From positions 496,001 through 560,000 of the forward strand of contig NZ_PEEX01000001.1 of assembly GCF_002754245.1 (NCBI RefSeq): a stretch of 64,000 nucleotides of DNA, in the 5' to 3' direction. Origin of the DNA: Chryseobacterium sp. 52 (GTDB lineage Bacteria > Bacteroidota > Bacteroidia > Flavobacteriales > Weeksellaceae). Below the pieces are notes generated by a model, which was not told where the DNA came from, made no database searches, and was given only the letters and a program-made list of their open reading frames with translations. How positions within the stretch are numbered: position 1 is the stretch's first letter; every line of letters begins with the position of its first letter. Position numbers and translations under genes: made by a program. Positions 1 to 64,000 of this stretch are shown here, in pieces.

Positions 1-1
1 G

Positions 2-577
2 ATCACTTCCCCTCAGAAAGTGGAAAAAACAGCTGAAATTGCAGAAATGATGAACCCTAAAGAATCTATTACTTTTGCAACAGACAACGCTAAAGAAAAT
101 TCCATTACGGGGAATTTTTACGCAGATAAAAAAACTCTGCCTGCAAAGTTGTTTACCAGCAATGATATGATCTACCGGTATAACAATTATCTGACATTAC
201 CCAATAACAAAAAGATCAATACATTCGACTTCATCAATAAACACGGAGGGAATCAACTGATTTCCTTTGCATCCGGGGAAAAAGGCAATAGGGTTCTGCT
301 CTATTTTGAACACTCGTCCAATTTTAATGCCTGCGGAAGATGTGGTGCCAGCGAAGGAGAAAAAGGCTACCGGGTTCTCTATTTCACCAAAGACTGGAAT
401 TATAAAAACTATGAAGAATACCTTACAGAAAGCTGTCTGGATAATATTTATGACACTCAGAAGATAAAATCCAAAGGCCCAGAAATAATCCAGTTTAATA
501 TCAAAAAAACACAATCTTCTTCAGCGTATACTTTAACCGTAAATAAGAAAAATGCATCTGTCTCAAAACTGAAATAG
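2..577 (+). CDS. C-terminal part of an unrecognised protein (5' end outside window)
   Basis: The frame is open from the window edge, so this is the 3' part of a longer gene. The first in-window start codon is a GTG at 20, but nothing supports it as the true start. The visible 190 or so residues are polar and lysine/asparagine rich, with three cysteines in the middle (a CGRCG cluster and one further on) and no membrane segment. I do not recognise a family. The gene ends at a strong bidirectional terminator shared with the convergent pyrD. Confidence 0.6.
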   Translation: MTSPQKVEKTAEIAEMMNPKESITFATDNAKENSITGNFYADKKTLPAKLFTSNDMIYRYNNYLTLPNNKKINTFDFINKHGGNQLISFASGEKGNRVLLYFEHSSNFNACGRCGASEGEKGYRVLYFTKDWNYKNYEEYLTESCLDNIYDTQKIKSKGPEIIQFNIKKTQSSSAYTLTVNKKNASVSKLK

Positions 578-580
578 ATT

Positions 581-620
581 AAAAAAAGAAAAGAGAGCAT
601 TACACTCTCTTTTCTTTTTT
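581..620. terminator. Bidirectional terminator between the first gene and pyrD
   Basis: AAAAGAGAG (589-597) pairs with CTCTCTTTT (605-613) and is flanked by an A-run on the left and a T-run on the right, so it can end transcription from both converging genes. The pyrD stop codon overlaps its right edge. Confidence 0.85.
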
Positions 621-1641
621 ATCTTGGAAGCCTGCTGGCTCTCTTTAAAAGTTCTTTATTGATTTCATTAATCAGTTCCGGGCCTTCATAAATAAATCCG
701 GTGTAAAGCTGTACCAGGCTTGCTCCTGCATCCAGTTTATCGATGGCGTCTTTTGCAGAATGAATTCCTCCTACTCCAATGATTGGAAACGCTCTGTTGC
801 TTTTCTCTGAAAGGAAACGGATCACTTCAGTAGATCTCTTTGTAAGCGGCTTTCCGGAAAGCCCACCTGTTTCTGATTTATTTTCTGAACTTAAATTTTC
901 GCGTGAAAGCGTTGTATTGGAAGCAATAACGCCTGCAATTTCTGTTTCTTTTACAATATCAATGATGTCTAAAAGCTGATCATCAGACAAATCCGGAGCT
1001 ATTTTAAGAAGGATAGGTTTTGGATTTGCTTTTTCAGTGTTCATTTTTTGCAGTGTTCCCAGAAGCTCTGTTAAAGGTTCCTTATCCTGCAATGCACGGA
1101 GATTGGGTGTATTTGGTGAGCTTACATTCACGACAAAATAATCTACGTAAGGAAAAAGTTTCTCGAAGCAGATTTTATAGTCATTTACAGCTTCCTCGTT
1201 AGGAGTCACTTTATTTTTTCCGATGTTTCCACCGATAAGGACATTTTTATTTTTTTTAAGGCGTTCTACAGCTGCATCTACTCCGTCATTATTAAAGCCC
1301 ATTCTGTTAATGATTGCAGAATCTTCCATTAATCGGAACAATCTTTTTTTATCATTTCCGGGTTGACCTTTTGGAGTCAACGTTCCGATTTCTATAAATC
1401 CGAAACCAAGATCTGAAAGCTCGTTAAAAAGCACTGCATTTTTGTCGAAACCTGCCGCCAATCCAACCGGATTTTTAAATTTCAGGCCAAAGACTTCTCT
1501 TTCCAATCTCTTGTCTACAATAGGTTTTGGGAGAAAAAGTTTTGTTAAAAAAGAGAAATTTTTAAGCATCGAAAAAGTAAAATAATGAACTTCTTCTGGA
1601 TCGAATTTAAAAAGAATGGGACGGATCAGGGTTTTGTACAT
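619..1641 (-). CDS. pyrD: Dihydroorotate dehydrogenase (quinone), class 2
   Basis: Oxidises dihydroorotate to orotate in pyrimidine synthesis, with FMN and the membrane quinone pool. The 340-residue length is normal for class 2. Seen in order: an N-terminal helical segment typical of the membrane-associated form (1-45), [12 protein letters not shown] near 57-68, NRMGFNN near 111, [11 protein letters not shown] near 172 with the class-2 catalytic serine, SNTT near 240, GGLSG near 261, GVGGI near 291 and the phosphate-binding [10 protein letters not shown] near 316. The ATG lies 17 bp from a -7 box on the minus strand (TACCTTTG, 1658-1665). It is a stand-alone gene. Confidence 0.97.
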
Positions 1642-1657
1642 GCCTTTTTTTGGAATA

Positions 1658-1665
1658 CAAAGGTA
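1658..1665 (-). promoter_or_regulatory. -7 promoter box of pyrD
   Basis: On the minus strand this reads TACCTTTG, matching the Bacteroidota -7 consensus TAnnTTTG. No clear TTTG -33 element is seen upstream. Confidence 0.55.
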
Positions 1666-1743
1666 ATTATTTTAGTTGAGAATTAATTGGTTTAAGGTTA
1701 AGACTAAAGCGGAGTTTCTAATAGAGAAGAAATGCTGAGAATG

Positions 1744-2439
1744 CTAAGAATACAAACTCAAATCGAAATTCAAAATACCTGCTACTCTTTTGAACTCTTC
1801 GTTGACAGTTGCATTCAGCGTAATTTTTTCGTTGGTAATGGGATGATTAAAAGTCAATTGATGCGCATGAAGCATCATTTTGTTCATATTGAAAGTCTCC
1901 AGCCACAATTTATTTTGTTTATTGCAGCCATGAGGACGGCTTCCCAAAATAGGATGTAAAATATGTTTAAAATGCTTTCTCAGCTGATGCATTCTACCCG
2001 TTTCCGGAATGGCTTCTACCAAGCAATAGCGGGAAGTTTGATGTTCTCTAAAAGCTAAATCTATTTCTGAAGTCTGTAAACGATGATAATAGGTAATTGC
2101 ATTTTGCTGGATTCCGTCATCATTAATCAAGTCATAATCGATGGTTTCTTCTTCTTTCGTCCACCCACGAAGAATCGCTAAATATTTTTTTTCAACTTGC
2201 CGTGCCGCAAATTGATCATTCATTATTCTAAGGGTATCTTTATCTAAAGTAAACAACAAAACACCCGAAGTTTTCCGGTCTAAACGATGCACAGGGAAAA
2301 CATACTGCCCAATCTGATCTCTTAATTCCTGGATGGCGTAAGTATTTGCTTCTCCTGTATAAAAAGATTTATGAACCAATAGCCCGCTTGGTTTATTGAT
2401 GGCAATAAGATGTTCGTCGCGATAAAGAATTTCTAACAT
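1744..2439 (-). CDS. truC: RluA/TruC-type pseudouridine synthase
   Basis: Converts uridine to pseudouridine in RNA; by length and architecture most like tRNA pseudouridine synthase C (position 65). The 231-residue protein carries the family signature HRLDRKTSG at 51-59, with Asp54 as the catalytic aspartate, and the later GRMHQLRKHFKHILHP motif near 147-162. There is no S4 domain, which fits TruC rather than RluD-type enzymes. A minus-strand -7 box TATTTTTG (2444-2451) sits only 5 bp before the ATG, implying a very short leader. The exact RNA target is inferred. Confidence 0.85.
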   Translation of the reverse strand: MLEILYRDEHLIAINKPSGLLVHKSFYTGEANTYAIQELRDQIGQYVFPVHRLDRKTSGVLLFTLDKDTLRIMNDQFAARQVEKKYLAILRGWTKEEETIDYDLINDDGIQQNAITYYHRLQTSEIDLAFREHQTSRYCLVEAIPETGRMHQLRKHFKHILHPILGSRPHGCNKQNKLWLETFNMNKMMLHAHQLTFNHPITNEKITLNATVNEEFKRVAGILNFDLSLYS

Positions 2440-2552
2440 GGGGCAAAAATAGAAATTTCCAACCGATCTAGCCCTGATTGCAGCAACATCCTTTTGCGGA
2501 GCAAAAGATATAGCGAAAAGCAGGTTCCCGGCTCCTGAGAATTGAACAAAAG

Positions 2553-2585
2553 TTTGTGGCTATCTCGTTTATTTCTCTATTTTCG
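2553..2585 (+). promoter_or_regulatory. Promoter of the 2601 gene
   Basis: TTTG at 2553-2556, a 21-bp spacer, then TATTTTCG at 2578-2585: a near-consensus Bacteroidota promoter. It argues that translation starts at the ATG at 2601, not upstream. Confidence 0.55.
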
Positions 2586-2600
2586 CAAAAAATTTACAAA

Positions 2601-3113
2601 ATGAAATTATTATTATCCGCTTTATTCATGGGCTTTTTCTTTATTTCAACCTCTGCGCAGGTTTCGGATTCTCTTAAACTGGGAAAGAATAACCGTGAGT
2701 TTTTCATCAAAGGAGATCAGAAATATAAGTTTTCAGAATATAAAAAAGTATTTACCAATCCTGAAGCTTTAGGCTATATGAAAAAAGCCAATACCAATGG
2801 TACCATAGCACAGATCTTTGGAGCTATAGGTGGAGGTTTCGTAGGTTTTGGATTGGCTAAAGAAATATTCAGAACTAAAACAACTTACCAAAACGGTGTT
2901 GCTTACAAGAAAAAAGATAAAGGCGGCTGGGGACTGGTAGGAATAGGTTTGGGAGCTATCGGAATTGGGATTCCTTTTGCAATAAGCTCGGGAAAGAATA
3001 TGAAGAAGGCCATTAATACGCAAAACCAGCCTGCCGGTACCGACGAAGCTAAAACTACTTCATACAAACTAGACCTCAGCGGAAACAGTATTGGTCTTAC
3101 TTATAGTTTCTAA
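2601..3113 (+). CDS. Secreted or membrane hypothetical protein with glycine-rich hydrophobic segments
   Basis: The 170-residue product starts MKLLLSALFMGFFFISTSAQ, a clear signal peptide with cleavage after SAQ. Two glycine-rich hydrophobic stretches follow (near 73-90 and 110-127, of the type GAIGGGFVGFGLA and GLVGIGLGAIGIGIPFAI), separated by a lysine-rich loop, and the end looks beta-strand-like (SIGLTYSF). This suggests an envelope protein with two membrane hairpins; I cannot name a function. The ATG at 2601 was chosen because the signal peptide begins there and a promoter lies just upstream. Confidence 0.75.
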   Translation: MKLLLSALFMGFFFISTSAQVSDSLKLGKNNREFFIKGDQKYKFSEYKKVFTNPEALGYMKKANTNGTIAQIFGAIGGGFVGFGLAKEIFRTKTTYQNGVAYKKKDKGGWGLVGIGLGAIGIGIPFAISSGKNMKKAINTQNQPAGTDEAKTTSYKLDLSGNSIGLTYSF

Positions 3114-3309
3114 AAAAACTCAAAGTATGGGCACTCAATTCAAGATGACAATTTTAAGATGACAAAAAAAAGCAATCAACATGTTGATTCGATGAAGCGA
3201 ATGGTTTAAACACGGATACGTTCTTTGAGAAAAAACTGGCTGAATCGCTCTTTTTTTTGTTAATGCACTCTTTTTTTATTGAATTTCATGAATTTGGGAT
3301 CCAAATTCA

Positions 3310-3317
3310 TATTTTTG
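3310..3317 (+). promoter_or_regulatory. -7 promoter box of glyS
   Basis: TATTTTTG matches TAnnTTTG and lies 21 bp before the ATG at 3339. No -33 element at the usual spacing is evident. Confidence 0.55.
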
Positions 3318-3338
3318 CACTTCAGACGTAAAAAAATT

Positions 3339-4880
3339 ATGGCAAAGCAAGAAGATGTTTTCAAGAAAGTGATCTCTCACGCTAAAGAATATGGTTTTAT
3401 ATTCCCTTCCAGTGAGATCTATGATGGTTTATCCGCTGTTTATGATTATGGACAGAATGGTGCCGAATTAAAAAATAATATCAAACAATATTGGTGGAAA
3501 GCGATGGTACAGCTTAACGAAAATATTGTGGGTATTGATTCGGCGATCCTTATGCACCCAACAACATGGAAGGCATCAGGCCACGTAGACGCTTTCAACG
3601 ATCCATTGATTGACAATAAAGATTCCAAGAAACGTTTCAGAGCAGACGTTTTGGTGGAAGATTACTGCGCCAAAATTGAAGATAAAGAGAATAAAGAAAT
3701 TGAAAAAGCAGCGAAAAGGTTTGGTGAATCTTTCGATAAGGCACAGTTTGTAGCTACGAATCCAAAAATCCTGGAATACCGTGCAAAAAGAGAAGCGATT
3801 CTTTCAAGATTAGCAAAATCACTTGAAAATGAAGATCTTGCTGATGTAAAATCTTTAATTGAAGAACTGGAAATTGCTGATCCTGATACAGGTTCTAAAA
3901 ACTGGACCGAAGTAAGACAGTTTAATCTAATGTTCGGAACGAAATTAGGAGCTTCTGCAGACAGCGCGATGGATCTTTATCTGAGACCGGAAACGGCTCA
4001 GGGTATCTTCGTTAACTTTTTGAATGTACAGAAAACGTCACGTCACAGACTTCCTTTTGGTATTGCACAAATTGGTAAAGCATTCAGAAATGAAATCGTT
4101 GCAAGACAGTTTATTTTCAGAATGCGTGAATTTGAACAGATGGAAATGCAGTTTTTTGTAGCTCCGGGAACAGAACTTGAATTCTACGAACAATGGAAAA
4201 CAAAACGTCTGAACTGGCACCTTGCTCTTGGTTTAGGAAACGATAATTACAGGTTCCATGATCATGAAAAACTGGCTCATTATGCCAATGCTGCCGCTGA
4301 TATTGAATTTAACTTCCCATTTGGTTTCAAAGAACTGGAAGGAGTTCACTCCAGAACAGATTTCGATTTAAAAGCCCATGAAAAAGCTTCAGGAAGAAAA
4401 CTTCAGTTCTTCGATCCGGAAAGAAATGAGAACTATGTTCCATATGTAGTGGAAACATCAGTAGGTTTAGACCGATTATTCCTTTCTATCTTCTCTCACT
4501 GCCTTAAAGATGAAGTATTGGAAGACGGTTCAGAAAGAACTGTTTTATCTTTACCTCCGGCTTTAGCCCCAATCAAAGCAGCTATTCTTCCGTTAATGAA
4601 GAGAGATGGTTTAGCAGAGTATGCAGAAAATATCTTCAACGACCTGAAATATGATTTCAACCTGTTCTACGAAGAAAAAGACGCCATCGGAAAACGATAC
4701 AGAAGACAGGATGCCATTGGTACACCTTATTGTATTACCATCGACCACGACTCTTTAACAGATCATACGGTAACGATAAGAGACAGAGATACGATGCAGC
4801 AGGAAAGAGTTCCGGTATCTGAATTAAGAAGAATCATCGACGAGAAAACGAATTTCAGAAATTTACTTTCTAAACTATAG
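3339..4880 (+). CDS. glyS: Glycyl-tRNA synthetase (eukaryote-like homodimeric type)
   Basis: Charges tRNA-Gly with glycine in the cytoplasm. This is the single-chain alpha2 class II enzyme (513 residues), not the alpha2beta2 GlyQS form. Seen: the N-terminal YGFIFPSSEIYDG start of the catalytic core, motif 2 around IGKAFRNEI...RMREFEQMEMQFF (near 247-275), motif 3 VETSVGLDRLFLSIF (near 370), and a C-terminal anticodon-binding domain from about residue 405. The ATG at 3339 is preferred over upstream in-frame ATGs because a -7 promoter box lies between them. A strong terminator follows. Confidence 0.97.
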   Translation: MAKQEDVFKKVISHAKEYGFIFPSSEIYDGLSAVYDYGQNGAELKNNIKQYWWKAMVQLNENIVGIDSAILMHPTTWKASGHVDAFNDPLIDNKDSKKRFRADVLVEDYCAKIEDKENKEIEKAAKRFGESFDKAQFVATNPKILEYRAKREAILSRLAKSLENEDLADVKSLIEELEIADPDTGSKNWTEVRQFNLMFGTKLGASADSAMDLYLRPETAQGIFVNFLNVQKTSRHRLPFGIAQIGKAFRNEIVARQFIFRMREFEQMEMQFFVAPGTELEFYEQWKTKRLNWHLALGLGNDNYRFHDHEKLAHYANAAADIEFNFPFGFKELEGVHSRTDFDLKAHEKASGRKLQFFDPERNENYVPYVVETSVGLDRLFLSIFSHCLKDEVLEDGSERTVLSLPPALAPIKAAILPLMKRDGLAEYAENIFNDLKYDFNLFYEEKDAIGKRYRRQDAIGTPYCITIDHDSLTDHTVTIRDRDTMQQERVPVSELRRIIDEKTNFRNLLSKL

Positions 4881-4883
4881 ATC

Positions 4884-4910
4884 AAAGCCCCATTTATTTG
4901 GGGCTTTTTT
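4884..4910 (+). terminator. glyS terminator
   Basis: AAAGCCCC (4884-4891) pairs with GGGGCTTT (4900-4907) across a 8-nt loop and runs into a T-tract. Confidence 0.9.
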
Positions 4911-5201
4911 ATTCCTTACTTCCAGCAAAAATCTGGTAAACGATACGAAGTTTTGAAAAGCCCGCAGATTGAGCAAATTGCACAGATTTTTTGACCTCAA
5001 AATAAATGGCCTCTCATAATGTATATTACAAACCTTATAGGTCTCAAAGACCTATAAGGTTTTGTCTATATTAAAAATAAAAAGCATCCACCTATTAAAA
5101 TAGACCACTTATTTCTCCTGATTTGTTTGAAATTTTTCATAAAGAAAATGAAACATATTAGATATATTCCTTAATTTATTATTTTTGGTAAAATAATAAC
5201 T
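4911..5201. other. Intergenic region with repeat-family sequences
   Basis: No gene is seen. It holds a CCCGCAGATT-type element (4961-4992) resembling another copy at 38435-38468, the perfect hairpin at 5031-5061, and a -7 box TATTTTTG (5180-5187) for the next gene. Confidence 0.5.
5031..5061. repeat. Perfect 13-bp inverted repeat
   Basis: AACCTTATAGGTC (5031-5043) and GACCTATAAGGTT (5049-5061) are exact reverse complements around TCAAA. A degenerate relative (AAACCTCATAGGTTT) lies at about 56758-56774, so it may be a dispersed hairpin repeat. It is not placed as a terminator of either neighbour. Confidence 0.7.
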
Positions 5202-6734
5202 ATGAAAAAAATAAGTTTACTGGTTTTCGGAATGATTCAGATGCTGGCTTATTCCCAGACCCAGGACCTTACTACGCTTGCTGCAGGTGACCACGTAGGC
5301 ATGAATGCCCTGTTTGATGATAAAGACAATCTTTACGGTTATGTATCTCTGTATTCTTACGGAAAAACAGGCGACAAGACGAAAAAATTTGAATACGTAA
5401 TTCTTGATAAAAATCTGAATCCTGTTGCCAATAAAGAATTTGAAGGCGATATCACTGCGGCTTCATACCGTGGCTATGTTGACTTCAAGGGGCAAATTAT
5501 TTTAAGACCTTCCATGATGGATTATTCTCTGGTAAAAACAAGAGAAATTTTCACCCCTGTTTCTATGGTGATCGATCCAAAAACCAATACTATTAAAAGA
5601 AAGGTATACTACGATTATCTTGAAGACGGAACTTTCAAGGAGATCAATGAGCCTAAAAACTGGAAGGCACAGCGCAAGGAAAACCGCGAAGAGAAAAAAG
5701 AAAAAGGCTACAACTATGTTTCGGCTGTAGGAGAAATAAAGGAAGGAGGTTTTTTTGCGGTGGAATACAAAGACTTCGGAAAATATGTGAATCACAACAG
5801 CATCATGAAGTTTGATGATAATAAAAAGGAGCTTTGGAGGTATAAATACAATACTGAAGGCAGTAAAAAGGTATTCTCTACCTTATCCGTTCTGGAAAGG
5901 GATGAAAAGTATATGTACTGCATTATGAAAAAAGCAGATGATGATAAAAAATCATTCAGTCTGGTTGTGATCGATATGAAAACCGGAAAAGAAGCAGCCA
6001 ATAAGCCAATTACAGGACTTTCTGATACGACTATCGACATGATCGACAGTTTCTCTTCAGGGTATGACGGAAGTCTTGACAACGACAAAACCTTTGATGA
6101 CAAGTTTGTTTTACTGGGAAGAAATTTCAACAAATTTGATTTTGTAGGGTATGCAAGAATGATGGTCAACAAATCAGATTTCACGGTAGATACCAAAGAA
6201 ATCAATTTCAAGCCTGACTTTGCCTCTTTCCTTCCGAAAATCAATGCCAATGGTTTTGTAGAAAGCGGTTATATGCTTCAGACCAAAGATATGTACTTTA
6301 TGAATGACGGAAGTGTAGGAATTCTTACTGAAAAATACAAACCGGCAGGCCAGTACAATGCCCCTAAAACCACAGACCTTGTTTACGTTTACACAGATAA
6401 AGATTTCAAAATCAAGAATGTCAAGGTTTTTGAAAAAGAGAAAACGAAATGGGTAAACAGTGATTATCTTTTTTCTCAGTACCTCAACGGTGGAAAGGAT
6501 GTTGTCTTCTTCTACCGCGACTATCAGAAAGATGAAGCCACGAAACAGAAAAAATGGAATCTTTTCATCAATACAGTGATTGACGGAAATTTCAAGCAGG
6601 AAATTATTCCTATTTCTGAAAAAGACAATTATTCCGTGACACCATACGTAGGAAAAGAAGGATATATTCTTCTCCGCGAATACAACGAAAAAGAAAAATT
6701 CAATAAGATCCGTTTAGAAAAACTGAACTATTAG
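5202..6734 (+). CDS. Secreted hypothetical protein, 510 aa
   Basis: The first 20 or so residues (MKKISLLVFGMIQMLAYSQ) are a signal peptide. The rest is soluble, rich in lysine, aspartate and aromatic residues, with many short strand-like segments ending in K/N-rich turns (for example FEYVILDKNLNP, FSLVVIDMKTG, FVLLGRNFNKFDFVG). This suggests a repeated beta fold such as a propeller, but I cannot assign a family. There is no C-terminal type IX sorting motif that I recognise. A TATTTTTG box sits 15 bp before the ATG, and a strong terminator follows. Confidence 0.8.
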   Translation: MKKISLLVFGMIQMLAYSQTQDLTTLAAGDHVGMNALFDDKDNLYGYVSLYSYGKTGDKTKKFEYVILDKNLNPVANKEFEGDITAASYRGYVDFKGQIILRPSMMDYSLVKTREIFTPVSMVIDPKTNTIKRKVYYDYLEDGTFKEINEPKNWKAQRKENREEKKEKGYNYVSAVGEIKEGGFFAVEYKDFGKYVNHNSIMKFDDNKKELWRYKYNTEGSKKVFSTLSVLERDEKYMYCIMKKADDDKKSFSLVVIDMKTGKEAANKPITGLSDTTIDMIDSFSSGYDGSLDNDKTFDDKFVLLGRNFNKFDFVGYARMMVNKSDFTVDTKEINFKPDFASFLPKINANGFVESGYMLQTKDMYFMNDGSVGILTEKYKPAGQYNAPKTTDLVYVYTDKDFKIKNVKVFEKEKTKWVNSDYLFSQYLNGGKDVVFFYRDYQKDEATKQKKWNLFINTVIDGNFKQEIIPISEKDNYSVTPYVGKEGYILLREYNEKEKFNKIRLEKLNY

Positions 6735-6740
6735 AAAACA

Positions 6741-6771
6741 AGAATCCTGATCAATGATCAGGATTCTTTTA
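6741..6771. terminator. Bidirectional terminator between convergent genes
   Basis: AGAATCCTGATCA (6741-6753) and TGATCAGGATTCT (6755-6767) form a long hairpin followed by TTTTATTT on the plus strand. The stop codon of the minus-strand protease gene (6758) lies inside the right arm. Confidence 0.85.
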
Positions 6772-8092
6772 TTTGGTAGCTGCTTTGGTAAAAATCGGCT
6801 ATATTCTTTATATCATCAAGGCTCAGATTCCACATAAAATTCAGGAATTGCTGGTAGCTTTCACTCTGATTTTTGGGTTCTATCCTGTCGAGATACCGGT
6901 TCAGGTTATATTTTTTCCGGGCTTCATATATTTTCGAAAAACACTTGCCAAGCCAGCCTTTGTAGTATTTTTCCTCTTCACCATCCTGCAGAAACTGCAT
7001 CGATGCATAAATTCCCAGTCCGTAATCTTCAGAATGAAAATAATTGGGAAGAATCTCCATTCTGGCCATTTTCTTTAATGTTGTAAAAGTCTCAGAAGGT
7101 TTTTCCGGTTCTGCCGTTGTTTTAAGTTCTGCAAATGTTTTTTTAAGTCTCTCAATCCTTCTGGACATTTCGGGATGCGATGCCAGAGAATCTTTATCCA
7201 GTTTTTCTTTGTAAAAATTATAATTGTACAGGGAAAAATCTTCCTTCTTCATCCATTTTTCATTGAAAGCCTGCTTTGGAAGGTCAAAAAGTTTCTTATA
7301 TGTTTCTACTTTCAGTTCACGGGGCGAAATCGTATCAAAATCCTGCAGCCTTTGAAGTGCATTAACGTATTCGTTCTTCTTAAAATCACTGTTCTTAAAG
7401 ATCACATACCCCAGAGAATCCGCCTGCATTTCCTGCTGCCTTCTTTCCACTCCTTTTTTATACGCCCGGTTTTTAAGAATATCAAAAGCTTTCTTATTCT
7501 GAGTCTGGCTCCGGCTTACTGTTGTTTCTTTCAGATTCTGTACGGTAATTTTATCCAGCTGATTCTGCTCAATAATGCTTAAAAATGTTTTAAGTGAATG
7601 TTCATCAATCTTATGTCCCAATTCATGGGTGATCACCGCCGCAATCTGATCTTCGCTGTTAAACCAGTTGTACAGGCCCATATTAATTACGAAAGTCCCG
7701 TCCGCAAGGCAATAGGCATTAGGCGTATTATCTCTTGCCACCAAAATTTTCAGGTCCTGAGGGATCTTCGGATTATTTTTTTTCAGACGTTGGATCAGAG
7801 TCTTTATTTCGGTTTCAAATTCAGACTTAAAAATAAAATCTTTGTTTTTAACCTGTTTTTCAAAATCGGTTTCGAATTCCTTATAGATTTTAGATAATTC
7901 CGAACCGGTCTTCCCTGAATACTGTGATTTTAATTTTTTAATAAAAACTTCGTTATTTCCGGTAAAACTTTTCAAAAATTCTTTTCTCTGCAAATAGTCT
8001 GCGGTGTCTATCATTTTATAGGTCTGGGCAGCTCCCATCACTGAAAAAATGAAAAACACGAATACAATGAGTTTTCTGGTCATATTTTTCAT
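6758..8092 (-). CDS. M48-family zinc metalloprotease, secreted
   Basis: A peptidase with an N-terminal signal peptide (to about residue 22, GAAQ). The zinc motif HELGH is at about 156-160 (VITHELGHKIDEH), and the third ligand is the glutamate of EMQADSLGY near 217-225, both typical of M48 peptidases such as BepA/Ste24 relatives. The C-terminal 200 residues are lysine-rich and have no recognised domain. A TTG at 8104 lies inside the -7 box TATTTTTG and cannot be the start, so I place it at the ATG at 8092; the ATG at 8083 is equally possible. Envelope protein quality control is the inferred role. Confidence 0.88.
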   Translation of the reverse strand: MKNMTRKLIVFVFFIFSVMGAAQTYKMIDTADYLQRKEFLKSFTGNNEVFIKKLKSQYSGKTGSELSKIYKEFETDFEKQVKNKDFIFKSEFETEIKTLIQRLKKNNPKIPQDLKILVARDNTPNAYCLADGTFVINMGLYNWFNSEDQIAAVITHELGHKIDEHSLKTFLSIIEQNQLDKITVQNLKETTVSRSQTQNKKAFDILKNRAYKKGVERRQQEMQADSLGYVIFKNSDFKKNEYVNALQRLQDFDTISPRELKVETYKKLFDLPKQAFNEKWMKKEDFSLYNYNFYKEKLDKDSLASHPEMSRRIERLKKTFAELKTTAEPEKPSETFTTLKKMARMEILPNYFHSEDYGLGIYASMQFLQDGEEEKYYKGWLGKCFSKIYEARKKYNLNRYLDRIEPKNQSESYQQFLNFMWNLSLDDIKNIADFYQSSYQIKES

Positions 8093-8101
8093 CAATAATC
8101 G

Positions 8102-8160
8102 CAAAAATAGTTTATTTACCGTTGCTTTCTCATTTTCTTATCAAAATTATTTTAAATTTG
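8102..8160. promoter_or_regulatory. Divergent promoter region (protease / serine hydrolase)
   Basis: A minus-strand -7 box TATTTTTG (8102-8109) serves the M48 protease, and a plus-strand box TAAATTTG (8153-8160) serves the serine hydrolase gene. Both match TAnnTTTG. Confidence 0.5.
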
Positions 8161-8184
8161 TTTGAGACTGATACTCATGATACT

Positions 8185-9318
8185 ATGAAGGCATTAAAAT
8201 ATGTAATAGGCGGAGCAGCCGCAGGTCTGGCTGCAGTTTATCTTTTGGGATATGACTATTTATTCAGTGGAATTTCCAAAACCTACCTCAAAGGAAAGTC
8301 AAGTGCCTACATTGATGACGGAAAGCTCTTTCCCGCAAACCTCATCGCTACCGAAGAACCAGAATTGTGGACAGAAGACCCTGACTACAACAAGAAAGAA
8401 CTGCCCGAAAATATCATTGAAAACTTAAAGCATTCCAAAACCGCTACTTTTGTGGTGATAAAACATGGGAAAATCCTCCATGAGCAGTATTGGGACGGCT
8501 ATAACCAGCTTTCACAAACCAATTCTTTCTCTATGGCTAAGGCTGTAACGGTCATGCTTTTGGGAAAAGCTCTGGAAGAAGGAATTATGACAAGCATAGA
8601 TGAAAAGCTTTCTGATTTTTATTCTGAATTTAAAGAAAAAGAATTCGGAAGTGAGGTTACGCTTAAAAATTTAGCACAAATGGAAGCCGGACTTGACTGG
8701 GATGAAGATTACAATAGTCCTTTTCTTCCCAATGCAAAAGCCTATTACGGACGGAACCTTGTGAATGCTGTATTTTCAAGAAAATTCAAAGAAGAACCCG
8801 GCACCCGATATGAATACCAGAGCGGATCTACCCAGCTTCTCGGATTTGCTCTGAAAAAAGCTCTGAACCAAACCCTTGCCAGCTATTTATCTGAAAAATT
8901 CTGGATTCCGATGGGGATGGAACAGAATGCCTCCTGGAGTACAGACAATCGTGGAATGGAAAAAACATATTGCTGCATCCATTCCAATGCAAGAGATTAT
9001 GCAAAACTGGGACAGCTGTTTTTAGATAACGGAAAAGTGGGCGAAAAGCAAATCCTCAATCCGGATTTCATTGAGCAGATGAGAACGCCTACCGAAAAGT
9101 CTAAAGAAATCTATGGAATGGGGCTTTGGATCAACCATGACAATCCTGTCAAACATTATTACTTCCTTGGACTGCAGGGGCAATATATTATTATGGTTCC
9201 GGAGCACAATATGGTTATTGTAAAAACCGGAAGCTACAGCAACAATCCTAAAAATGACAGAGGCAGACCGGATCAGGTAAAATTCCTGGTCAATGAAACC
9301 GTTCAATTATTTCAGTAG
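8185..9318 (+). CDS. Serine hydrolase, beta-lactamase/class C fold
   Basis: A 377-residue serine hydrolase of the beta-lactamase/DD-peptidase/esterase superfamily. The N-terminus has one hydrophobic segment (4-24), probably a membrane anchor or uncleaved signal. The SxxK motif is Ser116-Met-Ala-Lys119, followed by a YxS/N-like YEYQSGS near 215. The C-terminal GLQGQYIIMVPEHNMVIV segment fits the beta strand that usually carries the H/KxG motif. The substrate cannot be told from sequence. The ATG at 8185 begins the hydrophobic segment and lies 24 bp after a TAAATTTG box. The next gene follows after 5 bp. Confidence 0.88.
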   Translation: MKALKYVIGGAAAGLAAVYLLGYDYLFSGISKTYLKGKSSAYIDDGKLFPANLIATEEPELWTEDPDYNKKELPENIIENLKHSKTATFVVIKHGKILHEQYWDGYNQLSQTNSFSMAKAVTVMLLGKALEEGIMTSIDEKLSDFYSEFKEKEFGSEVTLKNLAQMEAGLDWDEDYNSPFLPNAKAYYGRNLVNAVFSRKFKEEPGTRYEYQSGSTQLLGFALKKALNQTLASYLSEKFWIPMGMEQNASWSTDNRGMEKTYCCIHSNARDYAKLGQLFLDNGKVGEKQILNPDFIEQMRTPTEKSKEIYGMGLWINHDNPVKHYYFLGLQGQYIIMVPEHNMVIVKTGSYSNNPKNDRGRPDQVKFLVNETVQLFQ

Positions 9319-9323
9319 ACCCT

Positions 9324-9935
9324 ATGGAAAAACACAGTCCGAAAATAGATGCTTATATTGAAAAATCTCAGGATTTTGCAAAATCTATTCTAGATTATAT
9401 CCGTGAAACCGTTCATGAATTCTGTCCGGATGCAGAAGAGACGATGAAATGGAGTTTTCCGCACTTTACTTATCAGGGGGAAAATCTTTGTGCGATGGCT
9501 TCTTTTAAACACCATTGTACCTTCGGGTTCTGGCTGGAAAAGGAGATGAAGACGATGAAAGAGATCACTCAGGACATTGAAAAAAATTCCATGTTCAGCC
9601 TAGGAAAGATCACCAAAATTGAACATCTTCCGCCAAAAGTTCAGCTTAAAAAGGCAATTAAAGAAGCGATGGAACTTACCGAAATGGGAATTACGATGAA
9701 AAAAGCACCGCCATCTAAAACGGAAACTGAAATCCCTGATTATTTTCAGACCGCTTTGAATGAAAATAAAAAAGCTTTAACCGTTTTTGAAAAAGGATCA
9801 CCGTCTTTCAGAAAAGAATATATCAACTGGATCACGGAAGCTAAAACTGAAACGACCAGAAGCAAAAGAATGGAACAGTCTTTGGAATGGATAGCCGACG
9901 GAAAATCCAGAAACTGGAAGTACGAAAAAAAATAA
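9324..9935 (+). CDS. DUF1801 / YdeI-type protein
   Basis: A 203-residue soluble protein. The N-terminal half (EETMKWSFPHFTYQGENLCAMASFKHHCTFGFW) is a DUF1801 domain, and the C-terminal part (FQTALNENKKALTVFEKGSPSFRKEYINWITEAKTETTRSKR) is the YdeI/OmpD-associated segment that binds no known ligand with certainty. It follows the serine hydrolase by 5 bp and precedes the TPR regulator by 15 bp, so the three are probably co-transcribed. Biochemical role unknown. Confidence 0.85.
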   Translation: MEKHSPKIDAYIEKSQDFAKSILDYIRETVHEFCPDAEETMKWSFPHFTYQGENLCAMASFKHHCTFGFWLEKEMKTMKEITQDIEKNSMFSLGKITKIEHLPPKVQLKKAIKEAMELTEMGITMKKAPPSKTETEIPDYFQTALNENKKALTVFEKGSPSFRKEYINWITEAKTETTRSKRMEQSLEWIADGKSRNWKYEKK

Positions 9936-9950
9936 ACACAATACACACAA

Positions 9951-11501
9951 ATGGAGAAAAAAATAATCTTCTTTCTCTTCCTTATCATCTCAAATTTCAT
10001 GTTCTCTCAAAACTTTGATTTTGAGCGACAGTACAAATATGCCAGAACTCTGTCTTCTAAAAATCCGGACAGTTCAGAAATTGTCCTGAATATCATTATA
10101 GATTCTGCCGTGAGAAAAAATCAACCGAATTATCTTGCGAAAGCTTACTATCTGAAATCGTTCAACAGCTATTTGAAATCAGATGCAAAAGGAACCCTTG
10201 ATTTTGCTGAAAAAGCCCTGAAAATTTCTACAGAGAACAATTATTCCCCAGGCAAAGCCCTCGCCTACCGTATGCAGGGAACACAGTATGCTAAACTGGG
10301 ACTTTTAAAGGAGTCTTTCCAAAGCCTGAATAAAGGACTGTCTGAAATAAAAAATGAAAATACAGATGAAGGACACGAACTGAAAGGAATGATCTATAAT
10401 TCTTTTTTGATCCTTTTGAACCAGAATGAATACCAGAAGAAAGCGTCTTACTCTAAAAATGCTGTCCGTGAGTTTCAACAGATCAAAAATATTCCCAGGC
10501 GGAATGAACTGCTGGTTTCCGCCTATACGAATCTGGGCTACAATTTATCTGAAGTAAAGAAGTTTGATGAAGCTCAATCTTTTTTTGTAAAAGCTCTTGC
10601 ACTCGTTGGGAATGACAATCATTATCTGAAATCCAATATCCTTCACGATATAGGCTTCTCGTTTTCTCAGCAAAAGAAACCTGACAGCGCGGTTTTATAT
10701 TATCAGAAAGCTTTAAAAATTGCCAGTGACTATGGTTTTAATGAAAAGAAAATTGAAATTACAAAAAACCTGGAGGAAGCGTATAATCAATTAGGGGATA
10801 TCCAAAATGTTCAGAAATATAAATTAAAAAACCTTGAACTTAAAGACAGTGTCGCCTACAATCAGAAAATGGCAGTAAATAAAACGCTTAATCAAAAGGA
10901 GGAAAATTTTGACCGCCAGCTGATCAGGAGCCATAGTGTATCAAAGGGGCTGATTGCTGCCTGTACCCTGCTGCTGCTCATTTTGGGAGTGGTTATTTTT
11001 AAGATGATCAGTCTCAGAAAAAAACATAAAAAAGCAGTCGCTCAGATTTACCAGCAGGGAATCACCCCGGTAGCCTATGAAGAAGACCCGCAGGAAACCG
11101 AAGATCAGTCCGGGAACAACATTCCGGCAGATATAAAAATTTCTCCTGAAGCGGAACAGCATATTTTACATGGCTTACAAACTTTTGAAGGGAGTTTCGA
11201 TTTTAATCATAAAAACATTTCACGTTATAATGTATCCAACACCCTGAATGTAAATACAAAATACCTGTCGGCGGTCATCAAAAAACATAAAAGCTTCAAT
11301 TTCAACCAATACATTAACCATCTGAGGATCAATTATATTGTTGATAAACTAAAGAGTGACCCTCAATACCGTAAATATAAGATCAATCATCTTGCAGAGC
11401 TCACAGGATATTCTTCACACAGTGCTTTTTCCATTGAATTCAAAAAAATTACAGGAATACACCCTTCTGCATTTATCAAAGCCCTTGACAGCATTTCTTA
11501 A
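9951..11501 (+). CDS. Membrane-anchored TPR protein with C-terminal AraC-type HTH
   Basis: A 516-residue one-component regulator. In order: signal peptide (1-19, ending FSQ), TPR-like helical repeats over about 40-300, a transmembrane helix near 328-350 (GLIAACTLLLLILGVVIF), an acidic linker, then an AraC-family DNA-binding domain from about 400 (ISRYNVSNTLNVNTKYLSAVIKKHKS, then LAELTGYSSHSAFSIEFKKITGIHPSAFIK). The TPR part would lie in the periplasm and the HTH in the cytoplasm. This layout is common in Flavobacteriia. The target genes are unknown. The gene ends directly against the convergent 11502 gene, with no visible terminator between them. Confidence 0.88.
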   Translation: MEKKIIFFLFLIISNFMFSQNFDFERQYKYARTLSSKNPDSSEIVLNIIIDSAVRKNQPNYLAKAYYLKSFNSYLKSDAKGTLDFAEKALKISTENNYSPGKALAYRMQGTQYAKLGLLKESFQSLNKGLSEIKNENTDEGHELKGMIYNSFLILLNQNEYQKKASYSKNAVREFQQIKNIPRRNELLVSAYTNLGYNLSEVKKFDEAQSFFVKALALVGNDNHYLKSNILHDIGFSFSQQKKPDSAVLYYQKALKIASDYGFNEKKIEITKNLEEAYNQLGDIQNVQKYKLKNLELKDSVAYNQKMAVNKTLNQKEENFDRQLIRSHSVSKGLIAACTLLLLILGVVIFKMISLRKKHKKAVAQIYQQGITPVAYEEDPQETEDQSGNNIPADIKISPEAEQHILHGLQTFEGSFDFNHKNISRYNVSNTLNVNTKYLSAVIKKHKSFNFNQYINHLRINYIVDKLKSDPQYRKYKINHLAELTGYSSHSAFSIEFKKITGIHPSAFIKALDSIS

Positions 11502-12413
11502 TTACTGTTCTGCTATCGTCAGATTATTGTAACCGCCGGTATTGTTCAGTGAAAAACCTGCTGTATTCAAGCCATTTAAATTAAACCAGATATAAGGCAT
11601 CAGGCGCTGTCCTGCGGCCATATAAAAAGAAGCCGTACAATTGCTTCCGGCATCGATATTTCCATTACTGTTTGAGGACATGGTATTGACACATTTTACC
11701 GTATTGACAATATTGGCCGCAAGTAATCCGCTTGTGTTATCATACAGTTGCCAGATCGCTTCTATCTGGATTGGATTTAAAGGATCTACTGTATAATTAA
11801 TGGCAAGCGGGGCAAGATCCGTGGTAAAAGATGCCACATAAACTCCATTCCGGGGGGCTGTAAAAATTCCGGTTGAAGCATTGAAATTATTTCCTGAATT
11901 ACTTTCAAAAGCTTTGGTCCAGCCCACCAGATAATTGCTCGCACGGTTCTGCAATCCTGTCGTAGTTACCACGGAGGGAGAAGCCAGCTTTACTGTATTG
12001 TCTGTTTTTGCCGCAATAACAATGACCTTATTGACGGCTGGCTGAGCGGTAAGCAAAGGAAGCCATTCATTCCCGTTGGAATATTCCATCCCTGTATTAT
12101 AACGAACAGCTCCTTCGTCTGCCGTTGCAGCTGTAAGTGAAGAAGTTCCAAAACCGACAGCTCCGTTTCCTGAATTTCTGGCATCTACTTTTACCGCAGG
12201 ACTGTGCGTACCTGCTCCTATTCTCCCTGCACTTGTTATTAAAACATCATTGCTTTGCTGAGTTAGGGTAAATGAAGATCCTGATACAGGATTATCTTTC
12301 TGGCCATCTGTATGAAGAATCCCTCTTGGATTGGGTGTATTGATTCCAACCTGAGCAAATGCAGCGTTAAAACTTAAGCCTAAAATAATTAACAAATATT
12401 TTTTTTTCATCAT
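11502..12413 (-). CDS. Secreted protein, 'GINT-P-LH-DG' paralogue 3
   Basis: 303 residues. A signal peptide (to AFAQ, about residue 20) is followed directly by VGINTPNPRGILHTDG, a motif seen in all three tandem paralogues and typical of Bacteroidota fibre-like or adhesin-like proteins. A second repeat-like segment (GRIGAGTHSPAVKVDARN) follows. The C-terminal 150 residues (WTKAFESNSGNNFNASTGIFTAPRNGVYVASFTTDLA) look like a C1q/TNF-type jelly roll. Last gene of the 3-gene minus-strand operon (8-bp gap to the next). Role unknown; surface display or secretion is inferred. Confidence 0.82.
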   Translation of the reverse strand: MMKKKYLLIILGLSFNAAFAQVGINTPNPRGILHTDGQKDNPVSGSSFTLTQQSNDVLITSAGRIGAGTHSPAVKVDARNSGNGAVGFGTSSLTAATADEGAVRYNTGMEYSNGNEWLPLLTAQPAVNKVIVIAAKTDNTVKLASPSVVTTTGLQNRASNYLVGWTKAFESNSGNNFNASTGIFTAPRNGVYVASFTTDLAPLAINYTVDPLNPIQIEAIWQLYDNTSGLLAANIVNTVKCVNTMSSNSNGNIDAGSNCTASFYMAAGQRLMPYIWFNLNGLNTAGFSLNNTGGYNNLTIAEQ

Positions 12414-12421
12414 TTCTGTTT

Positions 12422-13234
12422 TTATAGTCCGAAAATACTTAAAGAAGTCAGTGAGGCATCTGTATCTAATGTTTTTGCAGTTCCCAGCGCCTGATTAAGA
12501 CTTACAGTAATATGATCTCCCTGATTAAGATTAAAAATCCCGGAACAGTTTCCCGCAACACGGTTGGAAAGTGTATTGGTTCCCGGATAACTTCCTACGC
12601 ATTTGAAGACCTTATTGGTTGTGGAGGATGCGGAGTTGGTCTGGATCAGGGTTTCGTAACGTGAATCATTGGCAATAGTTCCGGAAGCCAGTGAAAATGT
12701 GAAAGAGACAATATATACGCCTGTTTTTGATGCGACAAACGTTCCTGTACCCGCATTAAAATTCCCGTTGACATCTGTTTTTTTTGTCCAGTTGATGACA
12801 GCAGCCTGTGTTCCACTGGTGAAATTCTGTGCTGAAGAGTTTTCAGCATCTACGAAATCATTAGGTGCTTTGTGTGCCAGTGCAGTCCAGACGGTCCCGT
12901 TGGAATAACTTAGGTCTTGTGTCCCGGAATTATACCTCAGCGCCCCTGCTTTCGCTACAGAAGCGGTTTGTGATGTTTCCCCGATCCCTATTGCATTCTG
13001 CTGTTCATTGGACCTTAAATCCAATCTCGTCTTGGGTAATGGGGTTCCTGCCCCCATATTTCCTGAAGAAGTAACCACTACATCATCATAATAGCTGGCC
13101 GGAACTCCCGGCGCTGTATTTTTCTGTCCGTCTACATGAAGAATTCCTTCCGGAGCAGCCATATTGATTCCTACCTGAGCTTTAATAAATAAACTTCCGC
13201 CAATTAATAAAGCAAGTGCTAATCTTTTTTTCAT
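12422..13234 (-). CDS. Secreted protein, 'GINT-P-LH-DG' paralogue 2
   Basis: 270 residues with a signal peptide (MKKRLALALLIGGSLFIKAQ) followed by VGINMAAPEGILHVDG and NMGAGTPLPKTRLDLRS repeat units, a GALRYNSGTQDLSYSNGTVWTAL segment, and a C-terminal beta-rich domain with FNAGTGTFVASKTGVYIVSFTFSLA, the C1q/TNF-like signature shared with its neighbours. It is the middle gene of the operon, with gaps of 8 and 10 bp, so all three copies are surely co-transcribed. It is shorter than its paralogues mainly in the C-terminal domain. Confidence 0.82.
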   Translation of the reverse strand: MKKRLALALLIGGSLFIKAQVGINMAAPEGILHVDGQKNTAPGVPASYYDDVVVTSSGNMGAGTPLPKTRLDLRSNEQQNAIGIGETSQTASVAKAGALRYNSGTQDLSYSNGTVWTALAHKAPNDFVDAENSSAQNFTSGTQAAVINWTKKTDVNGNFNAGTGTFVASKTGVYIVSFTFSLASGTIANDSRYETLIQTNSASSTTNKVFKCVGSYPGTNTLSNRVAGNCSGIFNLNQGDHITVSLNQALGTAKTLDTDASLTSLSIFGL

Positions 13235-13244
13235 ATCAAATGTG

Positions 13245-14105
13245 TTATTGTTCTACAATGGATAGATTCACAAAACCGTACTCGTTGCTTGCCGGTGTGG
13301 TATCTGTCCGTAAGCTTAAGCTTCCGTTATATACCGACTGATAAATATGCGGCTGGAAAGTATCCCCTTTGTTGAGTTGAACTCCGGCCACACAAGATCC
13401 GGCAACCTGTGCCTGTTTTGAGGTATTCGAAAAAGATTTTACACATTTTTTAACGATACTGCTTCCGTTAACAACGTATCTGGCTTCAGAAAAATATCCC
13501 GAAACAATAGGAATTCTTACAAAGTCATAGGTAAAGGAAACCAGGTAAACACCTGTTCTGGGTGCTGTGAAGATTCCCGTTCCGGGGGTAAAATTAGCCG
13601 TGGGGTCAGAAATTTCTGTCCATCCGGAGATTCCTGTGGAGACCTGATAAGGAACTTTAACGGCAAAGTTAGCAGCCTGAAGATTCGCTACGACAACGGC
13701 TTTTGTGGGGGAAGAAATAAAATCCTGCCAGATAACCCCGTCAGAATACTGCATTTTCCCTCCGTTCAGCGGATTATACCTCATCGCTCCTGAACCTGCT
13801 GCAGCTGCTGTCTGAGTCGTTTCTCCTATTCCGATGGAGCTATCCGTGTTATTAGCAGATCTTGCATCTATTTTTACGGCGGGAGTAAGCGTTCCTATCC
13901 CTATTTCTCCATTGGCAGTAAATACAACATCATTAGCTGCCTGAGCAGCCGTTGGAATTCCGGAAGAAGGGTTGTCTTTAGCTCCGTCGGCGTGCAGGAC
14001 GGCTTGAGGATCTGATGTATTAATACCTACTTGAGCGTTGGTTATATTCATCAAAAAACATCCTCCAGCCACTACACCTTTCATCAATGTGTTTAATTTT
14101 TTCAT
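13245..14105 (-). CDS. Secreted protein, 'GINT-P-LH-DG' paralogue 1
   Basis: 286 residues from the ATG at 14105, chosen because the signal peptide (MKKLNTLMKGVVAGGCFLMNITNAQ) starts there and a minus-strand -7 box (TATCTTTG, 14142-14149) lies 36 bp upstream. It has the same order as its paralogues: VGINTSDPQAVLHADG, GEIGIGTLTPAVKIDARS, GAMRYNPLNGGKMQYSDG and a C-terminal FTPGTGIFTAPRTGVYLVSFTYDF jelly-roll-like domain. First gene of the operon. Confidence 0.82.
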   Translation of the reverse strand: MKKLNTLMKGVVAGGCFLMNITNAQVGINTSDPQAVLHADGAKDNPSSGIPTAAQAANDVVFTANGEIGIGTLTPAVKIDARSANNTDSSIGIGETTQTAAAAGSGAMRYNPLNGGKMQYSDGVIWQDFISSPTKAVVVANLQAANFAVKVPYQVSTGISGWTEISDPTANFTPGTGIFTAPRTGVYLVSFTYDFVRIPIVSGYFSEARYVVNGSSIVKKCVKSFSNTSKQAQVAGSCVAGVQLNKGDTFQPHIYQSVYNGSLSLRTDTTPASNEYGFVNLSIVEQ

Positions 14106-14434
14106 GTAATTTGTGGTTTTTAAGAATGTAAAATTCTCCAACAAAGATAGATTCAAAAGAACAATCCAGGCAAGGCACAAAAAGACACAAAACACTCAAG
14201 TCACTGAAAATATAAAAGTTACATTAATTTAAACCATATTAAAATTCGGAATTTTAATAAATCCAGAGGATAGAACACGGAAAATAATATGTTTTTTCAA
14301 TCACAAAGTAGATTGAATAGAGAATTTTAGACAAAAAAATCCATCTTAATGTCGGCAAAAAATTATTTCATTTTATTTTGAGCAGATATTGATAATTATT
14401 TTTAATTTTGTATCAAACATTCCATAATTAAATA
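14106..14434. promoter_or_regulatory. Divergent regulatory region (paralogue operon / TetR-SDR operon)
   Basis: The minus-strand box TATCTTTG (14142-14149) fits the paralogue operon. On the plus strand TTTG (14377-14380), a 22-bp spacer and TAATTTTG (14403-14410) form the tetR-type promoter. The AT-rich middle holds no gene that I can see. Confidence 0.6.
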
Positions 14435-15016
14435 ATGAGAGGCAGACCTACCGTACATCATGATGAAGATCTTGTTTTAAAAGCTCAGGAAGTCTTTTGG
14501 AAAAAAGGTTATTCTGCTGCTTCTCTGGCTGACTTACTGGAGGCAACCGGAACGGGAAGTGGAAGTTTTTACAATACATTTAAAGGAGGAAAGAAAGAAG
14601 TTTTTAAAAAATCCCTACATCAAAGAAAGAATTTCTTTCTGGCTTTTAAAAAGGAACTCGAACAGGCTGAAGATCCTTTGAAGAAGATTAAAGATTTTTA
14701 CCTCAGCATTGCGGATGAAAATAATGAATCCCACATGAAAGGTTGTATACTGGTTAATTCCGTCCTGGAAATGACTTTCGTGGATGATGAACTGGAAAAG
14801 CTTTCATCCTCAATCCTTCAGGAAGTTGAAGAAATGTACACTAAAATCATCAGACAATCACAAGAAAAAGGACAAATCAAAAATCAAACTCCTGCAGATA
14901 TTTTAGGTAAGTATCTAGTAACGTTCTGGTGTGGCCTGAACAGTTTGAGAAAAATATATCCGGACACAAACATCCTGAAAAATCAGATCGAATTTCAACT
15001 GAAAATACTGGAATAA
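14435..15016 (+). CDS. TetR-family transcriptional regulator
   Basis: 193 residues. The N-terminal 60 residues form a TetR helix-turn-helix (DEDLVLKAQEVFWKKGYSAASLADLLEATGTGSGSFYNTFKGGKKEVF), and the rest is the helical ligand-binding/dimerisation domain. It is followed after 44 bp by a short-chain dehydrogenase gene on the same strand. This is the common arrangement in which the regulator represses itself and a detoxifying or modifying enzyme; the inducer is unknown. Confidence 0.92.
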   Translation: MRGRPTVHHDEDLVLKAQEVFWKKGYSAASLADLLEATGTGSGSFYNTFKGGKKEVFKKSLHQRKNFFLAFKKELEQAEDPLKKIKDFYLSIADENNESHMKGCILVNSVLEMTFVDDELEKLSSSILQEVEEMYTKIIRQSQEKGQIKNQTPADILGKYLVTFWCGLNSLRKIYPDTNILKNQIEFQLKILE

Positions 15017-15060
15017 AATTTTTTAACTATTTATGGAATGATCAATACAAAAATAAAATT

Positions 15061-15852
15061 ATGAATTTACAATTAGAAGGGAAAAAAGCGTTTATCAGTG
15101 GTTCCACTCAGGGAATAGGGCTGGCCATTGCAAAAAAATTATTAGATGAAGGCTGTCATGTAGTGATCAACGGCAGAAATCCTGTCAGAATTCTGGAAGT
15201 GATCAATATTCTTAAAACAAATTACCCAAACTCAGCTATCACAGGGATAACCGCTGATTTTTCAAACTCAGAACAGGTTGAAAGCATGCTTGGACAAATA
15301 GGCCCCATTGACATTTTAATTAATAATGTCGGAATATTTGAATTGAAAAATTTTCAGGACATTACGGATGCTGACTGGCTCAATATTTTTAACGTCAATG
15401 TAATGAGCAGTATACGGTTAACACAAAAATTACTTCCCCATATGTTAGAACAGAATTGGGGTAGAATTATTTTTATCAGCAGTGAATCCGGGGTGAATAT
15501 TCCGGCGGATATGATTCATTACGGCATGTCAAAAGCGGCAATGAATGCTGTAGCTAATGGAGTTTCCAAGTTGACGAAAGGTAAAAATGTAACGGTTAAT
15601 ACATTGCTGGGCGGTCCTACCTACTCAGACGGGGTGGCAAAAGCAGTTGAGCAGATCGCAGATATTAACCGCCTTAATGTTAATGACCTAAAATCTTCTA
15701 TCATACAGCAAACCAATCCGGATTCTCTCTTACAACGTTTCATAGAACCCGATGAGATTGCCTCTATGGCTGTATTTCTTTCAAGTTCTTTATCTCAGGC
15801 TGTCAATGGGGCTTCTATACGTGTAGATGGGGGAACCTTAAAAGTAATATAA
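15061..15852 (+). CDS. SDR-family oxidoreductase
   Basis: 263 residues, a classical short-chain dehydrogenase. The Rossmann motif GSTQGIG is at 14-20, NNVG near 90, the active-site serine in FISSESG near 141, and YGMSK near 154-158 gives the catalytic Tyr and Lys. The C-terminal NGASIRVDGGTLKVI is the usual end of the fold. The ATG at 15061 fits the family start; an in-frame extension into the upstream regulator gene is rejected. Co-transcribed with the TetR gene. Substrate unknown. Confidence 0.93.
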   Translation: MNLQLEGKKAFISGSTQGIGLAIAKKLLDEGCHVVINGRNPVRILEVINILKTNYPNSAITGITADFSNSEQVESMLGQIGPIDILINNVGIFELKNFQDITDADWLNIFNVNVMSSIRLTQKLLPHMLEQNWGRIIFISSESGVNIPADMIHYGMSKAAMNAVANGVSKLTKGKNVTVNTLLGGPTYSDGVAKAVEQIADINRLNVNDLKSSIIQQTNPDSLLQRFIEPDEIASMAVFLSSSLSQAVNGASIRVDGGTLKVI

Positions 15853-15910
15853 ATGGTTATAAAAAAGAAGTAATACATCTTCTAATAAAACATTGGATAT
15901 ATACATTTTT

Positions 15911-15940
15911 AATACTGAAATCGATTTTTCAGTATTTTTT
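15911..15940. terminator. Bidirectional terminator between SDR gene and umuC
   Basis: AATACTGAAA (15911-15920) and TTTCAGTATT (15927-15936) are exact reverse complements, followed by a T-run on the plus strand. Confidence 0.85.
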
Positions 15941-15944
15941 ACGA

Positions 15945-17216
15945 CTAATGGAATCTAAAATTAGCTTCAGGCAGTGTGTTGTTTTTTAAAAAAGCTTCAT
16001 ACTCCGGAGAAAGCTTTGCTCTTCCAAAAGTATTCTCTCCGCTCATGCTCCCTAAACGGACTTTATCTTTCCCGAATTTCTTATTCATGGCATCCATTGC
16101 TTTCATGGCCGGAAGATGCTGATTTTGGATATCTTCTTCAAAAAGACTGATCTGCCGCTCATCTTCAGGAACAAAATCATTGACGATAACTCCCGCCCTT
16201 TTGTAATGAAATCCGTCTCTGTAAATGGCTTCAAAGAGCTCGTTCACCACTCTTCCTATTAAAATAGAGGAATTAGCCGGATTGGGAAGAATCTGGGTGA
16301 TCGCATTTCTATATTCGGGAAGATCTTTTCTGAAACGGTTGGTCTGGACAAAAACAGTGACCATTCTGCAGCAGGTATTCTGTTTCCGGAGCCTTTCGGA
16401 GCAGTACATTCCAAAGGTTTCCACACGCTCCCGGACTTCTTCTTTTTTGGTAAGCATTTCCATAAAGCTTCTGGTAACAGCAATTGACTTTTTGGGAGAC
16501 GGGCTGTCCAATTCCAACTGGCGGATCCCTTTCAGCTCATTAATCATTCTAATTCCATGGATCCCCATGACCTTTCTGACCCACATTTCAGGCTTTTGGA
16601 GAAGATCCCAGGCTTTGTATACACCACTGTCCTGCATTTTCGCAGCAAGTTTACGGCCTATTCCCCAGACATCCCCTATATTGAGCCACTTTAGGGCTTT
16701 TTCAATTTTTTCCGGTGTATCGAGTGTATAAACTCCGTTAAATTGATCCGGATAATCTTTTACAATCCTGTTAGCCACTTTACACAGTGTTTTGGTAGGT
16801 GCAATTCCTATGCTTACGGGAATATTTTCTTTGGCTTTAATTTCATCTTTGATTTTAAGACAATAATCGCGGATATTTACGTATTTGAAACCTGAAAGCT
16901 CCAGAAAAAGTTCATCTATGCTGTAAACTTCGTATTCCAGAACATATGATTTTGAAATATTAATAACCTGCTGACTTTTGTAATTATACAATTCAAATTT
17001 CGCAGAAAAACTTTTCACATCATGTTGTTTGAAAAGATCTTTATATTTGAATGCAGGTGCAGCCATAGGAATCCCCAGATCTTTGGCTTCTTTGCTTCTG
17101 GACACCACACAACCGTCATTATTAGAAAGTACCACAACGGCTTTTCCCTCGAGAGACGGGTCAAGAGTTCTCTCACAGGAAACGAAAAAGTTATTGCAGT
17201 CTACTAAAGCGTACAT
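15945..17216 (-). CDS. umuC: Y-family DNA polymerase, UmuC (Pol V catalytic subunit)
   Basis: An error-prone translesion polymerase of normal UmuC length (423 residues). Active-site acidic residues are visible as Asp6 (MYALVDCNNFFVSCER) and Asp101-Glu102 in YSIDELFLELSG. A helix-hairpin-helix region (WLNIGDVWGIGRKLAAKMQDSG, near 173-195) and the little-finger domain follow. No umuD lies beside it, although umuDC pairs are usual. A minus-strand -7 box TAATTTTG (17241-17248) lies 25 bp upstream of the ATG, and a copy of the WYL-locus operator lies at 17338-17352. Confidence 0.95.
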   Translation of the reverse strand: MYALVDCNNFFVSCERTLDPSLEGKAVVVLSNNDGCVVSRSKEAKDLGIPMAAPAFKYKDLFKQHDVKSFSAKFELYNYKSQQVINISKSYVLEYEVYSIDELFLELSGFKYVNIRDYCLKIKDEIKAKENIPVSIGIAPTKTLCKVANRIVKDYPDQFNGVYTLDTPEKIEKALKWLNIGDVWGIGRKLAAKMQDSGVYKAWDLLQKPEMWVRKVMGIHGIRMINELKGIRQLELDSPSPKKSIAVTRSFMEMLTKKEEVRERVETFGMYCSERLRKQNTCCRMVTVFVQTNRFRKDLPEYRNAITQILPNPANSSILIGRVVNELFEAIYRDGFHYKRAGVIVNDFVPEDERQISLFEEDIQNQHLPAMKAMDAMNKKFGKDKVRLGSMSGENTFGRAKLSPEYEAFLKNNTLPEANFRFH

Positions 17217-17240
17217 GGCGGAATGATGATAATTTCACTA

Positions 17241-17248
17241 CAAAATTA
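17241..17248 (-). promoter_or_regulatory. -7 promoter box of umuC
   Basis: Reads TAATTTTG on the minus strand, matching TAnnTTTG, 25 bp before the ATG. Confidence 0.5.
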
Positions 17249-17337
17249 TCATTTTTAAAGATGAATATTCTCTTTTATCTCAAAATTAACACCACATTTA
17301 ACACACTGACTATTATGCAATTATTTTATTTTAAATA

Positions 17338-17371
17338 CGTCACGATTTGTCGCATTAACCTTTTAATTTGC
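17338..17371 (+). promoter_or_regulatory. WYL-locus operator/promoter copy A (between umuC and antiporter)
   Basis: CGTCACGATTTGTCG (17338-17352), an 11-bp spacer, then TAATTTGC (17364-17371). Operator sequence and spacing match the five copies at 19.2-28.8 kb, but the -7 box is imperfect. It points towards the 3' end of the antiporter gene, so it would make an antisense or short RNA. Alternatively only the near-symmetric operator acts here, on umuC. Confidence 0.55.
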
Positions 17372-17388
17372 CGCCCCGAGTTCTCAGT

Positions 17389-18972
17389 TTAGATCATCTT
17401 CAGACGCTCTTCTTCAAGGTCAATCTGGTATAATTGCTGGCGAATCACGTCTTCATTGATGGTAACATCTTTATTCAACTCTGAAAGATACTGTCTCTGG
17501 ACTTCCAGCATTTCAACAAAGATGATTTTATTTTTTTCATTCATCCAGCCGTCATCATTGGCTTTTGTTTTTTCTTCCCAGTGTTTCAACATCCTTTCCA
17601 CTCCCGCATGTCCCTGCAGTTCATTTTCATGTTTTGTTTTAAGAAATTGATAGACGTGCTGTTTAAGTTCATGCTTTATTTTCAATCTTGTCAGTTCTTC
17701 TTCCTCTTCATTCATAAAATCCTGAAATGCCCTTCCTTTACTGATAATATAAGGCAATGTAAGTCCCTGCACCAATAAAGTAAGCAGGATGACCACAAAT
17801 GTGATAAACAGGATAAGGTTTCTGTTGGGGAAAGGATCACCATTGCTAAGGGTAATAGGAATAGCAAGTGCCGCCGCCAGCGATACTACGCCTCTCATCC
17901 CTGTCCATCCAAGAAAAAGGGGCATGAGCAAACTTCTCCGTCTTGTGGATGCCCTCGGAGCAACACTTGGCCGAAAAACGTAGGTAGCCACCATGGCAGC
18001 ATAAGCGCTGATGATTCTCGCCAGAATAAGAACAGCAGTCACCAGTATCCCATATTGTATGGCTGTCATTAAAGGAATGCCTTCAGAACGCAGACCTCCC
18101 ACAATTTCAGGAAGCTCGAGACCAATGAGTAAGAAAACGATCCCGTTCAGTATGAATACAAAGCTTTCCCACACACTATGTCCTTTTATTCTGCTGGCAC
18201 TGTTTAGAAATATTAACCGTCTGGTCGACATAAATAAACCTCCGCATACTACAGCAAGTACACCTGAACTGTGAAACTGCTCTGCCACCCAGTACATGAT
18301 ATAAGGTTCTATAAGGGTCATTGCAATATCAGAAGAGGCGTCTGTAGGGAGTCTTTTATGAGCCTGTACGAAGATCCAGCCTAAAATCAGCCCGATTCCG
18401 GCACCTCCAATAACCATCCATATAAAACTAAGGGAAGCCTCCTGCCATACAAACTGTCCGGTACCAACGGCTATGAGTGCAAAACGGAAAATGATAAGTG
18501 AAGAGGCATCATTTAATAGGCTCTCTCCTTCCAGAATGGCAGAAGTTGTTTTAGGAATTTTCACAAATTTCATAATAGCTCCGGTACTCACAGCGTCAGG
18601 CGGAGACACAATCCCTCCCAGCAAAAACCCTAATGCAATTGTAAATCCCGGAATAAAATAGTTAGCCGCTATAGCGACCGACAATGCGGTGAAAAACACC
18701 ACTAAAAATGCAAAACTGCCTATAATACGCCACCATCTTTTCATTTCTTTAAAAGAAATCGCCCAGGAGGCTTCAAATAAGAGGGGTGGTAAAAATATAA
18801 AGAAAATAAGGTCGGGGTCCACCTTTACAACGGGAAGTCCCGGCACAAAACTTACTAACAGACCGAAGACGACCAGCAGAATCGGGTAAGCGATTTTCAG
18901 CTTAGTAGCCCACATATTCAGCAATACGATAGCCGCTATCATTGCCAGAAAAAAAGGTAAAATAGTATGCAT
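17389..18972 (-). CDS. Na+/H+ antiporter, CPA1 family
   Basis: 527 residues: about 12 transmembrane helices (residues 5-410) followed by a 110-residue charged cytoplasmic tail (NEEEEELTRLKIKHELKQHVYQFLKTKHENE...). Typical CPA1 segments are visible: FFIFLPPLLFEASW near 56-70, GGIVSPPDAVSTGAI near 115-130 and LEGESLLNDASSLI near 146-160, the last two carrying the conserved ion-binding acidic residues. It probably exchanges cytoplasmic Na+ for protons for pH and salt homeostasis. Single-gene unit. Confidence 0.93.
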   Translation of the reverse strand: MHTILPFFLAMIAAIVLLNMWATKLKIAYPILLVVFGLLVSFVPGLPVVKVDPDLIFFIFLPPLLFEASWAISFKEMKRWWRIIGSFAFLVVFFTALSVAIAANYFIPGFTIALGFLLGGIVSPPDAVSTGAIMKFVKIPKTTSAILEGESLLNDASSLIIFRFALIAVGTGQFVWQEASLSFIWMVIGGAGIGLILGWIFVQAHKRLPTDASSDIAMTLIEPYIMYWVAEQFHSSGVLAVVCGGLFMSTRRLIFLNSASRIKGHSVWESFVFILNGIVFLLIGLELPEIVGGLRSEGIPLMTAIQYGILVTAVLILARIISAYAAMVATYVFRPSVAPRASTRRRSLLMPLFLGWTGMRGVVSLAAALAIPITLSNGDPFPNRNLILFITFVVILLTLLVQGLTLPYIISKGRAFQDFMNEEEEELTRLKIKHELKQHVYQFLKTKHENELQGHAGVERMLKHWEEKTKANDDGWMNEKNKIIFVEMLEVQRQYLSELNKDVTINEDVIRQQLYQIDLEEERLKMI

Positions 18973-19184
18973 TGAAATCTTGTGTTTTTATTGTCCGCCC
19001 ATTTGACTGTACAATCTTTACAGGCTGGTTTTTACAAATATACAGTCAATTGTCTTTTCTTGTATTATTTTTTCTGATCATATTTGAACTTAATTTGAAA
19101 GTGTTTTAAAATCCTTTGAGCCCTCTTTAAAACTGTAAATCATTCACGAAAAATCTTTTTTTTATTAAAAATTTAAATTAAACA

Positions 19185-19218
19185 CGTCAAGTTTCGTCGC
19201 TTCTAATCTATATTTTTG
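19185..19218 (+). promoter_or_regulatory. WYL-locus operator/promoter copy B (M15 peptidase)
   Basis: CGTCAAGTTTCGTCG (19185-19199), an 11-bp spacer, then the -7 box TATTTTTG (19211-19218), 18 bp before the ATG of the M15 peptidase gene. The operator occupies the place of the usual -33 TTTG. Confidence 0.8.
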
Positions 19219-19236
19219 TTTTAAACAATACACATC

Positions 19237-19737
19237 ATGGACAAAGTCACAGAACAAAGAATAGACAAGCTTCATCCTTATGTAAGAGATGAAGTAAAGC
19301 AGATTATCAGAGAATGCGACGAAGCTCTAACCGGCAGAGCAAAAATCAGGATTACACAGGGACTAAGGTCTTTCGAGGAGCAGGAAAAGCTGTACGCTAT
19401 CGGAAGGATCACTTCAGGAAAAAAAGTTACCAATGCCAAAGCCGGACAGAGTATTCATAATTATGGTCTCGCGGTTGATATCTGTCTGATGATCGATGGA
19501 AAAACGGCAAGCTGGGATACCGTAAAAGACTGGGATAATGATAAAGTCGCCGACTGGTATGAGTGTGTAAAGATTTTCGCACGCCACGGCTGGGACTGGG
19601 GTGGAAACTGGAAGACTTTTAAGGACCTGCCCCACTTTGAAAAAAAGAATATTGAGACTAAAAAAGGACTGTTGAAAACGAGCTGGCGAACGCTATCAAA
19701 GATGCCAAGGGATCAGCAAAATTATATTCTGTTTTAA
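19237..19737 (+). CDS. M15-family peptidase, phage-endolysin-like (L-Ala-D-Glu / D-Ala-D-Ala peptidase)
   Basis: 166 residues with no signal peptide. The M15 zinc site is seen as SIHNYGLAVD (72-81; ligands His74 and Asp81) and the third histidine in PHFE (His133). The N-terminal ITQGLRSFEEQEKLYAIGR is the usual substrate-cleft segment. Its size and lack of a signal resemble phage endolysins of the T5/A500 type, which cleave stem peptides of peptidoglycan after release by a holin. No holin is seen nearby. It has its own operator-bearing promoter (copy B), so it belongs to the WYL-linked gene set. Confidence 0.9.
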   Translation: MDKVTEQRIDKLHPYVRDEVKQIIRECDEALTGRAKIRITQGLRSFEEQEKLYAIGRITSGKKVTNAKAGQSIHNYGLAVDICLMIDGKTASWDTVKDWDNDKVADWYECVKIFARHGWDWGGNWKTFKDLPHFEKKNIETKKGLLKTSWRTLSKMPRDQQNYILF

Positions 19738-19766
19738 TTCCCTTTTATTTGAAAATAATTATAATA

Positions 19767-19800
19767 CGACAAGTTCTGTCGCTTCCCCGCCCTACCTTTG
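19767..19800 (+). promoter_or_regulatory. WYL-locus operator/promoter copy C (patatin)
   Basis: CGACAAGTTCTGTCG (19767-19781), perfectly symmetric in its outer 5-bp arms, an 11-bp spacer, then TACCTTTG (19793-19800). The inferred start near 19807 gives a leader of about 120 nt containing a long hairpin. Confidence 0.82.
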
Positions 19801-19823
19801 TTTTATAAGAAAATGTTAGTTAA

Positions 19824-19889
19824 CTGAGATCTCAATACTAAAACCGGCATCTGCTTTCAAGGGCAGAAAGTTGGTTTTAGTTGTCTCAG
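19824..19889 (+). ncRNA. Structured RNA in the leader of the patatin gene
   Basis: Three nested stems are exact complements: CTGAGA (19824-19829) with TCTCAG (19884-19889), ACTAAAACC (19837-19845) with GGTTTTAGT (19873-19881), and TCTGC (19850-19854) with GCAGA (19863-19867). No T-run follows, so it is not a standard terminator. It lies wholly between the promoter and the ATG and could control translation or RNA stability. The class is unknown. Confidence 0.6.
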
Positions 19890-19928
19890 GGCCTTAATTT
19901 TATCTTTTAAAAACCAACAAAACATCAC

Positions 19929-20966
19929 ATGAAAAAGACAACCATTCTTTCTTTGGACGGGGGCGGAATAAGGGGTATTATTACCTGTATTATTCTCCGC
20001 TACATAGAAGAACAGCTTCAGTATCATGATAATCCGGGAGCCAAACTCGGTGATTATTTTGATCTGGTAGCCGGAAGCAGTACAGGAGGACTTATTGCTT
20101 CTATTATTCTATGTCCCGATGAGCACCGAAAAGCCAAATATTCTATCCAGAAAGGATTAGAATTATATGCTGAAAAGGGCGGCGACATCTTTCAGGTTTC
20201 TTTTTGGGAAAAGCTGGTCAATCCGTTTGGTCTGCTTAATGAAAAAATTTCTCAGGAAGCACTTGAAAAAAATCTGAATGACTTTTTTGGAAAACTGGAA
20301 CTTAAAGAATTCATAAAACCATGTTTAATAACCAGTTACGATATTGAAAACAGAAGAGCAAAGCTTTTTAATTCCAGGGAAGCCCATCTGAGTACAGATA
20401 ATTTTTACGTAAAAGATATCTGCAGAGCAACATCAGCAGCACCCACTTATTTCAGTCCGGTGCAGATCAAGTCTATGTACGGGCAGGTCTTCAGCCTGAT
20501 TGACGGCGGAATGTTTGCTAATAATCCTGCGTTGTGTGCTTATGCGGAAGCAAGAAAAATTCCTTTTGCCGAAGTATTAAAAAGCCATCTGAAAGCCAAT
20601 CATCCCGGTGTGAATGATATGATTATCGTTTCTATCGGAACGGGTATTGAATCCAGACCTTATTCTTTTAAAAAGCTGCAAAAGTCTGGAAAAATAGGCT
20701 GGGTAAATCCAATCATTGATATATTAATGTCTGCCAATGCAGAAACCGTAGATTATCAGCTCTGTCAGATGTTTCAGACGTTGGGACAGAGAAATCAGAA
20801 AAATTATTACCGTCTGAATCCGTCATTAAAAAATGCATCTCCGGGGATGGACAATGTGAGAAGATCAAATATTGAAAACCTGATCCAGGCAGGACTGAGC
20901 TATATCGATGATAACAGGGAAACACTGAATCAGATTGTACAGAAACTGATCAGAAATAAAATATAA
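19929..20966 (+). CDS. Patatin-like phospholipase, cytoplasmic
   Basis: 345 residues. The oxyanion-hole motif GGGIRG is at 11-16, the nucleophile elbow GSSTG at 49-53 (Ser51), and the catalytic aspartate in DGG at 192-194, followed by FANNPA: a complete Ser-Asp dyad. There is no signal peptide or membrane helix, so it should act on lipids from inside the cell. It resembles the CBASS effector CapV in length and order, but no CD-NTase gene is near. It has its own operator promoter (copy C) and a hairpin leader, which suggests tight control of a harmful activity. Confidence 0.92.
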   Translation: MKKTTILSLDGGGIRGIITCIILRYIEEQLQYHDNPGAKLGDYFDLVAGSSTGGLIASIILCPDEHRKAKYSIQKGLELYAEKGGDIFQVSFWEKLVNPFGLLNEKISQEALEKNLNDFFGKLELKEFIKPCLITSYDIENRRAKLFNSREAHLSTDNFYVKDICRATSAAPTYFSPVQIKSMYGQVFSLIDGGMFANNPALCAYAEARKIPFAEVLKSHLKANHPGVNDMIIVSIGTGIESRPYSFKKLQKSGKIGWVNPIIDILMSANAETVDYQLCQMFQTLGQRNQKNYYRLNPSLKNASPGMDNVRRSNIENLIQAGLSYIDDNRETLNQIVQKLIRNKI

Positions 20967-21039
20967 GCTTTTAACCTTATAACTATCCAATATAAGCTTA
21001 AAAGATAATATTTAAAAATTATAAAAAGTTTTTTTAACA

Positions 21040-21073
21040 CGTCAAGTTTTGTCGTCTTCCCTCACTACTTTTG
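21040..21073 (+). promoter_or_regulatory. WYL-locus operator/promoter copy D (56-aa protein)
   Basis: CGTCAAGTTTTGTCG (21040-21054), an 11-bp spacer, then TACTTTTG (21066-21073). It drives a leader of about 120 nt ending at the ATG at 21199. The whole promoter-leader is repeated at 21383. Confidence 0.82.
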
Positions 21074-21118
21074 GAGTATAAACAAAGACACAAAAAAGCA
21101 AACCATAAAATTTTACAA

Positions 21119-21165
21119 AGCCTTTGAATTCACCATTTATCAATGCTGGACAGCCAGAAATATGT
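21119..21165 (+). repeat. Conserved leader block, copy 1
   Basis: Starts CCTTTGAAT 81 bp after the operator start and includes GGACAGCCAGAA followed by TATGT. It is about 80% identical by eye to 21464-21511. One indel breaks any common reading frame, so conservation appears to be at the RNA or DNA level. Confidence 0.65.
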
Positions 21166-21198
21166 TTAAAACATAACCCCAACATCACAAGACAAAAT

Positions 21199-21369
21199 AT
21201 GGAAACACCAGATCACAATCCAGATATACTTTTCGATGAAGATCTCTATACTATTGAATGGAGCGACATCGAACATGCAGAGATGGACTATGAGAACTAT
21301 CTCAACGACATTGAAAACTTTTTCAGGGAAGATTTCACAGATGGTATTCCTGAAGAAAATATCTACTAA
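21199..21369 (+). CDS. Small acidic protein, 56 aa, unrecognised
   Basis: Begins METPDHNPD and ends GIPEENIY. It is strongly acidic (about 18 Asp/Glu against one Arg and no Lys), with no signal or membrane segment and a helix-like middle (SDIEHAEMDYENYLNDIENFF). The ATG at 21199 is preferred to an in-frame TTG at 21124, because that TTG falls in the conserved leader block, where a second copy has an indel. Such acidic proteins can be DNA mimics, chaperones or immunity proteins; nothing here decides between these. It is driven by promoter copy D. Confidence 0.7.
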   Translation: METPDHNPDILFDEDLYTIEWSDIEHAEMDYENYLNDIENFFREDFTDGIPEENIY

Positions 21370-21382
21370 ATACATTTTATCA

Positions 21383-21416
21383 CGACAAGTTCTGACGCTG
21401 TCCGGAATTATCTTTG
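21383..21416 (+). promoter_or_regulatory. WYL-locus operator/promoter copy E (structural operon)
   Basis: CGACAAGTTCTGACG (21383-21397; one mismatch in the right arm), an 11-bp spacer, then TATCTTTG (21409-21416). It lies upstream of the three-gene operon that starts at 21680, with a leader of about 255 nt. Confidence 0.75.
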
Positions 21417-21679
21417 AAACACCTAATCAAGACACCAGACATCATCCCATAATCATTCAAAATCACCTTTGAATCCATCATTCACAAAATGCCGGACAGC
21501 CAGAATTATGTCTGAAAATAACCAAAAAAACAATAAAAAATGAATCACAACATGAAATGCACAAGTGGGCATAAGTTCTACCACTTAAAAAATTAAAACC
21601 TTTTTAAGAGCTTCTGTAAAAAGACTCTTAAAACCATAATCTATTTATTAACCCAAAACAAAATCACACTGTTTTTATT
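21417..21679 (+). other. Long leader of the structural operon
   Basis: Contains the second conserved leader block (21464-21511), a possible 18-codon ORF (21540-21596, starting MNHNMKC), a stem AAGTGG/CCACTT (21563-21568 with 21581-21586) and a stem TTTTAAGAG/CTCTTAAAA (21602-21610 with 21625-21633). None of the stems is followed by a T-run. Leader regulation is likely, but the mechanism is unknown. Confidence 0.45.
21464..21511 (+). repeat. Conserved leader block, copy 2
   Basis: CCTTTGAATCC followed by GGACAGCCAGAATTATGT; the second copy of the block at 21119-21165, at nearly the same distance (83 against 81 bp) from its operator. Confidence 0.65.
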
Positions 21680-22321
21680 ATGAAAACAAAACAAGAATTA
21701 AGGCTCAAATTCGAGAACGGAGACAAGCCTACACAAGACCATTTCTGGGAATGGCAAGACTCTTACTGGCATAAGGATGAGAAGATAGAAATGTCCAAAA
21801 TTGCAGGTCTGGAAAACGGATTTCCGCGTTTCAATGACTTTTATGCCGAAGCAGATGAAGCCGGAAACGCTTCACTGGCTCATTTGCAGGTCAGAAGGAT
21901 CTTTATAAAACCAGGAACATTGCATATTCCCGATATGTTTGCAACCGGAATGGGCATATCCGAATTAACCCTTGCCAGCAGCCTTCTTACAATCGGAACG
22001 GATGCTTTCAGCAACAATGCATTAAAAACTTTAACCATTCCGGAAAATGTATCCATCATTAGTGAGCGGGCTTTTTCATCCAATCAGCTGACCTCAGTAA
22101 TCATCCCTGAAAGCGTCAAAGAAATTAAAGATTCTGCTTTTACTTACAATAAGCTCGGCGGATTATATATTCCCGCGAGTGTCGCAAAGATCGGCCCAAA
22201 CGCATTCAACTATAATCCTGAAGTATCTACTGTAATGCTGGATAGGTACACCCAGTATTATCCTGATTCTTTTGACCCCAAAACAAGGGTTGTTGGCGGA
22301 ACTCTGATCAGTGACATGTAA
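21680..22321 (+). CDS. BspA-type leucine-rich-repeat protein with shared N-terminal module
   Basis: 213 residues, no signal peptide. Residues 1-45 (KTKQELRLKFENGDKP.., FWEWQDSYWHKDEKI) match the N-terminus of the next gene product. After a linker, residues 90-190 carry LRR_5/BspA-like units of the form ALKTLTIPENVSIISERAF and SVIIPESVKEIKDSAF, which usually bind proteins or surfaces. The lack of a signal suggests it is held in the cytosol or assembled into a particle. It is first in an operon with the next two genes (gaps 15 and 30 bp). Confidence 0.85.
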   Translation: MKTKQELRLKFENGDKPTQDHFWEWQDSYWHKDEKIEMSKIAGLENGFPRFNDFYAEADEAGNASLAHLQVRRIFIKPGTLHIPDMFATGMGISELTLASSLLTIGTDAFSNNALKTLTIPENVSIISERAFSSNQLTSVIIPESVKEIKDSAFTYNKLGGLYIPASVAKIGPNAFNYNPEVSTVMLDRYTQYYPDSFDPKTRVVGGTLISDM

Positions 22322-22336
22322 ATTAAAGACAATATA

Positions 22337-23602
22337 ATGAAAACAAAACAGGAAATAAAACAATACTTCGAAAACGGAGACATTCCCAATCAGGAAGAGT
22401 TCTGGGAATGGCAGGATGCTTACTGGCATAAAGAAGAAAATATTGCCCAGGATAACGTCAGCGGACTGAAAGATGCTTTAAATGCTAAGCTTAGCAGGCC
22501 ACAGGCAGGAACAGGTTTTTATATTATTGCCCATAACGGGGATATTACCAGTTACTCCAAGTTAAATCTACAGTCTTACAATATTCCTTACTGGAATGGA
22601 TCAAGTCTTACAAGCAGCAGCATCTATCACAGTAATGATAAAACAGGTCTGGGAACGCAAACTCCTACGGAAATGCTTGAAGTAGCAGGAAATATCAAAA
22701 CTTCAGGACTGATTGTTTCTAATCTTCCGGCAGCGAATATCAATTACACCAAGAATCTGGTGGCGAAAGATGACGGAACAATCGGATGGGAAGCTAAATC
22801 TGTCTCTTCCGGAACTTACATCCCATTATCCGGAACAGTAGCCGGGAAGCCTATTTCAGGAAGCCTTGAACTGATGACGGAACAGCCTGAAGAAAATAAT
22901 ATGATCTACAGGAATAACGTAGATACAGGAGTAAGAAATGAAATCGGTTTTTATCCTTCAGGAATGATGATCTCATCTATAAACACTGCTCAAAATAGGG
23001 TCGTGTCCAAAATAGATCTTTCCAATGACGCTCTATATGTATCGGGTCCTTCTTCGCAGCTGTCTATGGATCAGGAAAGAACTACCCTCGCCTACTACAG
23101 TGGCCGGGCTATGAAAGGAATTGTAATAGATTCCAATATTGACGATCCCATTACAATCATGCATATATCACCTTCGGGCAAACCCAGAGGTCTTACAGGA
23201 GACGAATATTATGGAGATTATGCCGAATCCAAGGATTATATCCAAAAGCAATATGTAGACAAAAAAATGTCCTATTCCCGCGAGGAAGTAAGAACGGAAG
23301 GCACCTGGATCAATGGCAAACCTGTCTATAAAAAAACTCTTTTTTTCGACCAGATTCCAAGAACCGGGGAGATTGATCTAGGAAAGTATATTCCGGACAT
23401 TGAAACCATCGTTTCCAACGAAATGTTTACCGAATGGTGGGCTTTGGATATGGCATTCGCCGGCAACCAGTGGAGAAGCCAGATTTTCATCTCTGTAGAA
23501 ACGAAACTCATCAAAATTGAATTTCTGAAAGAGCCTGATTACGATTATTCCGCAATTAATTCCTTTACCATCACCCTGGAATACACAAAAAGAACTGATT
23601 AA
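22337..23602 (+). CDS. Tail-fibre-like protein with shared N-terminal module
   Basis: 421 residues, no signal peptide. It shares the N-terminal module (KTKQEIKQYFENGDIPNQEE, FWEWQDAYWHKEENI) with the preceding protein. After it come fibre-like beta repeats, including GLGTQTPTEMLEVAGNIKTSGL, a 'GxGTxxPxxxLxVxGN' unit common in Bacteroidota phage-tail and adhesin proteins, and TKNLVAKDDGTIGWEAK. The C-terminal 120 residues (KKTLFFDQIPRTGEIDLGKYIPDIETIVSNE) look like a compact receptor-binding or carbohydrate-binding tip. Inferred role: a fibre docked by the N-terminal module onto a shared partner, possibly the 1246-aa protein. Confidence 0.8.
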   Translation: MKTKQEIKQYFENGDIPNQEEFWEWQDAYWHKEENIAQDNVSGLKDALNAKLSRPQAGTGFYIIAHNGDITSYSKLNLQSYNIPYWNGSSLTSSSIYHSNDKTGLGTQTPTEMLEVAGNIKTSGLIVSNLPAANINYTKNLVAKDDGTIGWEAKSVSSGTYIPLSGTVAGKPISGSLELMTEQPEENNMIYRNNVDTGVRNEIGFYPSGMMISSINTAQNRVVSKIDLSNDALYVSGPSSQLSMDQERTTLAYYSGRAMKGIVIDSNIDDPITIMHISPSGKPRGLTGDEYYGDYAESKDYIQKQYVDKKMSYSREEVRTEGTWINGKPVYKKTLFFDQIPRTGEIDLGKYIPDIETIVSNEMFTEWWALDMAFAGNQWRSQIFISVETKLIKIEFLKEPDYDYSAINSFTITLEYTKRTD

Positions 23603-23632
23603 CAATAACAAAAACAACAACACAATATTAAA

Positions 23633-26600
23633 ATGGCAACAAACGACACAACCAACAACGCTTCACAAACTCTTTTCAGATTTGTAAGCCTGAGAAATCC
23701 TCAATTAACAGAAACTAAAGAAAAAAACTTAGGTTTCATCCACAGACCTCAAAAAGGTTTAACCAGCTTTTTTGATTCTTATATCAATCCTGCTGATTCT
23801 GCACTGACAAAATTCCAGGCTATGGAACGTGCTTCAAAGTCTTTCAATCCTACGGGTTTTGAAACGGAACTTAAAATAGAAGAAGGAGGCTACGCAGAAA
23901 TTCTGAAAATAGGAAGAAAAATTTCAAAACAGGAAGAGCTGACCGCGCTGGAAGAAAGTGCAGCAATCAACGCTTATCAATCCACCTCTAAAGATCAGGT
24001 CAGCATTTTATGGGATAACCTGATGTATCAAACGGCGTCCCAAAACAATTTTTATGTGAAAGAAGCTGTAGCTCACATCTTGAGAGCCCTTCATTTCGGA
24101 TATGTATGCACCCTTGCGTCAACGGACGAACTGGTAAAAATCAACGGTTCTGATCTCAAAGCAAAAGCGCTTGAAGCAAGAATTGTTCTTCCAATGAAAT
24201 TTTTTGGAGACGGCTACGAAGGCGAAGGTTCCGGAACAGGAAACCCTACTTCCCGTCAGCCCTTCACCGTGGGGAAATCTGCTATTGGAGACGATCCTAT
24301 TAACGAAACCAAAGCCGTTCTTTCTGTTCCTGCTAAAGAACAGCTAAAAGCCGAAGGTGAAAAAATTCTGGAACTTACGAACCTTAATTTAGAAAAAGAC
24401 AGTTTAAATGTTCTAAAATCTGAACTGGAAAAAGTACAGAAAATTTACCAGAAAACAAGAAACAAAGCGTATGATGAGGCTTATAAAGAATATCTTGCCG
24501 CGAATCAGCCGGCACTTGACAGGTACAGAGCTCAACTAAAAGAAATTCAGGACCAGATCACAAAGGAAATGACAGAGCAGGAAATCAATGCTTTGTATGC
24601 AAAGCTTGAAGAGCCTTCAATTCCTCCATTCGTCTTCACGTATAAGGATGAGATCAATTTCGGAGACTTCAAAGAAATGCTTTCATTGAATTCACTAAAA
24701 ATCTTCGTTGACAAATTTACCGCATTAACCAGCGGACAAAAACCTGAAGACGGTTTTGATTTCACAAAAATAAGTGTGGTATCCGACAGAAAGCTTCAGC
24801 TTGGAGCAGCAGTAGTTTCCATCACAGATGAGTTTGATACGTATCCTGAAGTCTTTGAAAAAATTGATGAAGAGCATGCTGCAAAATCTCAGAGCCTGTA
24901 TAATAAAACACCGGCTCAGGAACAAACATTTGCCAGCCTTGGAGGAATCCTTGTCCCTGTAGCTGATTCTTTTACACAATATGCGGCTAAAGTAACACCA
25001 AGATCATATTATTTAAAGGCAACACCTCAGGGAAGCATTTTTGCAGGCAGTCCGGCCTACCTTACATTCTATTATCAGGCAGATAGTTCAGCCTGGGGAA
25101 TCGCATCCGCTAAATTATTAATGATCTCAGATGTAGGTAATTTTGATGAGAGCTATAACAATATCGAAGTAGTCGATAATAAAGTGACTCTTGCTTCAAT
25201 TATGGTGGGCAAGTTCAGCAAATACATCCGAAACATCCAGATCAAAATCTACTTTAATAATGGTAAAGAGGCTTCACTGGATCTTTCAGGAATAGAACCT
25301 AACCAGGCCTATACTGACGTCTTATACGTTGAAGATATTAAAGATGAAACCGGAAATCCGGGCGGTGGTATTGAAAATCCTAAACCGGGAACTTTCATCC
25401 CTAAACATTTCGGTGTAAAGAGATTGGGTATTGCAGATTATCTGAAAGTAGAGCAAAGCGTTCACGCCTACGTTCCTGGAGAAGTCTCCAATATTGAGAA
25501 CGTAATGGCCAGCGAACTGCGTCATAAGTCTTCTGTAGCCAGAGATTATTCTGAAATTACAGATACCACTTCTGAATCTATTGAAACAGAGAAGATTTCT
25601 GACACTACAAAAGCGGACAGAAATGAAATGCAGACAGAAATCGCTCAAGAACTTAAAAAGGAACAGGCAATTACCGCGAGCACCAAGTTTACCTACGACA
25701 CAAAAGTAATGAAGTACGAGATAGGTGGAACCTATGCCAACAATACTTCACAGCAGGACAGTACCAAACAGGCCGTAAAAAAATCTCAGGAGATCACAGA
25801 GCGTGCCATGGAACGTGTCCTTACAAAGATCAATCAGGAACGTGTGCAGAAAATCATTAAAGAGTTTACCGAAACCAATGTACATGAATTTGATAACAGA
25901 GGCCAGGCCAGCCAGGAAAATCCTCAGCACATTACCGGAGTATACAGATGGGTCGATAAAAAAATGAAAAACCAGATCTACAACTACGGTAAACGTACGA
26001 TGTTTGAATTCATGATTCCGGAACCGGCAAGACTTCATACTCTGGCTACCGCAGTATCGAAAGCAGACATGCTTACCGCTCCGGCAGATCCAAGAAAAGC
26101 TGAAAAACCGTGGGGTATGGCAAGCGCTCAGGTGGCTACCAAAGATCAGGTAGAATATTGGGCTAATATCTATAACGTTAAACTTACAGAACTTCCAAAG
26201 TCCCCTATCAATATTATTTTAGGAAAGCAATGGGAAAAAGTAGACGGAAACGAAGAATACAGACACAGAACGATCGACATTCCTGTGAACTACGAAGCAA
26301 GCAGTGTAAAAATGTTCTATGGTTTTGAAAGAGACAGAAAAGGATCGAGTACGCTTTATACCAGCAACTTTGCAGGAGGAATGGTTCCTTTCCCAAATGG
26401 AGGTACTTCTATTGATGCTACCGCTTACTTCACGCCTCAAAACGTTACAGGATCTTATGATTTCGTGTACAAATGCAGCAACATTGATTCAGTAAATATT
26501 GCGTTTGAGATTACATGTAAACTTTCCCAGGCGTTCATGAAATCATGGATTCAGGAAAACTTTACAGCCATCATCAAAGCGTATGACGAAGCGTATGCTG

Positions 26601-27373
26601 TTTTCTTAGAAAAACAAAAGGAACTACAGGATAAAGCAAAAGAAGAGGAAGCTGCCAACAAAGAAAAGCTGGGTAACTTCTACCGTGAAATGGAATCTGT
26701 TATCCTGAAACACAACTGTATCGCTTATCTTCTTCAGGATTATCTGACTACTCTGGGACAGGCGTTCACTTCAGGAAGCCAAATGAGTGATTTCAAAGTA
26801 ATTCTGAGCGAAAACCTTGAACAATATACCGCTTTAGCCAAGTTTATGGAACAGGCGTTTGAGTGGAGTATCATGGATTATACGTTCTACCCGTATTACT
26901 GGGCAGACAGAAAGAGATGGCAGGAAATGTATCTTACACAAAGTGTAGATCCATTGTTCAGAAACTTCCTTCAGGCAGGTATGGCAAGAGTAATCGTAAC
27001 CGTGAAACCTGGTTTTGAAGACGCTGTACAGTTCTTCATGAGTACCGGAAAAATCTGGAACGGCGGTGAAGTTCCTGTTATCGGAGATCCGTTGTATATG
27101 TCTATTGTAGACGAATTGAGAAAGCCAACCGGCGAAGCTCAGGGTAAATTCTGGATCACAAGAATTCCTACTACATTAACGATCCTTCAGGCCAAGTCTG
27201 TAGGTCTGGAAGTAGAACAGGCTCTTCCGATCTTCCGTGAGGATGATCCTGCAAACTGTGAGAATCCGAAGGAGCTGGAAACAACGAGTCCTTTCAAGCT
27301 TGCTAACACACAAATGCAGCATGGAGGAGCTACCTCAACCCTACCTAAGGAACTGACAACAATTTTTAAATAA
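23633..27373 (+). CDS. Very large unrecognised protein, 1246 aa
   Basis: No family recognised. There is no signal peptide and no obvious transmembrane helix. Visible parts: an N-terminal region (1-190), a charged coiled coil of about 240-330 (KAEGEKILELTNLNLEKDSLN..., QLKEIQDQITKEMTEQE), a beta-rich middle (440-580) with many AxVTPRSYYLKATPQGS-like strands, a polar helical stretch near 640-760 rich in Ser, Thr, Glu and Lys, and a second coiled coil near 985-1030 (EKQKELQDKAKEEEAANKEK). The C-terminus is mixed alpha/beta and ends with a flexible tail. It is the last gene of the operon and ends at a strong terminator. A structural, scaffold or toxin-like protein is possible; the sequence does not decide. 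Confidence 0.85.
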   Translation: MATNDTTNNASQTLFRFVSLRNPQLTETKEKNLGFIHRPQKGLTSFFDSYINPADSALTKFQAMERASKSFNPTGFETELKIEEGGYAEILKIGRKISKQEELTALEESAAINAYQSTSKDQVSILWDNLMYQTASQNNFYVKEAVAHILRALHFGYVCTLASTDELVKINGSDLKAKALEARIVLPMKFFGDGYEGEGSGTGNPTSRQPFTVGKSAIGDDPINETKAVLSVPAKEQLKAEGEKILELTNLNLEKDSLNVLKSELEKVQKIYQKTRNKAYDEAYKEYLAANQPALDRYRAQLKEIQDQITKEMTEQEINALYAKLEEPSIPPFVFTYKDEINFGDFKEMLSLNSLKIFVDKFTALTSGQKPEDGFDFTKISVVSDRKLQLGAAVVSITDEFDTYPEVFEKIDEEHAAKSQSLYNKTPAQEQTFASLGGILVPVADSFTQYAAKVTPRSYYLKATPQGSIFAGSPAYLTFYYQADSSAWGIASAKLLMISDVGNFDESYNNIEVVDNKVTLASIMVGKFSKYIRNIQIKIYFNNGKEASLDLSGIEPNQAYTDVLYVEDIKDETGNPGGGIENPKPGTFIPKHFGVKRLGIADYLKVEQSVHAYVPGEVSNIENVMASELRHKSSVARDYSEITDTTSESIETEKISDTTKADRNEMQTEIAQELKKEQAITASTKFTYDTKVMKYEIGGTYANNTSQQDSTKQAVKKSQEITERAMERVLTKINQERVQKIIKEFTETNVHEFDNRGQASQENPQHITGVYRWVDKKMKNQIYNYGKRTMFEFMIPEPARLHTLATAVSKADMLTAPADPRKAEKPWGMASAQVATKDQVEYWANIYNVKLTELPKSPINIILGKQWEKVDGNEEYRHRTIDIPVNYEASSVKMFYGFERDRKGSSTLYTSNFAGGMVPFPNGGTSIDATAYFTPQNVTGSYDFVYKCSNIDSVNIAFEITCKLSQAFMKSWIQENFTAIIKAYDEAYAVFLEKQKELQDKAKEEEAANKEKLGNFYREMESVILKHNCIAYLLQDYLTTLGQAFTSGSQMSDFKVILSENLEQYTALAKFMEQAFEWSIMDYTFYPYYWADRKRWQEMYLTQSVDPLFRNFLQAGMARVIVTVKPGFEDAVQFFMSTGKIWNGGEVPVIGDPLYMSIVDELRKPTGEAQGKFWITRIPTTLTILQAKSVGLEVEQALPIFREDDPANCENPKELETTSPFKLANTQMQHGGATSTLPKELTTIFK

Positions 27374-27383
27374 TTCTAAAATT

Positions 27384-27411
27384 GGCGGTTGTAAAAGACC
27401 GCCTATTTTTT
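27384..27411 (+). terminator. Terminator of the structural operon
   Basis: GGCGGT (27384-27389) pairs with ACCGCC (27398-27403) across an 8-nt loop, followed by TATTTTTT. It separates the 1246-aa gene from the following AT-rich gene. Confidence 0.85.
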
Positions 27412-27433
27412 ATAACCAATTAAATTAAAAATC

Positions 27434-28549
27434 ATGTATAATTACAGACCTATAGGAGTTTATGGTGCAAAAACCAGGGCAGATGAGGAACGAGAAGATA
27501 GAAACAATAGTGGGAATGAAAATAAAATTACCCCGGACCTCTTTAAAAACAATAAAGCATTTTCACAAATAGCAAGTGACATTATTAAACAAAATCCTCA
27601 AATAAAAGTTGAGCGTCTTCAGGAATATTATAATCAAATTATTGATGATGATGCAGAACTTTTAGGAGTTGATGATGACATCAGGCAAATTTATGTTCAG
27701 TTATTAAATTTTAAAGTCCCTCAAAAAGGATTGGCACGATTGCAAGAAATTGGAGGGAAGTTGCAAAATATCAGAGGCAATGATAAGCAGCAAAGTAAAT
27801 TGGTCAATATGGATTACTTTTCGGTAAGAATTGAAAAAATGCCAACTTTTAAATTTAACGGACAATCTATGATCGCTGATCCTGGTATACTATTGAAAAA
27901 AATACGCGATAATTTTTTAACACTTTCAAAAGGAGAAGTAAATTTCGAATCTCACTGTAGGTATCTTCATATGAATGGAAGATGGCAGTTTATTCCTTAT
28001 CCTAGAACTCCTAAAGAAGAGATGAAACGATGGGAAAATAGAACCGGCAACACTATTTTTAAGATTGAAGCCAAATCGGCTATTCCAATCTACATTGGAA
28101 ATATGAGCATGCCTAAAATTCTCGATCCTGCAGACCATGGGGCAGTTCTCGAAAGTGAAACACTTCTGGACAGCTGGATTTTTACTACAATTTATACTCC
28201 AAAAACGGATACTCAACCTTTTTCCGGACATCGGCAATTTGGCATAGGAAAAGATAAAGATGGCTACTACCGTTTCTTTGCTCGAGCTATCGATAGAGTC
28301 TGGCCAAGCTCATTTATATTAGAAAATAATGGAAAGGAATGTTCTGTAAAAGATTATTTAACCATAGCAGATGCAACCTGGACTAATTTAATTAAAAATG
28401 TGTCTGAGTATATCGACAATAATAATGGAAAAACTACCATTATGCCTTCTGAGATTAATCGTATTGATTTTAATATTTTCTTTAGCAAATTTAGATCTGA
28501 CTATCCAGTAAATTTTGTTGGAAATATTGATCAGCATAAAAAAATATAA
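27434..28549 (+). CDS. Unrecognised AT-rich gene, 371 aa
   Basis: I do not recognise the product. It has no signal peptide or membrane segment. The first 120 residues are helical and polar (TPDLFKNNKAFSQIASDIIKQNPQIKVERLQEYYNQIIDDD), and from about 135 a mixed domain follows, with FESHCRYLHMNGRWQFIPYPRTPKEE, TIFKIEAKSAIPIYIGN and SGHRQFGIGKDKDGYYRFFARAIDRVW; the Arg, His, Asp and Trp residues give it an enzyme-like look. It sits between two terminators and its codons are visibly AT-richer than those of the operon upstream. No TAnnTTTG box was found before it. It may be a later-acquired cargo, effector or immunity gene. Confidence 0.75.
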   Translation: MYNYRPIGVYGAKTRADEEREDRNNSGNENKITPDLFKNNKAFSQIASDIIKQNPQIKVERLQEYYNQIIDDDAELLGVDDDIRQIYVQLLNFKVPQKGLARLQEIGGKLQNIRGNDKQQSKLVNMDYFSVRIEKMPTFKFNGQSMIADPGILLKKIRDNFLTLSKGEVNFESHCRYLHMNGRWQFIPYPRTPKEEMKRWENRTGNTIFKIEAKSAIPIYIGNMSMPKILDPADHGAVLESETLLDSWIFTTIYTPKTDTQPFSGHRQFGIGKDKDGYYRFFARAIDRVWPSSFILENNGKECSVKDYLTIADATWTNLIKNVSEYIDNNNGKTTIMPSEINRIDFNIFFSKFRSDYPVNFVGNIDQHKKI

Positions 28550-28582
28550 TTAGAAAATAGCTTTCATAATCAGAAAGCAAAT

Positions 28583-28614
28583 AAAAAGTGAGATTTAAAC
28601 GTCTCGCTTTTTTT
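28583..28614 (+). terminator. Terminator of the 371-aa gene
   Basis: AAAAAGTGAGA (28583-28593) pairs with TCTCGCTTTTT (28602-28612), with one G-U pair in the RNA, and runs into T residues. Confidence 0.8.
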
Positions 28615-28788
28615 ATAAAAATCAGAACTCAGATTTACATTTTAATTAAAGAAAAAAATTAATAACCAATATTCAATTGCACCCAACTGTTGCGATTCTT
28701 TATTTTACATTAAAAAAAATCATCCGTAAAAGATTAGATGTATAAAACTCAATAAATTTAAAATATCCTTCCACAAAAAATTATAACA
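28615..28788. other. AT-rich spacer upstream of the WYL gene
   Basis: No ORF, hairpin or promoter box that I can support is seen between the terminator and operator copy F. Confidence 0.5.
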
Positions 28789-28822
28789 CGACACGTTTTG
28801 TCGCATTAAGCCTATATATTTG
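28789..28822 (+). promoter_or_regulatory. WYL-locus operator/promoter copy F (WYL gene itself)
   Basis: CGACACGTTTTGTCG (28789-28803), an 11-bp spacer, then TATATTTG (28815-28822). It lies upstream of the WYL regulator gene, so autoregulation is likely. Confidence 0.82.
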
Positions 28823-28839
28823 TCTTATACAATTTTACC

Positions 28840-28866
28840 ATGAAACGCAGCTTTGCTGCCGCATAA
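28840..28866 (+). CDS. Possible 8-codon leader peptide before the WYL gene
   Basis: ATG at 28840 to TAA at 28866 would encode MKRSFAAA. It lies 11 bp before the WYL start, and its codons form a short hairpin, GCAGC-TTT-GCTGC (28847-28859). It could be a translational leader or only a structured 5' end. Low support. Confidence 0.3.
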   Translation: MKRSFAAA

Positions 28867-28877
28867 AATATAGACGA

Positions 28878-29798
28878 ATGAAAAAAGATTTTTATCTGAC
28901 AAGATATGCCTTAATTATAAAAAGATTAGAAAATTCTCCAGCTAACTATTCCCAGCTGGAGAGCTATCTTTTAAACTCTTTTGAATTTCAGGATGCAGGG
29001 ATCAAGAGTTACTCGATCCGTACGCTGCAGAGGGATATTCGGGAGATTTCTGATCTTTTTAATCTTTCCATTCACAACAAAAAGAAGGGAGATAACAGGT
29101 ATTATATCGAGAGCCGTCCCATCATGGAAGTGGATGAATACAACCAGAAACTATTGGAATCTTTCCAGGTAAGCAATGCTTTAAATCTTCATCCGGATTT
29201 TTCAGATTTTATCTTTTTCGAAAGCAGGAAACCAACCGGAATAGAGCATTTCTATGATCTCTTCTTCGCCATCCGTAATAAGAGAGTCGTAAGCTTTGAA
29301 CATTACAACTACAAAAACAAAATAATGACTTCCCGGAAAGTACATCCTTTGGCTTTGAAGGAATCCAAGGACAGATGGTACCTGATCGCGATCGATACTA
29401 AAGATAAGATCTTAAAGTCATTCGGTTTAGACAGGGTCAACTATCTGGATGTAAGCAAAAACAAGTTTCGTGAAAGGTATAATTACAATTTCAGAGAACA
29501 CTTTAAAAATGCTTTCGGCGTTATGAATCTGGCAGAGCAAAAGCCGCAGAATATCGTCATGAAATGCAGCAGACATCAGGGAGAATACATCAGAAGCTTT
29601 CCGCTTCACCAGTCTCAGAAAGAAACGAAGGAAACCCCGGAAGAGATCTATTTTGAGTTCTTCCTCCATCCTACTTACGATTTTATGCAGGAAATTCTTT
29701 CATACGGTAAGGAAGTCACCGTTCTGGAACCTAAATGTTTAGTTGATGACATCCGCACCCATCTCCAGGAGTCGCTGAACCGCTATTTTGAAAGCTGA
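28878..29798 (+). CDS. WYL-domain transcriptional regulator
   Basis: 306 residues. The N-terminal winged HTH is seen near 5-70 (YSIRTLQRDIREISDLFNLSI, the usual DNA-recognition segment of this family). The WYL domain runs from about 125 to 220, with the signature Trp-Tyr-Leu at 167-169 in DRWYLIAID and the conserved KVHPLALKE just before. A C-terminal WCX-like extension ends with the LVDDIRTHLQESLNRYF helix. WYL regulators sense nucleic acids or nucleotides and control phage defence (BrxR, CapW) or DNA damage (PafBC). Its own promoter carries the operator found at the other module promoters, making it the prime candidate binder. Confidence 0.93.
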   Translation: MKKDFYLTRYALIIKRLENSPANYSQLESYLLNSFEFQDAGIKSYSIRTLQRDIREISDLFNLSIHNKKKGDNRYYIESRPIMEVDEYNQKLLESFQVSNALNLHPDFSDFIFFESRKPTGIEHFYDLFFAIRNKRVVSFEHYNYKNKIMTSRKVHPLALKESKDRWYLIAIDTKDKILKSFGLDRVNYLDVSKNKFRERYNYNFREHFKNAFGVMNLAEQKPQNIVMKCSRHQGEYIRSFPLHQSQKETKETPEEIYFEFFLHPTYDFMQEILSYGKEVTVLEPKCLVDDIRTHLQESLNRYFES

Positions 29799-29853
29799 TA
29801 TTCAAGAGTAAAAAGCTCATATTTTTTGATTACATTTACATAAATATACTCTT

Positions 29854-30480
29854 TTGAAAGCTTTACTTCTCTACATATTCTGCCTGATTTCCTCATTTTG
29901 CTTTTCCCAGCAGAAAGAAGAGTTCCGGAATGTAAAAAACTTTTACAACCAACATCGGAACATGCTGAATACAGAGTTCAAAAAGAAGTTTGATCTGGAG
30001 CCGGATTCATTCAGGAAAGCAAACATCAAACTCGATTTTGTTCTTTTCATGAAAAAGATGGACAGTATCGAAAATGTAGCAATGATAGGAGCTCTGTTAA
30101 AAGTAAGAAATCTGGAAGATCTACAGTCATTGAAGCAACCGGGAAGCATTGCAGAAAACAACACTGAGAAACCTGCAGACTTCGAAAAACATGCAGATTA
30201 TCCAGGCGGATTCATTATGTTGAGACAGGAAGTTGCCAATCTATTTTACACTGACGGAGTCTACACTGAAGCCAAAACCGTAAAAACAGATGTTGCCTTT
30301 ATTGTTGAAAAAGATGGCAGCATCAGCAATGTTCATGCAAAAGGCGATAATTTCACCTTCAACAGACAGGCTGAAATTGCACTGTATTCCGTTTCTGAAA
30401 AATTTTCCCCAGCCTTTCTCAAAGGAGATCCGGTAAGATACTACCTGAGACTTCCTTTAACCTTAACCATTGAAGATTAA
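29854..30480 (+). CDS. Secreted protein with TonB-C-like C-terminus
   Basis: 208 residues. The start is a TTG at 29854: the next residues (KALLLYIFCLISSFCFSQQ) form a good signal peptide and no nearby ATG would preserve it. The C-terminal 90 residues (TDVAFIVEKDGSISNVHAKGDNFTFNRQAEIALYSVSEKFSPAFLKGDPVRYYLRLPLTLTI) match the energy-transducer TonB C-terminal fold, but the usual N-terminal TonB membrane anchor and proline-rich linker are absent, so it is not a classical TonB. Its stop codon is immediately followed by the tadA ATG. Confidence 0.78.
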   Translation: MKALLLYIFCLISSFCFSQQKEEFRNVKNFYNQHRNMLNTEFKKKFDLEPDSFRKANIKLDFVLFMKKMDSIENVAMIGALLKVRNLEDLQSLKQPGSIAENNTEKPADFEKHADYPGGFIMLRQEVANLFYTDGVYTEAKTVKTDVAFIVEKDGSISNVHAKGDNFTFNRQAEIALYSVSEKFSPAFLKGDPVRYYLRLPLTLTIED

Positions 30481-30912
30481 ATGTTTACCGACGAACATTA
30501 TATGAAAATAGCCCTGCAGGAAGCAGAGGCTGCATTAGAAAAAGATGAGGTACCTATCGGCTGCATCATCGTTTCCAATAACCGCATTATTGCAAGAGCT
30601 CACAACCTTACCGAAACACTAAACGATGTAACCGCCCACGCAGAAATGCAGGCTATTACTTCTGCTGCCAACTTCCTTGGAGGCAAATATTTAATCAACT
30701 GTACACTTTATGTTACAATGGAACCGTGCGTAATGTGTTCGGGAGCACTGGCATGGTCACAGATCTCCAAAGTCGTGATTGGTGCCAGAGATGAACAGAG
30801 AGGGTTTATCAACAAACATCTTTCTCTACATCCAAAAACAGAAATGGTAACCGGAATCATGGAAAATGAATGTTCATCAATCGTTAAAGAGTTTTTTAAA
30901 AGTAAAAGATAA
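30481..30912 (+). CDS. tadA: tRNA-specific adenosine deaminase
   Basis: 143 residues. Converts A34 to inosine in tRNA-Arg(ACG). The zinc site is His53-Ala-Glu55 (HAEMQ) and PCVMC with Cys83 and Cys86, and the substrate-binding VPIGCIIV segment is at 24-31. The start directly follows the upstream stop codon, so the two genes are translationally linked. Confidence 0.95.
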   Translation: MFTDEHYMKIALQEAEAALEKDEVPIGCIIVSNNRIIARAHNLTETLNDVTAHAEMQAITSAANFLGGKYLINCTLYVTMEPCVMCSGALAWSQISKVVIGARDEQRGFINKHLSLHPKTEMVTGIMENECSSIVKEFFKSKR

Positions 30913-30913
30913 T

Positions 30914-32065
30914 TTATTCCGAGCCTTCTATTGTTGCATGGAAAAGAGGCCGTAATGCATTCATTTTTCTCCAGTCCTGTTCTTTTGCTATTATTGTATT
31001 CTTCGCAAAGTTGAGGATGAGAAGACTGTCTTTTTTTTGATACATAAAATCCACATCTCTCTTTTTCCCGTTATAATCTTCCAGAATAAGATGATTCTTT
31101 GAGCTTACCGTATAATGAAAGTCTGTCATCTTTTCGTTCTTGTCCATCAGGATGAGATAATGGTTTCGATGGAAAAAAACATACTGAATACCTGAATCCT
31201 TATCCGTATTTTTAAATGCTCCGTGCAGAAAAGGTCTTTTCGCAATGTCATCATTATAATTCTCTGAACTGACATAAGGAAATAGGATCGCAGCCAGTGA
31301 AAGTCCTATAAAAGCAGTCCTGAAAAAAGTCCATGCAGGACGATATTGTACATTAAACGCTGTTTTTTCTTCCAGTTTCACTTCTTCTTTTATAATTAAA
31401 AAACGGTATAGAAGCTTCCATTCTTCTTTTAATGCAAAGACTGCCATTAAAAGTAAGATCAGAGAAAAAAGTTTAACAGAAATATCAAATCCTATATTGA
31501 TCAGAAAAATATTAATCAAAATCCCAATGCAAACCAGCAATCCCGGCGTTCGGGTTTTCCGGAAAAGAATCAGCAATGCAGCCAGAAGCTCTAAAGCACC
31601 GGTAGCTACTGAATAAAAACGGGATGTTCCCATAGTACTCCAAAACAGAATATCTTTATCCAGGTTTCCTAAACGGGAATACAGAATATTAGGTTCAGGG
31701 AGATAGAACTGGGCTTTAAAAATTTTATCCAAGCCATATTTCATTAAAACTACAGCCAGGTACAAGATTATGATTTCTTTAGATAAATAAAAAAAATTCC
31801 GGTGATGCCTCTTTCCTATCAATAGGGCAGATAACGCTGAGACAGCTAACAGGATTATGACAAGAGCAAACATGGAGATACTGTCGGAAGAAAAATCTAT
31901 TCTCGCAGGAACTGTTTTAAAAATAGTCTGAGCCATCCATTCTGCAAGATCTCTCCATAAAAACAATGACATCTTTTCCTGAAAGTTCCATAAAAAATCT
32001 AACGGGAAAAACAGTATAAAAAGCAGAAAGAAAACTCCTGCACCTGACAGAAATCTATTTCTCAT
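30914..32065 (-). CDS. DoxX-like membrane protein
   Basis: 383 residues from the ATG at 32065. About eight hydrophobic segments lie in residues 10-265, including one rich in small residues with MGTSRFYSVATGALELLAALLILF, typical of DoxX/quinol-oxidase-associated membrane proteins. A soluble C-terminal domain of about 110 residues follows (KDSGIQYVFFHRNHYLILMDKNEKMTDFHYT), predicted periplasmic. A longer start at 32107 is possible but overlaps the upstream gene by 53 bp; the chosen start overlaps by 11 bp. It is translated after the two paralogous secreted proteins. Function unknown. Confidence 0.72.
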   Translation of the reverse strand: MRNRFLSGAGVFFLLFILFFPLDFLWNFQEKMSLFLWRDLAEWMAQTIFKTVPARIDFSSDSISMFALVIILLAVSALSALLIGKRHHRNFFYLSKEIIILYLAVVLMKYGLDKIFKAQFYLPEPNILYSRLGNLDKDILFWSTMGTSRFYSVATGALELLAALLILFRKTRTPGLLVCIGILINIFLINIGFDISVKLFSLILLLMAVFALKEEWKLLYRFLIIKEEVKLEEKTAFNVQYRPAWTFFRTAFIGLSLAAILFPYVSSENYNDDIAKRPFLHGAFKNTDKDSGIQYVFFHRNHYLILMDKNEKMTDFHYTVSSKNHLILEDYNGKKRDVDFMYQKKDSLLILNFAKNTIIAKEQDWRKMNALRPLFHATIEGSE

Positions 32066-32624
32066 TATTCTTCTTATTCTTTTTCCAACTGTAAAACCCT
32101 GACGCACCGGAAAGCATCAATATGCCTAATAAAAGGCCTCCCCGACCTTTCTCTGACTTTTCTTTTTCCGGTTTTGATCCAGATTTAATCTCTTTGTAGG
32201 ATTTACTGATTGTATCATATTTTACAACGACAACACTGTCCATATCATTGACAAAATGATAATTTATCTTGAGTACCGTTTTTACACTGTCAATATTCTT
32301 CTTTGAAAAAAGGACACTATTCCGTATCACCTCTCTTTCCTGCTGCCATTTTTTCTTCTGATCAGGAAATACGATTCTGTTTGAAGAGCTTGTTACCAGA
32401 ATACTTTCTTTATCGTTAAGAATAATCATAGAATCGAGTTTCGATTCTATAAAGTTTTGAGGAGGGTCTCCAAGATTAGAAAAATTAGCATCAAAAAGGT
32501 TTTCAGAAATAGCAATATTAAAATTGTCTGAATGTCCGCTGTGGCTTTTAAAAGCAATGAGCCTGGTCTGTGAAAAAGCAAAAGTGCTTATCAGTAAAGT
32601 TATAAATGGATAGAATATTTTCAT
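32055..32624 (-). CDS. Secreted protein with C-terminal membrane anchor, paralogue 2
   Basis: 189 residues. A signal peptide (to FAFSQ) is followed by TRLIAFKSHSGHSDNFNIAISENLFDANFSNLGDPPQ, a middle domain with SILVTSSSNRIVFPDQ and MDSVVVVKYDTISKSYKEIKSG, a lysine/glutamate-rich linker, and a hydrophobic end RGGLLLGILMLSGASGFYSWKKNKKN. The C-terminal plan (short linker, glycine-containing helix, basic tail) resembles C-terminal sorting or anchor signals. It is a tandem paralogue of the next gene and overlaps the membrane protein gene. Confidence 0.8.
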   Translation of the reverse strand: MKIFYPFITLLISTFAFSQTRLIAFKSHSGHSDNFNIAISENLFDANFSNLGDPPQNFIESKLDSMIILNDKESILVTSSSNRIVFPDQKKKWQQEREVIRNSVLFSKKNIDSVKTVLKINYHFVNDMDSVVVVKYDTISKSYKEIKSGSKPEKEKSEKGRGGLLLGILMLSGASGFYSWKKNKKNNEK

Positions 32625-32665
32625 AGAAATAATTTAAAATTTGAACTCTTCCTGTCAAGGCTGCC

Positions 32666-33238
32666 TTATTTCTTCTTATTCTTTTTCCAGCTGTAAAATC
32701 CCGACGCACCGGAAAGCATCAATATGCCCAACAAAAGACCTCTTGGCGCTTTTTCTGATTTTTCTTTTTTAGGTTTTGATTTTGGTTTGGCAGACTTTAT
32801 CTCTTTATAAGATTTATTTTGTTGATCATATTCTACAAAAACGACACTGTCCATATCATTGACGAAATAATAGTCTCTCTTAAGTACGCTTTTTACACTA
32901 TCAATATTCTTCTTTGAAAAAAGGGCACTATTCCGTACGACTTCCCTTCCCGGCTGCCATTCTCTTTTTACTCCGGTCGGTACTACTTTTCTTGCAGAAC
33001 TCGTCACCAAAATACTTTCTTCTTCATTGAGAATAATCACAGAATCCAGCTTGGCATCTTTTATGTATCTTTCAGGAGCTACCCCCAGATTTGAAAAATT
33101 AGCATCAAAGAGGTTCCCGGAAACAGCTGTGCTAAAATTTTCTGAATTTCCGCTGTGGCTTTTAAAAGCGATAAGTTTGGTTTGTGAAAAAAGAAATGTG
33201 CTTAAAATTAAAGCAAAGAACGAACAGATTGTTTTCAT
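32666..33238 (-). CDS. Secreted protein with C-terminal membrane anchor, paralogue 1
   Basis: 190 residues from the ATG at 33238, where the signal peptide MKTICSFFALILSTFLFSQ begins. Same plan as its neighbour: TKLIAFKSHSGNSENFSTAVSGNLFDANFSNLG, ESILVTSSARKVV, YFVNDMDSVVFVEYDQQNKSYKEIKS, a lysine-rich linker, and RGLLLGILMLSGASGFYSWKKNKKK. The two proteins are nearly identical over the last 25 residues and moderately alike elsewhere, so a local duplication is clear. No known domain. Confidence 0.8.
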   Translation of the reverse strand: MKTICSFFALILSTFLFSQTKLIAFKSHSGNSENFSTAVSGNLFDANFSNLGVAPERYIKDAKLDSVIILNEEESILVTSSARKVVPTGVKREWQPGREVVRNSALFSKKNIDSVKSVLKRDYYFVNDMDSVVFVEYDQQNKSYKEIKSAKPKSKPKKEKSEKAPRGLLLGILMLSGASGFYSWKKNKKK

Positions 33239-33285
33239 GGAAGTATTTTGGAATTTGATACTTCTTTTCATGAAAAGTTAAATCA

Positions 33286-33825
33286 TTACTTATTTCTTAG
33301 GATAGAATACATCATAATATCAAAATATTCATCATCCTTTTTAAGATGTTGTTTCAGTAATGCTTCCTGTTCCATTCCTATTTTCTCCATGATTCTGCCG
33401 GAAGCCGGATTGTGAAGAAAAAAAGTCGCATAAATCTTGTTACATTCCAGTTCCTGAAAACCAAAATCAATCAATGCAATGGCTGCCTCAGTAACGTATC
33501 CTTTGTTCCAGAAAGGTCTTCCCATCCAGTACCCTAACTCAGCTTTATCATCTTCCCTGTCATGAAGTCCTATTGCTCCCATGATCTTCCCTTCTTTATC
33601 ACGAAGTGCAAAAGTATATCCTGTATTGTTCTCAAAAGCCTCTTTGGAGATTTTCAGCCAGAATTCTGCGTGCTGCCTGGTATAGGGATAAGGAATATTG
33701 GAAGTAAGGTCTGAAAAAATTTTATTCTGAAGATATTCAGTTACAAAAGGAATATCCTCCTCTTTCAATTGGGAGAGGATCAGTCTTTCTGTTTCTATTC
33801 CTGGGAATACTTCTAATTTTCTCAT
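33286..33825 (-). CDS. GNAT-family N-acetyltransferase (RimJ/RimL type)
   Basis: 179 residues. N-terminal TERLILSQLKEEDIPFVTEYLQ is the typical RimJ/RimL start; the acetyl-CoA-binding region is seen as LGYWMGRPFWNKGYVTEAAIALIDFGFQELECNKIYATFFLHNPASGRIMEKIGM. It probably acetylates an amino group of a protein N-terminus or small molecule; the substrate is unknown. Single-gene unit upstream of coaX. Confidence 0.92.
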   Translation of the reverse strand: MRKLEVFPGIETERLILSQLKEEDIPFVTEYLQNKIFSDLTSNIPYPYTRQHAEFWLKISKEAFENNTGYTFALRDKEGKIMGAIGLHDREDDKAELGYWMGRPFWNKGYVTEAAIALIDFGFQELECNKIYATFFLHNPASGRIMEKIGMEQEALLKQHLKKDDEYFDIMMYSILRNK

Positions 33826-33861
33826 GATGTCTGTTTTTTAATGTGCTAAAAAAAGATCAAA

Positions 33862-34620
33862 CTATAAATCTTTTCCCAGAAAATAAAGCCCTTTCAGGGT
33901 ATGCAGCCTGTCCATGACATGTATTTTTTCAGTCAAAGGCTTGTATACATGCGAAACACCGCCCGTTGCAACCACAAAACAGTCGTCATTTACCTCATCG
34001 TTGATACGGTCTATAAAACCTTCCACCATTCCAAGGAATCCGTATACCATTCCACTTTGCATACAGGTCACCGTATCGAGTCCTAATACCGATTTAGGTT
34101 TTTTCAGTTCGATATCGGGAAGCTGCGCGGTCTGGTTGATCAGCGAATTTAAAGAGGTGACAATTCCCGGAGCAATAATTACGCCCAGAGTTTCCCCTGT
34201 TTCTGCGACACAGCTTGCCGTAAGGGCAGTTCCAAAATCAATGACTATTTTTTTTCGGTTCGGGTACAGATTATGGGCAGCCACAAGATTGGCATAAATA
34301 TCCGTTCCCATCTGTTTGGATTTTGCGACAACTTCTGAGGGCGTCGCTCTATCAACAATCACAGGAAGAATCCCATGAATTTTTTTGATCGCCGAGCTGA
34401 TCACTTTGGTAAGCTGAGGTACCACCGATCCTATAATGATTTTAGTAATTTCCTGCGGTTCTATTTTGTAAGTCTGATACAGCATCAGCATCTGTACATA
34501 CAGTTCATCTACCGTTCTATATGGCTTCGTATTGATCACCCATGAAATATCACAGTTGTCTTCATTGAAAAGTCCGAATCTGATGTTGCTGTTCCCTACG
34601 TTGATTACGATTGAATTCAT
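33862..34620 (-). CDS. coaX: Type III pantothenate kinase
   Basis: 252 residues. First step of CoA synthesis: ATP-dependent phosphorylation of pantothenate. The catalytic motif DFGTALTASCV near 127-137 is intact. The first ATP-binding motif, usually D-x-G-N-T/S, reads NVGNSNIRF at 7-15, with Asn for the usual Asp. The third motif (ATGGVSHVYKPL, near 219) and GVIIAPGI near 146 are present. Overall length and fold are normal. Confidence 0.93.
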   Translation of the reverse strand: MNSIVINVGNSNIRFGLFNEDNCDISWVINTKPYRTVDELYVQMLMLYQTYKIEPQEITKIIIGSVVPQLTKVISSAIKKIHGILPVIVDRATPSEVVAKSKQMGTDIYANLVAAHNLYPNRKKIVIDFGTALTASCVAETGETLGVIIAPGIVTSLNSLINQTAQLPDIELKKPKSVLGLDTVTCMQSGMVYGFLGMVEGFIDRINDEVNDDCFVVATGGVSHVYKPLTEKIHVMDRLHTLKGLYFLGKDL

Positions 34621-34797
34621 TTAATTTTTTAAGCTAGTCTGGGTTAAAAAACAGTTGTAAAAATAAGCAATATCCTGATTATTTAAACCAATTCCTCTTC
34701 TATATTTATGATAATAATCTGAAAATATTCCTTTAAAGTACCTTTTGAATTTATAAAATAATTCTATCATTGCAAATTCAATGTAAAACCATAATAA

Positions 34798-35631
34798 ATG
34801 AGAAAAATTATTAGCCTTCTGTTACTGATTCAATTGGCGTGGGTATTTGCCCAGAAGCCTGCAAAAATATACCTGGAACAAAAGAAAGACATGGCGACTT
34901 ATTATGTAGATAATAATGAAATCTATCCTATTTCGATCTCTTTTCCTCAGCAACCTGAAGCTGAAAACATGAGGATTCCTGAAAAATTTAAACTTATTCA
35001 GGTAATACCTCCAAAATCTGTAAAAAACAGAATTACTTATTTCGTGGTTAATGATAAGAAAAAGGGCTGGAAAATCAAAGGTATCCCAAGCTATTATACC
35101 ATAATCGGAGATGCTACTATTAAAAACTATGACTCTGAATATCAATACACCCTCCCTTTTCAAAAAGGCAAGTCTTTCAATGTTTATCAGGGCTATGATG
35201 GAATATTCTCTCATCAAAATGAAAATTCACTAGATTTTGTAATGCCCGAGGGAACCGAAATTATAGCCGCAAGGGAAGGTACCGTGATTGAAACGGTTCA
35301 GGATAACGATAAAGGATGTCCTACAATCAATTGTGCCAACTTAGCCAATTACATTTCTATTTTACATTCTGACGGAACAATTGCTCAGTATTTTCATTTA
35401 AAACAAAATGGCGTCAAAGTAAAAGCAGGAGATGTTGTCAACAAAGGTGATCTTATAGGATTAAGCGGCAATACCGGCTGGACAAGCGGACCACATCTTC
35501 ATTTCATGTGTTATATCCCCGATTTTGCAAGTGCTAAACAAAAGAAAACCATTAAAACTCTTTTCAAAACAGGAGACGGAAATAAAGCCGAATATCTGAC
35601 TGAGAAAAAAACGTACACAAAAGGATATTAA
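34798..35631 (+). CDS. M23-family peptidase, secreted
   Basis: 277 residues with a signal peptide (to VFAQ). The LytM-type zinc site is seen as HQNENSLDFVMPEGTEI near 139-155 (H-x(n)-D) and SGPHLHFMCY near 231-240 (HxH). The 130-residue N-terminal region is a soluble unrecognised domain. It probably trims peptidoglycan cross-links or processes cell wall for growth. Confidence 0.92.
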   Translation: MRKIISLLLLIQLAWVFAQKPAKIYLEQKKDMATYYVDNNEIYPISISFPQQPEAENMRIPEKFKLIQVIPPKSVKNRITYFVVNDKKKGWKIKGIPSYYTIIGDATIKNYDSEYQYTLPFQKGKSFNVYQGYDGIFSHQNENSLDFVMPEGTEIIAAREGTVIETVQDNDKGCPTINCANLANYISILHSDGTIAQYFHLKQNGVKVKAGDVVNKGDLIGLSGNTGWTSGPHLHFMCYIPDFASAKQKKTIKTLFKTGDGNKAEYLTEKKTYTKGY

Positions 35632-35723
35632 AATTAATTTCAGGGAGAAAATCTCAATTACAGATTTTAAACATTGAAAACAATTGGTTACCTTTAAAAC
35701 AGAATTTTTTAAACTGATCTTCT

Positions 35724-36326
35724 ATGAAAAAATTGATTCTTGCATTTTTCTTTTGTATTGGCCTGAATGTTTCTGCACAGAGCGGAGCACAGGTAAAAGA
35801 TCTTTTCCAGAAAATAAAAGAAGAAGCCAAGATTGATAAGAACGACAGAACGGTGTATGAAGTGCTGGATGAGTTTTACAATAAAAATCTTCAGGCCGAA
35901 AATGATGAAATAACTTCTGAAACGGTTCAGAGAATTGAGAAATTAGCATCAGATCCCAATACCAAAAACCTTCATATCCTGATCCTTTTTCTGATGTATC
36001 AGCAGCATATCAGCCGGACTTCTATGGCCGGGAAAAAACCTGATACGGAATTCCAGACCGAGACGATGAAGCTGTTGGAGAATGAAACCAGTGAAGTATA
36101 TGGAAAAGTACCTGCTATTATCTATATTTATAACTTTGAAGCACTCAGTGGAGGTGGAAAGAAAAACGAAGCGAAGACCGTTTTAGATCAGGGATTGAAA
36201 GAATATCCGGACTCAGTGCCTTTGAAAGTATACCGCTATCTTGACACAAAAGATGAGGCATTAAAAAATGACCTTGTTAAAAATCATTCCCATCACTGGA
36301 TGGTGCAGCAGTATGAAATAAAATAG
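35724..36326 (+). CDS. Secreted helical hypothetical protein
   Basis: 200 residues. Signal peptide MKKLILAFFFCIGLNVSAQ; the rest is charged and helical (QVKDLFQKIKEEAKIDKNDRTVYEVLDEFYNKNLQAENDEI) with a TPR-like end (LDQGLKEYPDSVPLKVYRYLDTKDEALKNDLVKNHS). No named family. It lies 92 bp after the M23 peptidase. Confidence 0.75.
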   Translation: MKKLILAFFFCIGLNVSAQSGAQVKDLFQKIKEEAKIDKNDRTVYEVLDEFYNKNLQAENDEITSETVQRIEKLASDPNTKNLHILILFLMYQQHISRTSMAGKKPDTEFQTETMKLLENETSEVYGKVPAIIYIYNFEALSGGGKKNEAKTVLDQGLKEYPDSVPLKVYRYLDTKDEALKNDLVKNHSHHWMVQQYEIK

Positions 36327-36427
36327 CCCGCTGGTATAAAGTGTCAATAGTGAATTTTGCTTCGCAAGTGAAATGTAAATTTTCAGTGTTAGGAATACAA
36401 AATCTGATTAAGACAAATACAAATAAT

Positions 36428-36457
36428 AATCCCACAGAGTTTTCTGTGGGATTGTTA
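36428..36457. terminator. Terminator between convergent genes
   Basis: AATCCCACAGA (36428-36438) and TCTGTGGGATT (36443-36453) are exact complements with a 4-nt loop, followed by a T-rich run. Confidence 0.85.
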
Positions 36458-36474
36458 TTTTATACTGTAAGATA

Positions 36475-38313
36475 TTATTTCACTTCGACAATATTATCTG
36501 CTGTGTTCACATCAGCAAGTCTCTGGCTGAAATCTATTCCCAGAACAGACAACTGTGCTTTCGTGTAAGGGATCGTCAGCGTATATTCTTTTTGTGTCCA
36601 AGGCCAGTAAGGCATTGTCTTAAAATCTCCGTAGATATCTTTTTCCTTCCATGTATGAGTCATGTTTAAAGGAATCTGGTAGGTAACGATCTTTTTATCA
36701 GCCATCATTACACTGAAATCTATTGGCATTGGAACCTGCCCTTTATTCACCAGGGTAATTGTGGTAGATTTTGCTTCGTACTTCACGTCTTTAATTCCGT
36801 AGTCAATCGTTTTTGTGGTGTTGATCCAGTAATTATGGAACCACTTCAGATCCATTCCTGAAACTTTCTGAGCAATATGAAGGAAATCTCTGTCGGTAGG
36901 ATGTTTCATATGCCATTGGTCATAATATTCCTTTAAGGTTTCTGCAAGTTTCTGCTCACCCATAATGTATCCCAGCTCTACGAGATACAACTCTCCTTTT
37001 ACGTAAGTTGCATAGGTATAAGAGTTTCCGTTATCATGATGATCACCCAGCCATACTGCCGGTTCTTCAATGCCTTTTTTAATAAAATTCCTGTAAGCAC
37101 TCACTGTATTGGCAAAAGGATTAGGAAGCTCTTCCGGAAACAGCTGATACATTACATATCCTTCCGCATAACTTGTAAAACCTTCATCCATCCATGGACG
37201 TACGGATTCATTGGTGGCCAGCATCTGCTGATACCAGGAGTGTGCCCCTTCGTGAGCCATCAGTCCCATTAATCCTTTCATATCCTGAGCTTCACCCAGA
37301 ATCATGGTACACATTCCGTATTCCATACCACCATCGCCTCCTTGAATAAATGCGTAAGTAGGATATATGTATTTCCCGAAGTGTGCATTCATTAACTGGA
37401 AATATTTTGTAACATAAGGTTGAGCTTCTTCCCAAACTTTTGTTTTGTCATTGTTTTGATAAACGAGGAATACTTTAGGGCCTTCGGGAACGTCAAAACT
37501 TTTGATCACATAATCTCTGTCTGCGCTCCAGGCGAAGTCTAAAATATTATTTGCTTTCCATTTCCAGACTGCCTTTTTACTTTTATCAGCAACTATTTTC
37601 GCATTGGCGTCATAGCCTTTTACTTCTGTTGGGTTTTCAAGAATTCCGCCCGCCCCGATTACATAGTCTTTGTTCAGTTTTATCGTAACATCGAAATCTG
37701 AAAACGGTGCATGAAATTCTCTTCCGATATAGTCAAATGTTGCCCATCCATCATAGTCGTACTCTGCAATTTTCGGGTACCACTGTGTCATGGTCATATC
37801 TACTCCTTCCCTGTTATTTCTTCCGCTTCTTCTGATCTGCTGAGGTATTACAGCATCCCAGTCCATTGTAAAGGTTGTCGTAGAATTAGGTTTAACGGGT
37901 TCTGCCAGATACACTTTCATAATGGTTTCCTGGATCTCAAACTTCAGCTCTTTTCCGTTCTGTCTGATCCAATGGATATTCTGTGCGCCTTCCTGATCTT
38001 TCGGGATAGATGCCAGTCTTGAAACTCCGTCTTTCTGAAGTCTGGAGTCTCCGTTTTTTCCCTGGCCAGCAATTCTCTGGTCCATCATTGAATTAGGCTT
38101 AAAAGCATTCCAGTACAGATGAAAATACACCACGTTCAGCTCATCAGGTGAGTTGTTGGTGTATTCTAAAGTCTGGTTTCCCTGGTAGGTAAATTTTTCA
38201 GCATTAACATCAATATCCATCTTGTACTTCGCAGCCTGCTGATAATAAGCTCCCTGCTGAGCCTGAAATTGTGAAATGATAAACGCAAAAATGATTGCAG
38301 CCGATTTTCTCAT
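36475..38313 (-). CDS. M1-family aminopeptidase, secreted
   Basis: 612 residues with a signal peptide (to FQAQ). The zinc motif HEGAH (HExxH) is near 352-356 (LMAHEGAHSWYQQ), preceded by the GGMEYGM exopeptidase motif near 331-337 and followed by the third ligand in DEGFTSYAEGY near 374-384. An N-terminal beta domain (1-200) fits the M1 fold. It probably cleaves N-terminal residues of peptides in the periplasm or outside the cell. Confidence 0.93.
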   Translation of the reverse strand: MRKSAAIIFAFIISQFQAQQGAYYQQAAKYKMDIDVNAEKFTYQGNQTLEYTNNSPDELNVVYFHLYWNAFKPNSMMDQRIAGQGKNGDSRLQKDGVSRLASIPKDQEGAQNIHWIRQNGKELKFEIQETIMKVYLAEPVKPNSTTTFTMDWDAVIPQQIRRSGRNNREGVDMTMTQWYPKIAEYDYDGWATFDYIGREFHAPFSDFDVTIKLNKDYVIGAGGILENPTEVKGYDANAKIVADKSKKAVWKWKANNILDFAWSADRDYVIKSFDVPEGPKVFLVYQNNDKTKVWEEAQPYVTKYFQLMNAHFGKYIYPTYAFIQGGDGGMEYGMCTMILGEAQDMKGLMGLMAHEGAHSWYQQMLATNESVRPWMDEGFTSYAEGYVMYQLFPEELPNPFANTVSAYRNFIKKGIEEPAVWLGDHHDNGNSYTYATYVKGELYLVELGYIMGEQKLAETLKEYYDQWHMKHPTDRDFLHIAQKVSGMDLKWFHNYWINTTKTIDYGIKDVKYEAKSTTITLVNKGQVPMPIDFSVMMADKKIVTYQIPLNMTHTWKEKDIYGDFKTMPYWPWTQKEYTLTIPYTKAQLSVLGIDFSQRLADVNTADNIVEVK

Positions 38314-38434
38314 TTAAAATTTATTTTTTTTAAAGGTAAGTAAATTATGTAAAACCCTCAAATAAGGAGCTATTTTAGGGATTTTGATCTGTTATAGCTT
38401 TAGATGGGTTTTCATTCTGATGGTTAAGTTTGTT

Positions 38435-38468
38435 CCCGCAGATTTTACAGATGATGCAGATTTTTTTT
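38435..38468. repeat. CCCGCAGATT repeat, second copy
   Basis: Starts CCCGCAGATT and continues TTACAGATGATGCAG into a T-run; resembles 4961-4992 (CCCGCAGATTGAGCAAATTG). Dispersed noncoding family, short and degenerate. Confidence 0.45.
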
Positions 38469-38532
38469 AACCACAAATCATATTCGTGTTATTCGTGAAA
38501 AACATTCGTGGCATTTGTGTTTCAAAATAAAA
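38469..38532 (+). repeat. 'AACCACAAAT..ATTTGTGTTTCAAAATAAAA' element, copy 1
   Basis: Begins AACCACAAAT and ends ATTTGTGTTTCAAAATAAAA, with ATTCGTG repeated three times inside. A second, longer copy in the same orientation lies at 39086-39174. They flank the DinB-like gene. Confidence 0.65.
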
Positions 38533-38539
38533 GTCAAGA

Positions 38540-39010
38540 TTATTGATGAGTCAGCATCTTCTTTATTAAGGTAATCTGTCCCAAATGATAGTAAGCATGC
38601 TCAATCATTCCATCAATATTCCTTAAATAGGTTCCATATTTTTCGTCAACAAAAACCTCATTCATTTTGGAGTCCGGCATTTGTTCCAATAACATTGCCA
38701 ACTTTTCAGAATCATTCCAGAGTTGATCTAAAAGCGCTTCCCATTGCTCCTGAGATCCGATGGGCGGAAGATCGAAGCTGTATTTGTCTTTTATGTCTAA
38801 ACTCCCGCCTTCAAAGACATTCACGAGCCCTGCTATATAATAATGTATATGAAACGTAAGCATTGCCATTGTATTTAAAGAATCTACTTTGGTAACGGCC
38901 TGTTCCCAGGTTACCTCTGAAAGCTGGTCTTTAAAATTCGTGTTGGCAATCCAAAAACCGTCAAGTAAGACTTCCCTGAATCTTTTTACTAATTGTGAGG
39001 TTGAACTCAT
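38540..39010 (-). CDS. DinB/YfiT-like protein
   Basis: 156 residues, cytoplasmic, a four-helix bundle of the DinB superfamily. The metal-ligand histidines are suggested by MLTFHIHYYIAGLVNVFEGG near 51-70 and IEHAYYHLGQITLIKKML near 136-153. Members include bacillithiol- or mycothiol-dependent transferases, but many are uncharacterised. It sits between two copies of a dispersed repeat. Confidence 0.82.
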   Translation of the reverse strand: MSSTSQLVKRFREVLLDGFWIANTNFKDQLSEVTWEQAVTKVDSLNTMAMLTFHIHYYIAGLVNVFEGGSLDIKDKYSFDLPPIGSQEQWEALLDQLWNDSEKLAMLLEQMPDSKMNEVFVDEKYGTYLRNIDGMIEHAYYHLGQITLIKKMLTHQ

Positions 39011-39085
39011 GGTTTACAATTTTATGATTTTTAAAGATAATTATTTTTTAACTCTGGAGATTGGGTGGATGGTCCAGATTTATTT

Positions 39086-39174
39086 AACCACAAATAAAAG
39101 CACAATTTTAAACACTAATCAATTCGTAATATTCGTGGAAAGCATTTGTGGAATTTGTGTTTCAAAAATAAAAA
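39086..39174 (+). repeat. 'AACCACAAAT..ATTTGTGTTTCAAAAATAAAA' element, copy 2
   Basis: AACCACAAAT, then ATTCGTAATATTCGTG and GAATTTGTGTTTCAAAAATA. Same direction as copy 1, about 620 bp apart. Confidence 0.65.
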
Positions 39175-39225
39175 ACCTCAAATGCAGAATACACTTGAGG
39201 TTGATATGATGATTTTAAAATCAAA

Positions 39226-40917
39226 TTATTTTTTAGCCGGAACTTCTTTTTTTCCACTGTTTAGAATCTTTTCAAGGATTCTCAAAGTAATCAGATAAGT
39301 TGGCTTCACTCCTGTAAGGCCTAAACCTCCTGAAGAAAGTGTACTTCCTGTTTCAAGCGGGTTATCCGACGCATAATAGGCATAACAAACGAATAAATCC
39401 GGTGCAATATGATGTCTGATTTTAGACGCTACCTGAATTGCTTTCTGGTAATGCGCTCCTTCCATTTCAAGACCGATGGCCTTCCATGACGTGTTCATGA
39501 AATAAGAAAGAATATCTCTGTTTTGAAGGGATGTTCCTAATACGGTGATCATCGGACCTTCAAAGGCTTTAAGTTCATCATCTTTAAAATCATCAAGCTT
39601 CAAAGCATTTTCAAAAGGATAATTGTCTGCTGTTCCTTCAAAAATATGAGAAGTAGGAATCATAATATCTCCTTTTCCACCGGCAAGAATTCCTGCTTTA
39701 CCCATAATGGAAACGGATTTTACCTTCATCATATACACTTCTCCATTGTGTTCGAAAGGTCTCAGCAACTCATCCATCACCTCATAAGCCTGCTCTCCAA
39801 AAGCGTAATCAAAAACCATGATCACATCGTCTCCGCCATATTTTATACCGCTGAAAGGAGTGTTTTTAAGATTTGTTTTGCTTAAATCAATAATCTGAAC
39901 ATCAATATTACTTCCGCTCTTATCATTAATATAAATTAAACCTTCTTCTAAAGCATATTTGGAAACTTTGTCACGAAGCTCTTTTTTATCAGAAATATCT
40001 CCGTATAGTTTATAATCTACTTCTTTGTTGTCTTTTTTCTTTAAGGCATCATTAGCATACAGCATATTTTTCACAGAATGCATGTTGGCAGAAATAATAT
40101 GCAATGGTCTCATGTGAAGATTGTTGTCAAATAAAACCTCTTTCACTTTATTGGCCCACTTCTCTCCAAAATAATGGTGCCCTACTCTTTCTTTAAGAAT
40201 AGCACTGAAATGAATTTCTCGTTCTCTGGTCTGCTTGGCATCTTCCAGGCTTACCTTTCCAAGATGATAGATGATTTTGAATAATCGGTCCGGGTTATGA
40301 TCATCTCCGAATGTATTGTAAGCGTTTAGTGTTTCTTCGAAAGATCTTCCTATTAAAGAGGAAAGGTGAATCAATGCAACTTCTTTTTCTTTTCTGCTGA
40401 ATTTCTTTTCGCCTTTTACCACTTCTTCAATGATCTTCCATGCACGTATAGGTTTCCAGTTTTCATCCTGAATGAAAGCCAGATTCCGGATCTTGTCTGC
40501 TTCTATAAATAAGAAGGTAAGGTGGGTAAGAATATCATAAATTTCTGAACGTCCTAAAAGAACTTCAATATTCATTTGGTGTTCATCTATTCTATAGCAG
40601 TTTCTTCTTCTCTTTTTAGGAACAATGGGTTCGAAACTTCCTTTATCAAAACCTTCATCTGAAGTAAGATGAATAAAAGCACATTCTTCGATTCCTTCCG
40701 GAAGTCGGTCTAAAACGTACATTAAACCATCCAGCTCCAATTTACTTGGGACACTCATGGTTCCGTAAATTTCAGGATTAATGGTTTTCAGCAAGCTTCT
40801 GATACTTTCTCCTGAAACACCCGCTGGTTTGAAAAATCCTCTATAAAATAAGTGTCTCATAGAGATATATAATCTTTCAATGGCCTCCGTTGTTTCCCTT
40901 GCTCTTGAATTTGTCAT
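39226..40917 (-). CDS. DUF6909-family protein, nucleoside-phosphorylase-like C-terminus
   Basis: 563 residues from the ATG at 40917, preceded by the minus-strand -7 box TATATTTG (40933-40940). The N-terminal two thirds are helical and charged; the last third has GGDDVIMVFDYAFGEQAYEVMDELLRPF, a GTSLQNRD segment and GLEMEGAHYQKAIQVASK, resembling the EMEGA motif of nucleoside phosphorylases and AMP nucleosidases. I recall this as the uncharacterised family DUF6909, conserved in Flavobacteriia. A role in nucleotide salvage is inferred only. Confidence 0.72.
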   Translation of the reverse strand: MTNSRARETTEAIERLYISMRHLFYRGFFKPAGVSGESIRSLLKTINPEIYGTMSVPSKLELDGLMYVLDRLPEGIEECAFIHLTSDEGFDKGSFEPIVPKKRRRNCYRIDEHQMNIEVLLGRSEIYDILTHLTFLFIEADKIRNLAFIQDENWKPIRAWKIIEEVVKGEKKFSRKEKEVALIHLSSLIGRSFEETLNAYNTFGDDHNPDRLFKIIYHLGKVSLEDAKQTREREIHFSAILKERVGHHYFGEKWANKVKEVLFDNNLHMRPLHIISANMHSVKNMLYANDALKKKDNKEVDYKLYGDISDKKELRDKVSKYALEEGLIYINDKSGSNIDVQIIDLSKTNLKNTPFSGIKYGGDDVIMVFDYAFGEQAYEVMDELLRPFEHNGEVYMMKVKSVSIMGKAGILAGGKGDIMIPTSHIFEGTADNYPFENALKLDDFKDDELKAFEGPMITVLGTSLQNRDILSYFMNTSWKAIGLEMEGAHYQKAIQVASKIRHHIAPDLFVCYAYYASDNPLETGSTLSSGGLGLTGVKPTYLITLRILEKILNSGKKEVPAKK

Positions 40918-41168
40918 AAAATAAATTTCACACAAATATACGAAATCTCCGCCCAACTTATTTTAAGTATCTTTTAACAAGCGGTTTAAATTTGTATCTT
41001 TAGAAGCATAAAACGGACAATATCTTGATGGTGCTGTCACAGGCCCGGATACTCAATTCCGGACATTATTCTTCTTTTTAAAAAGTTAAACGCTCGTTTG
41101 TTTTAATAAAATTTCACAACTACCCCTAAAAAAATAAGGGGTAAAATGTTTTTAATCTATTTTTTTTG

Positions 41169-41176
41169 TAAATTTG
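41169..41176 (+). promoter_or_regulatory. -7 promoter box of the glutamine synthetase gene
   Basis: TAAATTTG, matching TAnnTTTG, 22 bp before the ATG at 41199. Confidence 0.55.
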
Positions 41177-41198
41177 CCCCACAAAATACAACCTTAAT

Positions 41199-43394
41199 AT
41201 GTCAACTTTAAGATTCAAAGCGTTAGAAACTTTACCATTTAAGGACTTCAGAAGAGATAATTCTGTTGAGGTTCCCGGAAAACTGTCAGAATTATTCTGC
41301 CAGAATGTTTTCTCAGAGGAAACTATGAGAGCATATTTAACCAAGGAGGCATTCCAGTCTATTATGGATGCGATCAAAAAAGGAACTAAGATCCAGAGAC
41401 TTATTGCAGATCAGGTAGCAGTAGCTATGAAAGACTGGGCAATGAGCAAAGGAGCAACTCACTACACGCACTGGTTTCAACCTTTAACAGGAACGACTGC
41501 AGAAAAACACGATTCTTTCTTCACTCCAATCGAAGGGGGGAGAGCGATCGAAAGATTCAGCGGAAACCTGTTGATCCAGCAGGAGCCTGATGCTTCTTCT
41601 TTCCCGAACGGAGGAATCAGAAACACTTTCGAAGCAAGAGGCTATACAGCATGGGATCCTACTTCTCCTGCATTTATCATGGGTACTACTTTATGTATCC
41701 CTTCTATCTTTATTTCTTATACGGGAGAAACTTTAGATTACAAAGCCCCTCTTTTAAGAGCATTGAATGCTGTGGATGAAGCTGCAACCAATGTAATGCA
41801 GTATTTTGACAAAAACGTAACAAAAGTAACTCCTACCTTAGGATGGGAGCAAGAATATTTCTTAGTTGACTCAGCATTATACCAATCCCGTCCGGACCTT
41901 GTATTAACAGGGAAAACTTTATTAGGACATTCTCCTGCTAAAGGACAGCAATTGGACGACCACTATTTCGGTTCTATTCCTACAAGGGTAATGAACTTTA
42001 TGAAAGAGCTGGAAATCGAATGTATGAAATTGGGTATTCCTGTAACAACAAGACACAATGAGGTTGCCCCTAACCAGTTCGAACTTGCCCCGATGTTTGA
42101 AGAGGTGAATGTTGCTGTAGACCACAACTCTTTGTTGATGGATATCATGGCAAGAATTGCTCACAAACACCATTTCCATATTTTATTCCACGAAAAACCT
42201 TTCGCAGGAGTAAACGGAAGCGGAAAGCACAACAACTGGTCTTTAGCAACTGACACTGGCGAGAACTTATTAAGTCCTGGAAAGAATCCTAAGAAAAACT
42301 TACAGTTCTTAACGTTCTTCGTTAACACTATTAAAGCTGTTCACGAATATGCAGACCTTTTAAGAGCAAGTATTGCTTCTGCGAGCAACGACCACCGATT
42401 AGGTGCCAATGAAGCTCCACCGGCAATTATTTCTGTATTCATCGGAAGCCAATTGTTCCGAGTTCTTGAAGAACTGGAAAAAGTAACGGAAGGGAAACTT
42501 TCTCCGGACGAAAAAACAGATTTAAAATTAAATGTAGTTGGAAAGATTCCTGAAATTCTTTTAGATAACACTGACAGAAACAGAACTTCTCCATTTGCCT
42601 TTACCGGAAATAAATTTGAAATCAGAGCGGTAGGATCTTCTGCGAACTGTGCAGAGTCTATGACTGTAATGAACACAATCGCAGCGAAGCAGCTGATTGA
42701 TTTCAAAAAAGAAGTAGATGCACTTATCGAAACAGGATTGAAGAAAGACGAAGCGATCTTCAATGTATTAAGAGAGTACATCAAGCAGTGTAAAAACATC
42801 ATGTTTGAAGGTGACGGATATTCTGATGACTGGGCTAAGGAAGCTAAAAAGAGAGGTTTGAATAACTTAAAAACCACTCCGGAAGCTCTTAAACAGGAAA
42901 TGGATAAAAAATTCGTTGATCTTTATGAGGAAATCGGAGTATTTAACCACAGAGAGGTTGAAGCGAGAAACGAAATCAAATTAGAAAAATATTCTACAGT
43001 TATTGATATTGAAGCAAGAGTTTTAAGTGATATCGCAAGAAACCACATTATTCCTTCTGCCTTAAATTATCAGAACAGATTGATCGAGAACGTAAAAGGT
43101 CTTAAAGAAATATTCGGAGATAAAGAATTCAGAACACTGGCGAAAGAGCAAATGAGCCTGATCACTAACATCTCTGCAAATGTTTCCAAGATTAAATTAG
43201 GTGTTGAAGATCTTATTAAAGCAAGAGAAGCAGCAAAAGCTGTATCAAACAGTCAAAAGCAGGCAGAAACATACTGTAACAAAGTAAAACCTCTATTTGA
43301 TATTATCAGAGAAGCTTCTGATGATCTTGAAATGATGGTTGATGATGAACTTTGGCCAATGACTAAATATAGAGAAATGTTATTTACAAAATAA
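41199..43394 (+). CDS. glnN: Glutamine synthetase type III
   Basis: 731 residues, the large GSIII form typical of Bacteroidota, making glutamine from glutamate, ammonia and ATP. Seen: THYTHWFQPLTG near 86-97, EQEYF near 217 and VAPNQFELAPMFEEVN near 288-303 with the metal-binding glutamates, NGSGKHNNWSLATD near 340-353 and RNRTSPFAFTGNKFEIRAVGSS near 455-476. Stand-alone gene ending at a strong terminator. Confidence 0.96.
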   Translation: MSTLRFKALETLPFKDFRRDNSVEVPGKLSELFCQNVFSEETMRAYLTKEAFQSIMDAIKKGTKIQRLIADQVAVAMKDWAMSKGATHYTHWFQPLTGTTAEKHDSFFTPIEGGRAIERFSGNLLIQQEPDASSFPNGGIRNTFEARGYTAWDPTSPAFIMGTTLCIPSIFISYTGETLDYKAPLLRALNAVDEAATNVMQYFDKNVTKVTPTLGWEQEYFLVDSALYQSRPDLVLTGKTLLGHSPAKGQQLDDHYFGSIPTRVMNFMKELEIECMKLGIPVTTRHNEVAPNQFELAPMFEEVNVAVDHNSLLMDIMARIAHKHHFHILFHEKPFAGVNGSGKHNNWSLATDTGENLLSPGKNPKKNLQFLTFFVNTIKAVHEYADLLRASIASASNDHRLGANEAPPAIISVFIGSQLFRVLEELEKVTEGKLSPDEKTDLKLNVVGKIPEILLDNTDRNRTSPFAFTGNKFEIRAVGSSANCAESMTVMNTIAAKQLIDFKKEVDALIETGLKKDEAIFNVLREYIKQCKNIMFEGDGYSDDWAKEAKKRGLNNLKTTPEALKQEMDKKFVDLYEEIGVFNHREVEARNEIKLEKYSTVIDIEARVLSDIARNHIIPSALNYQNRLIENVKGLKEIFGDKEFRTLAKEQMSLITNISANVSKIKLGVEDLIKAREAAKAVSNSQKQAETYCNKVKPLFDIIREASDDLEMMVDDELWPMTKYREMLFTK

Positions 43395-43420
43395 CATCTG
43401 TAAAGTTCCATATTAGTTAA

Positions 43421-43450
43421 GCTCCCCGGTTTTTCCGGGGAGTTTTTTGT
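43421..43450 (+). terminator. Glutamine synthetase terminator
   Basis: CTCCCCGG (43423-43430) pairs with CCGGGGAG (43436-43443), followed by TTTTTT. Confidence 0.9.
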
Positions 43451-43732
43451 GTTTTATTAACAGCCTTGAAAATTAGAGTTTTAAATGAAGAGCTCCGATA
43501 AATAAAGGAATCGCTATTTATTTTGTTAAAGAATCTTAATAAAAAAAACCGCATACTCACCAAAAATAGGCGGTTGCGGTTTGTTTTTCTTTAACATACT
43601 TTAATAATATGTTAAAATGTGTTAAATAAAGAACCTGACAATAATCATATCAAGGGTCTTTTACTTGGAATCTCTACTTTTGTATTGCTTTTGAAAATAA
43701 ATATTCCTTTTAACACGGATAATCAAATATAT
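43451..43732. other. Intergenic region with an orphan terminator and an inverted repeat
   Basis: No gene is supported. AAACCGCA (43546-43553) pairs with TGCGGTTT (43575-43582) and is followed by GTTTTTCTTT, a terminator-like element with no coding gene directly upstream. TTTAACATA (43590-43598) and TATGTTAAA (43608-43616) form a perfect 9-bp inverted repeat, operator-like, about 117 bp before the NlpC/P60 gene. Confidence 0.5.
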
Positions 43733-44443
43733 ATGAAGAAAAGAGTTTTGTTTTATTTAGTTGCTTTAGTGTCTACAGTTTCAGTTCAATCATGTGCTAC
43801 AAATTATGTAGTTTCACAACCAGCAACTTACGCTAAAGAATACAAAACAGATGCCAAACTAGCTTCTCTTGACAACAAGAAAATGGAGCAGGATAAGCAG
43901 AAACTTATCAATTCTTTTCTAGCGGAAAAGGCAGCATCTATAGCGAACGCTAAAAAAGCTATCAAGAATTCTGAGATTGCCAAGGCAGTCAAATACAATA
44001 AAACGATCGATAATATCCTAACAGAAGCTGAAACATACCTGGGAACTCCTTACAGATACGGAGGAATGACAAGAAGAGGTATTGATTGTTCAGCTTTCGT
44101 TCTTTCTGTATTCGGGGCAGCAGCAGGGCTTAGCTTACCAAGAGTAGCAGCTTCTCAGGCTCAGGAGGGTGAAAGTATTGAAAAAGGAGACCTTCAGAAA
44201 GGAGACCTGATCTTCTTTTCACACGGAAGAAGAATCTCTCATGTAGGTATCGTAGAAAGTGTAACTGAAGAAGGTGAAATTAAATTCATTCATGCAGCCA
44301 CTTCTAAAGGGGTAATGATCTCATCGCTGAATGATTCTTACTGGGGACCAAAATTCAGGTTTGCAAAAAGAGTGATCAACGAGAACGGAGATGCTTATAA
44401 CAACCTAGCTTCTTCTACTCCATCCACAGCGACAAGTTTTTAA
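43733..44443 (+). CDS. NlpC/P60-family lipoprotein (peptidoglycan endopeptidase)
   Basis: 236 residues from the ATG at 43733, which begins a lipoprotein signal (MKKRVLFYLVALVSTVSVQSC, with Cys21 as the likely lipidated residue). A lysine/alanine-rich linker runs to about 95, then the NlpC/P60 domain with catalytic Cys119 (GIDCSAFV), His170 (RISHVGIV) and His187 (FIHAAT). It cuts peptidoglycan stem peptides at the outer membrane or periplasm. A longer upstream frame is rejected because it lacks a signal. Confidence 0.93.
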   Translation: MKKRVLFYLVALVSTVSVQSCATNYVVSQPATYAKEYKTDAKLASLDNKKMEQDKQKLINSFLAEKAASIANAKKAIKNSEIAKAVKYNKTIDNILTEAETYLGTPYRYGGMTRRGIDCSAFVLSVFGAAAGLSLPRVAASQAQEGESIEKGDLQKGDLIFFSHGRRISHVGIVESVTEEGEIKFIHAATSKGVMISSLNDSYWGPKFRFAKRVINENGDAYNNLASSTPSTATSF

Positions 44444-44468
44444 TATTAAATAATTGATTTAAATAATG

Positions 44469-44498
44469 AAGCCATCAGATATCTGATGGCTTTTTTAT
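44469..44498 (+). terminator. NlpC/P60 gene terminator
   Basis: GCCATCAGAT and ATCTGATGGC (44471-44490) form a perfect hairpin followed by TTTTTT. Confidence 0.9.
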
Positions 44499-44603
44499 TT
44501 TCCCCCGGAATGATTGAACTGATAATGAGTTGTCAGTGTTTCTAAAAATTGTTATTTAGTTTTATAAATGGAATTTCTATATGGAGATAAGTTCTAAATA
44601 CAA

Positions 44604-44623
44604 AGGCGGGTTAAAACCCGCCT
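44604..44623 (+). repeat. GC-rich hairpin repeat, copy 1
   Basis: AGGCGGGTTAAAACCCGCCT folds on itself and is followed by CTATTGAATT. Confidence 0.7.
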
Positions 44624-44708
44624 CTATTGAATTATTTGAGGGTAGATTTCAGAATAAAGGTATGGACGAACTATGGTTCTTTGCCTAAGCCATCTACACA
44701 AATATAGG

Positions 44709-44728
44709 AGGCAGGCTTTAGCCCGCCT
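44709..44728 (+). repeat. GC-rich hairpin repeat, copy 2
   Basis: AGGCAGGCTTTAGCCCGCCT, a near copy of the 44604 hairpin (one mismatch in the stem), again followed by CTATTGAATT. Confidence 0.7.
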
Positions 44729-44801
44729 CTATTGAATTTTTAATCAGATAAACAGAAGAGGTTTTTATGACCTCAATTATTTCGCCTCTACTATACAGTT
44801 T

Positions 44802-45380
44802 TTAATTCCTGTCAATTTCAATATCCAGTTTGTAAAGAAGCCCATGCACTTCGGAAAGGGAAAAATTAGCCTTTTTAAGACGATTTACGGAAGGATCTAT
44901 GGAATAACTGAAGGAAGTTCGGAAATCAGATTTTTCAAGGTTTGTACGGTCGAAAATGGCACCGGAAAGATCACAATTCACAAATACTGAATTGGACAGG
45001 TCGCATTCCGTAAAATCAGTTTCAATTAATTTTGAATTTCTGAATACGGTCTTTTTAACTGAAGTACTGTAAAAAACAGAATTATTAAGCAAACATCCTT
45101 CAAAGGTAAACGAAAGACCGAAGTCATTACAGTCGCTGAACTGAAGCCCGAACATTTTACATTCTTTAAAATGAACACTGCGAAAGGCAGTTCTGATCAA
45201 TTTCGTCATGCTTAGATTACATCCCGTAAACTCACAGTCTGTAAAACTGAAACCGGAAAGGTCACCATATTCAAAGCTGCAGTTTCTGAATGTACAGTTT
45301 TCGTATTCGCCTTTTTCCAAAGACTGTTCGGTAAAATTGATGTTTTGAAAGTCTTGATCCAGGAGATATACATCCTTCAT
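44802..45380 (-). CDS. Pentapeptide-repeat protein
   Basis: 192 residues, no signal peptide. Repeats with a central Phe or Leu (A/C/S-x-F/L-x-x type) run through almost the whole chain: YENCTFRNCSFEYGDLSGFSFTDCEFTGCNLSMTKL and later FTECDLSNSVFVNCDLSGAIFDRTNLEKSDF. This forms a right-handed quadrilateral beta-helix. Some members protect DNA gyrase (Qnr/MfpA), but many have unknown roles. Single gene. Confidence 0.92.
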   Translation of the reverse strand: MKDVYLLDQDFQNINFTEQSLEKGEYENCTFRNCSFEYGDLSGFSFTDCEFTGCNLSMTKLIRTAFRSVHFKECKMFGLQFSDCNDFGLSFTFEGCLLNNSVFYSTSVKKTVFRNSKLIETDFTECDLSNSVFVNCDLSGAIFDRTNLEKSDFRTSFSYSIDPSVNRLKKANFSLSEVHGLLYKLDIEIDRN

Positions 45381-45478
45381 AAACTTGATATTTATTTTAG
45401 GCGAGTGTTTTAATTTTCGCGCAGCGTTTTGTAGATGTTTTTTAAGAAACTTCCGACTTCGTATCTTTAATCAACAGT

Positions 45479-46708
45479 TTACACCAAGCTATTCTTATCT
45501 GAATAATTGAGTTTAAAGAAAATAAACGTCATGATAGAAAAGGCCAGCAATGAGCTCCCTCCATAACTGAAATAAGGAAGCGGAATCCCTACAGTTGGGA
45601 AAAGTCCCATAACCATCCCTAAATTGATGGTAAAGTGCAACATCAGGATAGAAGCAAAGCAATACCCGAATACGCGGTTAAAGGTCGATTTCTGCTTTTC
45701 TGCAAGATAATAGATCCTACCGATATAGACCATATAGCACAAGACCAGAACGGCACTCCCTATAAAGCCCCATTCTTCACCTACTGTACAGAATATATAG
45801 TCGGTTTCCTGCTCCGGAACGAATTTTCCCTGCGTTACAGATCCCTCACGGTATCCTTTCCCCAGCATTCCACCTGATCCGATGGCTGTTTTTGAATATA
45901 ATAAGTTATACCCTGAGGTATCTCTAAATGCTTTTTCACCTTTATAAAGAACTTCTATCCTTTCTCTCTGGTGCTTTGGAAGCTTTTCTAAAATAGATGG
46001 GGAGGCAAAGGCCAAACCACACAATAACAGAATAGATCCGGCAATACTTCCGATGGAAATGACATTCCATGACATTTTATAGTAGTTCAGGGCAATCCAA
46101 CCTCCTGTAATTAACACAATAGCCCCAACCACATAAAGAGGATCTATAGCCAAAGAAATAAGGAAAACGCCTGCAAAAAGGAATCCGACACCGAAAAGCA
46201 AACCACTTAGTCCTTCTCTGTATAATGCTATAAAAAACGCTGTAAAAACCAGCAAGGAACCTACATCAGGAATTGCCAGTACAACAACTGCCGGAATTCC
46301 TATAATAGCCAATATCGTTAATAGAGATTTTCTGTTACTTAAATTAAAATCAGGCCCTGACACATAGTTTGCTACCATAAGCGCCGTTCCAATTTTCGCA
46401 AATTCTACAGGCTGCATGGTAAAACTTCCAAATTTATACCAGTTTTTCTGGCCCAGAATCTCCTTTCCAAAAGGGAAAAGACCAATAAGAAGCAAAACGC
46501 CGCCGATATAAAAAATACCTGCCATGTTTTCAAAGAATTTACTTCTGCTAAAAAAAATCAACAGCCCTACAAACACAGAAATACCGAAAAAAACCAACTG
46601 CTTTTCTCCTAATTTCTGATCAACACTGTAGATATTCGCAATCGCAAAAATACAAAGCAGGAAATACAGTCCGAGACCTAGTTTATCTATTCCTTCTGCC
46701 CACTTCAT
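45479..46708 (-). CDS. rodA: Rod shape-determining protein RodA (SEDS glycosyltransferase)
   Basis: 409 residues, about ten membrane helices. SEDS motifs are visible: FGSFTMQPVEFAKIG near 91-105, a loop with RDTSGYNLLYSKTAIGSGGMLGKGYREGSVTQGKFVPEQETDYIF near 261-306 and the C-terminal FPTVGIPLPYFSYGGSSLLAFS near 372-393. It polymerises lipid II glycan for side-wall growth with its partner PBP2. Its ATG overlaps the mrdA stop by 4 bp. Last gene of the mre operon. Confidence 0.96.
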   Translation of the reverse strand: MKWAEGIDKLGLGLYFLLCIFAIANIYSVDQKLGEKQLVFFGISVFVGLLIFFSRSKFFENMAGIFYIGGVLLLIGLFPFGKEILGQKNWYKFGSFTMQPVEFAKIGTALMVANYVSGPDFNLSNRKSLLTILAIIGIPAVVVLAIPDVGSLLVFTAFFIALYREGLSGLLFGVGFLFAGVFLISLAIDPLYVVGAIVLITGGWIALNYYKMSWNVISIGSIAGSILLLCGLAFASPSILEKLPKHQRERIEVLYKGEKAFRDTSGYNLLYSKTAIGSGGMLGKGYREGSVTQGKFVPEQETDYIFCTVGEEWGFIGSAVLVLCYMVYIGRIYYLAEKQKSTFNRVFGYCFASILMLHFTINLGMVMGLFPTVGIPLPYFSYGGSSLLAFSIMTFIFFKLNYSDKNSLV

Positions 46709-48711
46709 TGCTTTATGTTTTTAGAGTTACCCTTTGTTTCTTCGTCTATTTTTTTCTGAAGCTTTGCTTTCTGCAATTTGATAAAATTCAGACTGTCCTG
46801 TTTTCTTTTTAGTTTAACAGAATCTTCTTTAGGATCTTTGTACAATCCTTTACGTTTCAGATCCGCCACCCATTGTCTTTTGTATTCAGGCATGAAGCTG
46901 GCACCGGTCATTTTCTTGTAAAGATTTTCTCTTTTCAGATCTCCGGTAATATATTTTTCAGCGATTACCGTACAGGCAGGACCTGCCCATGTTGCACCAA
47001 ACCCGGCATGCTCCATTACTGCAGCTACAACAATTCTAGGTTTGTCAGCCGGAGCAATTAAAACAAAGATTGAGTTATCTTTTCCTTGAGGAACCTGTGC
47101 AGTCCCTGTTTTTGCCAACTGGGTAAAATCGTTGGACTTTAAACTTCTTGCCGTACCTCTTAACACCACAGCCTCCATCCCTTTCAGGACCGGTTCGAAG
47201 TGTTTAGCGTCTACAAGGGTTTTATGTTTTGTTTTAAATCTCTCATCAGGATTAGGCTTTCCGTCAATAGATTTGACGATATGAGGGGTATAGAACCAAC
47301 CTTTATTAGCAATAGCAGCAACATAATTGGCGAGCTGAAGTGGGGTCACCAAAACATCTCCCTGCCCCATTCCGTTGAAGATAGAACCATTCATCGTATA
47401 GGCAGAGCTCCAGTCTTTTTTACCGCTTCTTTTTTCGTAAAATTTACCTGTAGGAATTCTCCCCGGCGAACCTACAGCAATATCATTATTCAGGAATTCA
47501 CCCACCCCAAAGCTGCTCATGATTTTTTTCCATTCATCAACCCCTTTGGAAGGATCTCCCGGATATTTATTCATGATCGCTATATAAGCATGAGAAAAAT
47601 AACAGTTACTTGAAACCTGAATAGATGGAATCAGAGGCTCAGCTCCTCCATGTCCTTTAATTCTTAATCCTCTGTAATAAAACCCGCCACCACAAGGGAA
47701 AATCGTATTTTCATCCATTACCCCCATCTGCATTCCTGCCAGAGCAGTGAGCAATTTGAAAGTAGAACCGGGAGGATAGGCAGCCTGAACCGATCTGTCA
47801 AATGTTGGTTTATTTTCGTACAGGGTATCTTTAGACAGTGCATAAAGATTTTTAGATTTATAAGGTCCTGTAAATAAATTAGGGTCAATATCCGGACCTG
47901 TTGCCATGGTCAGAATTTCACCATTATTAGGGTCAATGGCTACAATAGCTCCATGCTTGCCAACAAGCATTTCTTCGGCCATTCTTTGAAGATCGTAGTC
48001 AATGGTTAAAGTAATATCTTTTCCGGTAATAACATCTTTGTCTAATGTCCCGTTTTTATAAGATCCAATATTTCGAAGTCTGATATCCTTTTGGATATAC
48101 TTGATGCCTTTTACACCGCGAAGTTCTTTTTCGTAAGATTTTTCAACGCCTGTTTTACCGATAAAGTCTCCCGGAAGATAATAGACTGAGTCTTTTTTTA
48201 TTTCTCTTTCATTAACTTCACTGGTATACCCCAAAAGGTTTCCGGAAGTTCCCACTTCATACTGGCGCTGAGGTCTGGACACAATACTGAATGCAGGATA
48301 TTTGAAAATAATCTCCTGGACTCTGGCAATATCTTCTCTGCTGAGGTCCTTCAGAAAGGTCATAGGAGTCAGCTTTGAATAGTATTTTTCTTTCTTAATG
48401 ACATCAATTCTTTTGATAAAATCAGCTTTATTGATCTGCATAAGGTTGCAGAAGCCTAAAGTATCAAAATCAGGTTTCATTAAGGCCTGCGTAAAAGAGA
48501 TCTCATAAGCAGGCTGGTTCCCTACCAGGATTTTTCCGTTCCTATCGAAAACAACGCCTCTCTGCGGAATAACATATTCTGTTTTAATAGATGTGTTGGC
48601 TGCATTTAAAGCATATCGATCTGTAAATAGCTGTAAATAAGCAAGCCTCACCACAAAAATAAGTGCGATGACAACAAGGGCGGAAAAGATTTTTAAATAA
48701 CGTGTGTTCAA
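46705..48711 (-). CDS. mrdA: Penicillin-binding protein 2
   Basis: 668 residues. An N-terminal membrane anchor (8-28) is followed by the PBP dimerisation domain and a transpeptidase domain with SxxK in PPGSTFKLL near 316, SSN in VSSNCYF near 370 and KTG in LAKTGTAQVPQG near 538. A C-terminal tail of about 50 residues is lysine-rich and charged. Cross-links side-wall peptidoglycan with RodA. Overlaps mreD and rodA by 4 bp each. Confidence 0.96.
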   Translation of the reverse strand: MNTRYLKIFSALVVIALIFVVRLAYLQLFTDRYALNAANTSIKTEYVIPQRGVVFDRNGKILVGNQPAYEISFTQALMKPDFDTLGFCNLMQINKADFIKRIDVIKKEKYYSKLTPMTFLKDLSREDIARVQEIIFKYPAFSIVSRPQRQYEVGTSGNLLGYTSEVNEREIKKDSVYYLPGDFIGKTGVEKSYEKELRGVKGIKYIQKDIRLRNIGSYKNGTLDKDVITGKDITLTIDYDLQRMAEEMLVGKHGAIVAIDPNNGEILTMATGPDIDPNLFTGPYKSKNLYALSKDTLYENKPTFDRSVQAAYPPGSTFKLLTALAGMQMGVMDENTIFPCGGGFYYRGLRIKGHGGAEPLIPSIQVSSNCYFSHAYIAIMNKYPGDPSKGVDEWKKIMSSFGVGEFLNNDIAVGSPGRIPTGKFYEKRSGKKDWSSAYTMNGSIFNGMGQGDVLVTPLQLANYVAAIANKGWFYTPHIVKSIDGKPNPDERFKTKHKTLVDAKHFEPVLKGMEAVVLRGTARSLKSNDFTQLAKTGTAQVPQGKDNSIFVLIAPADKPRIVVAAVMEHAGFGATWAGPACTVIAEKYITGDLKRENLYKKMTGASFMPEYKRQWVADLKRKGLYKDPKEDSVKLKRKQDSLNFIKLQKAKLQKKIDEETKGNSKNIKQ

Positions 48712-49214
48712 ACTTTTTGTTTGATTTTAAATATTAATGCGTAAACAACGATAAATATAAAGGAAATTATACTTGTTATCACTACATTAAGTAATATTTC
48801 AAAAAATCGGCTAAATTTAAAAAATTCAATGTACTGCACTAAAAGCTGGTGCAGAAAGATACTTGAAAACAGAAACAGCAAAAACTGCGCCCACTGAAGG
48901 GACTGAAAAGAGAAAAAGTCTGTTGAAGTATCTGTTGAAGTCCTGAAAATCAATGTTCTGAAATAAGCGATCAATGTGGTTGCAAAAGCATTAATCCCCC
49001 ATGAGAAGAGGAATGCGTCTACAGAAAGCCCTATTAAAAAGCTCAATGCTAAAAATTGATATTTATTTCTGAAGAAAGGATAGAACATGACAAATACAGG
49101 ATAGAGTACCGGTGTGTACTTTCCGAAAATGGTGATCCTGTTCAGTACAAAAATCTGTAGTGCCACCAAAAAGATCATGATCAATATGTCGGTAAATAAT
49201 GTCCTGCTAATCAT
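48708..49214 (-). CDS. mreD: Rod shape-determining protein MreD
   Basis: 168 residues, five or six hydrophobic segments (ILIMIFLVALQIFVLN, YTPVLYPVFVMFYPF, FLALSFLIGLSVDAFLF). MreD-type GLSVDAF-like motif near 60. Inner-membrane partner of MreC; poor sequence conservation makes position in the operon the main evidence. Overlaps mreC by 8 bp. Confidence 0.9.
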   Translation of the reverse strand: MISRTLFTDILIMIFLVALQIFVLNRITIFGKYTPVLYPVFVMFYPFFRNKYQFLALSFLIGLSVDAFLFSWGINAFATTLIAYFRTLIFRTSTDTSTDFFSFQSLQWAQFLLFLFSSIFLHQLLVQYIEFFKFSRFFEILLNVVITSIISFIFIVVYALIFKIKQKV

Positions 49215-50061
49215 TTTCTTTTTTTATTACGGTCTGCAAGGTATCCTGAATTCTCTGCACTTCGGCTTTTTTAAGGTTTTTCACCACAAACACTTTGCTC
49301 AAAGCTCCCATTCTCTCACTCAGTTCCACTGAGATGTCCCAGAAACCTGTTTTATTGTCTACAGAATATCCTGCGATGGTACCAATCATTACGCCTTTAG
49401 GAAAAATCGCTGACTTCCCGTCTGTAACAACGGTATCACCCACTTTTAAGGCAACGTATTTAGGAATGTCTGCAAGATGCATCACTCTTGAATTGTCACC
49501 GTTCCATGTTAACGTTCCGAAATATCCGGAATTTTTCAATGACGCATTAATTCTGATTTTATTAACACTCAGAACAGACTGAACCAAAGCGTAACTGTCT
49601 GTAGAGTTGATTACAATCCCTGCAATTCCTTTAGGTGCCATTACGCCCATCTGAGGAAAAACACCGTCTCTGCGGCCACGATTGATTGTAAAGTAGTTAT
49701 TTCTTCTGTTGATACTGTTAAATACGATCTCACCGTCTACAAAAGTGTAGATCTGACCGCCACCTAACGTATCATGAACTTTTTTGAATACAGGATTCGC
49801 CCCCCCTTCTTTCCCATAAAGCTGGGTCATGAGAGACTTGTTCTGTGCCACAAGATCTTCATTGATCTGTTTCAGTTTCAGATATGAAACTCCTTCATCA
49901 ATATACCCTGAAATCCATGAATTCAGCGCAGCCGACTGGCCAGCTACCCATGATTTCTGCATGACGTTTTTAGAGAATATCAGAACCAAAGCAACAATCT
50001 GCAGGAATATAAAGAAGACAAAAAGAGCGTTCTTCGAAAATAATCTCAGCAAAAATCCCAT
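49207..50061 (-). CDS. mreC: Rod shape-determining protein MreC
   Basis: 284 residues. One membrane helix (12-32), a coiled coil near 60-85 (YLKLKQINEDLVAQNKSLMTQLYG), then the two beta domains of MreC (GEIVFNSINRRNNYFTINRGRRDGVFPQMGVMAPKGIAG... KVGDTVVTDGKSAIFPKGVMIGTI). Periplasmic scaffold for PBP2 and RodA. Confidence 0.95.
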   Translation of the reverse strand: MGFLLRLFSKNALFVFFIFLQIVALVLIFSKNVMQKSWVAGQSAALNSWISGYIDEGVSYLKLKQINEDLVAQNKSLMTQLYGKEGGANPVFKKVHDTLGGGQIYTFVDGEIVFNSINRRNNYFTINRGRRDGVFPQMGVMAPKGIAGIVINSTDSYALVQSVLSVNKIRINASLKNSGYFGTLTWNGDNSRVMHLADIPKYVALKVGDTVVTDGKSAIFPKGVMIGTIAGYSVDNKTGFWDISVELSERMGALSKVFVVKNLKKAEVQRIQDTLQTVIKKEND

Positions 50062-50089
50062 TCAGATATATAGTCGTAAAAAGTTAAAA

Positions 50090-51115
50090 TTATTTAATTA
50101 AGAAATTGAATTTATCCATATTCTTAAGGGCAATACCGGTTCCGCGAACAACAGCTCTCAACGGGTCTTCTGCTACAAATACAGGAAGACCGGTCTTTTT
50201 GTGCAATCTGTCTGCAAGACCTCTCAATAAAGCACCTCCTCCAGCAAGATAGATACCTGTTTTATAAATATCAGCAGCCAATTCCGGTGGAGTAAGAGAA
50301 AGTGTTTCCATTACAGCATCTTCAATTCTGATGATGGATTTATCCAATGCACGGGCAATTTCTTTATATCCTACCATGATCTCCTTCGGCTTCCCTGTGA
50401 TCAGGTCTCTACCCTGTACCGGGATATCTTCAATATCAACGTCAAGATCTTCCACTGCAGAACCAACTTCAATTTTGATTCTTTCAGCTGTTCTTTCTCC
50501 GATGTAAAGGTTGTGATGTGTTCTAAGGTAGTAAGCAATATCGTTTGTAAATACGTCACCTGCAATTTTTACAGACTTGTCACATACGATACCTCCTAAA
50601 GCGACTACAGCAATTTCCGTAGTACCCCCACCTATATCGATGATCATATTTCCTTCAGGCTTCTGTACATCAATTCCAACTCCTATTGCTGCAGCCATTG
50701 GTTCGTAGATCAATCTTACTTCTTTGGCATTTACTTTCTGAGCAGAGTCTCTTACGGCTCTTTTTTCAACTTCGGTGATACCAGAAGGGATACAGATCAC
50801 AATTCTCAGTGCAGGCTGTATAAATCGACCTTTAATTCCAGGAATTTTTTTGATAAATTCTTTGATCATGTGTTCAGAAGCGTGGAAATCAGCAATAACC
50901 CCATCTTTCAATGGACGAATTGTCTTGATATCCTCGTGAGTTTTACCCTGCATATGTTTGGCCTGCTCACCGACAGCAATCGGTCTACCCGTAGAACGTT
51001 CAATTGCAACAATTGACGGCTGATCTATAACAATTTTATTATTATGGATGATAAGGGTATTGGCAGTACCAAGGTCTATCGCAATTTCTTGCGTAAACAT
51101 ATCGAATAAACTCAT
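50090..51115 (-). CDS. mreB: Rod shape-determining protein MreB (bacterial actin)
   Basis: 341 residues. Actin-fold ATPase: the phosphate-1 loop IDLGTANTLI near 14-23, the phosphate-2 segment DIGGGTTEIAVVALGG near 161-176 and the adenosine motif GIYLAGGGALLRGL near 288-301. Forms membrane filaments guiding side-wall synthesis. First gene of the operon; a minus-strand -7 box TATCTTTG (51140-51147) lies 24 bp upstream. Confidence 0.97.
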   Translation of the reverse strand: MSLFDMFTQEIAIDLGTANTLIIHNNKIVIDQPSIVAIERSTGRPIAVGEQAKHMQGKTHEDIKTIRPLKDGVIADFHASEHMIKEFIKKIPGIKGRFIQPALRIVICIPSGITEVEKRAVRDSAQKVNAKEVRLIYEPMAAAIGVGIDVQKPEGNMIIDIGGGTTEIAVVALGGIVCDKSVKIAGDVFTNDIAYYLRTHHNLYIGERTAERIKIEVGSAVEDLDVDIEDIPVQGRDLITGKPKEIMVGYKEIARALDKSIIRIEDAVMETLSLTPPELAADIYKTGIYLAGGGALLRGLADRLHKKTGLPVFVAEDPLRAVVRGTGIALKNMDKFNFLIK

Positions 51116-51270
51116 ATTTTTCTTCTGATTTTAAGTTTACAAAGATATGAATTTAACACTACTAAAGAAATTTAACGTGCATATAATTTGGTTAAAATTT
51201 TATTAAAATTCACAATTGTTTATTAACTTTTGATTTAATCATTTATAGCGCCTGATTTAAACTAAAATTA

Positions 51271-51357
51271 ATGGAACAGAAGTGCGAAGCTGGGAACCAC
51301 AAATATTTCAGCGACAAACCCAAGAAAGACCGTGTTAAAAAACAGATAACCCTCTGA
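51271..51357 (+). CDS. Possible 28-aa peptide gene
   Basis: ATG at 51271 to TGA at 51355-51357; starts MEQKCEAGNHKYF and ends with a lysine/arginine-rich tail. No promoter or terminator is recognised, so support is weak. Confidence 0.25.
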   Translation: MEQKCEAGNHKYFSDKPKKDRVKKQITL

Positions 51358-51488
51358 TTATAAAATGTTTTTAAAACACAATACAATCACTAAATTTCAT
51401 GACAGCACCTTTCCACTCCCCTTTCCACCATAGTTTTTCACGATAATTATCATATACATTATCAGAGGAGGATTAATTAAAAAAACCG

Positions 51489-51496
51489 TAAATTTG
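51489..51496 (+). promoter_or_regulatory. -7 box of hemA
   Basis: TAAATTTG, matching TAnnTTTG, only 9 bp before the chosen ATG at 51506. Confidence 0.5.
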
Positions 51497-51505
51497 CGAC
51501 TGCTT

Positions 51506-52780
51506 ATGTTACAGTATTCCAACATCCATCAGACATCGAATTTTGCTGTACTTTCCGTCAGCTACGAAAAGGCTGATGCAGAAACGAGAGGAAAATTTGC
51601 ATTCTTTGATGAGAACATCAAAAACTTTGTTACCCGGATCCACAGTGTGGATTTAGGGGATGCATTTGTGGTTTCCACCTGTAACAGAACCGAAATCTAT
51701 ACCACTTCACCGAATTACCTTCTGGTAGCAGAAGAATACTGCAAAACAATCGGGGTACATCTTACGGATTTCCTTCAGTTTGCGAATATCCTTACGAAAG
51801 AAGAGGCTCTTATCCACCTGTTCAGAGTGGCATCAGGTCTTGAAAGCCAGATTATCGGGGATTTTGAGATCATCGGCCAGATCAAAAAGGCATACAGCCG
51901 TTTTAAAAAGGAAAGACAGAATTCCAATCCTTATCTGGAAAGAGCAATTAATGCAGCCATCCAGATCTCGAAAAGAATTAAGAATGAAACCGGAATTTCC
52001 AATGGTGCTGCTTCTGTATCTTATGCAGCGGTACATTATATTTTAAACAGTCAGAAAAAAATCACAGAGAAGAACATTCTTCTTCTGGGTGTTGGTGAGA
52101 TTGGGCAAAATACGGTTGAAAATCTGGTAAAACATGTCTACCAACCCAAAATTAAAATTGCCAACAGAACTCAGGAGAAAGCTGAAAAGATTTCCCAGAA
52201 ATACAATATTCCTCATGTTGACTATTCCGGTATTGATGAGGAATTAAAAAACACCGACATCTTAATTGTTGCTACGGGAGCCAAACACCCTATTATCAAC
52301 AAGTCTCATTTCCCGAACGGAAGAGAAACACTGGTGATTGACCTTTCCATTCCGCATAACGTTGAAAAGAATGTTACCGAAAATGAAAACGTAACACTGA
52401 TTGATGTAGATGAACTTTCAAAACAGATTCAGGAAACCATCCAGCAAAGGGAAAAAGAGATTCCAAAAGCTGAAAAAATCATCAAAGAACTGATGAAAGA
52501 GTTTCTGGAGTGGGAAAAAAAGAGAAAGCTGGCACCCAATATTCATCATTTCAAAGCGGTTCTAAAGAACATGGAACGCAATGAAATGCATCAATTTTAC
52601 AGAAAAAATAAATACATAAACATCACGGACATGGAGCTTTCTGACAAAATGATCCAGAAAATCACCAACCGTTTTGCAAAATTTATCATCGACAATCCTT
52701 TAAAAGCCGAAGAAATTAGTAAATTAATGCACGAAATATTAGTTGAACAACCAAACAACGAATTCAATGAAAAGCATTAG
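51506..52780 (+). CDS. hemA: Glutamyl-tRNA reductase
   Basis: 424 residues. First committed step of C5 tetrapyrrole synthesis: NADPH reduction of glutamyl-tRNA to glutamate-1-semialdehyde. Catalytic cysteine in VVSTCNRTEIY near 52-62, substrate-binding LIHLFRVASGLESQIIGDFEIIGQIKKAY near 105-135, NADPH-binding LLGVGEIGQNTVENL near 193-207, C-terminal dimer helix. The TTG at 51494 lies in the -7 box, so the ATG at 51506 is used. hemC overlaps its end by 14 bp. Confidence 0.96.
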   Translation: MLQYSNIHQTSNFAVLSVSYEKADAETRGKFAFFDENIKNFVTRIHSVDLGDAFVVSTCNRTEIYTTSPNYLLVAEEYCKTIGVHLTDFLQFANILTKEEALIHLFRVASGLESQIIGDFEIIGQIKKAYSRFKKERQNSNPYLERAINAAIQISKRIKNETGISNGAASVSYAAVHYILNSQKKITEKNILLLGVGEIGQNTVENLVKHVYQPKIKIANRTQEKAEKISQKYNIPHVDYSGIDEELKNTDILIVATGAKHPIINKSHFPNGRETLVIDLSIPHNVEKNVTENENVTLIDVDELSKQIQETIQQREKEIPKAEKIIKELMKEFLEWEKKRKLAPNIHHFKAVLKNMERNEMHQFYRKNKYINITDMELSDKMIQKITNRFAKFIIDNPLKAEEISKLMHEILVEQPNNEFNEKH

Positions 52781-53675
52781 AATCGGAACAAGAAATTCCG
52801 CACTTGCACTTTGGCAGGCAAGAGAGGTTGCAAGGCACCTTCAAAACCGTAATTATTTAACGGAAATTGTTCCTATCATATCTTCTGGCGATAAGAACTT
52901 AAATCAACCGCTTTATTCTTTAGGAATCACCGGGGTTTTCACAAGAGACCTGGATGTGGCTTTACTGAATGACGAGATTGATATTGCTGTACATTCTTTA
53001 AAAGATGTTCCTACACAGCTTCCTCAAAACATTGAGATGATTGCTTATCTGGAAAGAGATTTCCCGCAGGACGTATTAATAAGAAAAGAATCTGCACGAA
53101 ATAAAGAATTCCACGAACTGAAGCTGGCCACCAGCAGTCTGAGAAGAAGAGCATTCTGGTTAAAGAATTATCCTCATGCTGAATTTTCAGATATACGAGG
53201 GAATATCCAGACGCGTCTTCAGAAACTGCAGGACGGAGATTTTGATGCAACGATTTTATCTCTGGCGGGAATCAAAAGAATGAAAATGGACATCGATTAT
53301 GAGATGCTTCCATTGATGATCCCGGCTGCTTCTCAGGGAGTGATTGCCGTTGCCGGACATTCAGATAAACCTGAGATCAATGAAGTTTTAAGACAAATCA
53401 ACCATAAAAAGACTCAGATCTGTGTAGAGATCGAAAGAAATTTCCTGAGCACACTGGAAGGCGGATGTACTGCTCCAATTGGTGCTTATGCAGAGATCAT
53501 AGAAAACCAGATCCGTTTCAAAGCTGCACTTTGCTCATTGGACGGCAAAAACTGTATTGCTACCGACGAGAACTTTGAGTATAACGAAACTGAGAATTTT
53601 GGAAAAAAGTTTGCCAAAATTGTTCTTGAAAATGGAGGAAAAGAACTGATGACTGAAATTAAGAATTCTTATTAA
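52767..53675 (+). CDS. hemC: Hydroxymethylbilane synthase (porphobilinogen deaminase)
   Basis: 303 residues from the ATG at 52767. Condenses four porphobilinogens to hydroxymethylbilane. N-terminal RIGTRNSALALWQA, the substrate-binding HSLKDVPTQ near 78-86, and LEGGCTAPIGAY near 230-241, whose Cys carries the dipyrromethane cofactor. Overlaps hemA by 14 bp. Confidence 0.96.
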   Translation: MKSIRIGTRNSALALWQAREVARHLQNRNYLTEIVPIISSGDKNLNQPLYSLGITGVFTRDLDVALLNDEIDIAVHSLKDVPTQLPQNIEMIAYLERDFPQDVLIRKESARNKEFHELKLATSSLRRRAFWLKNYPHAEFSDIRGNIQTRLQKLQDGDFDATILSLAGIKRMKMDIDYEMLPLMIPAASQGVIAVAGHSDKPEINEVLRQINHKKTQICVEIERNFLSTLEGGCTAPIGAYAEIIENQIRFKAALCSLDGKNCIATDENFEYNETENFGKKFAKIVLENGGKELMTEIKNSY

Positions 53676-53721
53676 GAACTTTTAAGCATATTTGTACCTT
53701 CCTATTTCCAAGTACAAAACA

Positions 53722-54303
53722 ATGAAAAAGTCTCTGTCTTTATTATTACTCTTATTCTGTTTGTTCATTGCACATGCGCAAAACAAATTTGCCCTGCAAT
53801 TATCTGATTCTGCTTTAGGATTAATAGACCATACGGTTGCGTATGATCCTACGTATTTCGTTCTTAAATATCCCAATGGTGATGTTCCTTCAGATAAAGG
53901 AGTCTGCACAGACGTTATAATAAGAGCGTACAGAAAACTGGGAATCGACCTGCAAAAAGAAGTGCACGAGGATATGGTGAAAAACTTTTCAAAATATCCA
54001 AAAATATGGGGATTAAAGAAGCCGGACACTAATATTGATCATCGAAGGGTTCCCAATCTGGCTGTATTCTTTTCTAAGTTTGGAAAAGAAAAATCTATTG
54101 AAACCAACCCTCTGCTGTATATCCCAGGGGATATTGTTACCTGGGTTTTACCCGGAAACTTAACCCATATTGGACTTGTTGTCAATAAAAAATCTGCTGA
54201 CGGGAAAAGGTTTTTGATTGTCCATAATATAGGTGGCGGACAGGTAATGGAAGACGTCCTTTTTAAATACACAGTTACAGGACATTATCAATACCAGAAA
54301 TAA
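53722..54303 (+). CDS. DUF1287 protein, secreted (NlpC-like fold)
   Basis: 193 residues from the ATG at 53722, with a signal peptide (to AHAQ). DUF1287 signature: TVAYDPTYFVLKYPNGDVPSDKGVCTDVIIRAYRKLG near 30-65 with a conserved cysteine, LTHIGLVVNK near 145-155 with a histidine, and HNIGGGQVMEDVLF near 165-180. These fit a Cys-His hydrolase active site. Role in cell wall or peptide cleavage is inferred. It sits inside the heme gene cluster. Confidence 0.88.
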   Translation: MKKSLSLLLLLFCLFIAHAQNKFALQLSDSALGLIDHTVAYDPTYFVLKYPNGDVPSDKGVCTDVIIRAYRKLGIDLQKEVHEDMVKNFSKYPKIWGLKKPDTNIDHRRVPNLAVFFSKFGKEKSIETNPLLYIPGDIVTWVLPGNLTHIGLVVNKKSADGKRFLIVHNIGGGQVMEDVLFKYTVTGHYQYQK

Positions 54304-54313
54304 GCTCTATTGT

Positions 54314-54970
54314 ATGAAAAACTTTATTTATGCTTTCTTTGTATTGATAGCATGTATTGCGAAAGCTCAAACCAACGAATTCAAAACAGTTAATAAACCT
54401 ATTGATTATTCTCCGGAAAGGGTACGTCTAAGTTTAGATTATCTTAAAAGTCATTATAATATTGTTCAAAATTCACCGGCAATTTCACCTAAAATAATTG
54501 TACTTCATTATACAGCCGGTGGAACCGTTGAAACCAATTATAAATATTTTAATAAGACTCATCTGGAATCTGCCAGAAATGTTTTAAAAAAGCAAAGTAC
54601 TTTAAATGTTTCTTCGCAGTTTATTGTAGACAGAGATGGGACTATCTATCAGCTCATGGAGCCCAATATGTTTGCAAGACATACCATTGGACTTAATTAT
54701 TGCGCAATCGGCATTGAAAACATAGGCAGCAAGAATCAGCCGCTTACAGAAAAACAATCTCTGTCGAACGCACAGTTAATAAGACATTTAACTAAAAAAT
54801 ACAATATAGAATATCTTATAGGACATTCAGAATATGGTATATTTAGAGGTTCAAAACTCTGGAAAGAAACTGACCCGAATTATTTTACAGCAAAAGAAGA
54901 TCCGGGCAAAGATTTCATGAAAAAAGTAAGATTACTAGTAAGCGATTTACATTTAAAAGATAAACCCTGA
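54314..54970 (+). CDS. N-acetylmuramoyl-L-alanine amidase (Amidase_2), secreted
   Basis: 218 residues with a signal peptide (to AKAQ). Amidase_2 zinc residues in IVLHYTAGGT near 55-64 (His), FARHTIGLNYCAIGIENIG near 115-135 and LIGHSEYGIFRG near 165-176. Cleaves the lactyl-amide bond of peptidoglycan. 10 bp after the DUF1287 gene; its stop overlaps the hemD start (TGATG). Confidence 0.93.
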   Translation: MKNFIYAFFVLIACIAKAQTNEFKTVNKPIDYSPERVRLSLDYLKSHYNIVQNSPAISPKIIVLHYTAGGTVETNYKYFNKTHLESARNVLKKQSTLNVSSQFIVDRDGTIYQLMEPNMFARHTIGLNYCAIGIENIGSKNQPLTEKQSLSNAQLIRHLTKKYNIEYLIGHSEYGIFRGSKLWKETDPNYFTAKEDPGKDFMKKVRLLVSDLHLKDKP

Positions 54971-55641
54971 TGAAAATTCTATTTACCAAAACCATAGATG
55001 CCACATTACTATCCAGAGAACTAGGATCGGATATCTCGGCTGAATGTATTGAGGTAATTAGGACGGAGTCTATAAAAACGGCTCCCTTCGATTTAAAAAA
55101 TCGTTCCCTGATCTTCACCAGTGTCAATGGAGTAAGATCATTTTTTAAAAATCAATTTAAGCCCAACGAAGATTTTACCGCAAAAAACTACAACAAGATA
55201 TACTGTGTGGGTGAAAAAACGAAGCGGGAAGTGAGAAAAAACGGTTTCGGAACATTCAAGGTTCTGAAAAATGCAGAGACACTTTCGGAGTTTATTATCG
55301 GAAACTGCCAGCACGAGGAGTTCCTTCACTTTTGTGGCAACCTGGCCATCGATGTCCTGGATAAGGACCTTCCTCTGCAGAACATCCGGTATAAAAAGAT
55401 CACGATTTACAATACGGAGGAAATTCAGCCTTCAGTACCTGAAAAATATCATGCTGCAGTTTTTTTTAGTCCAAGCGGAGTTCGTAGTTTTGCAAAACTC
55501 AATTCGTTAGAAGGAATGAAGATTTTTTCAATAGGAGAAACTACCTCCGGTGAACTTAGAAAGTACACTAAAGATCAGATATTCACCTCTGAAGAAAATA
55601 ATCTGACGTCTATTTTCGGATTGATAAAAAAGGAACTTTGA
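54970..55641 (+). CDS. hemD: Uroporphyrinogen-III synthase
   Basis: 223 residues. Closes hydroxymethylbilane to uroporphyrinogen III with D-ring inversion. Sequences of this family are poorly conserved, but SLIFTSVNGVRSFF near 38-51, IYCVGEKTKREV near 76-87 and AAVFFSPSGVRSFAKL near 159-174 are the usual landmarks. Its place beside hemE and hemC supports the call. One-base overlap with the amidase. Confidence 0.93.
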   Translation: MKILFTKTIDATLLSRELGSDISAECIEVIRTESIKTAPFDLKNRSLIFTSVNGVRSFFKNQFKPNEDFTAKNYNKIYCVGEKTKREVRKNGFGTFKVLKNAETLSEFIIGNCQHEEFLHFCGNLAIDVLDKDLPLQNIRYKKITIYNTEEIQPSVPEKYHAAVFFSPSGVRSFAKLNSLEGMKIFSIGETTSGELRKYTKDQIFTSEENNLTSIFGLIKKEL

Positions 55642-55707
55642 GCAGCTACAAGCTTGGCTGATAAAAATAATGAGTGCCGGAAACGGCCGTATTAGTTTAA
55701 ATAAATT

Positions 55708-56739
55708 ATGATTAAAAACGACTTATATTTAAAAGCACTCCGCGGAGAAACTGTAGAAAGACCGCCAGTATGGATGATGAGACAGGCCGGAAGATATCTG
55801 CCGGAATTTATTGCTCTTCGTGATCAATATGACTTCTTTACGAGATGTCAGACTCCAGAACTGGCTTCCGAAATTACGGTACAGCCTATCCGCAGATTCC
55901 CTTTGGATGCGGCGATCTTGTTTTCTGATATTCTGGTAGTTCCTCAAGCAATGGGAATTGATTTTAAAATGAAGGAGAATGTGGGTCCGTGGTTAGATAA
56001 TCCAATCAGAACTATGGAGCAGGTTCAGAATGTTGTGGTTCCTGATGTGGATGATACTTTAGGATACGTTTTTGATGCGATTGAGCTTACATTAATTAAA
56101 TTAGACAACGAGATTCCATTGATTGGTTTTGCAGGTTCTCCATGGACGATCCTGTGCTACTGTATTGAAGGGAAAGGAAGTAAAGCTTTTGACATTGCGA
56201 AATCATTCTGTTTCCAGCAGCCGGAAGCCGCTCATTTATTGCTTCAGAAGATTACGGATACTACGATTGCTTATTTAAAAAGAAAGGTTGAAAAAGGAGT
56301 TTCTGCGGTTCAGGTATTTGATTCCTGGGGTGGTATGCTTTCTCCTACGGATTATCAGGAATTCTCATGGCAGTATATCAATCAGATCGTTGAAGCATTG
56401 AGTCCTCTTACCCATGTTGTGGTATTTGGAAAAGGATGTTGGTTCGCTCTTGAAGATATGACAATGTCTAAAGCTTCTGCTTTAGGTGTAGACTGGACCA
56501 TTACTCCGGAATTTGCAAGAACACTGACTAACCACACGATGACGCTTCAGGGGAATTTTGATCCTGCAAGACTTCATTCTACTCCGGAAACGATCAAGAA
56601 AATGGTCACTGAGATGATCAACCGTTTTGGAAAAGACAGATATATCGCCAATCTTGGACACGGAATTTTACCTAATATTCCTGTGGAAAATGCTGAAGCG
56701 TTTATCAGAGCTGTAGTAGACTGGAAACCGATTAACTAG
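55708..56739 (+). CDS. hemE: Uroporphyrinogen decarboxylase
   Basis: 343 residues. Decarboxylates the four acetate side chains to give coproporphyrinogen III. N-terminal [17 protein letters not shown] near 18-34 (substrate-binding Arg), [21 protein letters not shown] near 61-82 (catalytic Asp), [20 protein letters not shown] near 135-154, and the C-terminal [18 protein letters not shown] near 315-332. Confidence 0.96.
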
Positions 56740-56751
56740 TTTTTATAAAAT

Positions 56752-56791
56752 AAACTTCAAACCTCATAGGTTTTAAAAATTTATGAAGTTT
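56752..56791. repeat. Imperfect inverted repeat
   Basis: AAACTTCA (56752-56759) and TGAAGTTT (56784-56791) enclose AAACCTCATAGGTTT, related to the hairpin at 5031. Probably a dispersed repeat. Confidence 0.45.
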
Positions 56792-56826
56792 AGAAATATG
56801 ATTAAATAGAGTAATCAAAAAAACAG

Positions 56827-56859
56827 AATCCCTTTCAAAATATTTGAAAGGGATTTTTC
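56827..56859. terminator. Terminator between hemE and the convergent nitroreductase gene
   Basis: AATCCCTTTCAAA (56827-56839) and TTTGAAAGGGATT (56843-56855) are exact complements with a 3-nt loop, followed by T residues. Confidence 0.88.
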
Positions 56860-56878
56860 TATGAAAAAAAATGAATGA

Positions 56879-57511
56879 TTAATTCACCTCAGTAATAAAA
56901 TCTTCTTTTGGCTTTCTCACTTTCGTAAGGTTCACCAACCAGTCTGATTCCGTATCTCTGTAACCGATTGGGAGTAGTAAAACACTCTTCAACCCTTTTT
57001 CTTTTAAGTTTAAAACCTCATCCACATCGTCAGGAGAGAAACCTTCCATGGGCGTAGAGTCAACCTCTTCAAAAGCGGCTGCAATGATGGCTGCCCCAAA
57101 TGAAATATAGGCCTGTTTTGCGGCATGCGTAAAGTTTTCTTCAGCAGATCTTTGAGGATAAGTTCCCAACAGCATTTGTCTGTAGTTTTCCCAACCTTCA
57201 TTTTTAAAACCTCTGATCTCATTTGTAAGGTCAAATATATGATTGATCCTATCTTCCGTATAATTATCCCAGGCTGCAAAAACCAAAAGGTGCGAACAGT
57301 CTGTGACCTGCGGCTGGTTCCACGCATGTGGTCTGATCTGCTCTTTCACTTCCTGATTGGTGATCACAATGATCTCAAAAGGCTGAAGGCCGCTGGATGT
57401 AGGAGCCAGTCTTGCTGCTTCCAGTATTTTATCCACTTTTTCCTGTGGTACTTTCTGACCGTTCATTGCTTTAGTCGCAAATCTCCAGTTCAATTTTTCA
57501 ATTAATTCCAT
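56879..57511 (-). CDS. Nitroreductase family NAD(P)H-dependent flavoprotein
   Basis: 210 residues from the ATG at 57511 (MELIEKLNWRFATKAMNG). NfsB/FMN-dependent fold: EAARLAPTSSGLQPFEIIVI near 28-47 is the FMN-binding motif, and the C-terminal LKSVLLLPIGYRDTESDWLVN is typical of the family. Reduces quinones, nitro compounds or other electrophiles. The TTG at 57529 is not a good start. Confidence 0.93.
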   Translation of the reverse strand: MELIEKLNWRFATKAMNGQKVPQEKVDKILEAARLAPTSSGLQPFEIIVITNQEVKEQIRPHAWNQPQVTDCSHLLVFAAWDNYTEDRINHIFDLTNEIRGFKNEGWENYRQMLLGTYPQRSAEENFTHAAKQAYISFGAAIIAAAFEEVDSTPMEGFSPDDVDEVLNLKEKGLKSVLLLPIGYRDTESDWLVNLTKVRKPKEDFITEVN

Positions 57512-57629
57512 AAAGTTAAATTTAGACAAGCAAAATTACTCCAAGAAACAAGACCTGCAGACATGAAAATTGCTATCTGAGAGATTGGCAAAGTCTATTA
57601 TTTAAAACACTATTATTTGGGGTCAAATT

Positions 57630-57660
57630 AACAAACCCTCCGGAATCCGGAGGGTTTGTT
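57630..57660. terminator. Perfect hairpin upstream of the 41-aa peptide gene
   Basis: AACAAACCCTCCGGA (57630-57644) and TCCGGAGGGTTTGTT (57646-57660) are exact complements. On the minus strand it could terminate leftward transcripts; on the plus strand the -33 TTTG of the peptide gene lies inside its right arm. Confidence 0.6.
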
Positions 57661-57686
57661 GGTCTCTTTAATTATCTTTATCTTTG
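57655..57686 (+). promoter_or_regulatory. Promoter of the 41-aa peptide gene
   Basis: TTTG (57655-57658), a 20-bp spacer and TATCTTTG (57679-57686): a full consensus match, 26 bp before the ATG. Confidence 0.7.
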
Positions 57687-57712
57687 ATCATTAACACTTT
57701 AAATCATTGAAT

Positions 57713-57838
57713 ATGAAAAAATTAAACAAAGAAAGAATGAAGGAAATAGCAGCAGGTGATGAAATCTGTCTTGAATGTCCAATAGGATATATTCAAGTTA
57801 TCATTCACGGCAGATGCGACTGTATTTTTCAGGAATAA
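57713..57838 (+). CDS. 41-aa cysteine-rich peptide, RiPP/bacteriocin-precursor-like
   Basis: The peptide starts MKKLNKERMKEIAAG, which resembles the KKLxREQxKxIxGG leaders of Flavobacteriia bacteriocin-like natural-product precursors, with AAG where GG usually stands. The core after it has four cysteines in a C-x2-C and C-x-C pattern (CLEC, then CDC) and ends IFQE. It has a complete consensus promoter and its own terminator, so expression is well supported. No modification enzyme or exporter is adjacent. Confidence 0.72.
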   Translation: MKKLNKERMKEIAAGDEICLECPIGYIQVIIHGRCDCIFQE

Positions 57839-57848
57839 GTGTCAACAG

Positions 57849-57875
57849 AAAGCAGTTTTACAGCTGCTTTTTATA
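57849..57875 (+). terminator. Terminator of the 41-aa peptide gene
   Basis: AAAGCAG (57849-57855) pairs with CTGCTTT (57864-57870), followed by TTAT on the plus strand. Confidence 0.7.
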
Positions 57876-57878
57876 CTT

Positions 57879-59099
57879 TTATCCCAGCATTTTCTGAGCT
57901 TTCTTCACGCCTTCTACAAGCTTGTCAATTTCTTCAAAAGTATTATAAACAGCAAAACTTGCCCTTACGGTTCCGGCTATATTAAAGAAGTCCATGATTG
58001 GCTGGGTACAGTGGTGCCCGGTTCTTACGGCAATCCCCATTTTATCGAGGATCATTCCTACATCAGACGAAATTCCCACTCCTTCTAAATTAAACGAAAC
58101 TACCCCTGTTCTTTTGGCATTTTCACCATAGATTTTGATGTTTTCCAATTCCAGAAGCTGTCTCTGAGCATATTCCAGCAAAGCATTTTCATGATTCTGA
58201 ATATCCTGTCTGCCAATTCTTTCCATAAAATCAATGGCAGCTCCCAAAGCAATATTTCCGCCTACATTCGGTGTTCCTGCTTCATATTTAAAGGGAAGTC
58301 CGGCATAAGTTGTTCCGTCAAAAGAACATGTGGCAATCATCTCTCCCCCTCCATGGAATGGTGGCAGCTCTTCCAGGATTTCCTGTTTCCCGTAAAGGAT
58401 TCCGGTTCCCATTGGTGCATACATCTTATGTCCCGAAAACACAAAGAAATCACAGTCCATCTTCTGTACATCAATTTCAAAGTGAGGAACAGACTGTGCC
58501 CCATCGATTACAATATAGGCGTCTGAATTTTTTCTTGTCTTAGCGATGATCTCTTCTATAGGATTCACAATTCCCAAGGCATTGGAAACCTGGTTTACAG
58601 AAACCACTTTTGTTTTTTCACTTAGAAATTCATCTAAATAATCTAATTGAAGGATTCCGTTTTCATCAATCGGGATCACTCTTAGCTTTGCTCCTGTTCT
58701 TTCACAAAGCAACTGCCATGGAACGATATTGGAGTGATGCTCAAGGTAGGAAATAATGATCTCATCATCTTTTTTAAGCTTCTGTGTTAAAATATAGGCG
58801 ATGAGGTTCAGACCTTCTGTTGTTCCTTTTGTAAAAATAACTTCAAAGTCATGCTTTGCATTAATGAATTTCTGAATCTTTCTTCTGGAAAGCTCCATTT
58901 CTTCTGTTGCCAGCTGACTTAATGTATGGATTCCTCTGTGAACATTAGCATTAAGCTCTGTATAATATTCATTCCAGATTTTCAAAACAGAATCCGGCTT
59001 CTGAGATGTTGCTGCATTATCTAAGTAAACCAAAGGCTTACCATTCACTTCGCGGTTTAATATAGTAAACTGACTTCTTATTTCCTGAATGTCAAACAT
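57879..59099 (-). CDS. sufS: Cysteine desulfurase SufS (class II)
   Basis: 406 residues. PLP enzyme taking sulfur from cysteine for Fe-S clusters. Substrate and cofactor motifs: the PLP-lysine in FFVFSGHKMYAPMG near 219-232, DGAQSVPHF near 199-207, and the active-site cysteine in RTGHHCTQPI near 357-366. Class II length and the GHHC sequence indicate SufS. Other suf genes are not in this window. Promoter -7 box TAAATTTG on the minus strand at 59142-59149. Confidence 0.95.
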   Translation of the reverse strand: MFDIQEIRSQFTILNREVNGKPLVYLDNAATSQKPDSVLKIWNEYYTELNANVHRGIHTLSQLATEEMELSRRKIQKFINAKHDFEVIFTKGTTEGLNLIAYILTQKLKKDDEIIISYLEHHSNIVPWQLLCERTGAKLRVIPIDENGILQLDYLDEFLSEKTKVVSVNQVSNALGIVNPIEEIIAKTRKNSDAYIVIDGAQSVPHFEIDVQKMDCDFFVFSGHKMYAPMGTGILYGKQEILEELPPFHGGGEMIATCSFDGTTYAGLPFKYEAGTPNVGGNIALGAAIDFMERIGRQDIQNHENALLEYAQRQLLELENIKIYGENAKRTGVVSFNLEGVGISSDVGMILDKMGIAVRTGHHCTQPIMDFFNIAGTVRASFAVYNTFEEIDKLVEGVKKAQKMLG

Positions 59100-59141
59100 T
59101 TATTAAAATTTTAAATTAGATAGCTCTTATTTAGAACACTT

Positions 59142-59149
59142 CAAATTTA
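59142..59149 (-). promoter_or_regulatory. -7 promoter box of sufS
   Basis: Reads TAAATTTG on the minus strand, matching TAnnTTTG. Confidence 0.5.
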
Positions 59150-59304
59150 CGGCTTTTTTTCTGAAAGGACGTACCCGGTTGACCGCTGATCGTTGTCACG
59201 TGATAGAAATATTCGATAGCTAAGATGGAATAGAAAGTTGAGATCAATGAAGGACGTAGCTTACTGATAAGCCATTTGACTTTTTATCCTTTCTGTTGTA
59301 CAAT

Positions 59305-59336
59305 AAAAAACCTGCCAATAAATTGACAGGTTTTTA
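59305..59336 (-). terminator. Terminator of the rplY gene
   Basis: AAAACCTG (59307-59314) pairs with CAGGTTTT (59327-59334), flanked by an A-run on the left, which is a U-run in the minus-strand RNA. Confidence 0.8.
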
Positions 59337-59359
59337 TATTGTTTTTGAATCAGCAAATA

Positions 59360-59998
59360 TTATTCTGCTGCAGTTTCCTCTGCAGGAGCTGCACCTTCTT
59401 CAGCTACAACTTCTTCATCTTCATCATCTTCAACTACTGCACCACCTTTCATTGCATTTCTAGACATCTTAACAGCTACTACAACTGCGTTGTCCGGATG
59501 AACGAAAGAGAATCCTTCAGCTTTAAGACCTCCTACATAAAGTTTGTTACCAATTTTTAATGAAGTAACATCTACAACTACCTCATCCGGTAAGTTTGCA
59601 GGAATTGCTTTCACTTTCAATTTTCTGAAAGACTGACGTAAAACACCACCAGCCACAACACCTTTAGAACGTCCAATAAGTCTTACAGGAACTTCCATAA
59701 CCACTGGCTTATCATCTGATAACTGGTAGAAGTCTACGTGTAAAATTTTGTCCGTAATTGGGTGGAACTGAATATCCTGAAGAACTGCTGGAATTGTATT
59801 TCCGTCTAGTTCAATAGATACCGTGTGTGCTTCAGGAGTATATACTAAACCTTTGAAAGCTCTCTCTTCTGCAGAGAAGTTCAAAGGTGTTTCACCTCCA
59901 TAAACAACACAAGGAACTAATTCAGCATCACGTAAAGCTTTTGTAGACTTTTTGCCCACGCTTTCTCTTTTTGTACCTTGAATTGTAATAGATTTCAT
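59360..59998 (-). CDS. rplY: Ribosomal protein L25 / general stress protein Ctc
   Basis: 212 residues. N-terminal L25 domain binding 5S rRNA ([43 protein letters not shown]) plus the C-terminal TL5/CTC domain, and a highly acidic tail ([23 protein letters not shown]), common in Bacteroidota. It follows prs (55-bp gap) on the same strand, so the two are likely co-transcribed. Confidence 0.95.
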
Positions 59999-60053
59999 TT
60001 ATAAAAAATTTAAAAAATTGTTCAGTTTAAATTTGCAAACCACTAAAAATCAA

Positions 60054-60992
60054 TTAAATAATAAACTTACTACTAATTGATTGGTGCTCATGAACCATCT
60101 TCATAACGTCTGCAAATAATGGGGCGCAAGATAGCACTTTTATTTTAGTTGACAAATTATTTTTAACAGGAATTGAGTCAGTTACAATAACTTCCAATAA
60201 TTTAGAGTTCTCAATATTATCGTAAGCTTTTCCGGAAAGCACCCCGTGAGTTGCCATTGCTCTTACTGATTTTGCTCCTTTCTCCATTAAAATATCTGCA
60301 GCCTTACAAAGTGTACCCGCTGTATCGATCATATCATCAATAAGGATTACATTTTTTCCTTCTACATCCCCGATAAGGAACATCTCTTCTACCACATTTG
60401 CTTTTTTTCTTTCCTTATAAGCAATTACTACTTCAGCACCCAGGTGACCTGCATAGTTCTTTGCTCTTTTTGCTCCTCCCATATCCGGTGAAGCGATAGT
60501 AAGATTATCCAGGTTTAAGGCTCTGATATAATCCACGAAAATACTTGAAGCATAAAGGTGATCTACCGGAATTTCAAAGAATCCCTGAATCTGATCAGCG
60601 TGAAGATCCATCGTCATCACTCTTGTTGCTCCTGCAGCTGTTAATAAATTAGCAACCAGCTTGGCACCTATCGGAGCTCTTGGCTTGTCTTTTCTGTCCT
60701 GTCTTGCAAGTCCGAAATAAGGAATTACAACAGTAATGCTTTTTGCGGAAGCTCTTTTCGCTGCATCAATCATCAATAGAAGTTCTAAAAGATTGTCTGC
60801 TGGCGGGAAAGTAGATCCGATTAGGAACACTCTTCCTCCTCTTACAGATTCATCCAGCACAGGCTCAAATTCCCCGTCGCTAAACTCCTGAAAGTTGATT
60901 TTTCCTAACTCTTTCCCATAATGTTGGGCAATATTTTCTGCCAAGTCCTTACTGGTTCTTGTACAAAATAGATAACTTAACTGATCGGCCAT
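60054..60992 (-). CDS. prs: Ribose-phosphate pyrophosphokinase
   Basis: 312 residues. Makes PRPP from ribose 5-phosphate and ATP for nucleotide, His and Trp synthesis. ATP-binding TRTSKDLAENIA and QEFSDGEFEPVLDE near 36-49, DLHADQIQGFF near 129-139 and the PRPP-binding loop VILIDDMIDTAGTL near 214-227. A minus-strand -7 box TAAATTTG lies at 61014-61021. Confidence 0.96.
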   Translation of the reverse strand: MADQLSYLFCTRTSKDLAENIAQHYGKELGKINFQEFSDGEFEPVLDESVRGGRVFLIGSTFPPADNLLELLLMIDAAKRASAKSITVVIPYFGLARQDRKDKPRAPIGAKLVANLLTAAGATRVMTMDLHADQIQGFFEIPVDHLYASSIFVDYIRALNLDNLTIASPDMGGAKRAKNYAGHLGAEVVIAYKERKKANVVEEMFLIGDVEGKNVILIDDMIDTAGTLCKAADILMEKGAKSVRAMATHGVLSGKAYDNIENSKLLEVIVTDSIPVKNNLSTKIKVLSCAPLFADVMKMVHEHQSISSKFII

Positions 60993-61013
60993 TTTTACTT
61001 TTTAAAGATTTTG

Positions 61014-61021
61014 CAAATTTA
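61014..61021 (-). promoter_or_regulatory. -7 promoter box of prs-rplY
   Basis: Reads TAAATTTG on the minus strand, 22 bp upstream of the prs ATG. Confidence 0.55.
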
Positions 61022-61053
61022 AAAAAAAACCACAAGAATTAGTCTTGTGGTTT
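61021..61053 (-). terminator. Terminator of the SGNH/FadL operon
   Basis: AAACCACAAGA (61027-61037) and TCTTGTGGTTT (61043-61053) are complements; the A-run at the left gives the U-tract in minus-strand RNA. Confidence 0.85.
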
Positions 61054-61077
61054 CTAAGTTTTTATTTTCCTGTATTA

Positions 61078-62640
61078 TTACGGGAATTTTACGCCTGAAT
61101 ATTTATTAGGATCTACCTGTGGTAGCGTAGATCTGTACTTCATATTGATTGTTTTTATAAATTCGTTAGCAACGACAGCATATCCTCTTCCTGTAAGGTG
61201 AACCCCATCAAGAGAGAAAGCTCCTCCGGTTACAAATTTAGCAGTATATTTCACTCCATCATAAGAAATACCCGATTTCCCATTAAGCTCAATCATTTTA
61301 GAATTAGCATCTACAAAAGCTAATCCATAAGAATCAGCAAGTGATTTTATAGAACTATTATAGGCATCTACAGCAGTCTTCACGTAAGCCGTTTCTGTTT
61401 TTGTCAATACATGCTGATTTTGTAGTGGGTAAGAAATTCCATACACATTCACAGGAGATGGTACCCCAGGTGCAGTAGTTCCAATCAGAGAACTTGTTGT
61501 AAGAAGGATATAATCTTCTGATGTAGCCTGTCTTGCCTGTCCGAAGATTTGTCCAAACGCAGCTGCTGTAGGCGCTCCTAAGGAAGGAGTTAAGGCAGCA
61601 GTAAGCTGTGCAGACAGATCTGTAAGAGCAACATCTTTTATTAAAACAGGGTTTGAAGAAGTAGAAGAAAGCAAATTAATTCTGTCTCCAGCTCCAAAAG
61701 CAGTAAGCGCTTGTTTTAATGGTCCGTATAAGCTTGCATTAAGTGTTGCTAAATTCGCTCCTAAAGTTGTTGGCGTTAAAGGATTGTAAGGAACTGTCGT
61801 AAAGAAAGGAATAGAGGTAACATAAGGAATATTTGCAATCACTCCTTTTGTTGTTCCTACACTTTTAAGACCGTCCAGTACTGCCTTAATAGATCCTGCT
61901 ACAAGATTAGGATCAGAAATATCATTTGATTTATAAGTCTGCGGATTTACATTGCCATTCTGAACGGTTGCTGTAGTATAAGTAGTAACTCCTCCTACAG
62001 TCTGAGAATTCGTTCCTCCATTGGTCGCATAAGATAATACATCATTATTTCCAATCCAAAGAGAGAAGAATGTAGCTTTCTGAGCCATTGCATCTGCTAA
62101 AACAGACGTTGTTGCAGAAGTAGCAAATCTTACAAAATATGGATTTGCAGTTCCGGTAGCTAATCCTGCCCCACTTCCGTAACCTGGTGCAACCAGATGG
62201 AAAGATTTTGCTCCGGGAACCCCCATATTTTGGTAAGGTCCACCGGCAGTTACATTATCCAATGCAGCAGCGGGACTGCTTGGAACGGGACCTAAACTTC
62301 CGTTGGCAGCCACTTGAAGAGTCAGTTTTCCAGGAAAGCCAGGCAATCCGATAAATCCTCCTACATCATTGGGTATCAAAGGCTGTTTAAATGCTCCGCC
62401 ACCTGCAAGCTGCATTTGTGCGGCAATCATACTTGGATAAGATTCATTCTGCCCACTACTGTAAAGCGCTCCATCTCTGTACCCTGAAGTCAGGGAGTTT
62501 CCTAAGGAAATATATTTTGAGAAGTCTGCATCTCCTTTAGTCACCTGGATATCTTTTACATCAGTATCAAAATCATTATTACAACTTGTTGTAAGAAGAA
62601 GTGCAGAAACCGCAAGTGTTGATATTATAATTTTTTTCAT
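61078..62640 (-). CDS. SGNH/GDSL-family lipase or esterase, lipoprotein
   Basis: 520 residues. Lipoprotein signal with Cys20 (LLTTSC). Block I is GNSLTS near 47-52 with the catalytic Ser, the oxyanion-hole block III is WIGNNDVLSY near 186-195, and the catalytic Asp-His are in DGVHLTGRGY near 485-494. Middle region is low-complexity Ala/Ser/Thr/Gly-rich. Ten bp after the FadL gene; likely feeds released fatty acids to FadL. Confidence 0.92.
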   Translation of the reverse strand: MKKIIISTLAVSALLLTTSCNNDFDTDVKDIQVTKGDADFSKYISLGNSLTSGYRDGALYSSGQNESYPSMIAAQMQLAGGGAFKQPLIPNDVGGFIGLPGFPGKLTLQVAANGSLGPVPSSPAAALDNVTAGGPYQNMGVPGAKSFHLVAPGYGSGAGLATGTANPYFVRFATSATTSVLADAMAQKATFFSLWIGNNDVLSYATNGGTNSQTVGGVTTYTTATVQNGNVNPQTYKSNDISDPNLVAGSIKAVLDGLKSVGTTKGVIANIPYVTSIPFFTTVPYNPLTPTTLGANLATLNASLYGPLKQALTAFGAGDRINLLSSTSSNPVLIKDVALTDLSAQLTAALTPSLGAPTAAAFGQIFGQARQATSEDYILLTTSSLIGTTAPGVPSPVNVYGISYPLQNQHVLTKTETAYVKTAVDAYNSSIKSLADSYGLAFVDANSKMIELNGKSGISYDGVKYTAKFVTGGAFSLDGVHLTGRGYAVVANEFIKTINMKYRSTLPQVDPNKYSGVKFP

Positions 62641-62650
62641 AGTCTTTCAA

Positions 62651-63889
62651 TTAAAAAGGGTTATACGATAAACCTAAACCAAAGTAAAACGCTTTAGCTT
62701 TCGCCTGTCCGTTAAAGCCTAGAGCAGCATTTCTTACATCTCTGGCCTGAGGAATGGCATATCCTCCTGCTACATCAACTCCAAACTGCTTTAGTTTAAA
62801 GCCAAAACCACCGGTAATTACATAGGTATTGAATGACGGAGTTTCCGGAATAAAGTTATCATCAGTATAAGGTGATTCGTCATAGTAAGCACCTAAACGT
62901 CCAAAGATCATATCTGTGAATGCATACTGTGTACCTAATCTAACTGTTTTAGAATTTCTGAAATTCTTAGGAGCTACCAGGATAGTAGGATCTGGCTGAT
63001 TTCCTACCGGAGCATTAGCAAAATCTAACGTCAGCTTGCTGTATCTTTCCCATCCGTGATAGTTAAAATCAGCTGAAACCAACCATTTTGGTGTCACTTT
63101 ATACGTTAAACCGATTGTATATTCTTCTACTAACGGAAGTGTTGCTGTAAATTTATCCTGTCCTGTACTTGGATCCAATCCTAACAAAGGATAGATAGCC
63201 GCAGACGGGAACTTAAATGTCGCAGTTCCATTCTTAGCCTTCATATCAATAGGTGAACGGTATGCAATACTGATGTCTAATTTCGGATCTGGTCTGAAAT
63301 AGAATCCGAATCCGTAACCGCTACCGCTTGCTTTTTCGTCTTTAATATTTAATTCGCCACCAAACTGCGTCACCGCTTTATCCCAGTCTACTTTACCTTT
63401 TGCATAAATATAGCTTGCCCCAAATGATACCCAGGGAGCCAGTTTCACAGAAACCATAGGCTGAAAATAAAAGCTCTTAAGCTCCAGTTTCTGCACCATT
63501 TCTTTCCCTTCCCAGTCACTAGGCCACTGGATAGTACTTCCGAAAGGTGTTGTAAAACTGAAACCAACAGACAGGTTTTCTATCGGTCTATAAGCAACCG
63601 CAGCATATAACGGAGTACCTAGAGGATTATCTGTTTCAGTACTCTGTAAGGTATTCAAGTTTTGAAAAGTAACTTTATTACTTGCACCAAACCCTCCTGC
63701 TACTATACTCAGTTTAGAAGGAATGAATGACATACCCGCTGGGTTAAAGAATGCCACACTTGCATCTTCGGCATGAGCACTAGTATGTGCCATTGCCAAT
63801 TGTTTCACTCCCTGCAGAGATACCCTGAAGCCTCCTGCGTAAGATAAAACACCCGCCAATAAAGCAGTTGATACTAATATTTTTTTCAT
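62651..63889 (-). CDS. FadL/OmpP1-family outer-membrane transporter
   Basis: 412 residues. Signal peptide (to about residue 18), then FADL features: the N-terminal hatch segment GGFRVSLQGVKQLAMAHTSAHAEDASVAFFNPAGMSFI with the NPA(G) motif, and a beta barrel with repeated aromatic strands. Imports long-chain fatty acids or other hydrophobic compounds. Operon with the SGNH lipoprotein. A minus-strand -7 box TATATTTG (63909-63916) lies 19 bp upstream. Confidence 0.94.
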   Translation of the reverse strand: MKKILVSTALLAGVLSYAGGFRVSLQGVKQLAMAHTSAHAEDASVAFFNPAGMSFIPSKLSIVAGGFGASNKVTFQNLNTLQSTETDNPLGTPLYAAVAYRPIENLSVGFSFTTPFGSTIQWPSDWEGKEMVQKLELKSFYFQPMVSVKLAPWVSFGASYIYAKGKVDWDKAVTQFGGELNIKDEKASGSGYGFGFYFRPDPKLDISIAYRSPIDMKAKNGTATFKFPSAAIYPLLGLDPSTGQDKFTATLPLVEEYTIGLTYKVTPKWLVSADFNYHGWERYSKLTLDFANAPVGNQPDPTILVAPKNFRNSKTVRLGTQYAFTDMIFGRLGAYYDESPYTDDNFIPETPSFNTYVITGGFGFKLKQFGVDVAGGYAIPQARDVRNAALGFNGQAKAKAFYFGLGLSYNPF

Positions 63890-63908
63890 AGACTGTTATT
63901 ATATAACC

Positions 63909-63916
63909 CAAATATA
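63909..63916 (-). promoter_or_regulatory. -7 promoter box of the FadL/SGNH operon
   Basis: Reads TATATTTG on the minus strand, matching TAnnTTTG. Confidence 0.55.
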
Positions 63917-64000
63917 AAATTATTTTGAATACGCCTGTTAATATTTCTTAATATTTTAAACAATATCCCAAAAGAAAATTATGTTTAAAATAGCACTTTA

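Follow-up and report, generated by a model that had tools for sequence, protein, structure and literature searches.

Within the window, by which we mean the whole 64,000-nucleotide stretch of Chryseobacterium sp. 52 DNA analyzed here, one operator recurs ahead of a WYL regulator gene and several of its neighbors. The question raised by this locus is whether these promoters form one regulon and whether the WYL protein is the factor that acts on them. The original prediction had placed six operators of the form CGWCA-N5-TGTCG at 17338, 19185, 19767, 21040, 21383, and 28789. All six coordinates proved correct, with each operator located exactly 11 bp ahead of the TA of a -7 box. Four operators are perfect (17338, 19767, 21040, and 28789) and two have a single right-arm mismatch (CGTCG at 19185 and TGACG at 21383), while five of the -7 boxes are perfect TAnnTTTG and that of 17338 is imperfect (TAATTTGC). 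As had also been claimed, five sites precede genes of the module, i.e., those for the M15 peptidase (start at 19237), the patatin (19929), the 56-aa ORF (21199), the LRR protein (21680), and the WYL protein (28878). The sites and genes are as follows:

15945..17216, - strand: umuC-like Y-family polymerase gene, a conserved neighbor with its own -7 box
17338..17371, + strand: site A, matching 14/16, 122 bp from the umuC start, with the -7 box TAATTTGC
17389..18972, - strand: Na+/H+ exchanger (antiporter) gene, between umuC and M15 here and in some relatives
19185..19218, + strand: putative operator-promoter of the M15 peptidase gene, 15/16, with matching sites in other genomes
19237..19737, + strand: endolysin-like M15 peptidase; no signal peptide seen on reading the sequence
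19767..19800, + strand: putative operator-promoter of the patatin gene, 16/16
19929..20966, + strand: patatin-like phospholipase
21040..21073, + strand: putative operator-promoter of the 56-aa ORF transcript, 16/16
21199..21369, + strand: acidic, conserved 56-aa ORF, no Pfam match
21383..21416, + strand: putative operator-promoter ahead of the LRR/cargo genes, TGACG right arm
21680..22321, + strand: BspA-type LRR protein, first of the variable cargo
22337..23602, + strand: 421-aa cargo protein with an N-terminal stretch in common with the LRR protein
23633..27373, + strand: 1246-aa cargo protein, no family match
27434..28549, + strand: last cargo gene, 371 aa, variable body
28789..28822, + strand: putative operator-promoter of the WYL gene itself, 16/16
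28878..29798, + strand: WYL regulator, 306 aa, HTH-WYL-WCX, with Pfam WYL and WCX matches and DriD as top fold match

Operator and -7 box as one composite motif

With up to two mismatches allowed, the operator alone matched 43 times in the window, about as often as the 39.5 expected, and so showed no enrichment. The signal is the operator combined with a phased -7 box, and this composite occurs far above chance. The strict motif, CGWCA-N5-TGTCG-N11-TAnnTTTG, has 10 perfect matches in the 5.3-Mb genome, whereas base composition, taken from 203 kb of that genome, predicts ~0.004, and it is present in 145 of 148 genus genomes. Its reversed control had no match in those 148 genomes, nor in 197 genomes of the family (50 of them genus members). 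This genome-wide search, which had been proposed earlier, shows that the motif is not distributed at random. When spacers of 6-16 bp were permitted, the spacer was 11 bp at 128 of 128 sites in 15 genomes; the reversed control had two matches. Allowing up to two mismatches genome-wide gave 20 composite matches but also 10 for the reversed control, so a single two-mismatch match carries no significance by itself, and this applies to 17338 considered in isolation.

The right arm accepts A besides T (TGWCG), and the left arm reads CGTC in 31 of 65 distinct sites from nine genomes, the 65 being the different sequences among 70 sites. TAnnTTTG is the housekeeping -7 box. At none of the 65 distinct sites does a TTG lie 17-23 bp before this box, a result that the motif's fixed letters already imply in part, and because of this absence of a -33 TTG the promoters look weak unaided.

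The WYL protein as putative binder

A site matching 16/16 was found at the WYL promoter in all 80 named loci, which are from close relatives, and in 14 of 17 other loci whose WYL protein is at least 57% identical. Among 45 loci with a WYL protein of at most 40% identity, where the start codons of the most distant homologues (and those of paralogues) are uncertain owing to short local matches, the promoter site matched at least 15/16 in 10, three of them in other families, and 13-14/16 in seven; 28 were without a site. The site-bearing distant homologues are 34-40% identical, and A(C/T)ACGAC-N7-GTCG(C/T)AT predominates at WYL promoters. In one genome (G029) the WYL protein is 86% identical and its promoter has no site; an operator change by way of an HTH change was considered, and no such change was seen by eye. 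In another (L083) no site lies within 320 bp of the WYL gene and one lies ~710 bp upstream.

The co-occurrence of motif and WYL homologue, a check that had been proposed earlier, was also examined. Outside the genus, the strict motif was present in 21 of 22 genomes with a WYL protein of at least 58% identity vs. 16 of 125 others, and these 16, which have no close orthologue, have one or two strict motifs each. Among the sampled genomes of the genus, the only siteless ones were the two without a WYL orthologue. Since both are without the entire module between the same neighbors, they may represent a single event. Each retains three WYL-domain genes, so the presence of paralogues is not enough to maintain the motif.

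These genomes also bear on the idea that the motif belongs to a different factor, be it an alternative sigma factor or a further WYL paralogue, with the WYL gene just one of that factor's targets. Consistent with this idea, three of the 125 genomes outside the genus (G245, G262, and G268) have the strict motif and no WYL match at 1e-20, and one genome (G063, 75% complete) retains 11 sites despite a WYL copy with four in-frame stops. However, we regard it as very improbable considering the WYL-domain genes retained by the two motif-free genomes, the housekeeping type of the -7 box, the agreement of the operator core with that of a WYL protein (DriD), and the fact that the genome-wide search placed no composite site, at up to two mismatches, at this genome's three WYL paralogues. 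As originally suggested, binding is very probably the work of the WYL protein; conservation at its own promoter, co-occurrence, and the core shared with DriD strongly support it in this putative role.

The protein has Pfam WYL (1.3e-12) and WCX (3.1e-7) matches, as expected of a WYL transcription factor. No Pfam HTH match was obtained, and HTH-like helices are present in the predicted model. The folds closest to this model were DriD (2.0e-13) and PafBC (4.4e-13), then BrxR (1.2e-9) and CapW. The DriD match spans 336 columns, with a model pTM of 0.49 and a poor global superposition (TM ~0.5). A profile match to DriD (4.6e-13) covers the WYL-WCX part alone, and the HTH part has no sequence match to DriD. 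Compared with PADLOC, the seven module proteins matched phospholipase-effector models (patatin) and WYL-type models alone, one of the latter, matched by the WYL protein, being named Cas3c; among these seven, no BREX, CBASS, or other phage-defence operon was found.

Likely mode of action in light of known WYL regulators

DriD, a WYL activator of Caulobacter crescentus, has the published site ATACGAC(X)7GTCGTAT, and its sites overlap the -35 at a fixed distance from the -10. The likeness to the present system extends to the operator core (CGAC-N7-GTCG in 65 of 65 distinct sites at WYL promoters), to a site over a poor -35 at a fixed distance from the -10 (the fixed placement, not its value in bp, is what is shared), to a site upstream of the regulator's own gene, and to the HTH-WYL-WCX order and best fold match. 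In contrast, identity is 14-17% in full-length fold alignments, the left arm here may also be CGTC where DriD has CGAC, the promoters are of the TAnnTTTG type and belong to another phylum, and the genes concerned are Rhs-type and module genes, whereas those activated by DriD serve division, death, and repair. Since DriD leaves its own gene unactivated, the analogy gives no ground for expecting autoactivation here.

The mycobacterial PafBC motif, published as tTGTCRgtg-8nt-TannnT, shares a TGTC(G) half-site with TA 11 nt further on, and PafBC, which binds only in the presence of RNA polymerase, activates by sigma adaptation with no -35 contact. However, PafBC is a heterodimer with a non-palindromic motif and its regulon is the DNA-damage response, whereas here a single gene, not a protein pair, accompanies a two-armed pseudo-palindrome. 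SiwR, a WYL activator of M. smegmatis, is a homodimer connected with genotoxic stress whose imperfect palindrome lies between the -35 and -10; it controls adjacent DinB-superfamily genes, and the resemblance noted is one of layout.

BrxR and CapW share the domain family but are repressors linked to phage defence, with weaker fold matches to our protein. A repressor of their type would occupy the -33 region and block polymerase until a signal releases it. Membership of the same fold family, the overlap of site and promoter, and the frequency of autoregulation among repressors would suit such a role. Nevertheless, we think it unlikely: a repressor does not need the fixed 11-bp phase that is present at all 128 sites, the operator core is that of an activator, the closest folds are DriD and PafBC, none of the 65 distinct sites has a -33 TTG, and the R-BOX1 of BrxR is located downstream of the BrxR promoter.

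Taking sequence, fold model, and analogy together, we consider it probable that the WYL protein is a DriD/PafBC-like activator that occupies the position of an absent -33 box and has toxin-like genes, not repair genes, as its targets. A WYL dimer would sit on the pseudo-palindrome CGWC(A-N5-T)GWCG, centred near -31, over the place of that box; since exactly 11 bp separate operator and -7 box, this dimer could bring RNA polymerase with its housekeeping sigma to a promoter that is otherwise weak. We infer this binding, the activation, and the contacts between dimer and polymerase, and by analogy with DriD, which ssDNA activates from within the WYL groove, the signal may be ssDNA. The activator-dependent promoters of the original prediction agree with the DriD/PafBC geometry and with the lack of a suitably spaced TTG in 65 of 65 distinct sites.

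Predicted target genes and site 17338

The WYL protein would control its own gene and the adjacent module, comprising the M15 peptidase, the patatin phospholipase, the 56-aa ORF, and variable cargo of the polymorphic-toxin type, together with Rhs-type cassettes around the chromosome and the gene for a conserved 230-233-aa protein. A spacing-11 site lies upstream of all 30 Rhs-type head genes examined, which come from eight genomes; the match is 15-16/16 for 25 of them and 13-14/16 for five, a level that the antisense control also reached twice. Throughout the genus, sites stand ahead of the same gene classes; the class count of 66/70 was made after the fact, the reference proteins were taken from within that set, from genes bearing a site, and each class includes its own reference. 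The proposed regulon is supported by this recurrence, although the prediction had missed both the Rhs-type cassettes outside the window and the TGWCG right arm. A regulon larger than first proposed, including these scattered cassettes, is thus supported at the sequence level.

Some Rhs-type promoters are identical copies (L006 and L009), as would be seen if the motif were repeat-borne and spread by copied cassettes, or a product of chance. This is extremely improbable, since sites also precede unrelated genes (WYL, M15, patatin, and the 233-aa gene) and are nearly all distinct in sequence, while the constant spacing and the conservation at 80 of 80 WYL promoters oppose it. A chance origin was rejected given the empty control in 148 genomes, the spacing at 128 of 128 sites, and the expectation of ~0.004.

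In relatives, the cargo varies between fixed genes and includes SUKH (SUKH-1), EndoU, and Imm35-like genes (Imm35 match of 25 bits; cut-off 27.5). Variable toxin bodies and immunity genes occur there with conserved N-termini, as in polymorphic toxin loci. For the 371-aa cargo gene, 23 aa alone match the corresponding gene in one relative (L135).

In Chryseobacterium, a single regulator seems to activate both its own gene and scattered toxin-like and lysis-like genes via one precisely placed site, of the same type as sites bound by DNA-damage regulators of distant bacteria. If true, this would be a Bacteroidota WYL regulon with operator, geometry, and targets defined at the sequence level; it would extend DriD/PafBC promoter activation to a phylum in which the sigma factor recognizes TAnnTTTG, and would put the numerous Rhs-type cassettes of Chryseobacterium under a single switch. 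It also makes testable the question of what signal induces genes of this kind in these organisms. More tentatively, and by analogy, a putative ssDNA-sensing WYL activator might constitute a LexA-independent damage response in Bacteroidota whose output is attack, not repair: surface Rhs-type toxins would be fired while the endolysin-like M15 peptidase and the phospholipase lysed a few cells, releasing cytoplasmic toxins. SOS-controlled colicins would be the counterpart of such a response. Among the matches listed in a search of the open literature (titles and abstract starts, with subscription papers mostly outside it), no paper treated a Chryseobacterium WYL regulon or WYL control of Rhs genes.

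The conserved 230-233-aa protein (A2) is a further predicted target without an assigned function, and its structural model (pLDDT 55.6) was too poor for a fold search. Rfam gave no match at 17000-31000 (E up to 0.1), and a hairpin as leader element was discarded after inspection by eye, as the CTGG/CCAG pairing is not maintained across 20 aligned copies.

Site 17338 points at the 3' end of the antiporter gene. Counterpart sites lie 117-124 bp from the umuC start in six of nine other loci with umuC in view (L051, L074, L078, L129, L130, and L132), the nearest listed site in the remaining three being 192, 300, or 351 bp off, and the site gains support from this recurrence. It was rejected as the umuC -33 region because the TAnnTTTG box of umuC itself, conserved in six aligned loci, is ~89 bp from the operator. 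That the site is a simple relic is doubtful, since in three genomes, in which the antiporter gene is likewise present, the position-matched site is a 16/16 match.

The operator and its spacing

The original prediction placed a shared palindromic operator at the six positions below, and each site was found where it had been claimed.

17338, 19185, 19767, 21040, 21383 and 28789: operator sites in the window
23633-27373: 1246-aa protein, part of the variable cargo
28878-29798, forward strand: WYL gene, 306 aa

The strict motif, CGWCA-N5-TGTCG-N11-TAnnTTTG (16 specified letters), has 10 perfect matches in the genome of Chryseobacterium sp. 52 (5.3 Mb, one contig), of which 3 lie inside the window and 7 outside it, compared with ~0.004 expected from base composition. 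When up to two mismatches were allowed, the whole genome yielded 20 matches and the reversed pattern 10, which means that weak matches need other support. Across the genus, the strict motif was present in 145 of 148 genomes and its reversed control in none. When the distance from operator to box was allowed to range from 6 to 16 bp in 15 genomes, all 128 of the sites recovered lay at 11 bp (reversed control, 2 matches), confirming the predicted constant spacing to the -7 box. A right arm with A (CGWCA-N5-TGACG) occurs at equal spacing in 87 of the 148 genomes (control, 2 matches).

Promoter geometry and a candidate activator

The usual distance from the -33 element to the box is 17-23 bp. TTG was found in this range before the -7 box at none of 65 distinct sites, an absence partly imposed by the motif letters themselves. 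In Flavobacterium psychrophilum, the TAnnTTTG box is placed at -12 to -5 (PMC9723704); on this scale the operator spans roughly -38 to -24 and is centred at -31. Published WYL activators show comparable arrangements. DriD of Caulobacter recognizes ATACGAC(X)7GTCGTAT, overlapping the -35 at one distance from the -10, and acts on promoters with a poor -35, its own gene not being activated (PMC12340889). The mycobacterial PafBC promoter is given as tTGTCRgtg-8nt-TannnT, i.e., TGTCR, 11 nt, and TA (PMC5656591), and PafBC is described as acting by sigma adaptation once ssDNA is bound (PMC11804915). At the sites studied here, the operator core is that of DriD and the spacing that of PafBC.

The best solved match to the predicted structure of the WYL protein (pLDDT 79, pTM 0.49) was DriD, followed by PafBC and then by BrxR and CapW. 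Considering operator core, spacing and fold ranking together, we interpret the protein as an activator of DriD/PafBC type. Its provisional placement as a DriD relative draws on the operator, its geometry, the presence of a site at the WYL promoter itself and the fold; the match in a sequence-only comparison is confined to the WYL-WCX part. By analogy, this candidate activator may work like DriD and would activate its promoters in the DriD/PafBC manner; ssDNA could, by the same analogy, be its signal. The new elements are the phylum, the type of promoter and a regulon centred on toxins.

Association with the WYL gene

A WYL orthologue (at least 72% identity, one broken copy counted) was present in 146 of the 148 genus genomes; G060 gave no match at 1e-20, and that in G104 was distant (1.9e-31). 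With both right arms counted, sites occurred in 146/146 genomes with the orthologue and 0/2 without (Fisher 9e-5), an association weaker than it looks because both of the latter miss the entire umuC-to-WYL block between identical neighbours, perhaps through one event. Each retains three WYL-domain genes. By the strict motif alone the count was 145/146, the exception being G029. Outside the genus, the strict motif was found in 21 of 22 genomes with a WYL protein of at least 58% identity vs. 16 of 125 others; of those 16, 13 had a homologue of 33-38%, and the other 3 (G245, G262 and G268, with one or two strict motifs each) had none at 1e-20. The protein of the window is closest to those of named Chryseobacterium (98% identity to C. 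vrystaatense).

The strongest evidence for the WYL protein as the putative binder is the conserved site at its own promoter. In all 80 named loci scanned, a 16/16 site lies 16-85 bp before the WYL start codon. These loci are the best 80 of 510 relatives (77 carry the label Chryseobacterium, 2 Weeksellaceae and 1 Flavobacterium) and are partly the same genomes as in the co-occurrence count. Among 62 further loci, mostly more distant homologues or paralogue controls, 24 had a site of at least 15/16, 8 had one of 13-14/16 and 30 had none. Sites of at least 15/16 were found in 14/17 of these at WYL identity of at least 57% and in 10/45 at no more than 40%; L139, L141 and L144, which come from two other families, are among these ten. 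No site was found at the three WYL-paralogue promoters of Chryseobacterium sp. 52. The site label was clustered on the WYL tree without forming a single clade (11 changes; shuffled mean, 19.8), pointing to ancestry with losses or to repeated gain.

Four distant WYL genes (L176, L177, L157 and L158) have diverged sites of 13-14/16 still spaced at 11 bp, e.g., CGCCGTATTTTGTCG; perhaps these operators evolved together with their regulators. The WYL promoter of G029 lacks a site, and by eye the HTH of its WYL protein showed no change.

Probable targets within and beyond the module

Of the 73 strict sites of nine genomes, 70 were fetched for target classification; with reference proteins drawn from that set itself, 66 of the 70 fell into gene classes.

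Target classes of the strict sites
Rhs-type head: 23 sites
56-aa ORF: 9 sites
WYL: 9 sites
230-233-aa protein: 8 sites
M15: 6 sites
Patatin: 5 sites
Three small classes: 2 sites each
Other: 4 sites

The predicted regulon was supported and is enlarged to scattered Rhs-type heads and to the gene of the 230-233-aa protein outside the module. No DNA-repair gene was seen as a clear target among the 70 sites, umuC being merely a neighbour. The head product is a protein of ~540 aa that carries a T9SS sorting tail and gives weak matches to beta-propellers. Chryseobacterium sp. 52 has five strict head loci; four were followed, and in each of these long proteins come after the head by reading. Of two such proteins scanned, one had an Rhs core domain and DUF6443, the other DUF5977. 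All 30 heads examined (30 loci returned from 47 match rows) had a site of spacing 11 within 500 bp: 19 were perfect, 6 matched at 15, 4 at 14 and 1 at 13. On the antisense strand, 25 heads gave 11-12, one 13, one 14 and three none, so the five lowest head sites lie in the control range. G029 has no strict site and four TGACG sites, and its three examined heads bear TGACG sites of 13-15/16. Outside the module of Chryseobacterium sp. 52, single-mismatch sites lie in front of a sixth head gene and of the genes for three large proteins, one of which has 1358 aa and an N-terminus similar, by reading, to the N-terminus of the 1246-aa cargo protein.

In most of the module loci fetched, the common set is umuC, M15, patatin, the 56-aa ORF, variable cargo, WYL, a 208-aa protein and tadA, although members are not all seen in each (M15 is not seen in L060, and some of the sequences fetched stop short). 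Sites stand before M15, patatin, the 56-aa ORF and WYL. M15 is similar to phage endolysins and patatin to the phospholipase effectors found in defence systems; reading of the two sequences showed no signal peptide in either. SUKH-1 and EndoU occur among the cargo of relatives, together with an Imm35 match just below the cut-off, which makes this a locus of polymorphic-toxin type; none of the three was matched in the window's own cargo.

The site at 17338-17371, beside umuC, has a counterpart in six of nine other loci, at 117-124 bp from the start of umuC. This counterpart is perfect in L129, L130 and L132, even though an antiporter gene lies between it and M15; transcription from 17338-17371 is predicted to run antisense to the antiporter 3' end. 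The 230-233-aa target (MELPFYL..., L022 8022-8720), which had no family match, has its start codon 20-21 bp past the -7 box in 8/8 copies. Finally, a conserved element, approximately TTTGAATTCAMCATTCAC-AAATGCTGGACAGCCAGAA-TATGT, occurs in the window at 21122-21177 and 21468-21523, with no Rfam match there and no kept hairpin by eye. Its TGCTGG part begins ~104 bp past the operator start, and the element, usually present in two copies per module, one preceding the 56-aa ORF and one the cargo, was found in 15 of 16 module loci scanned.
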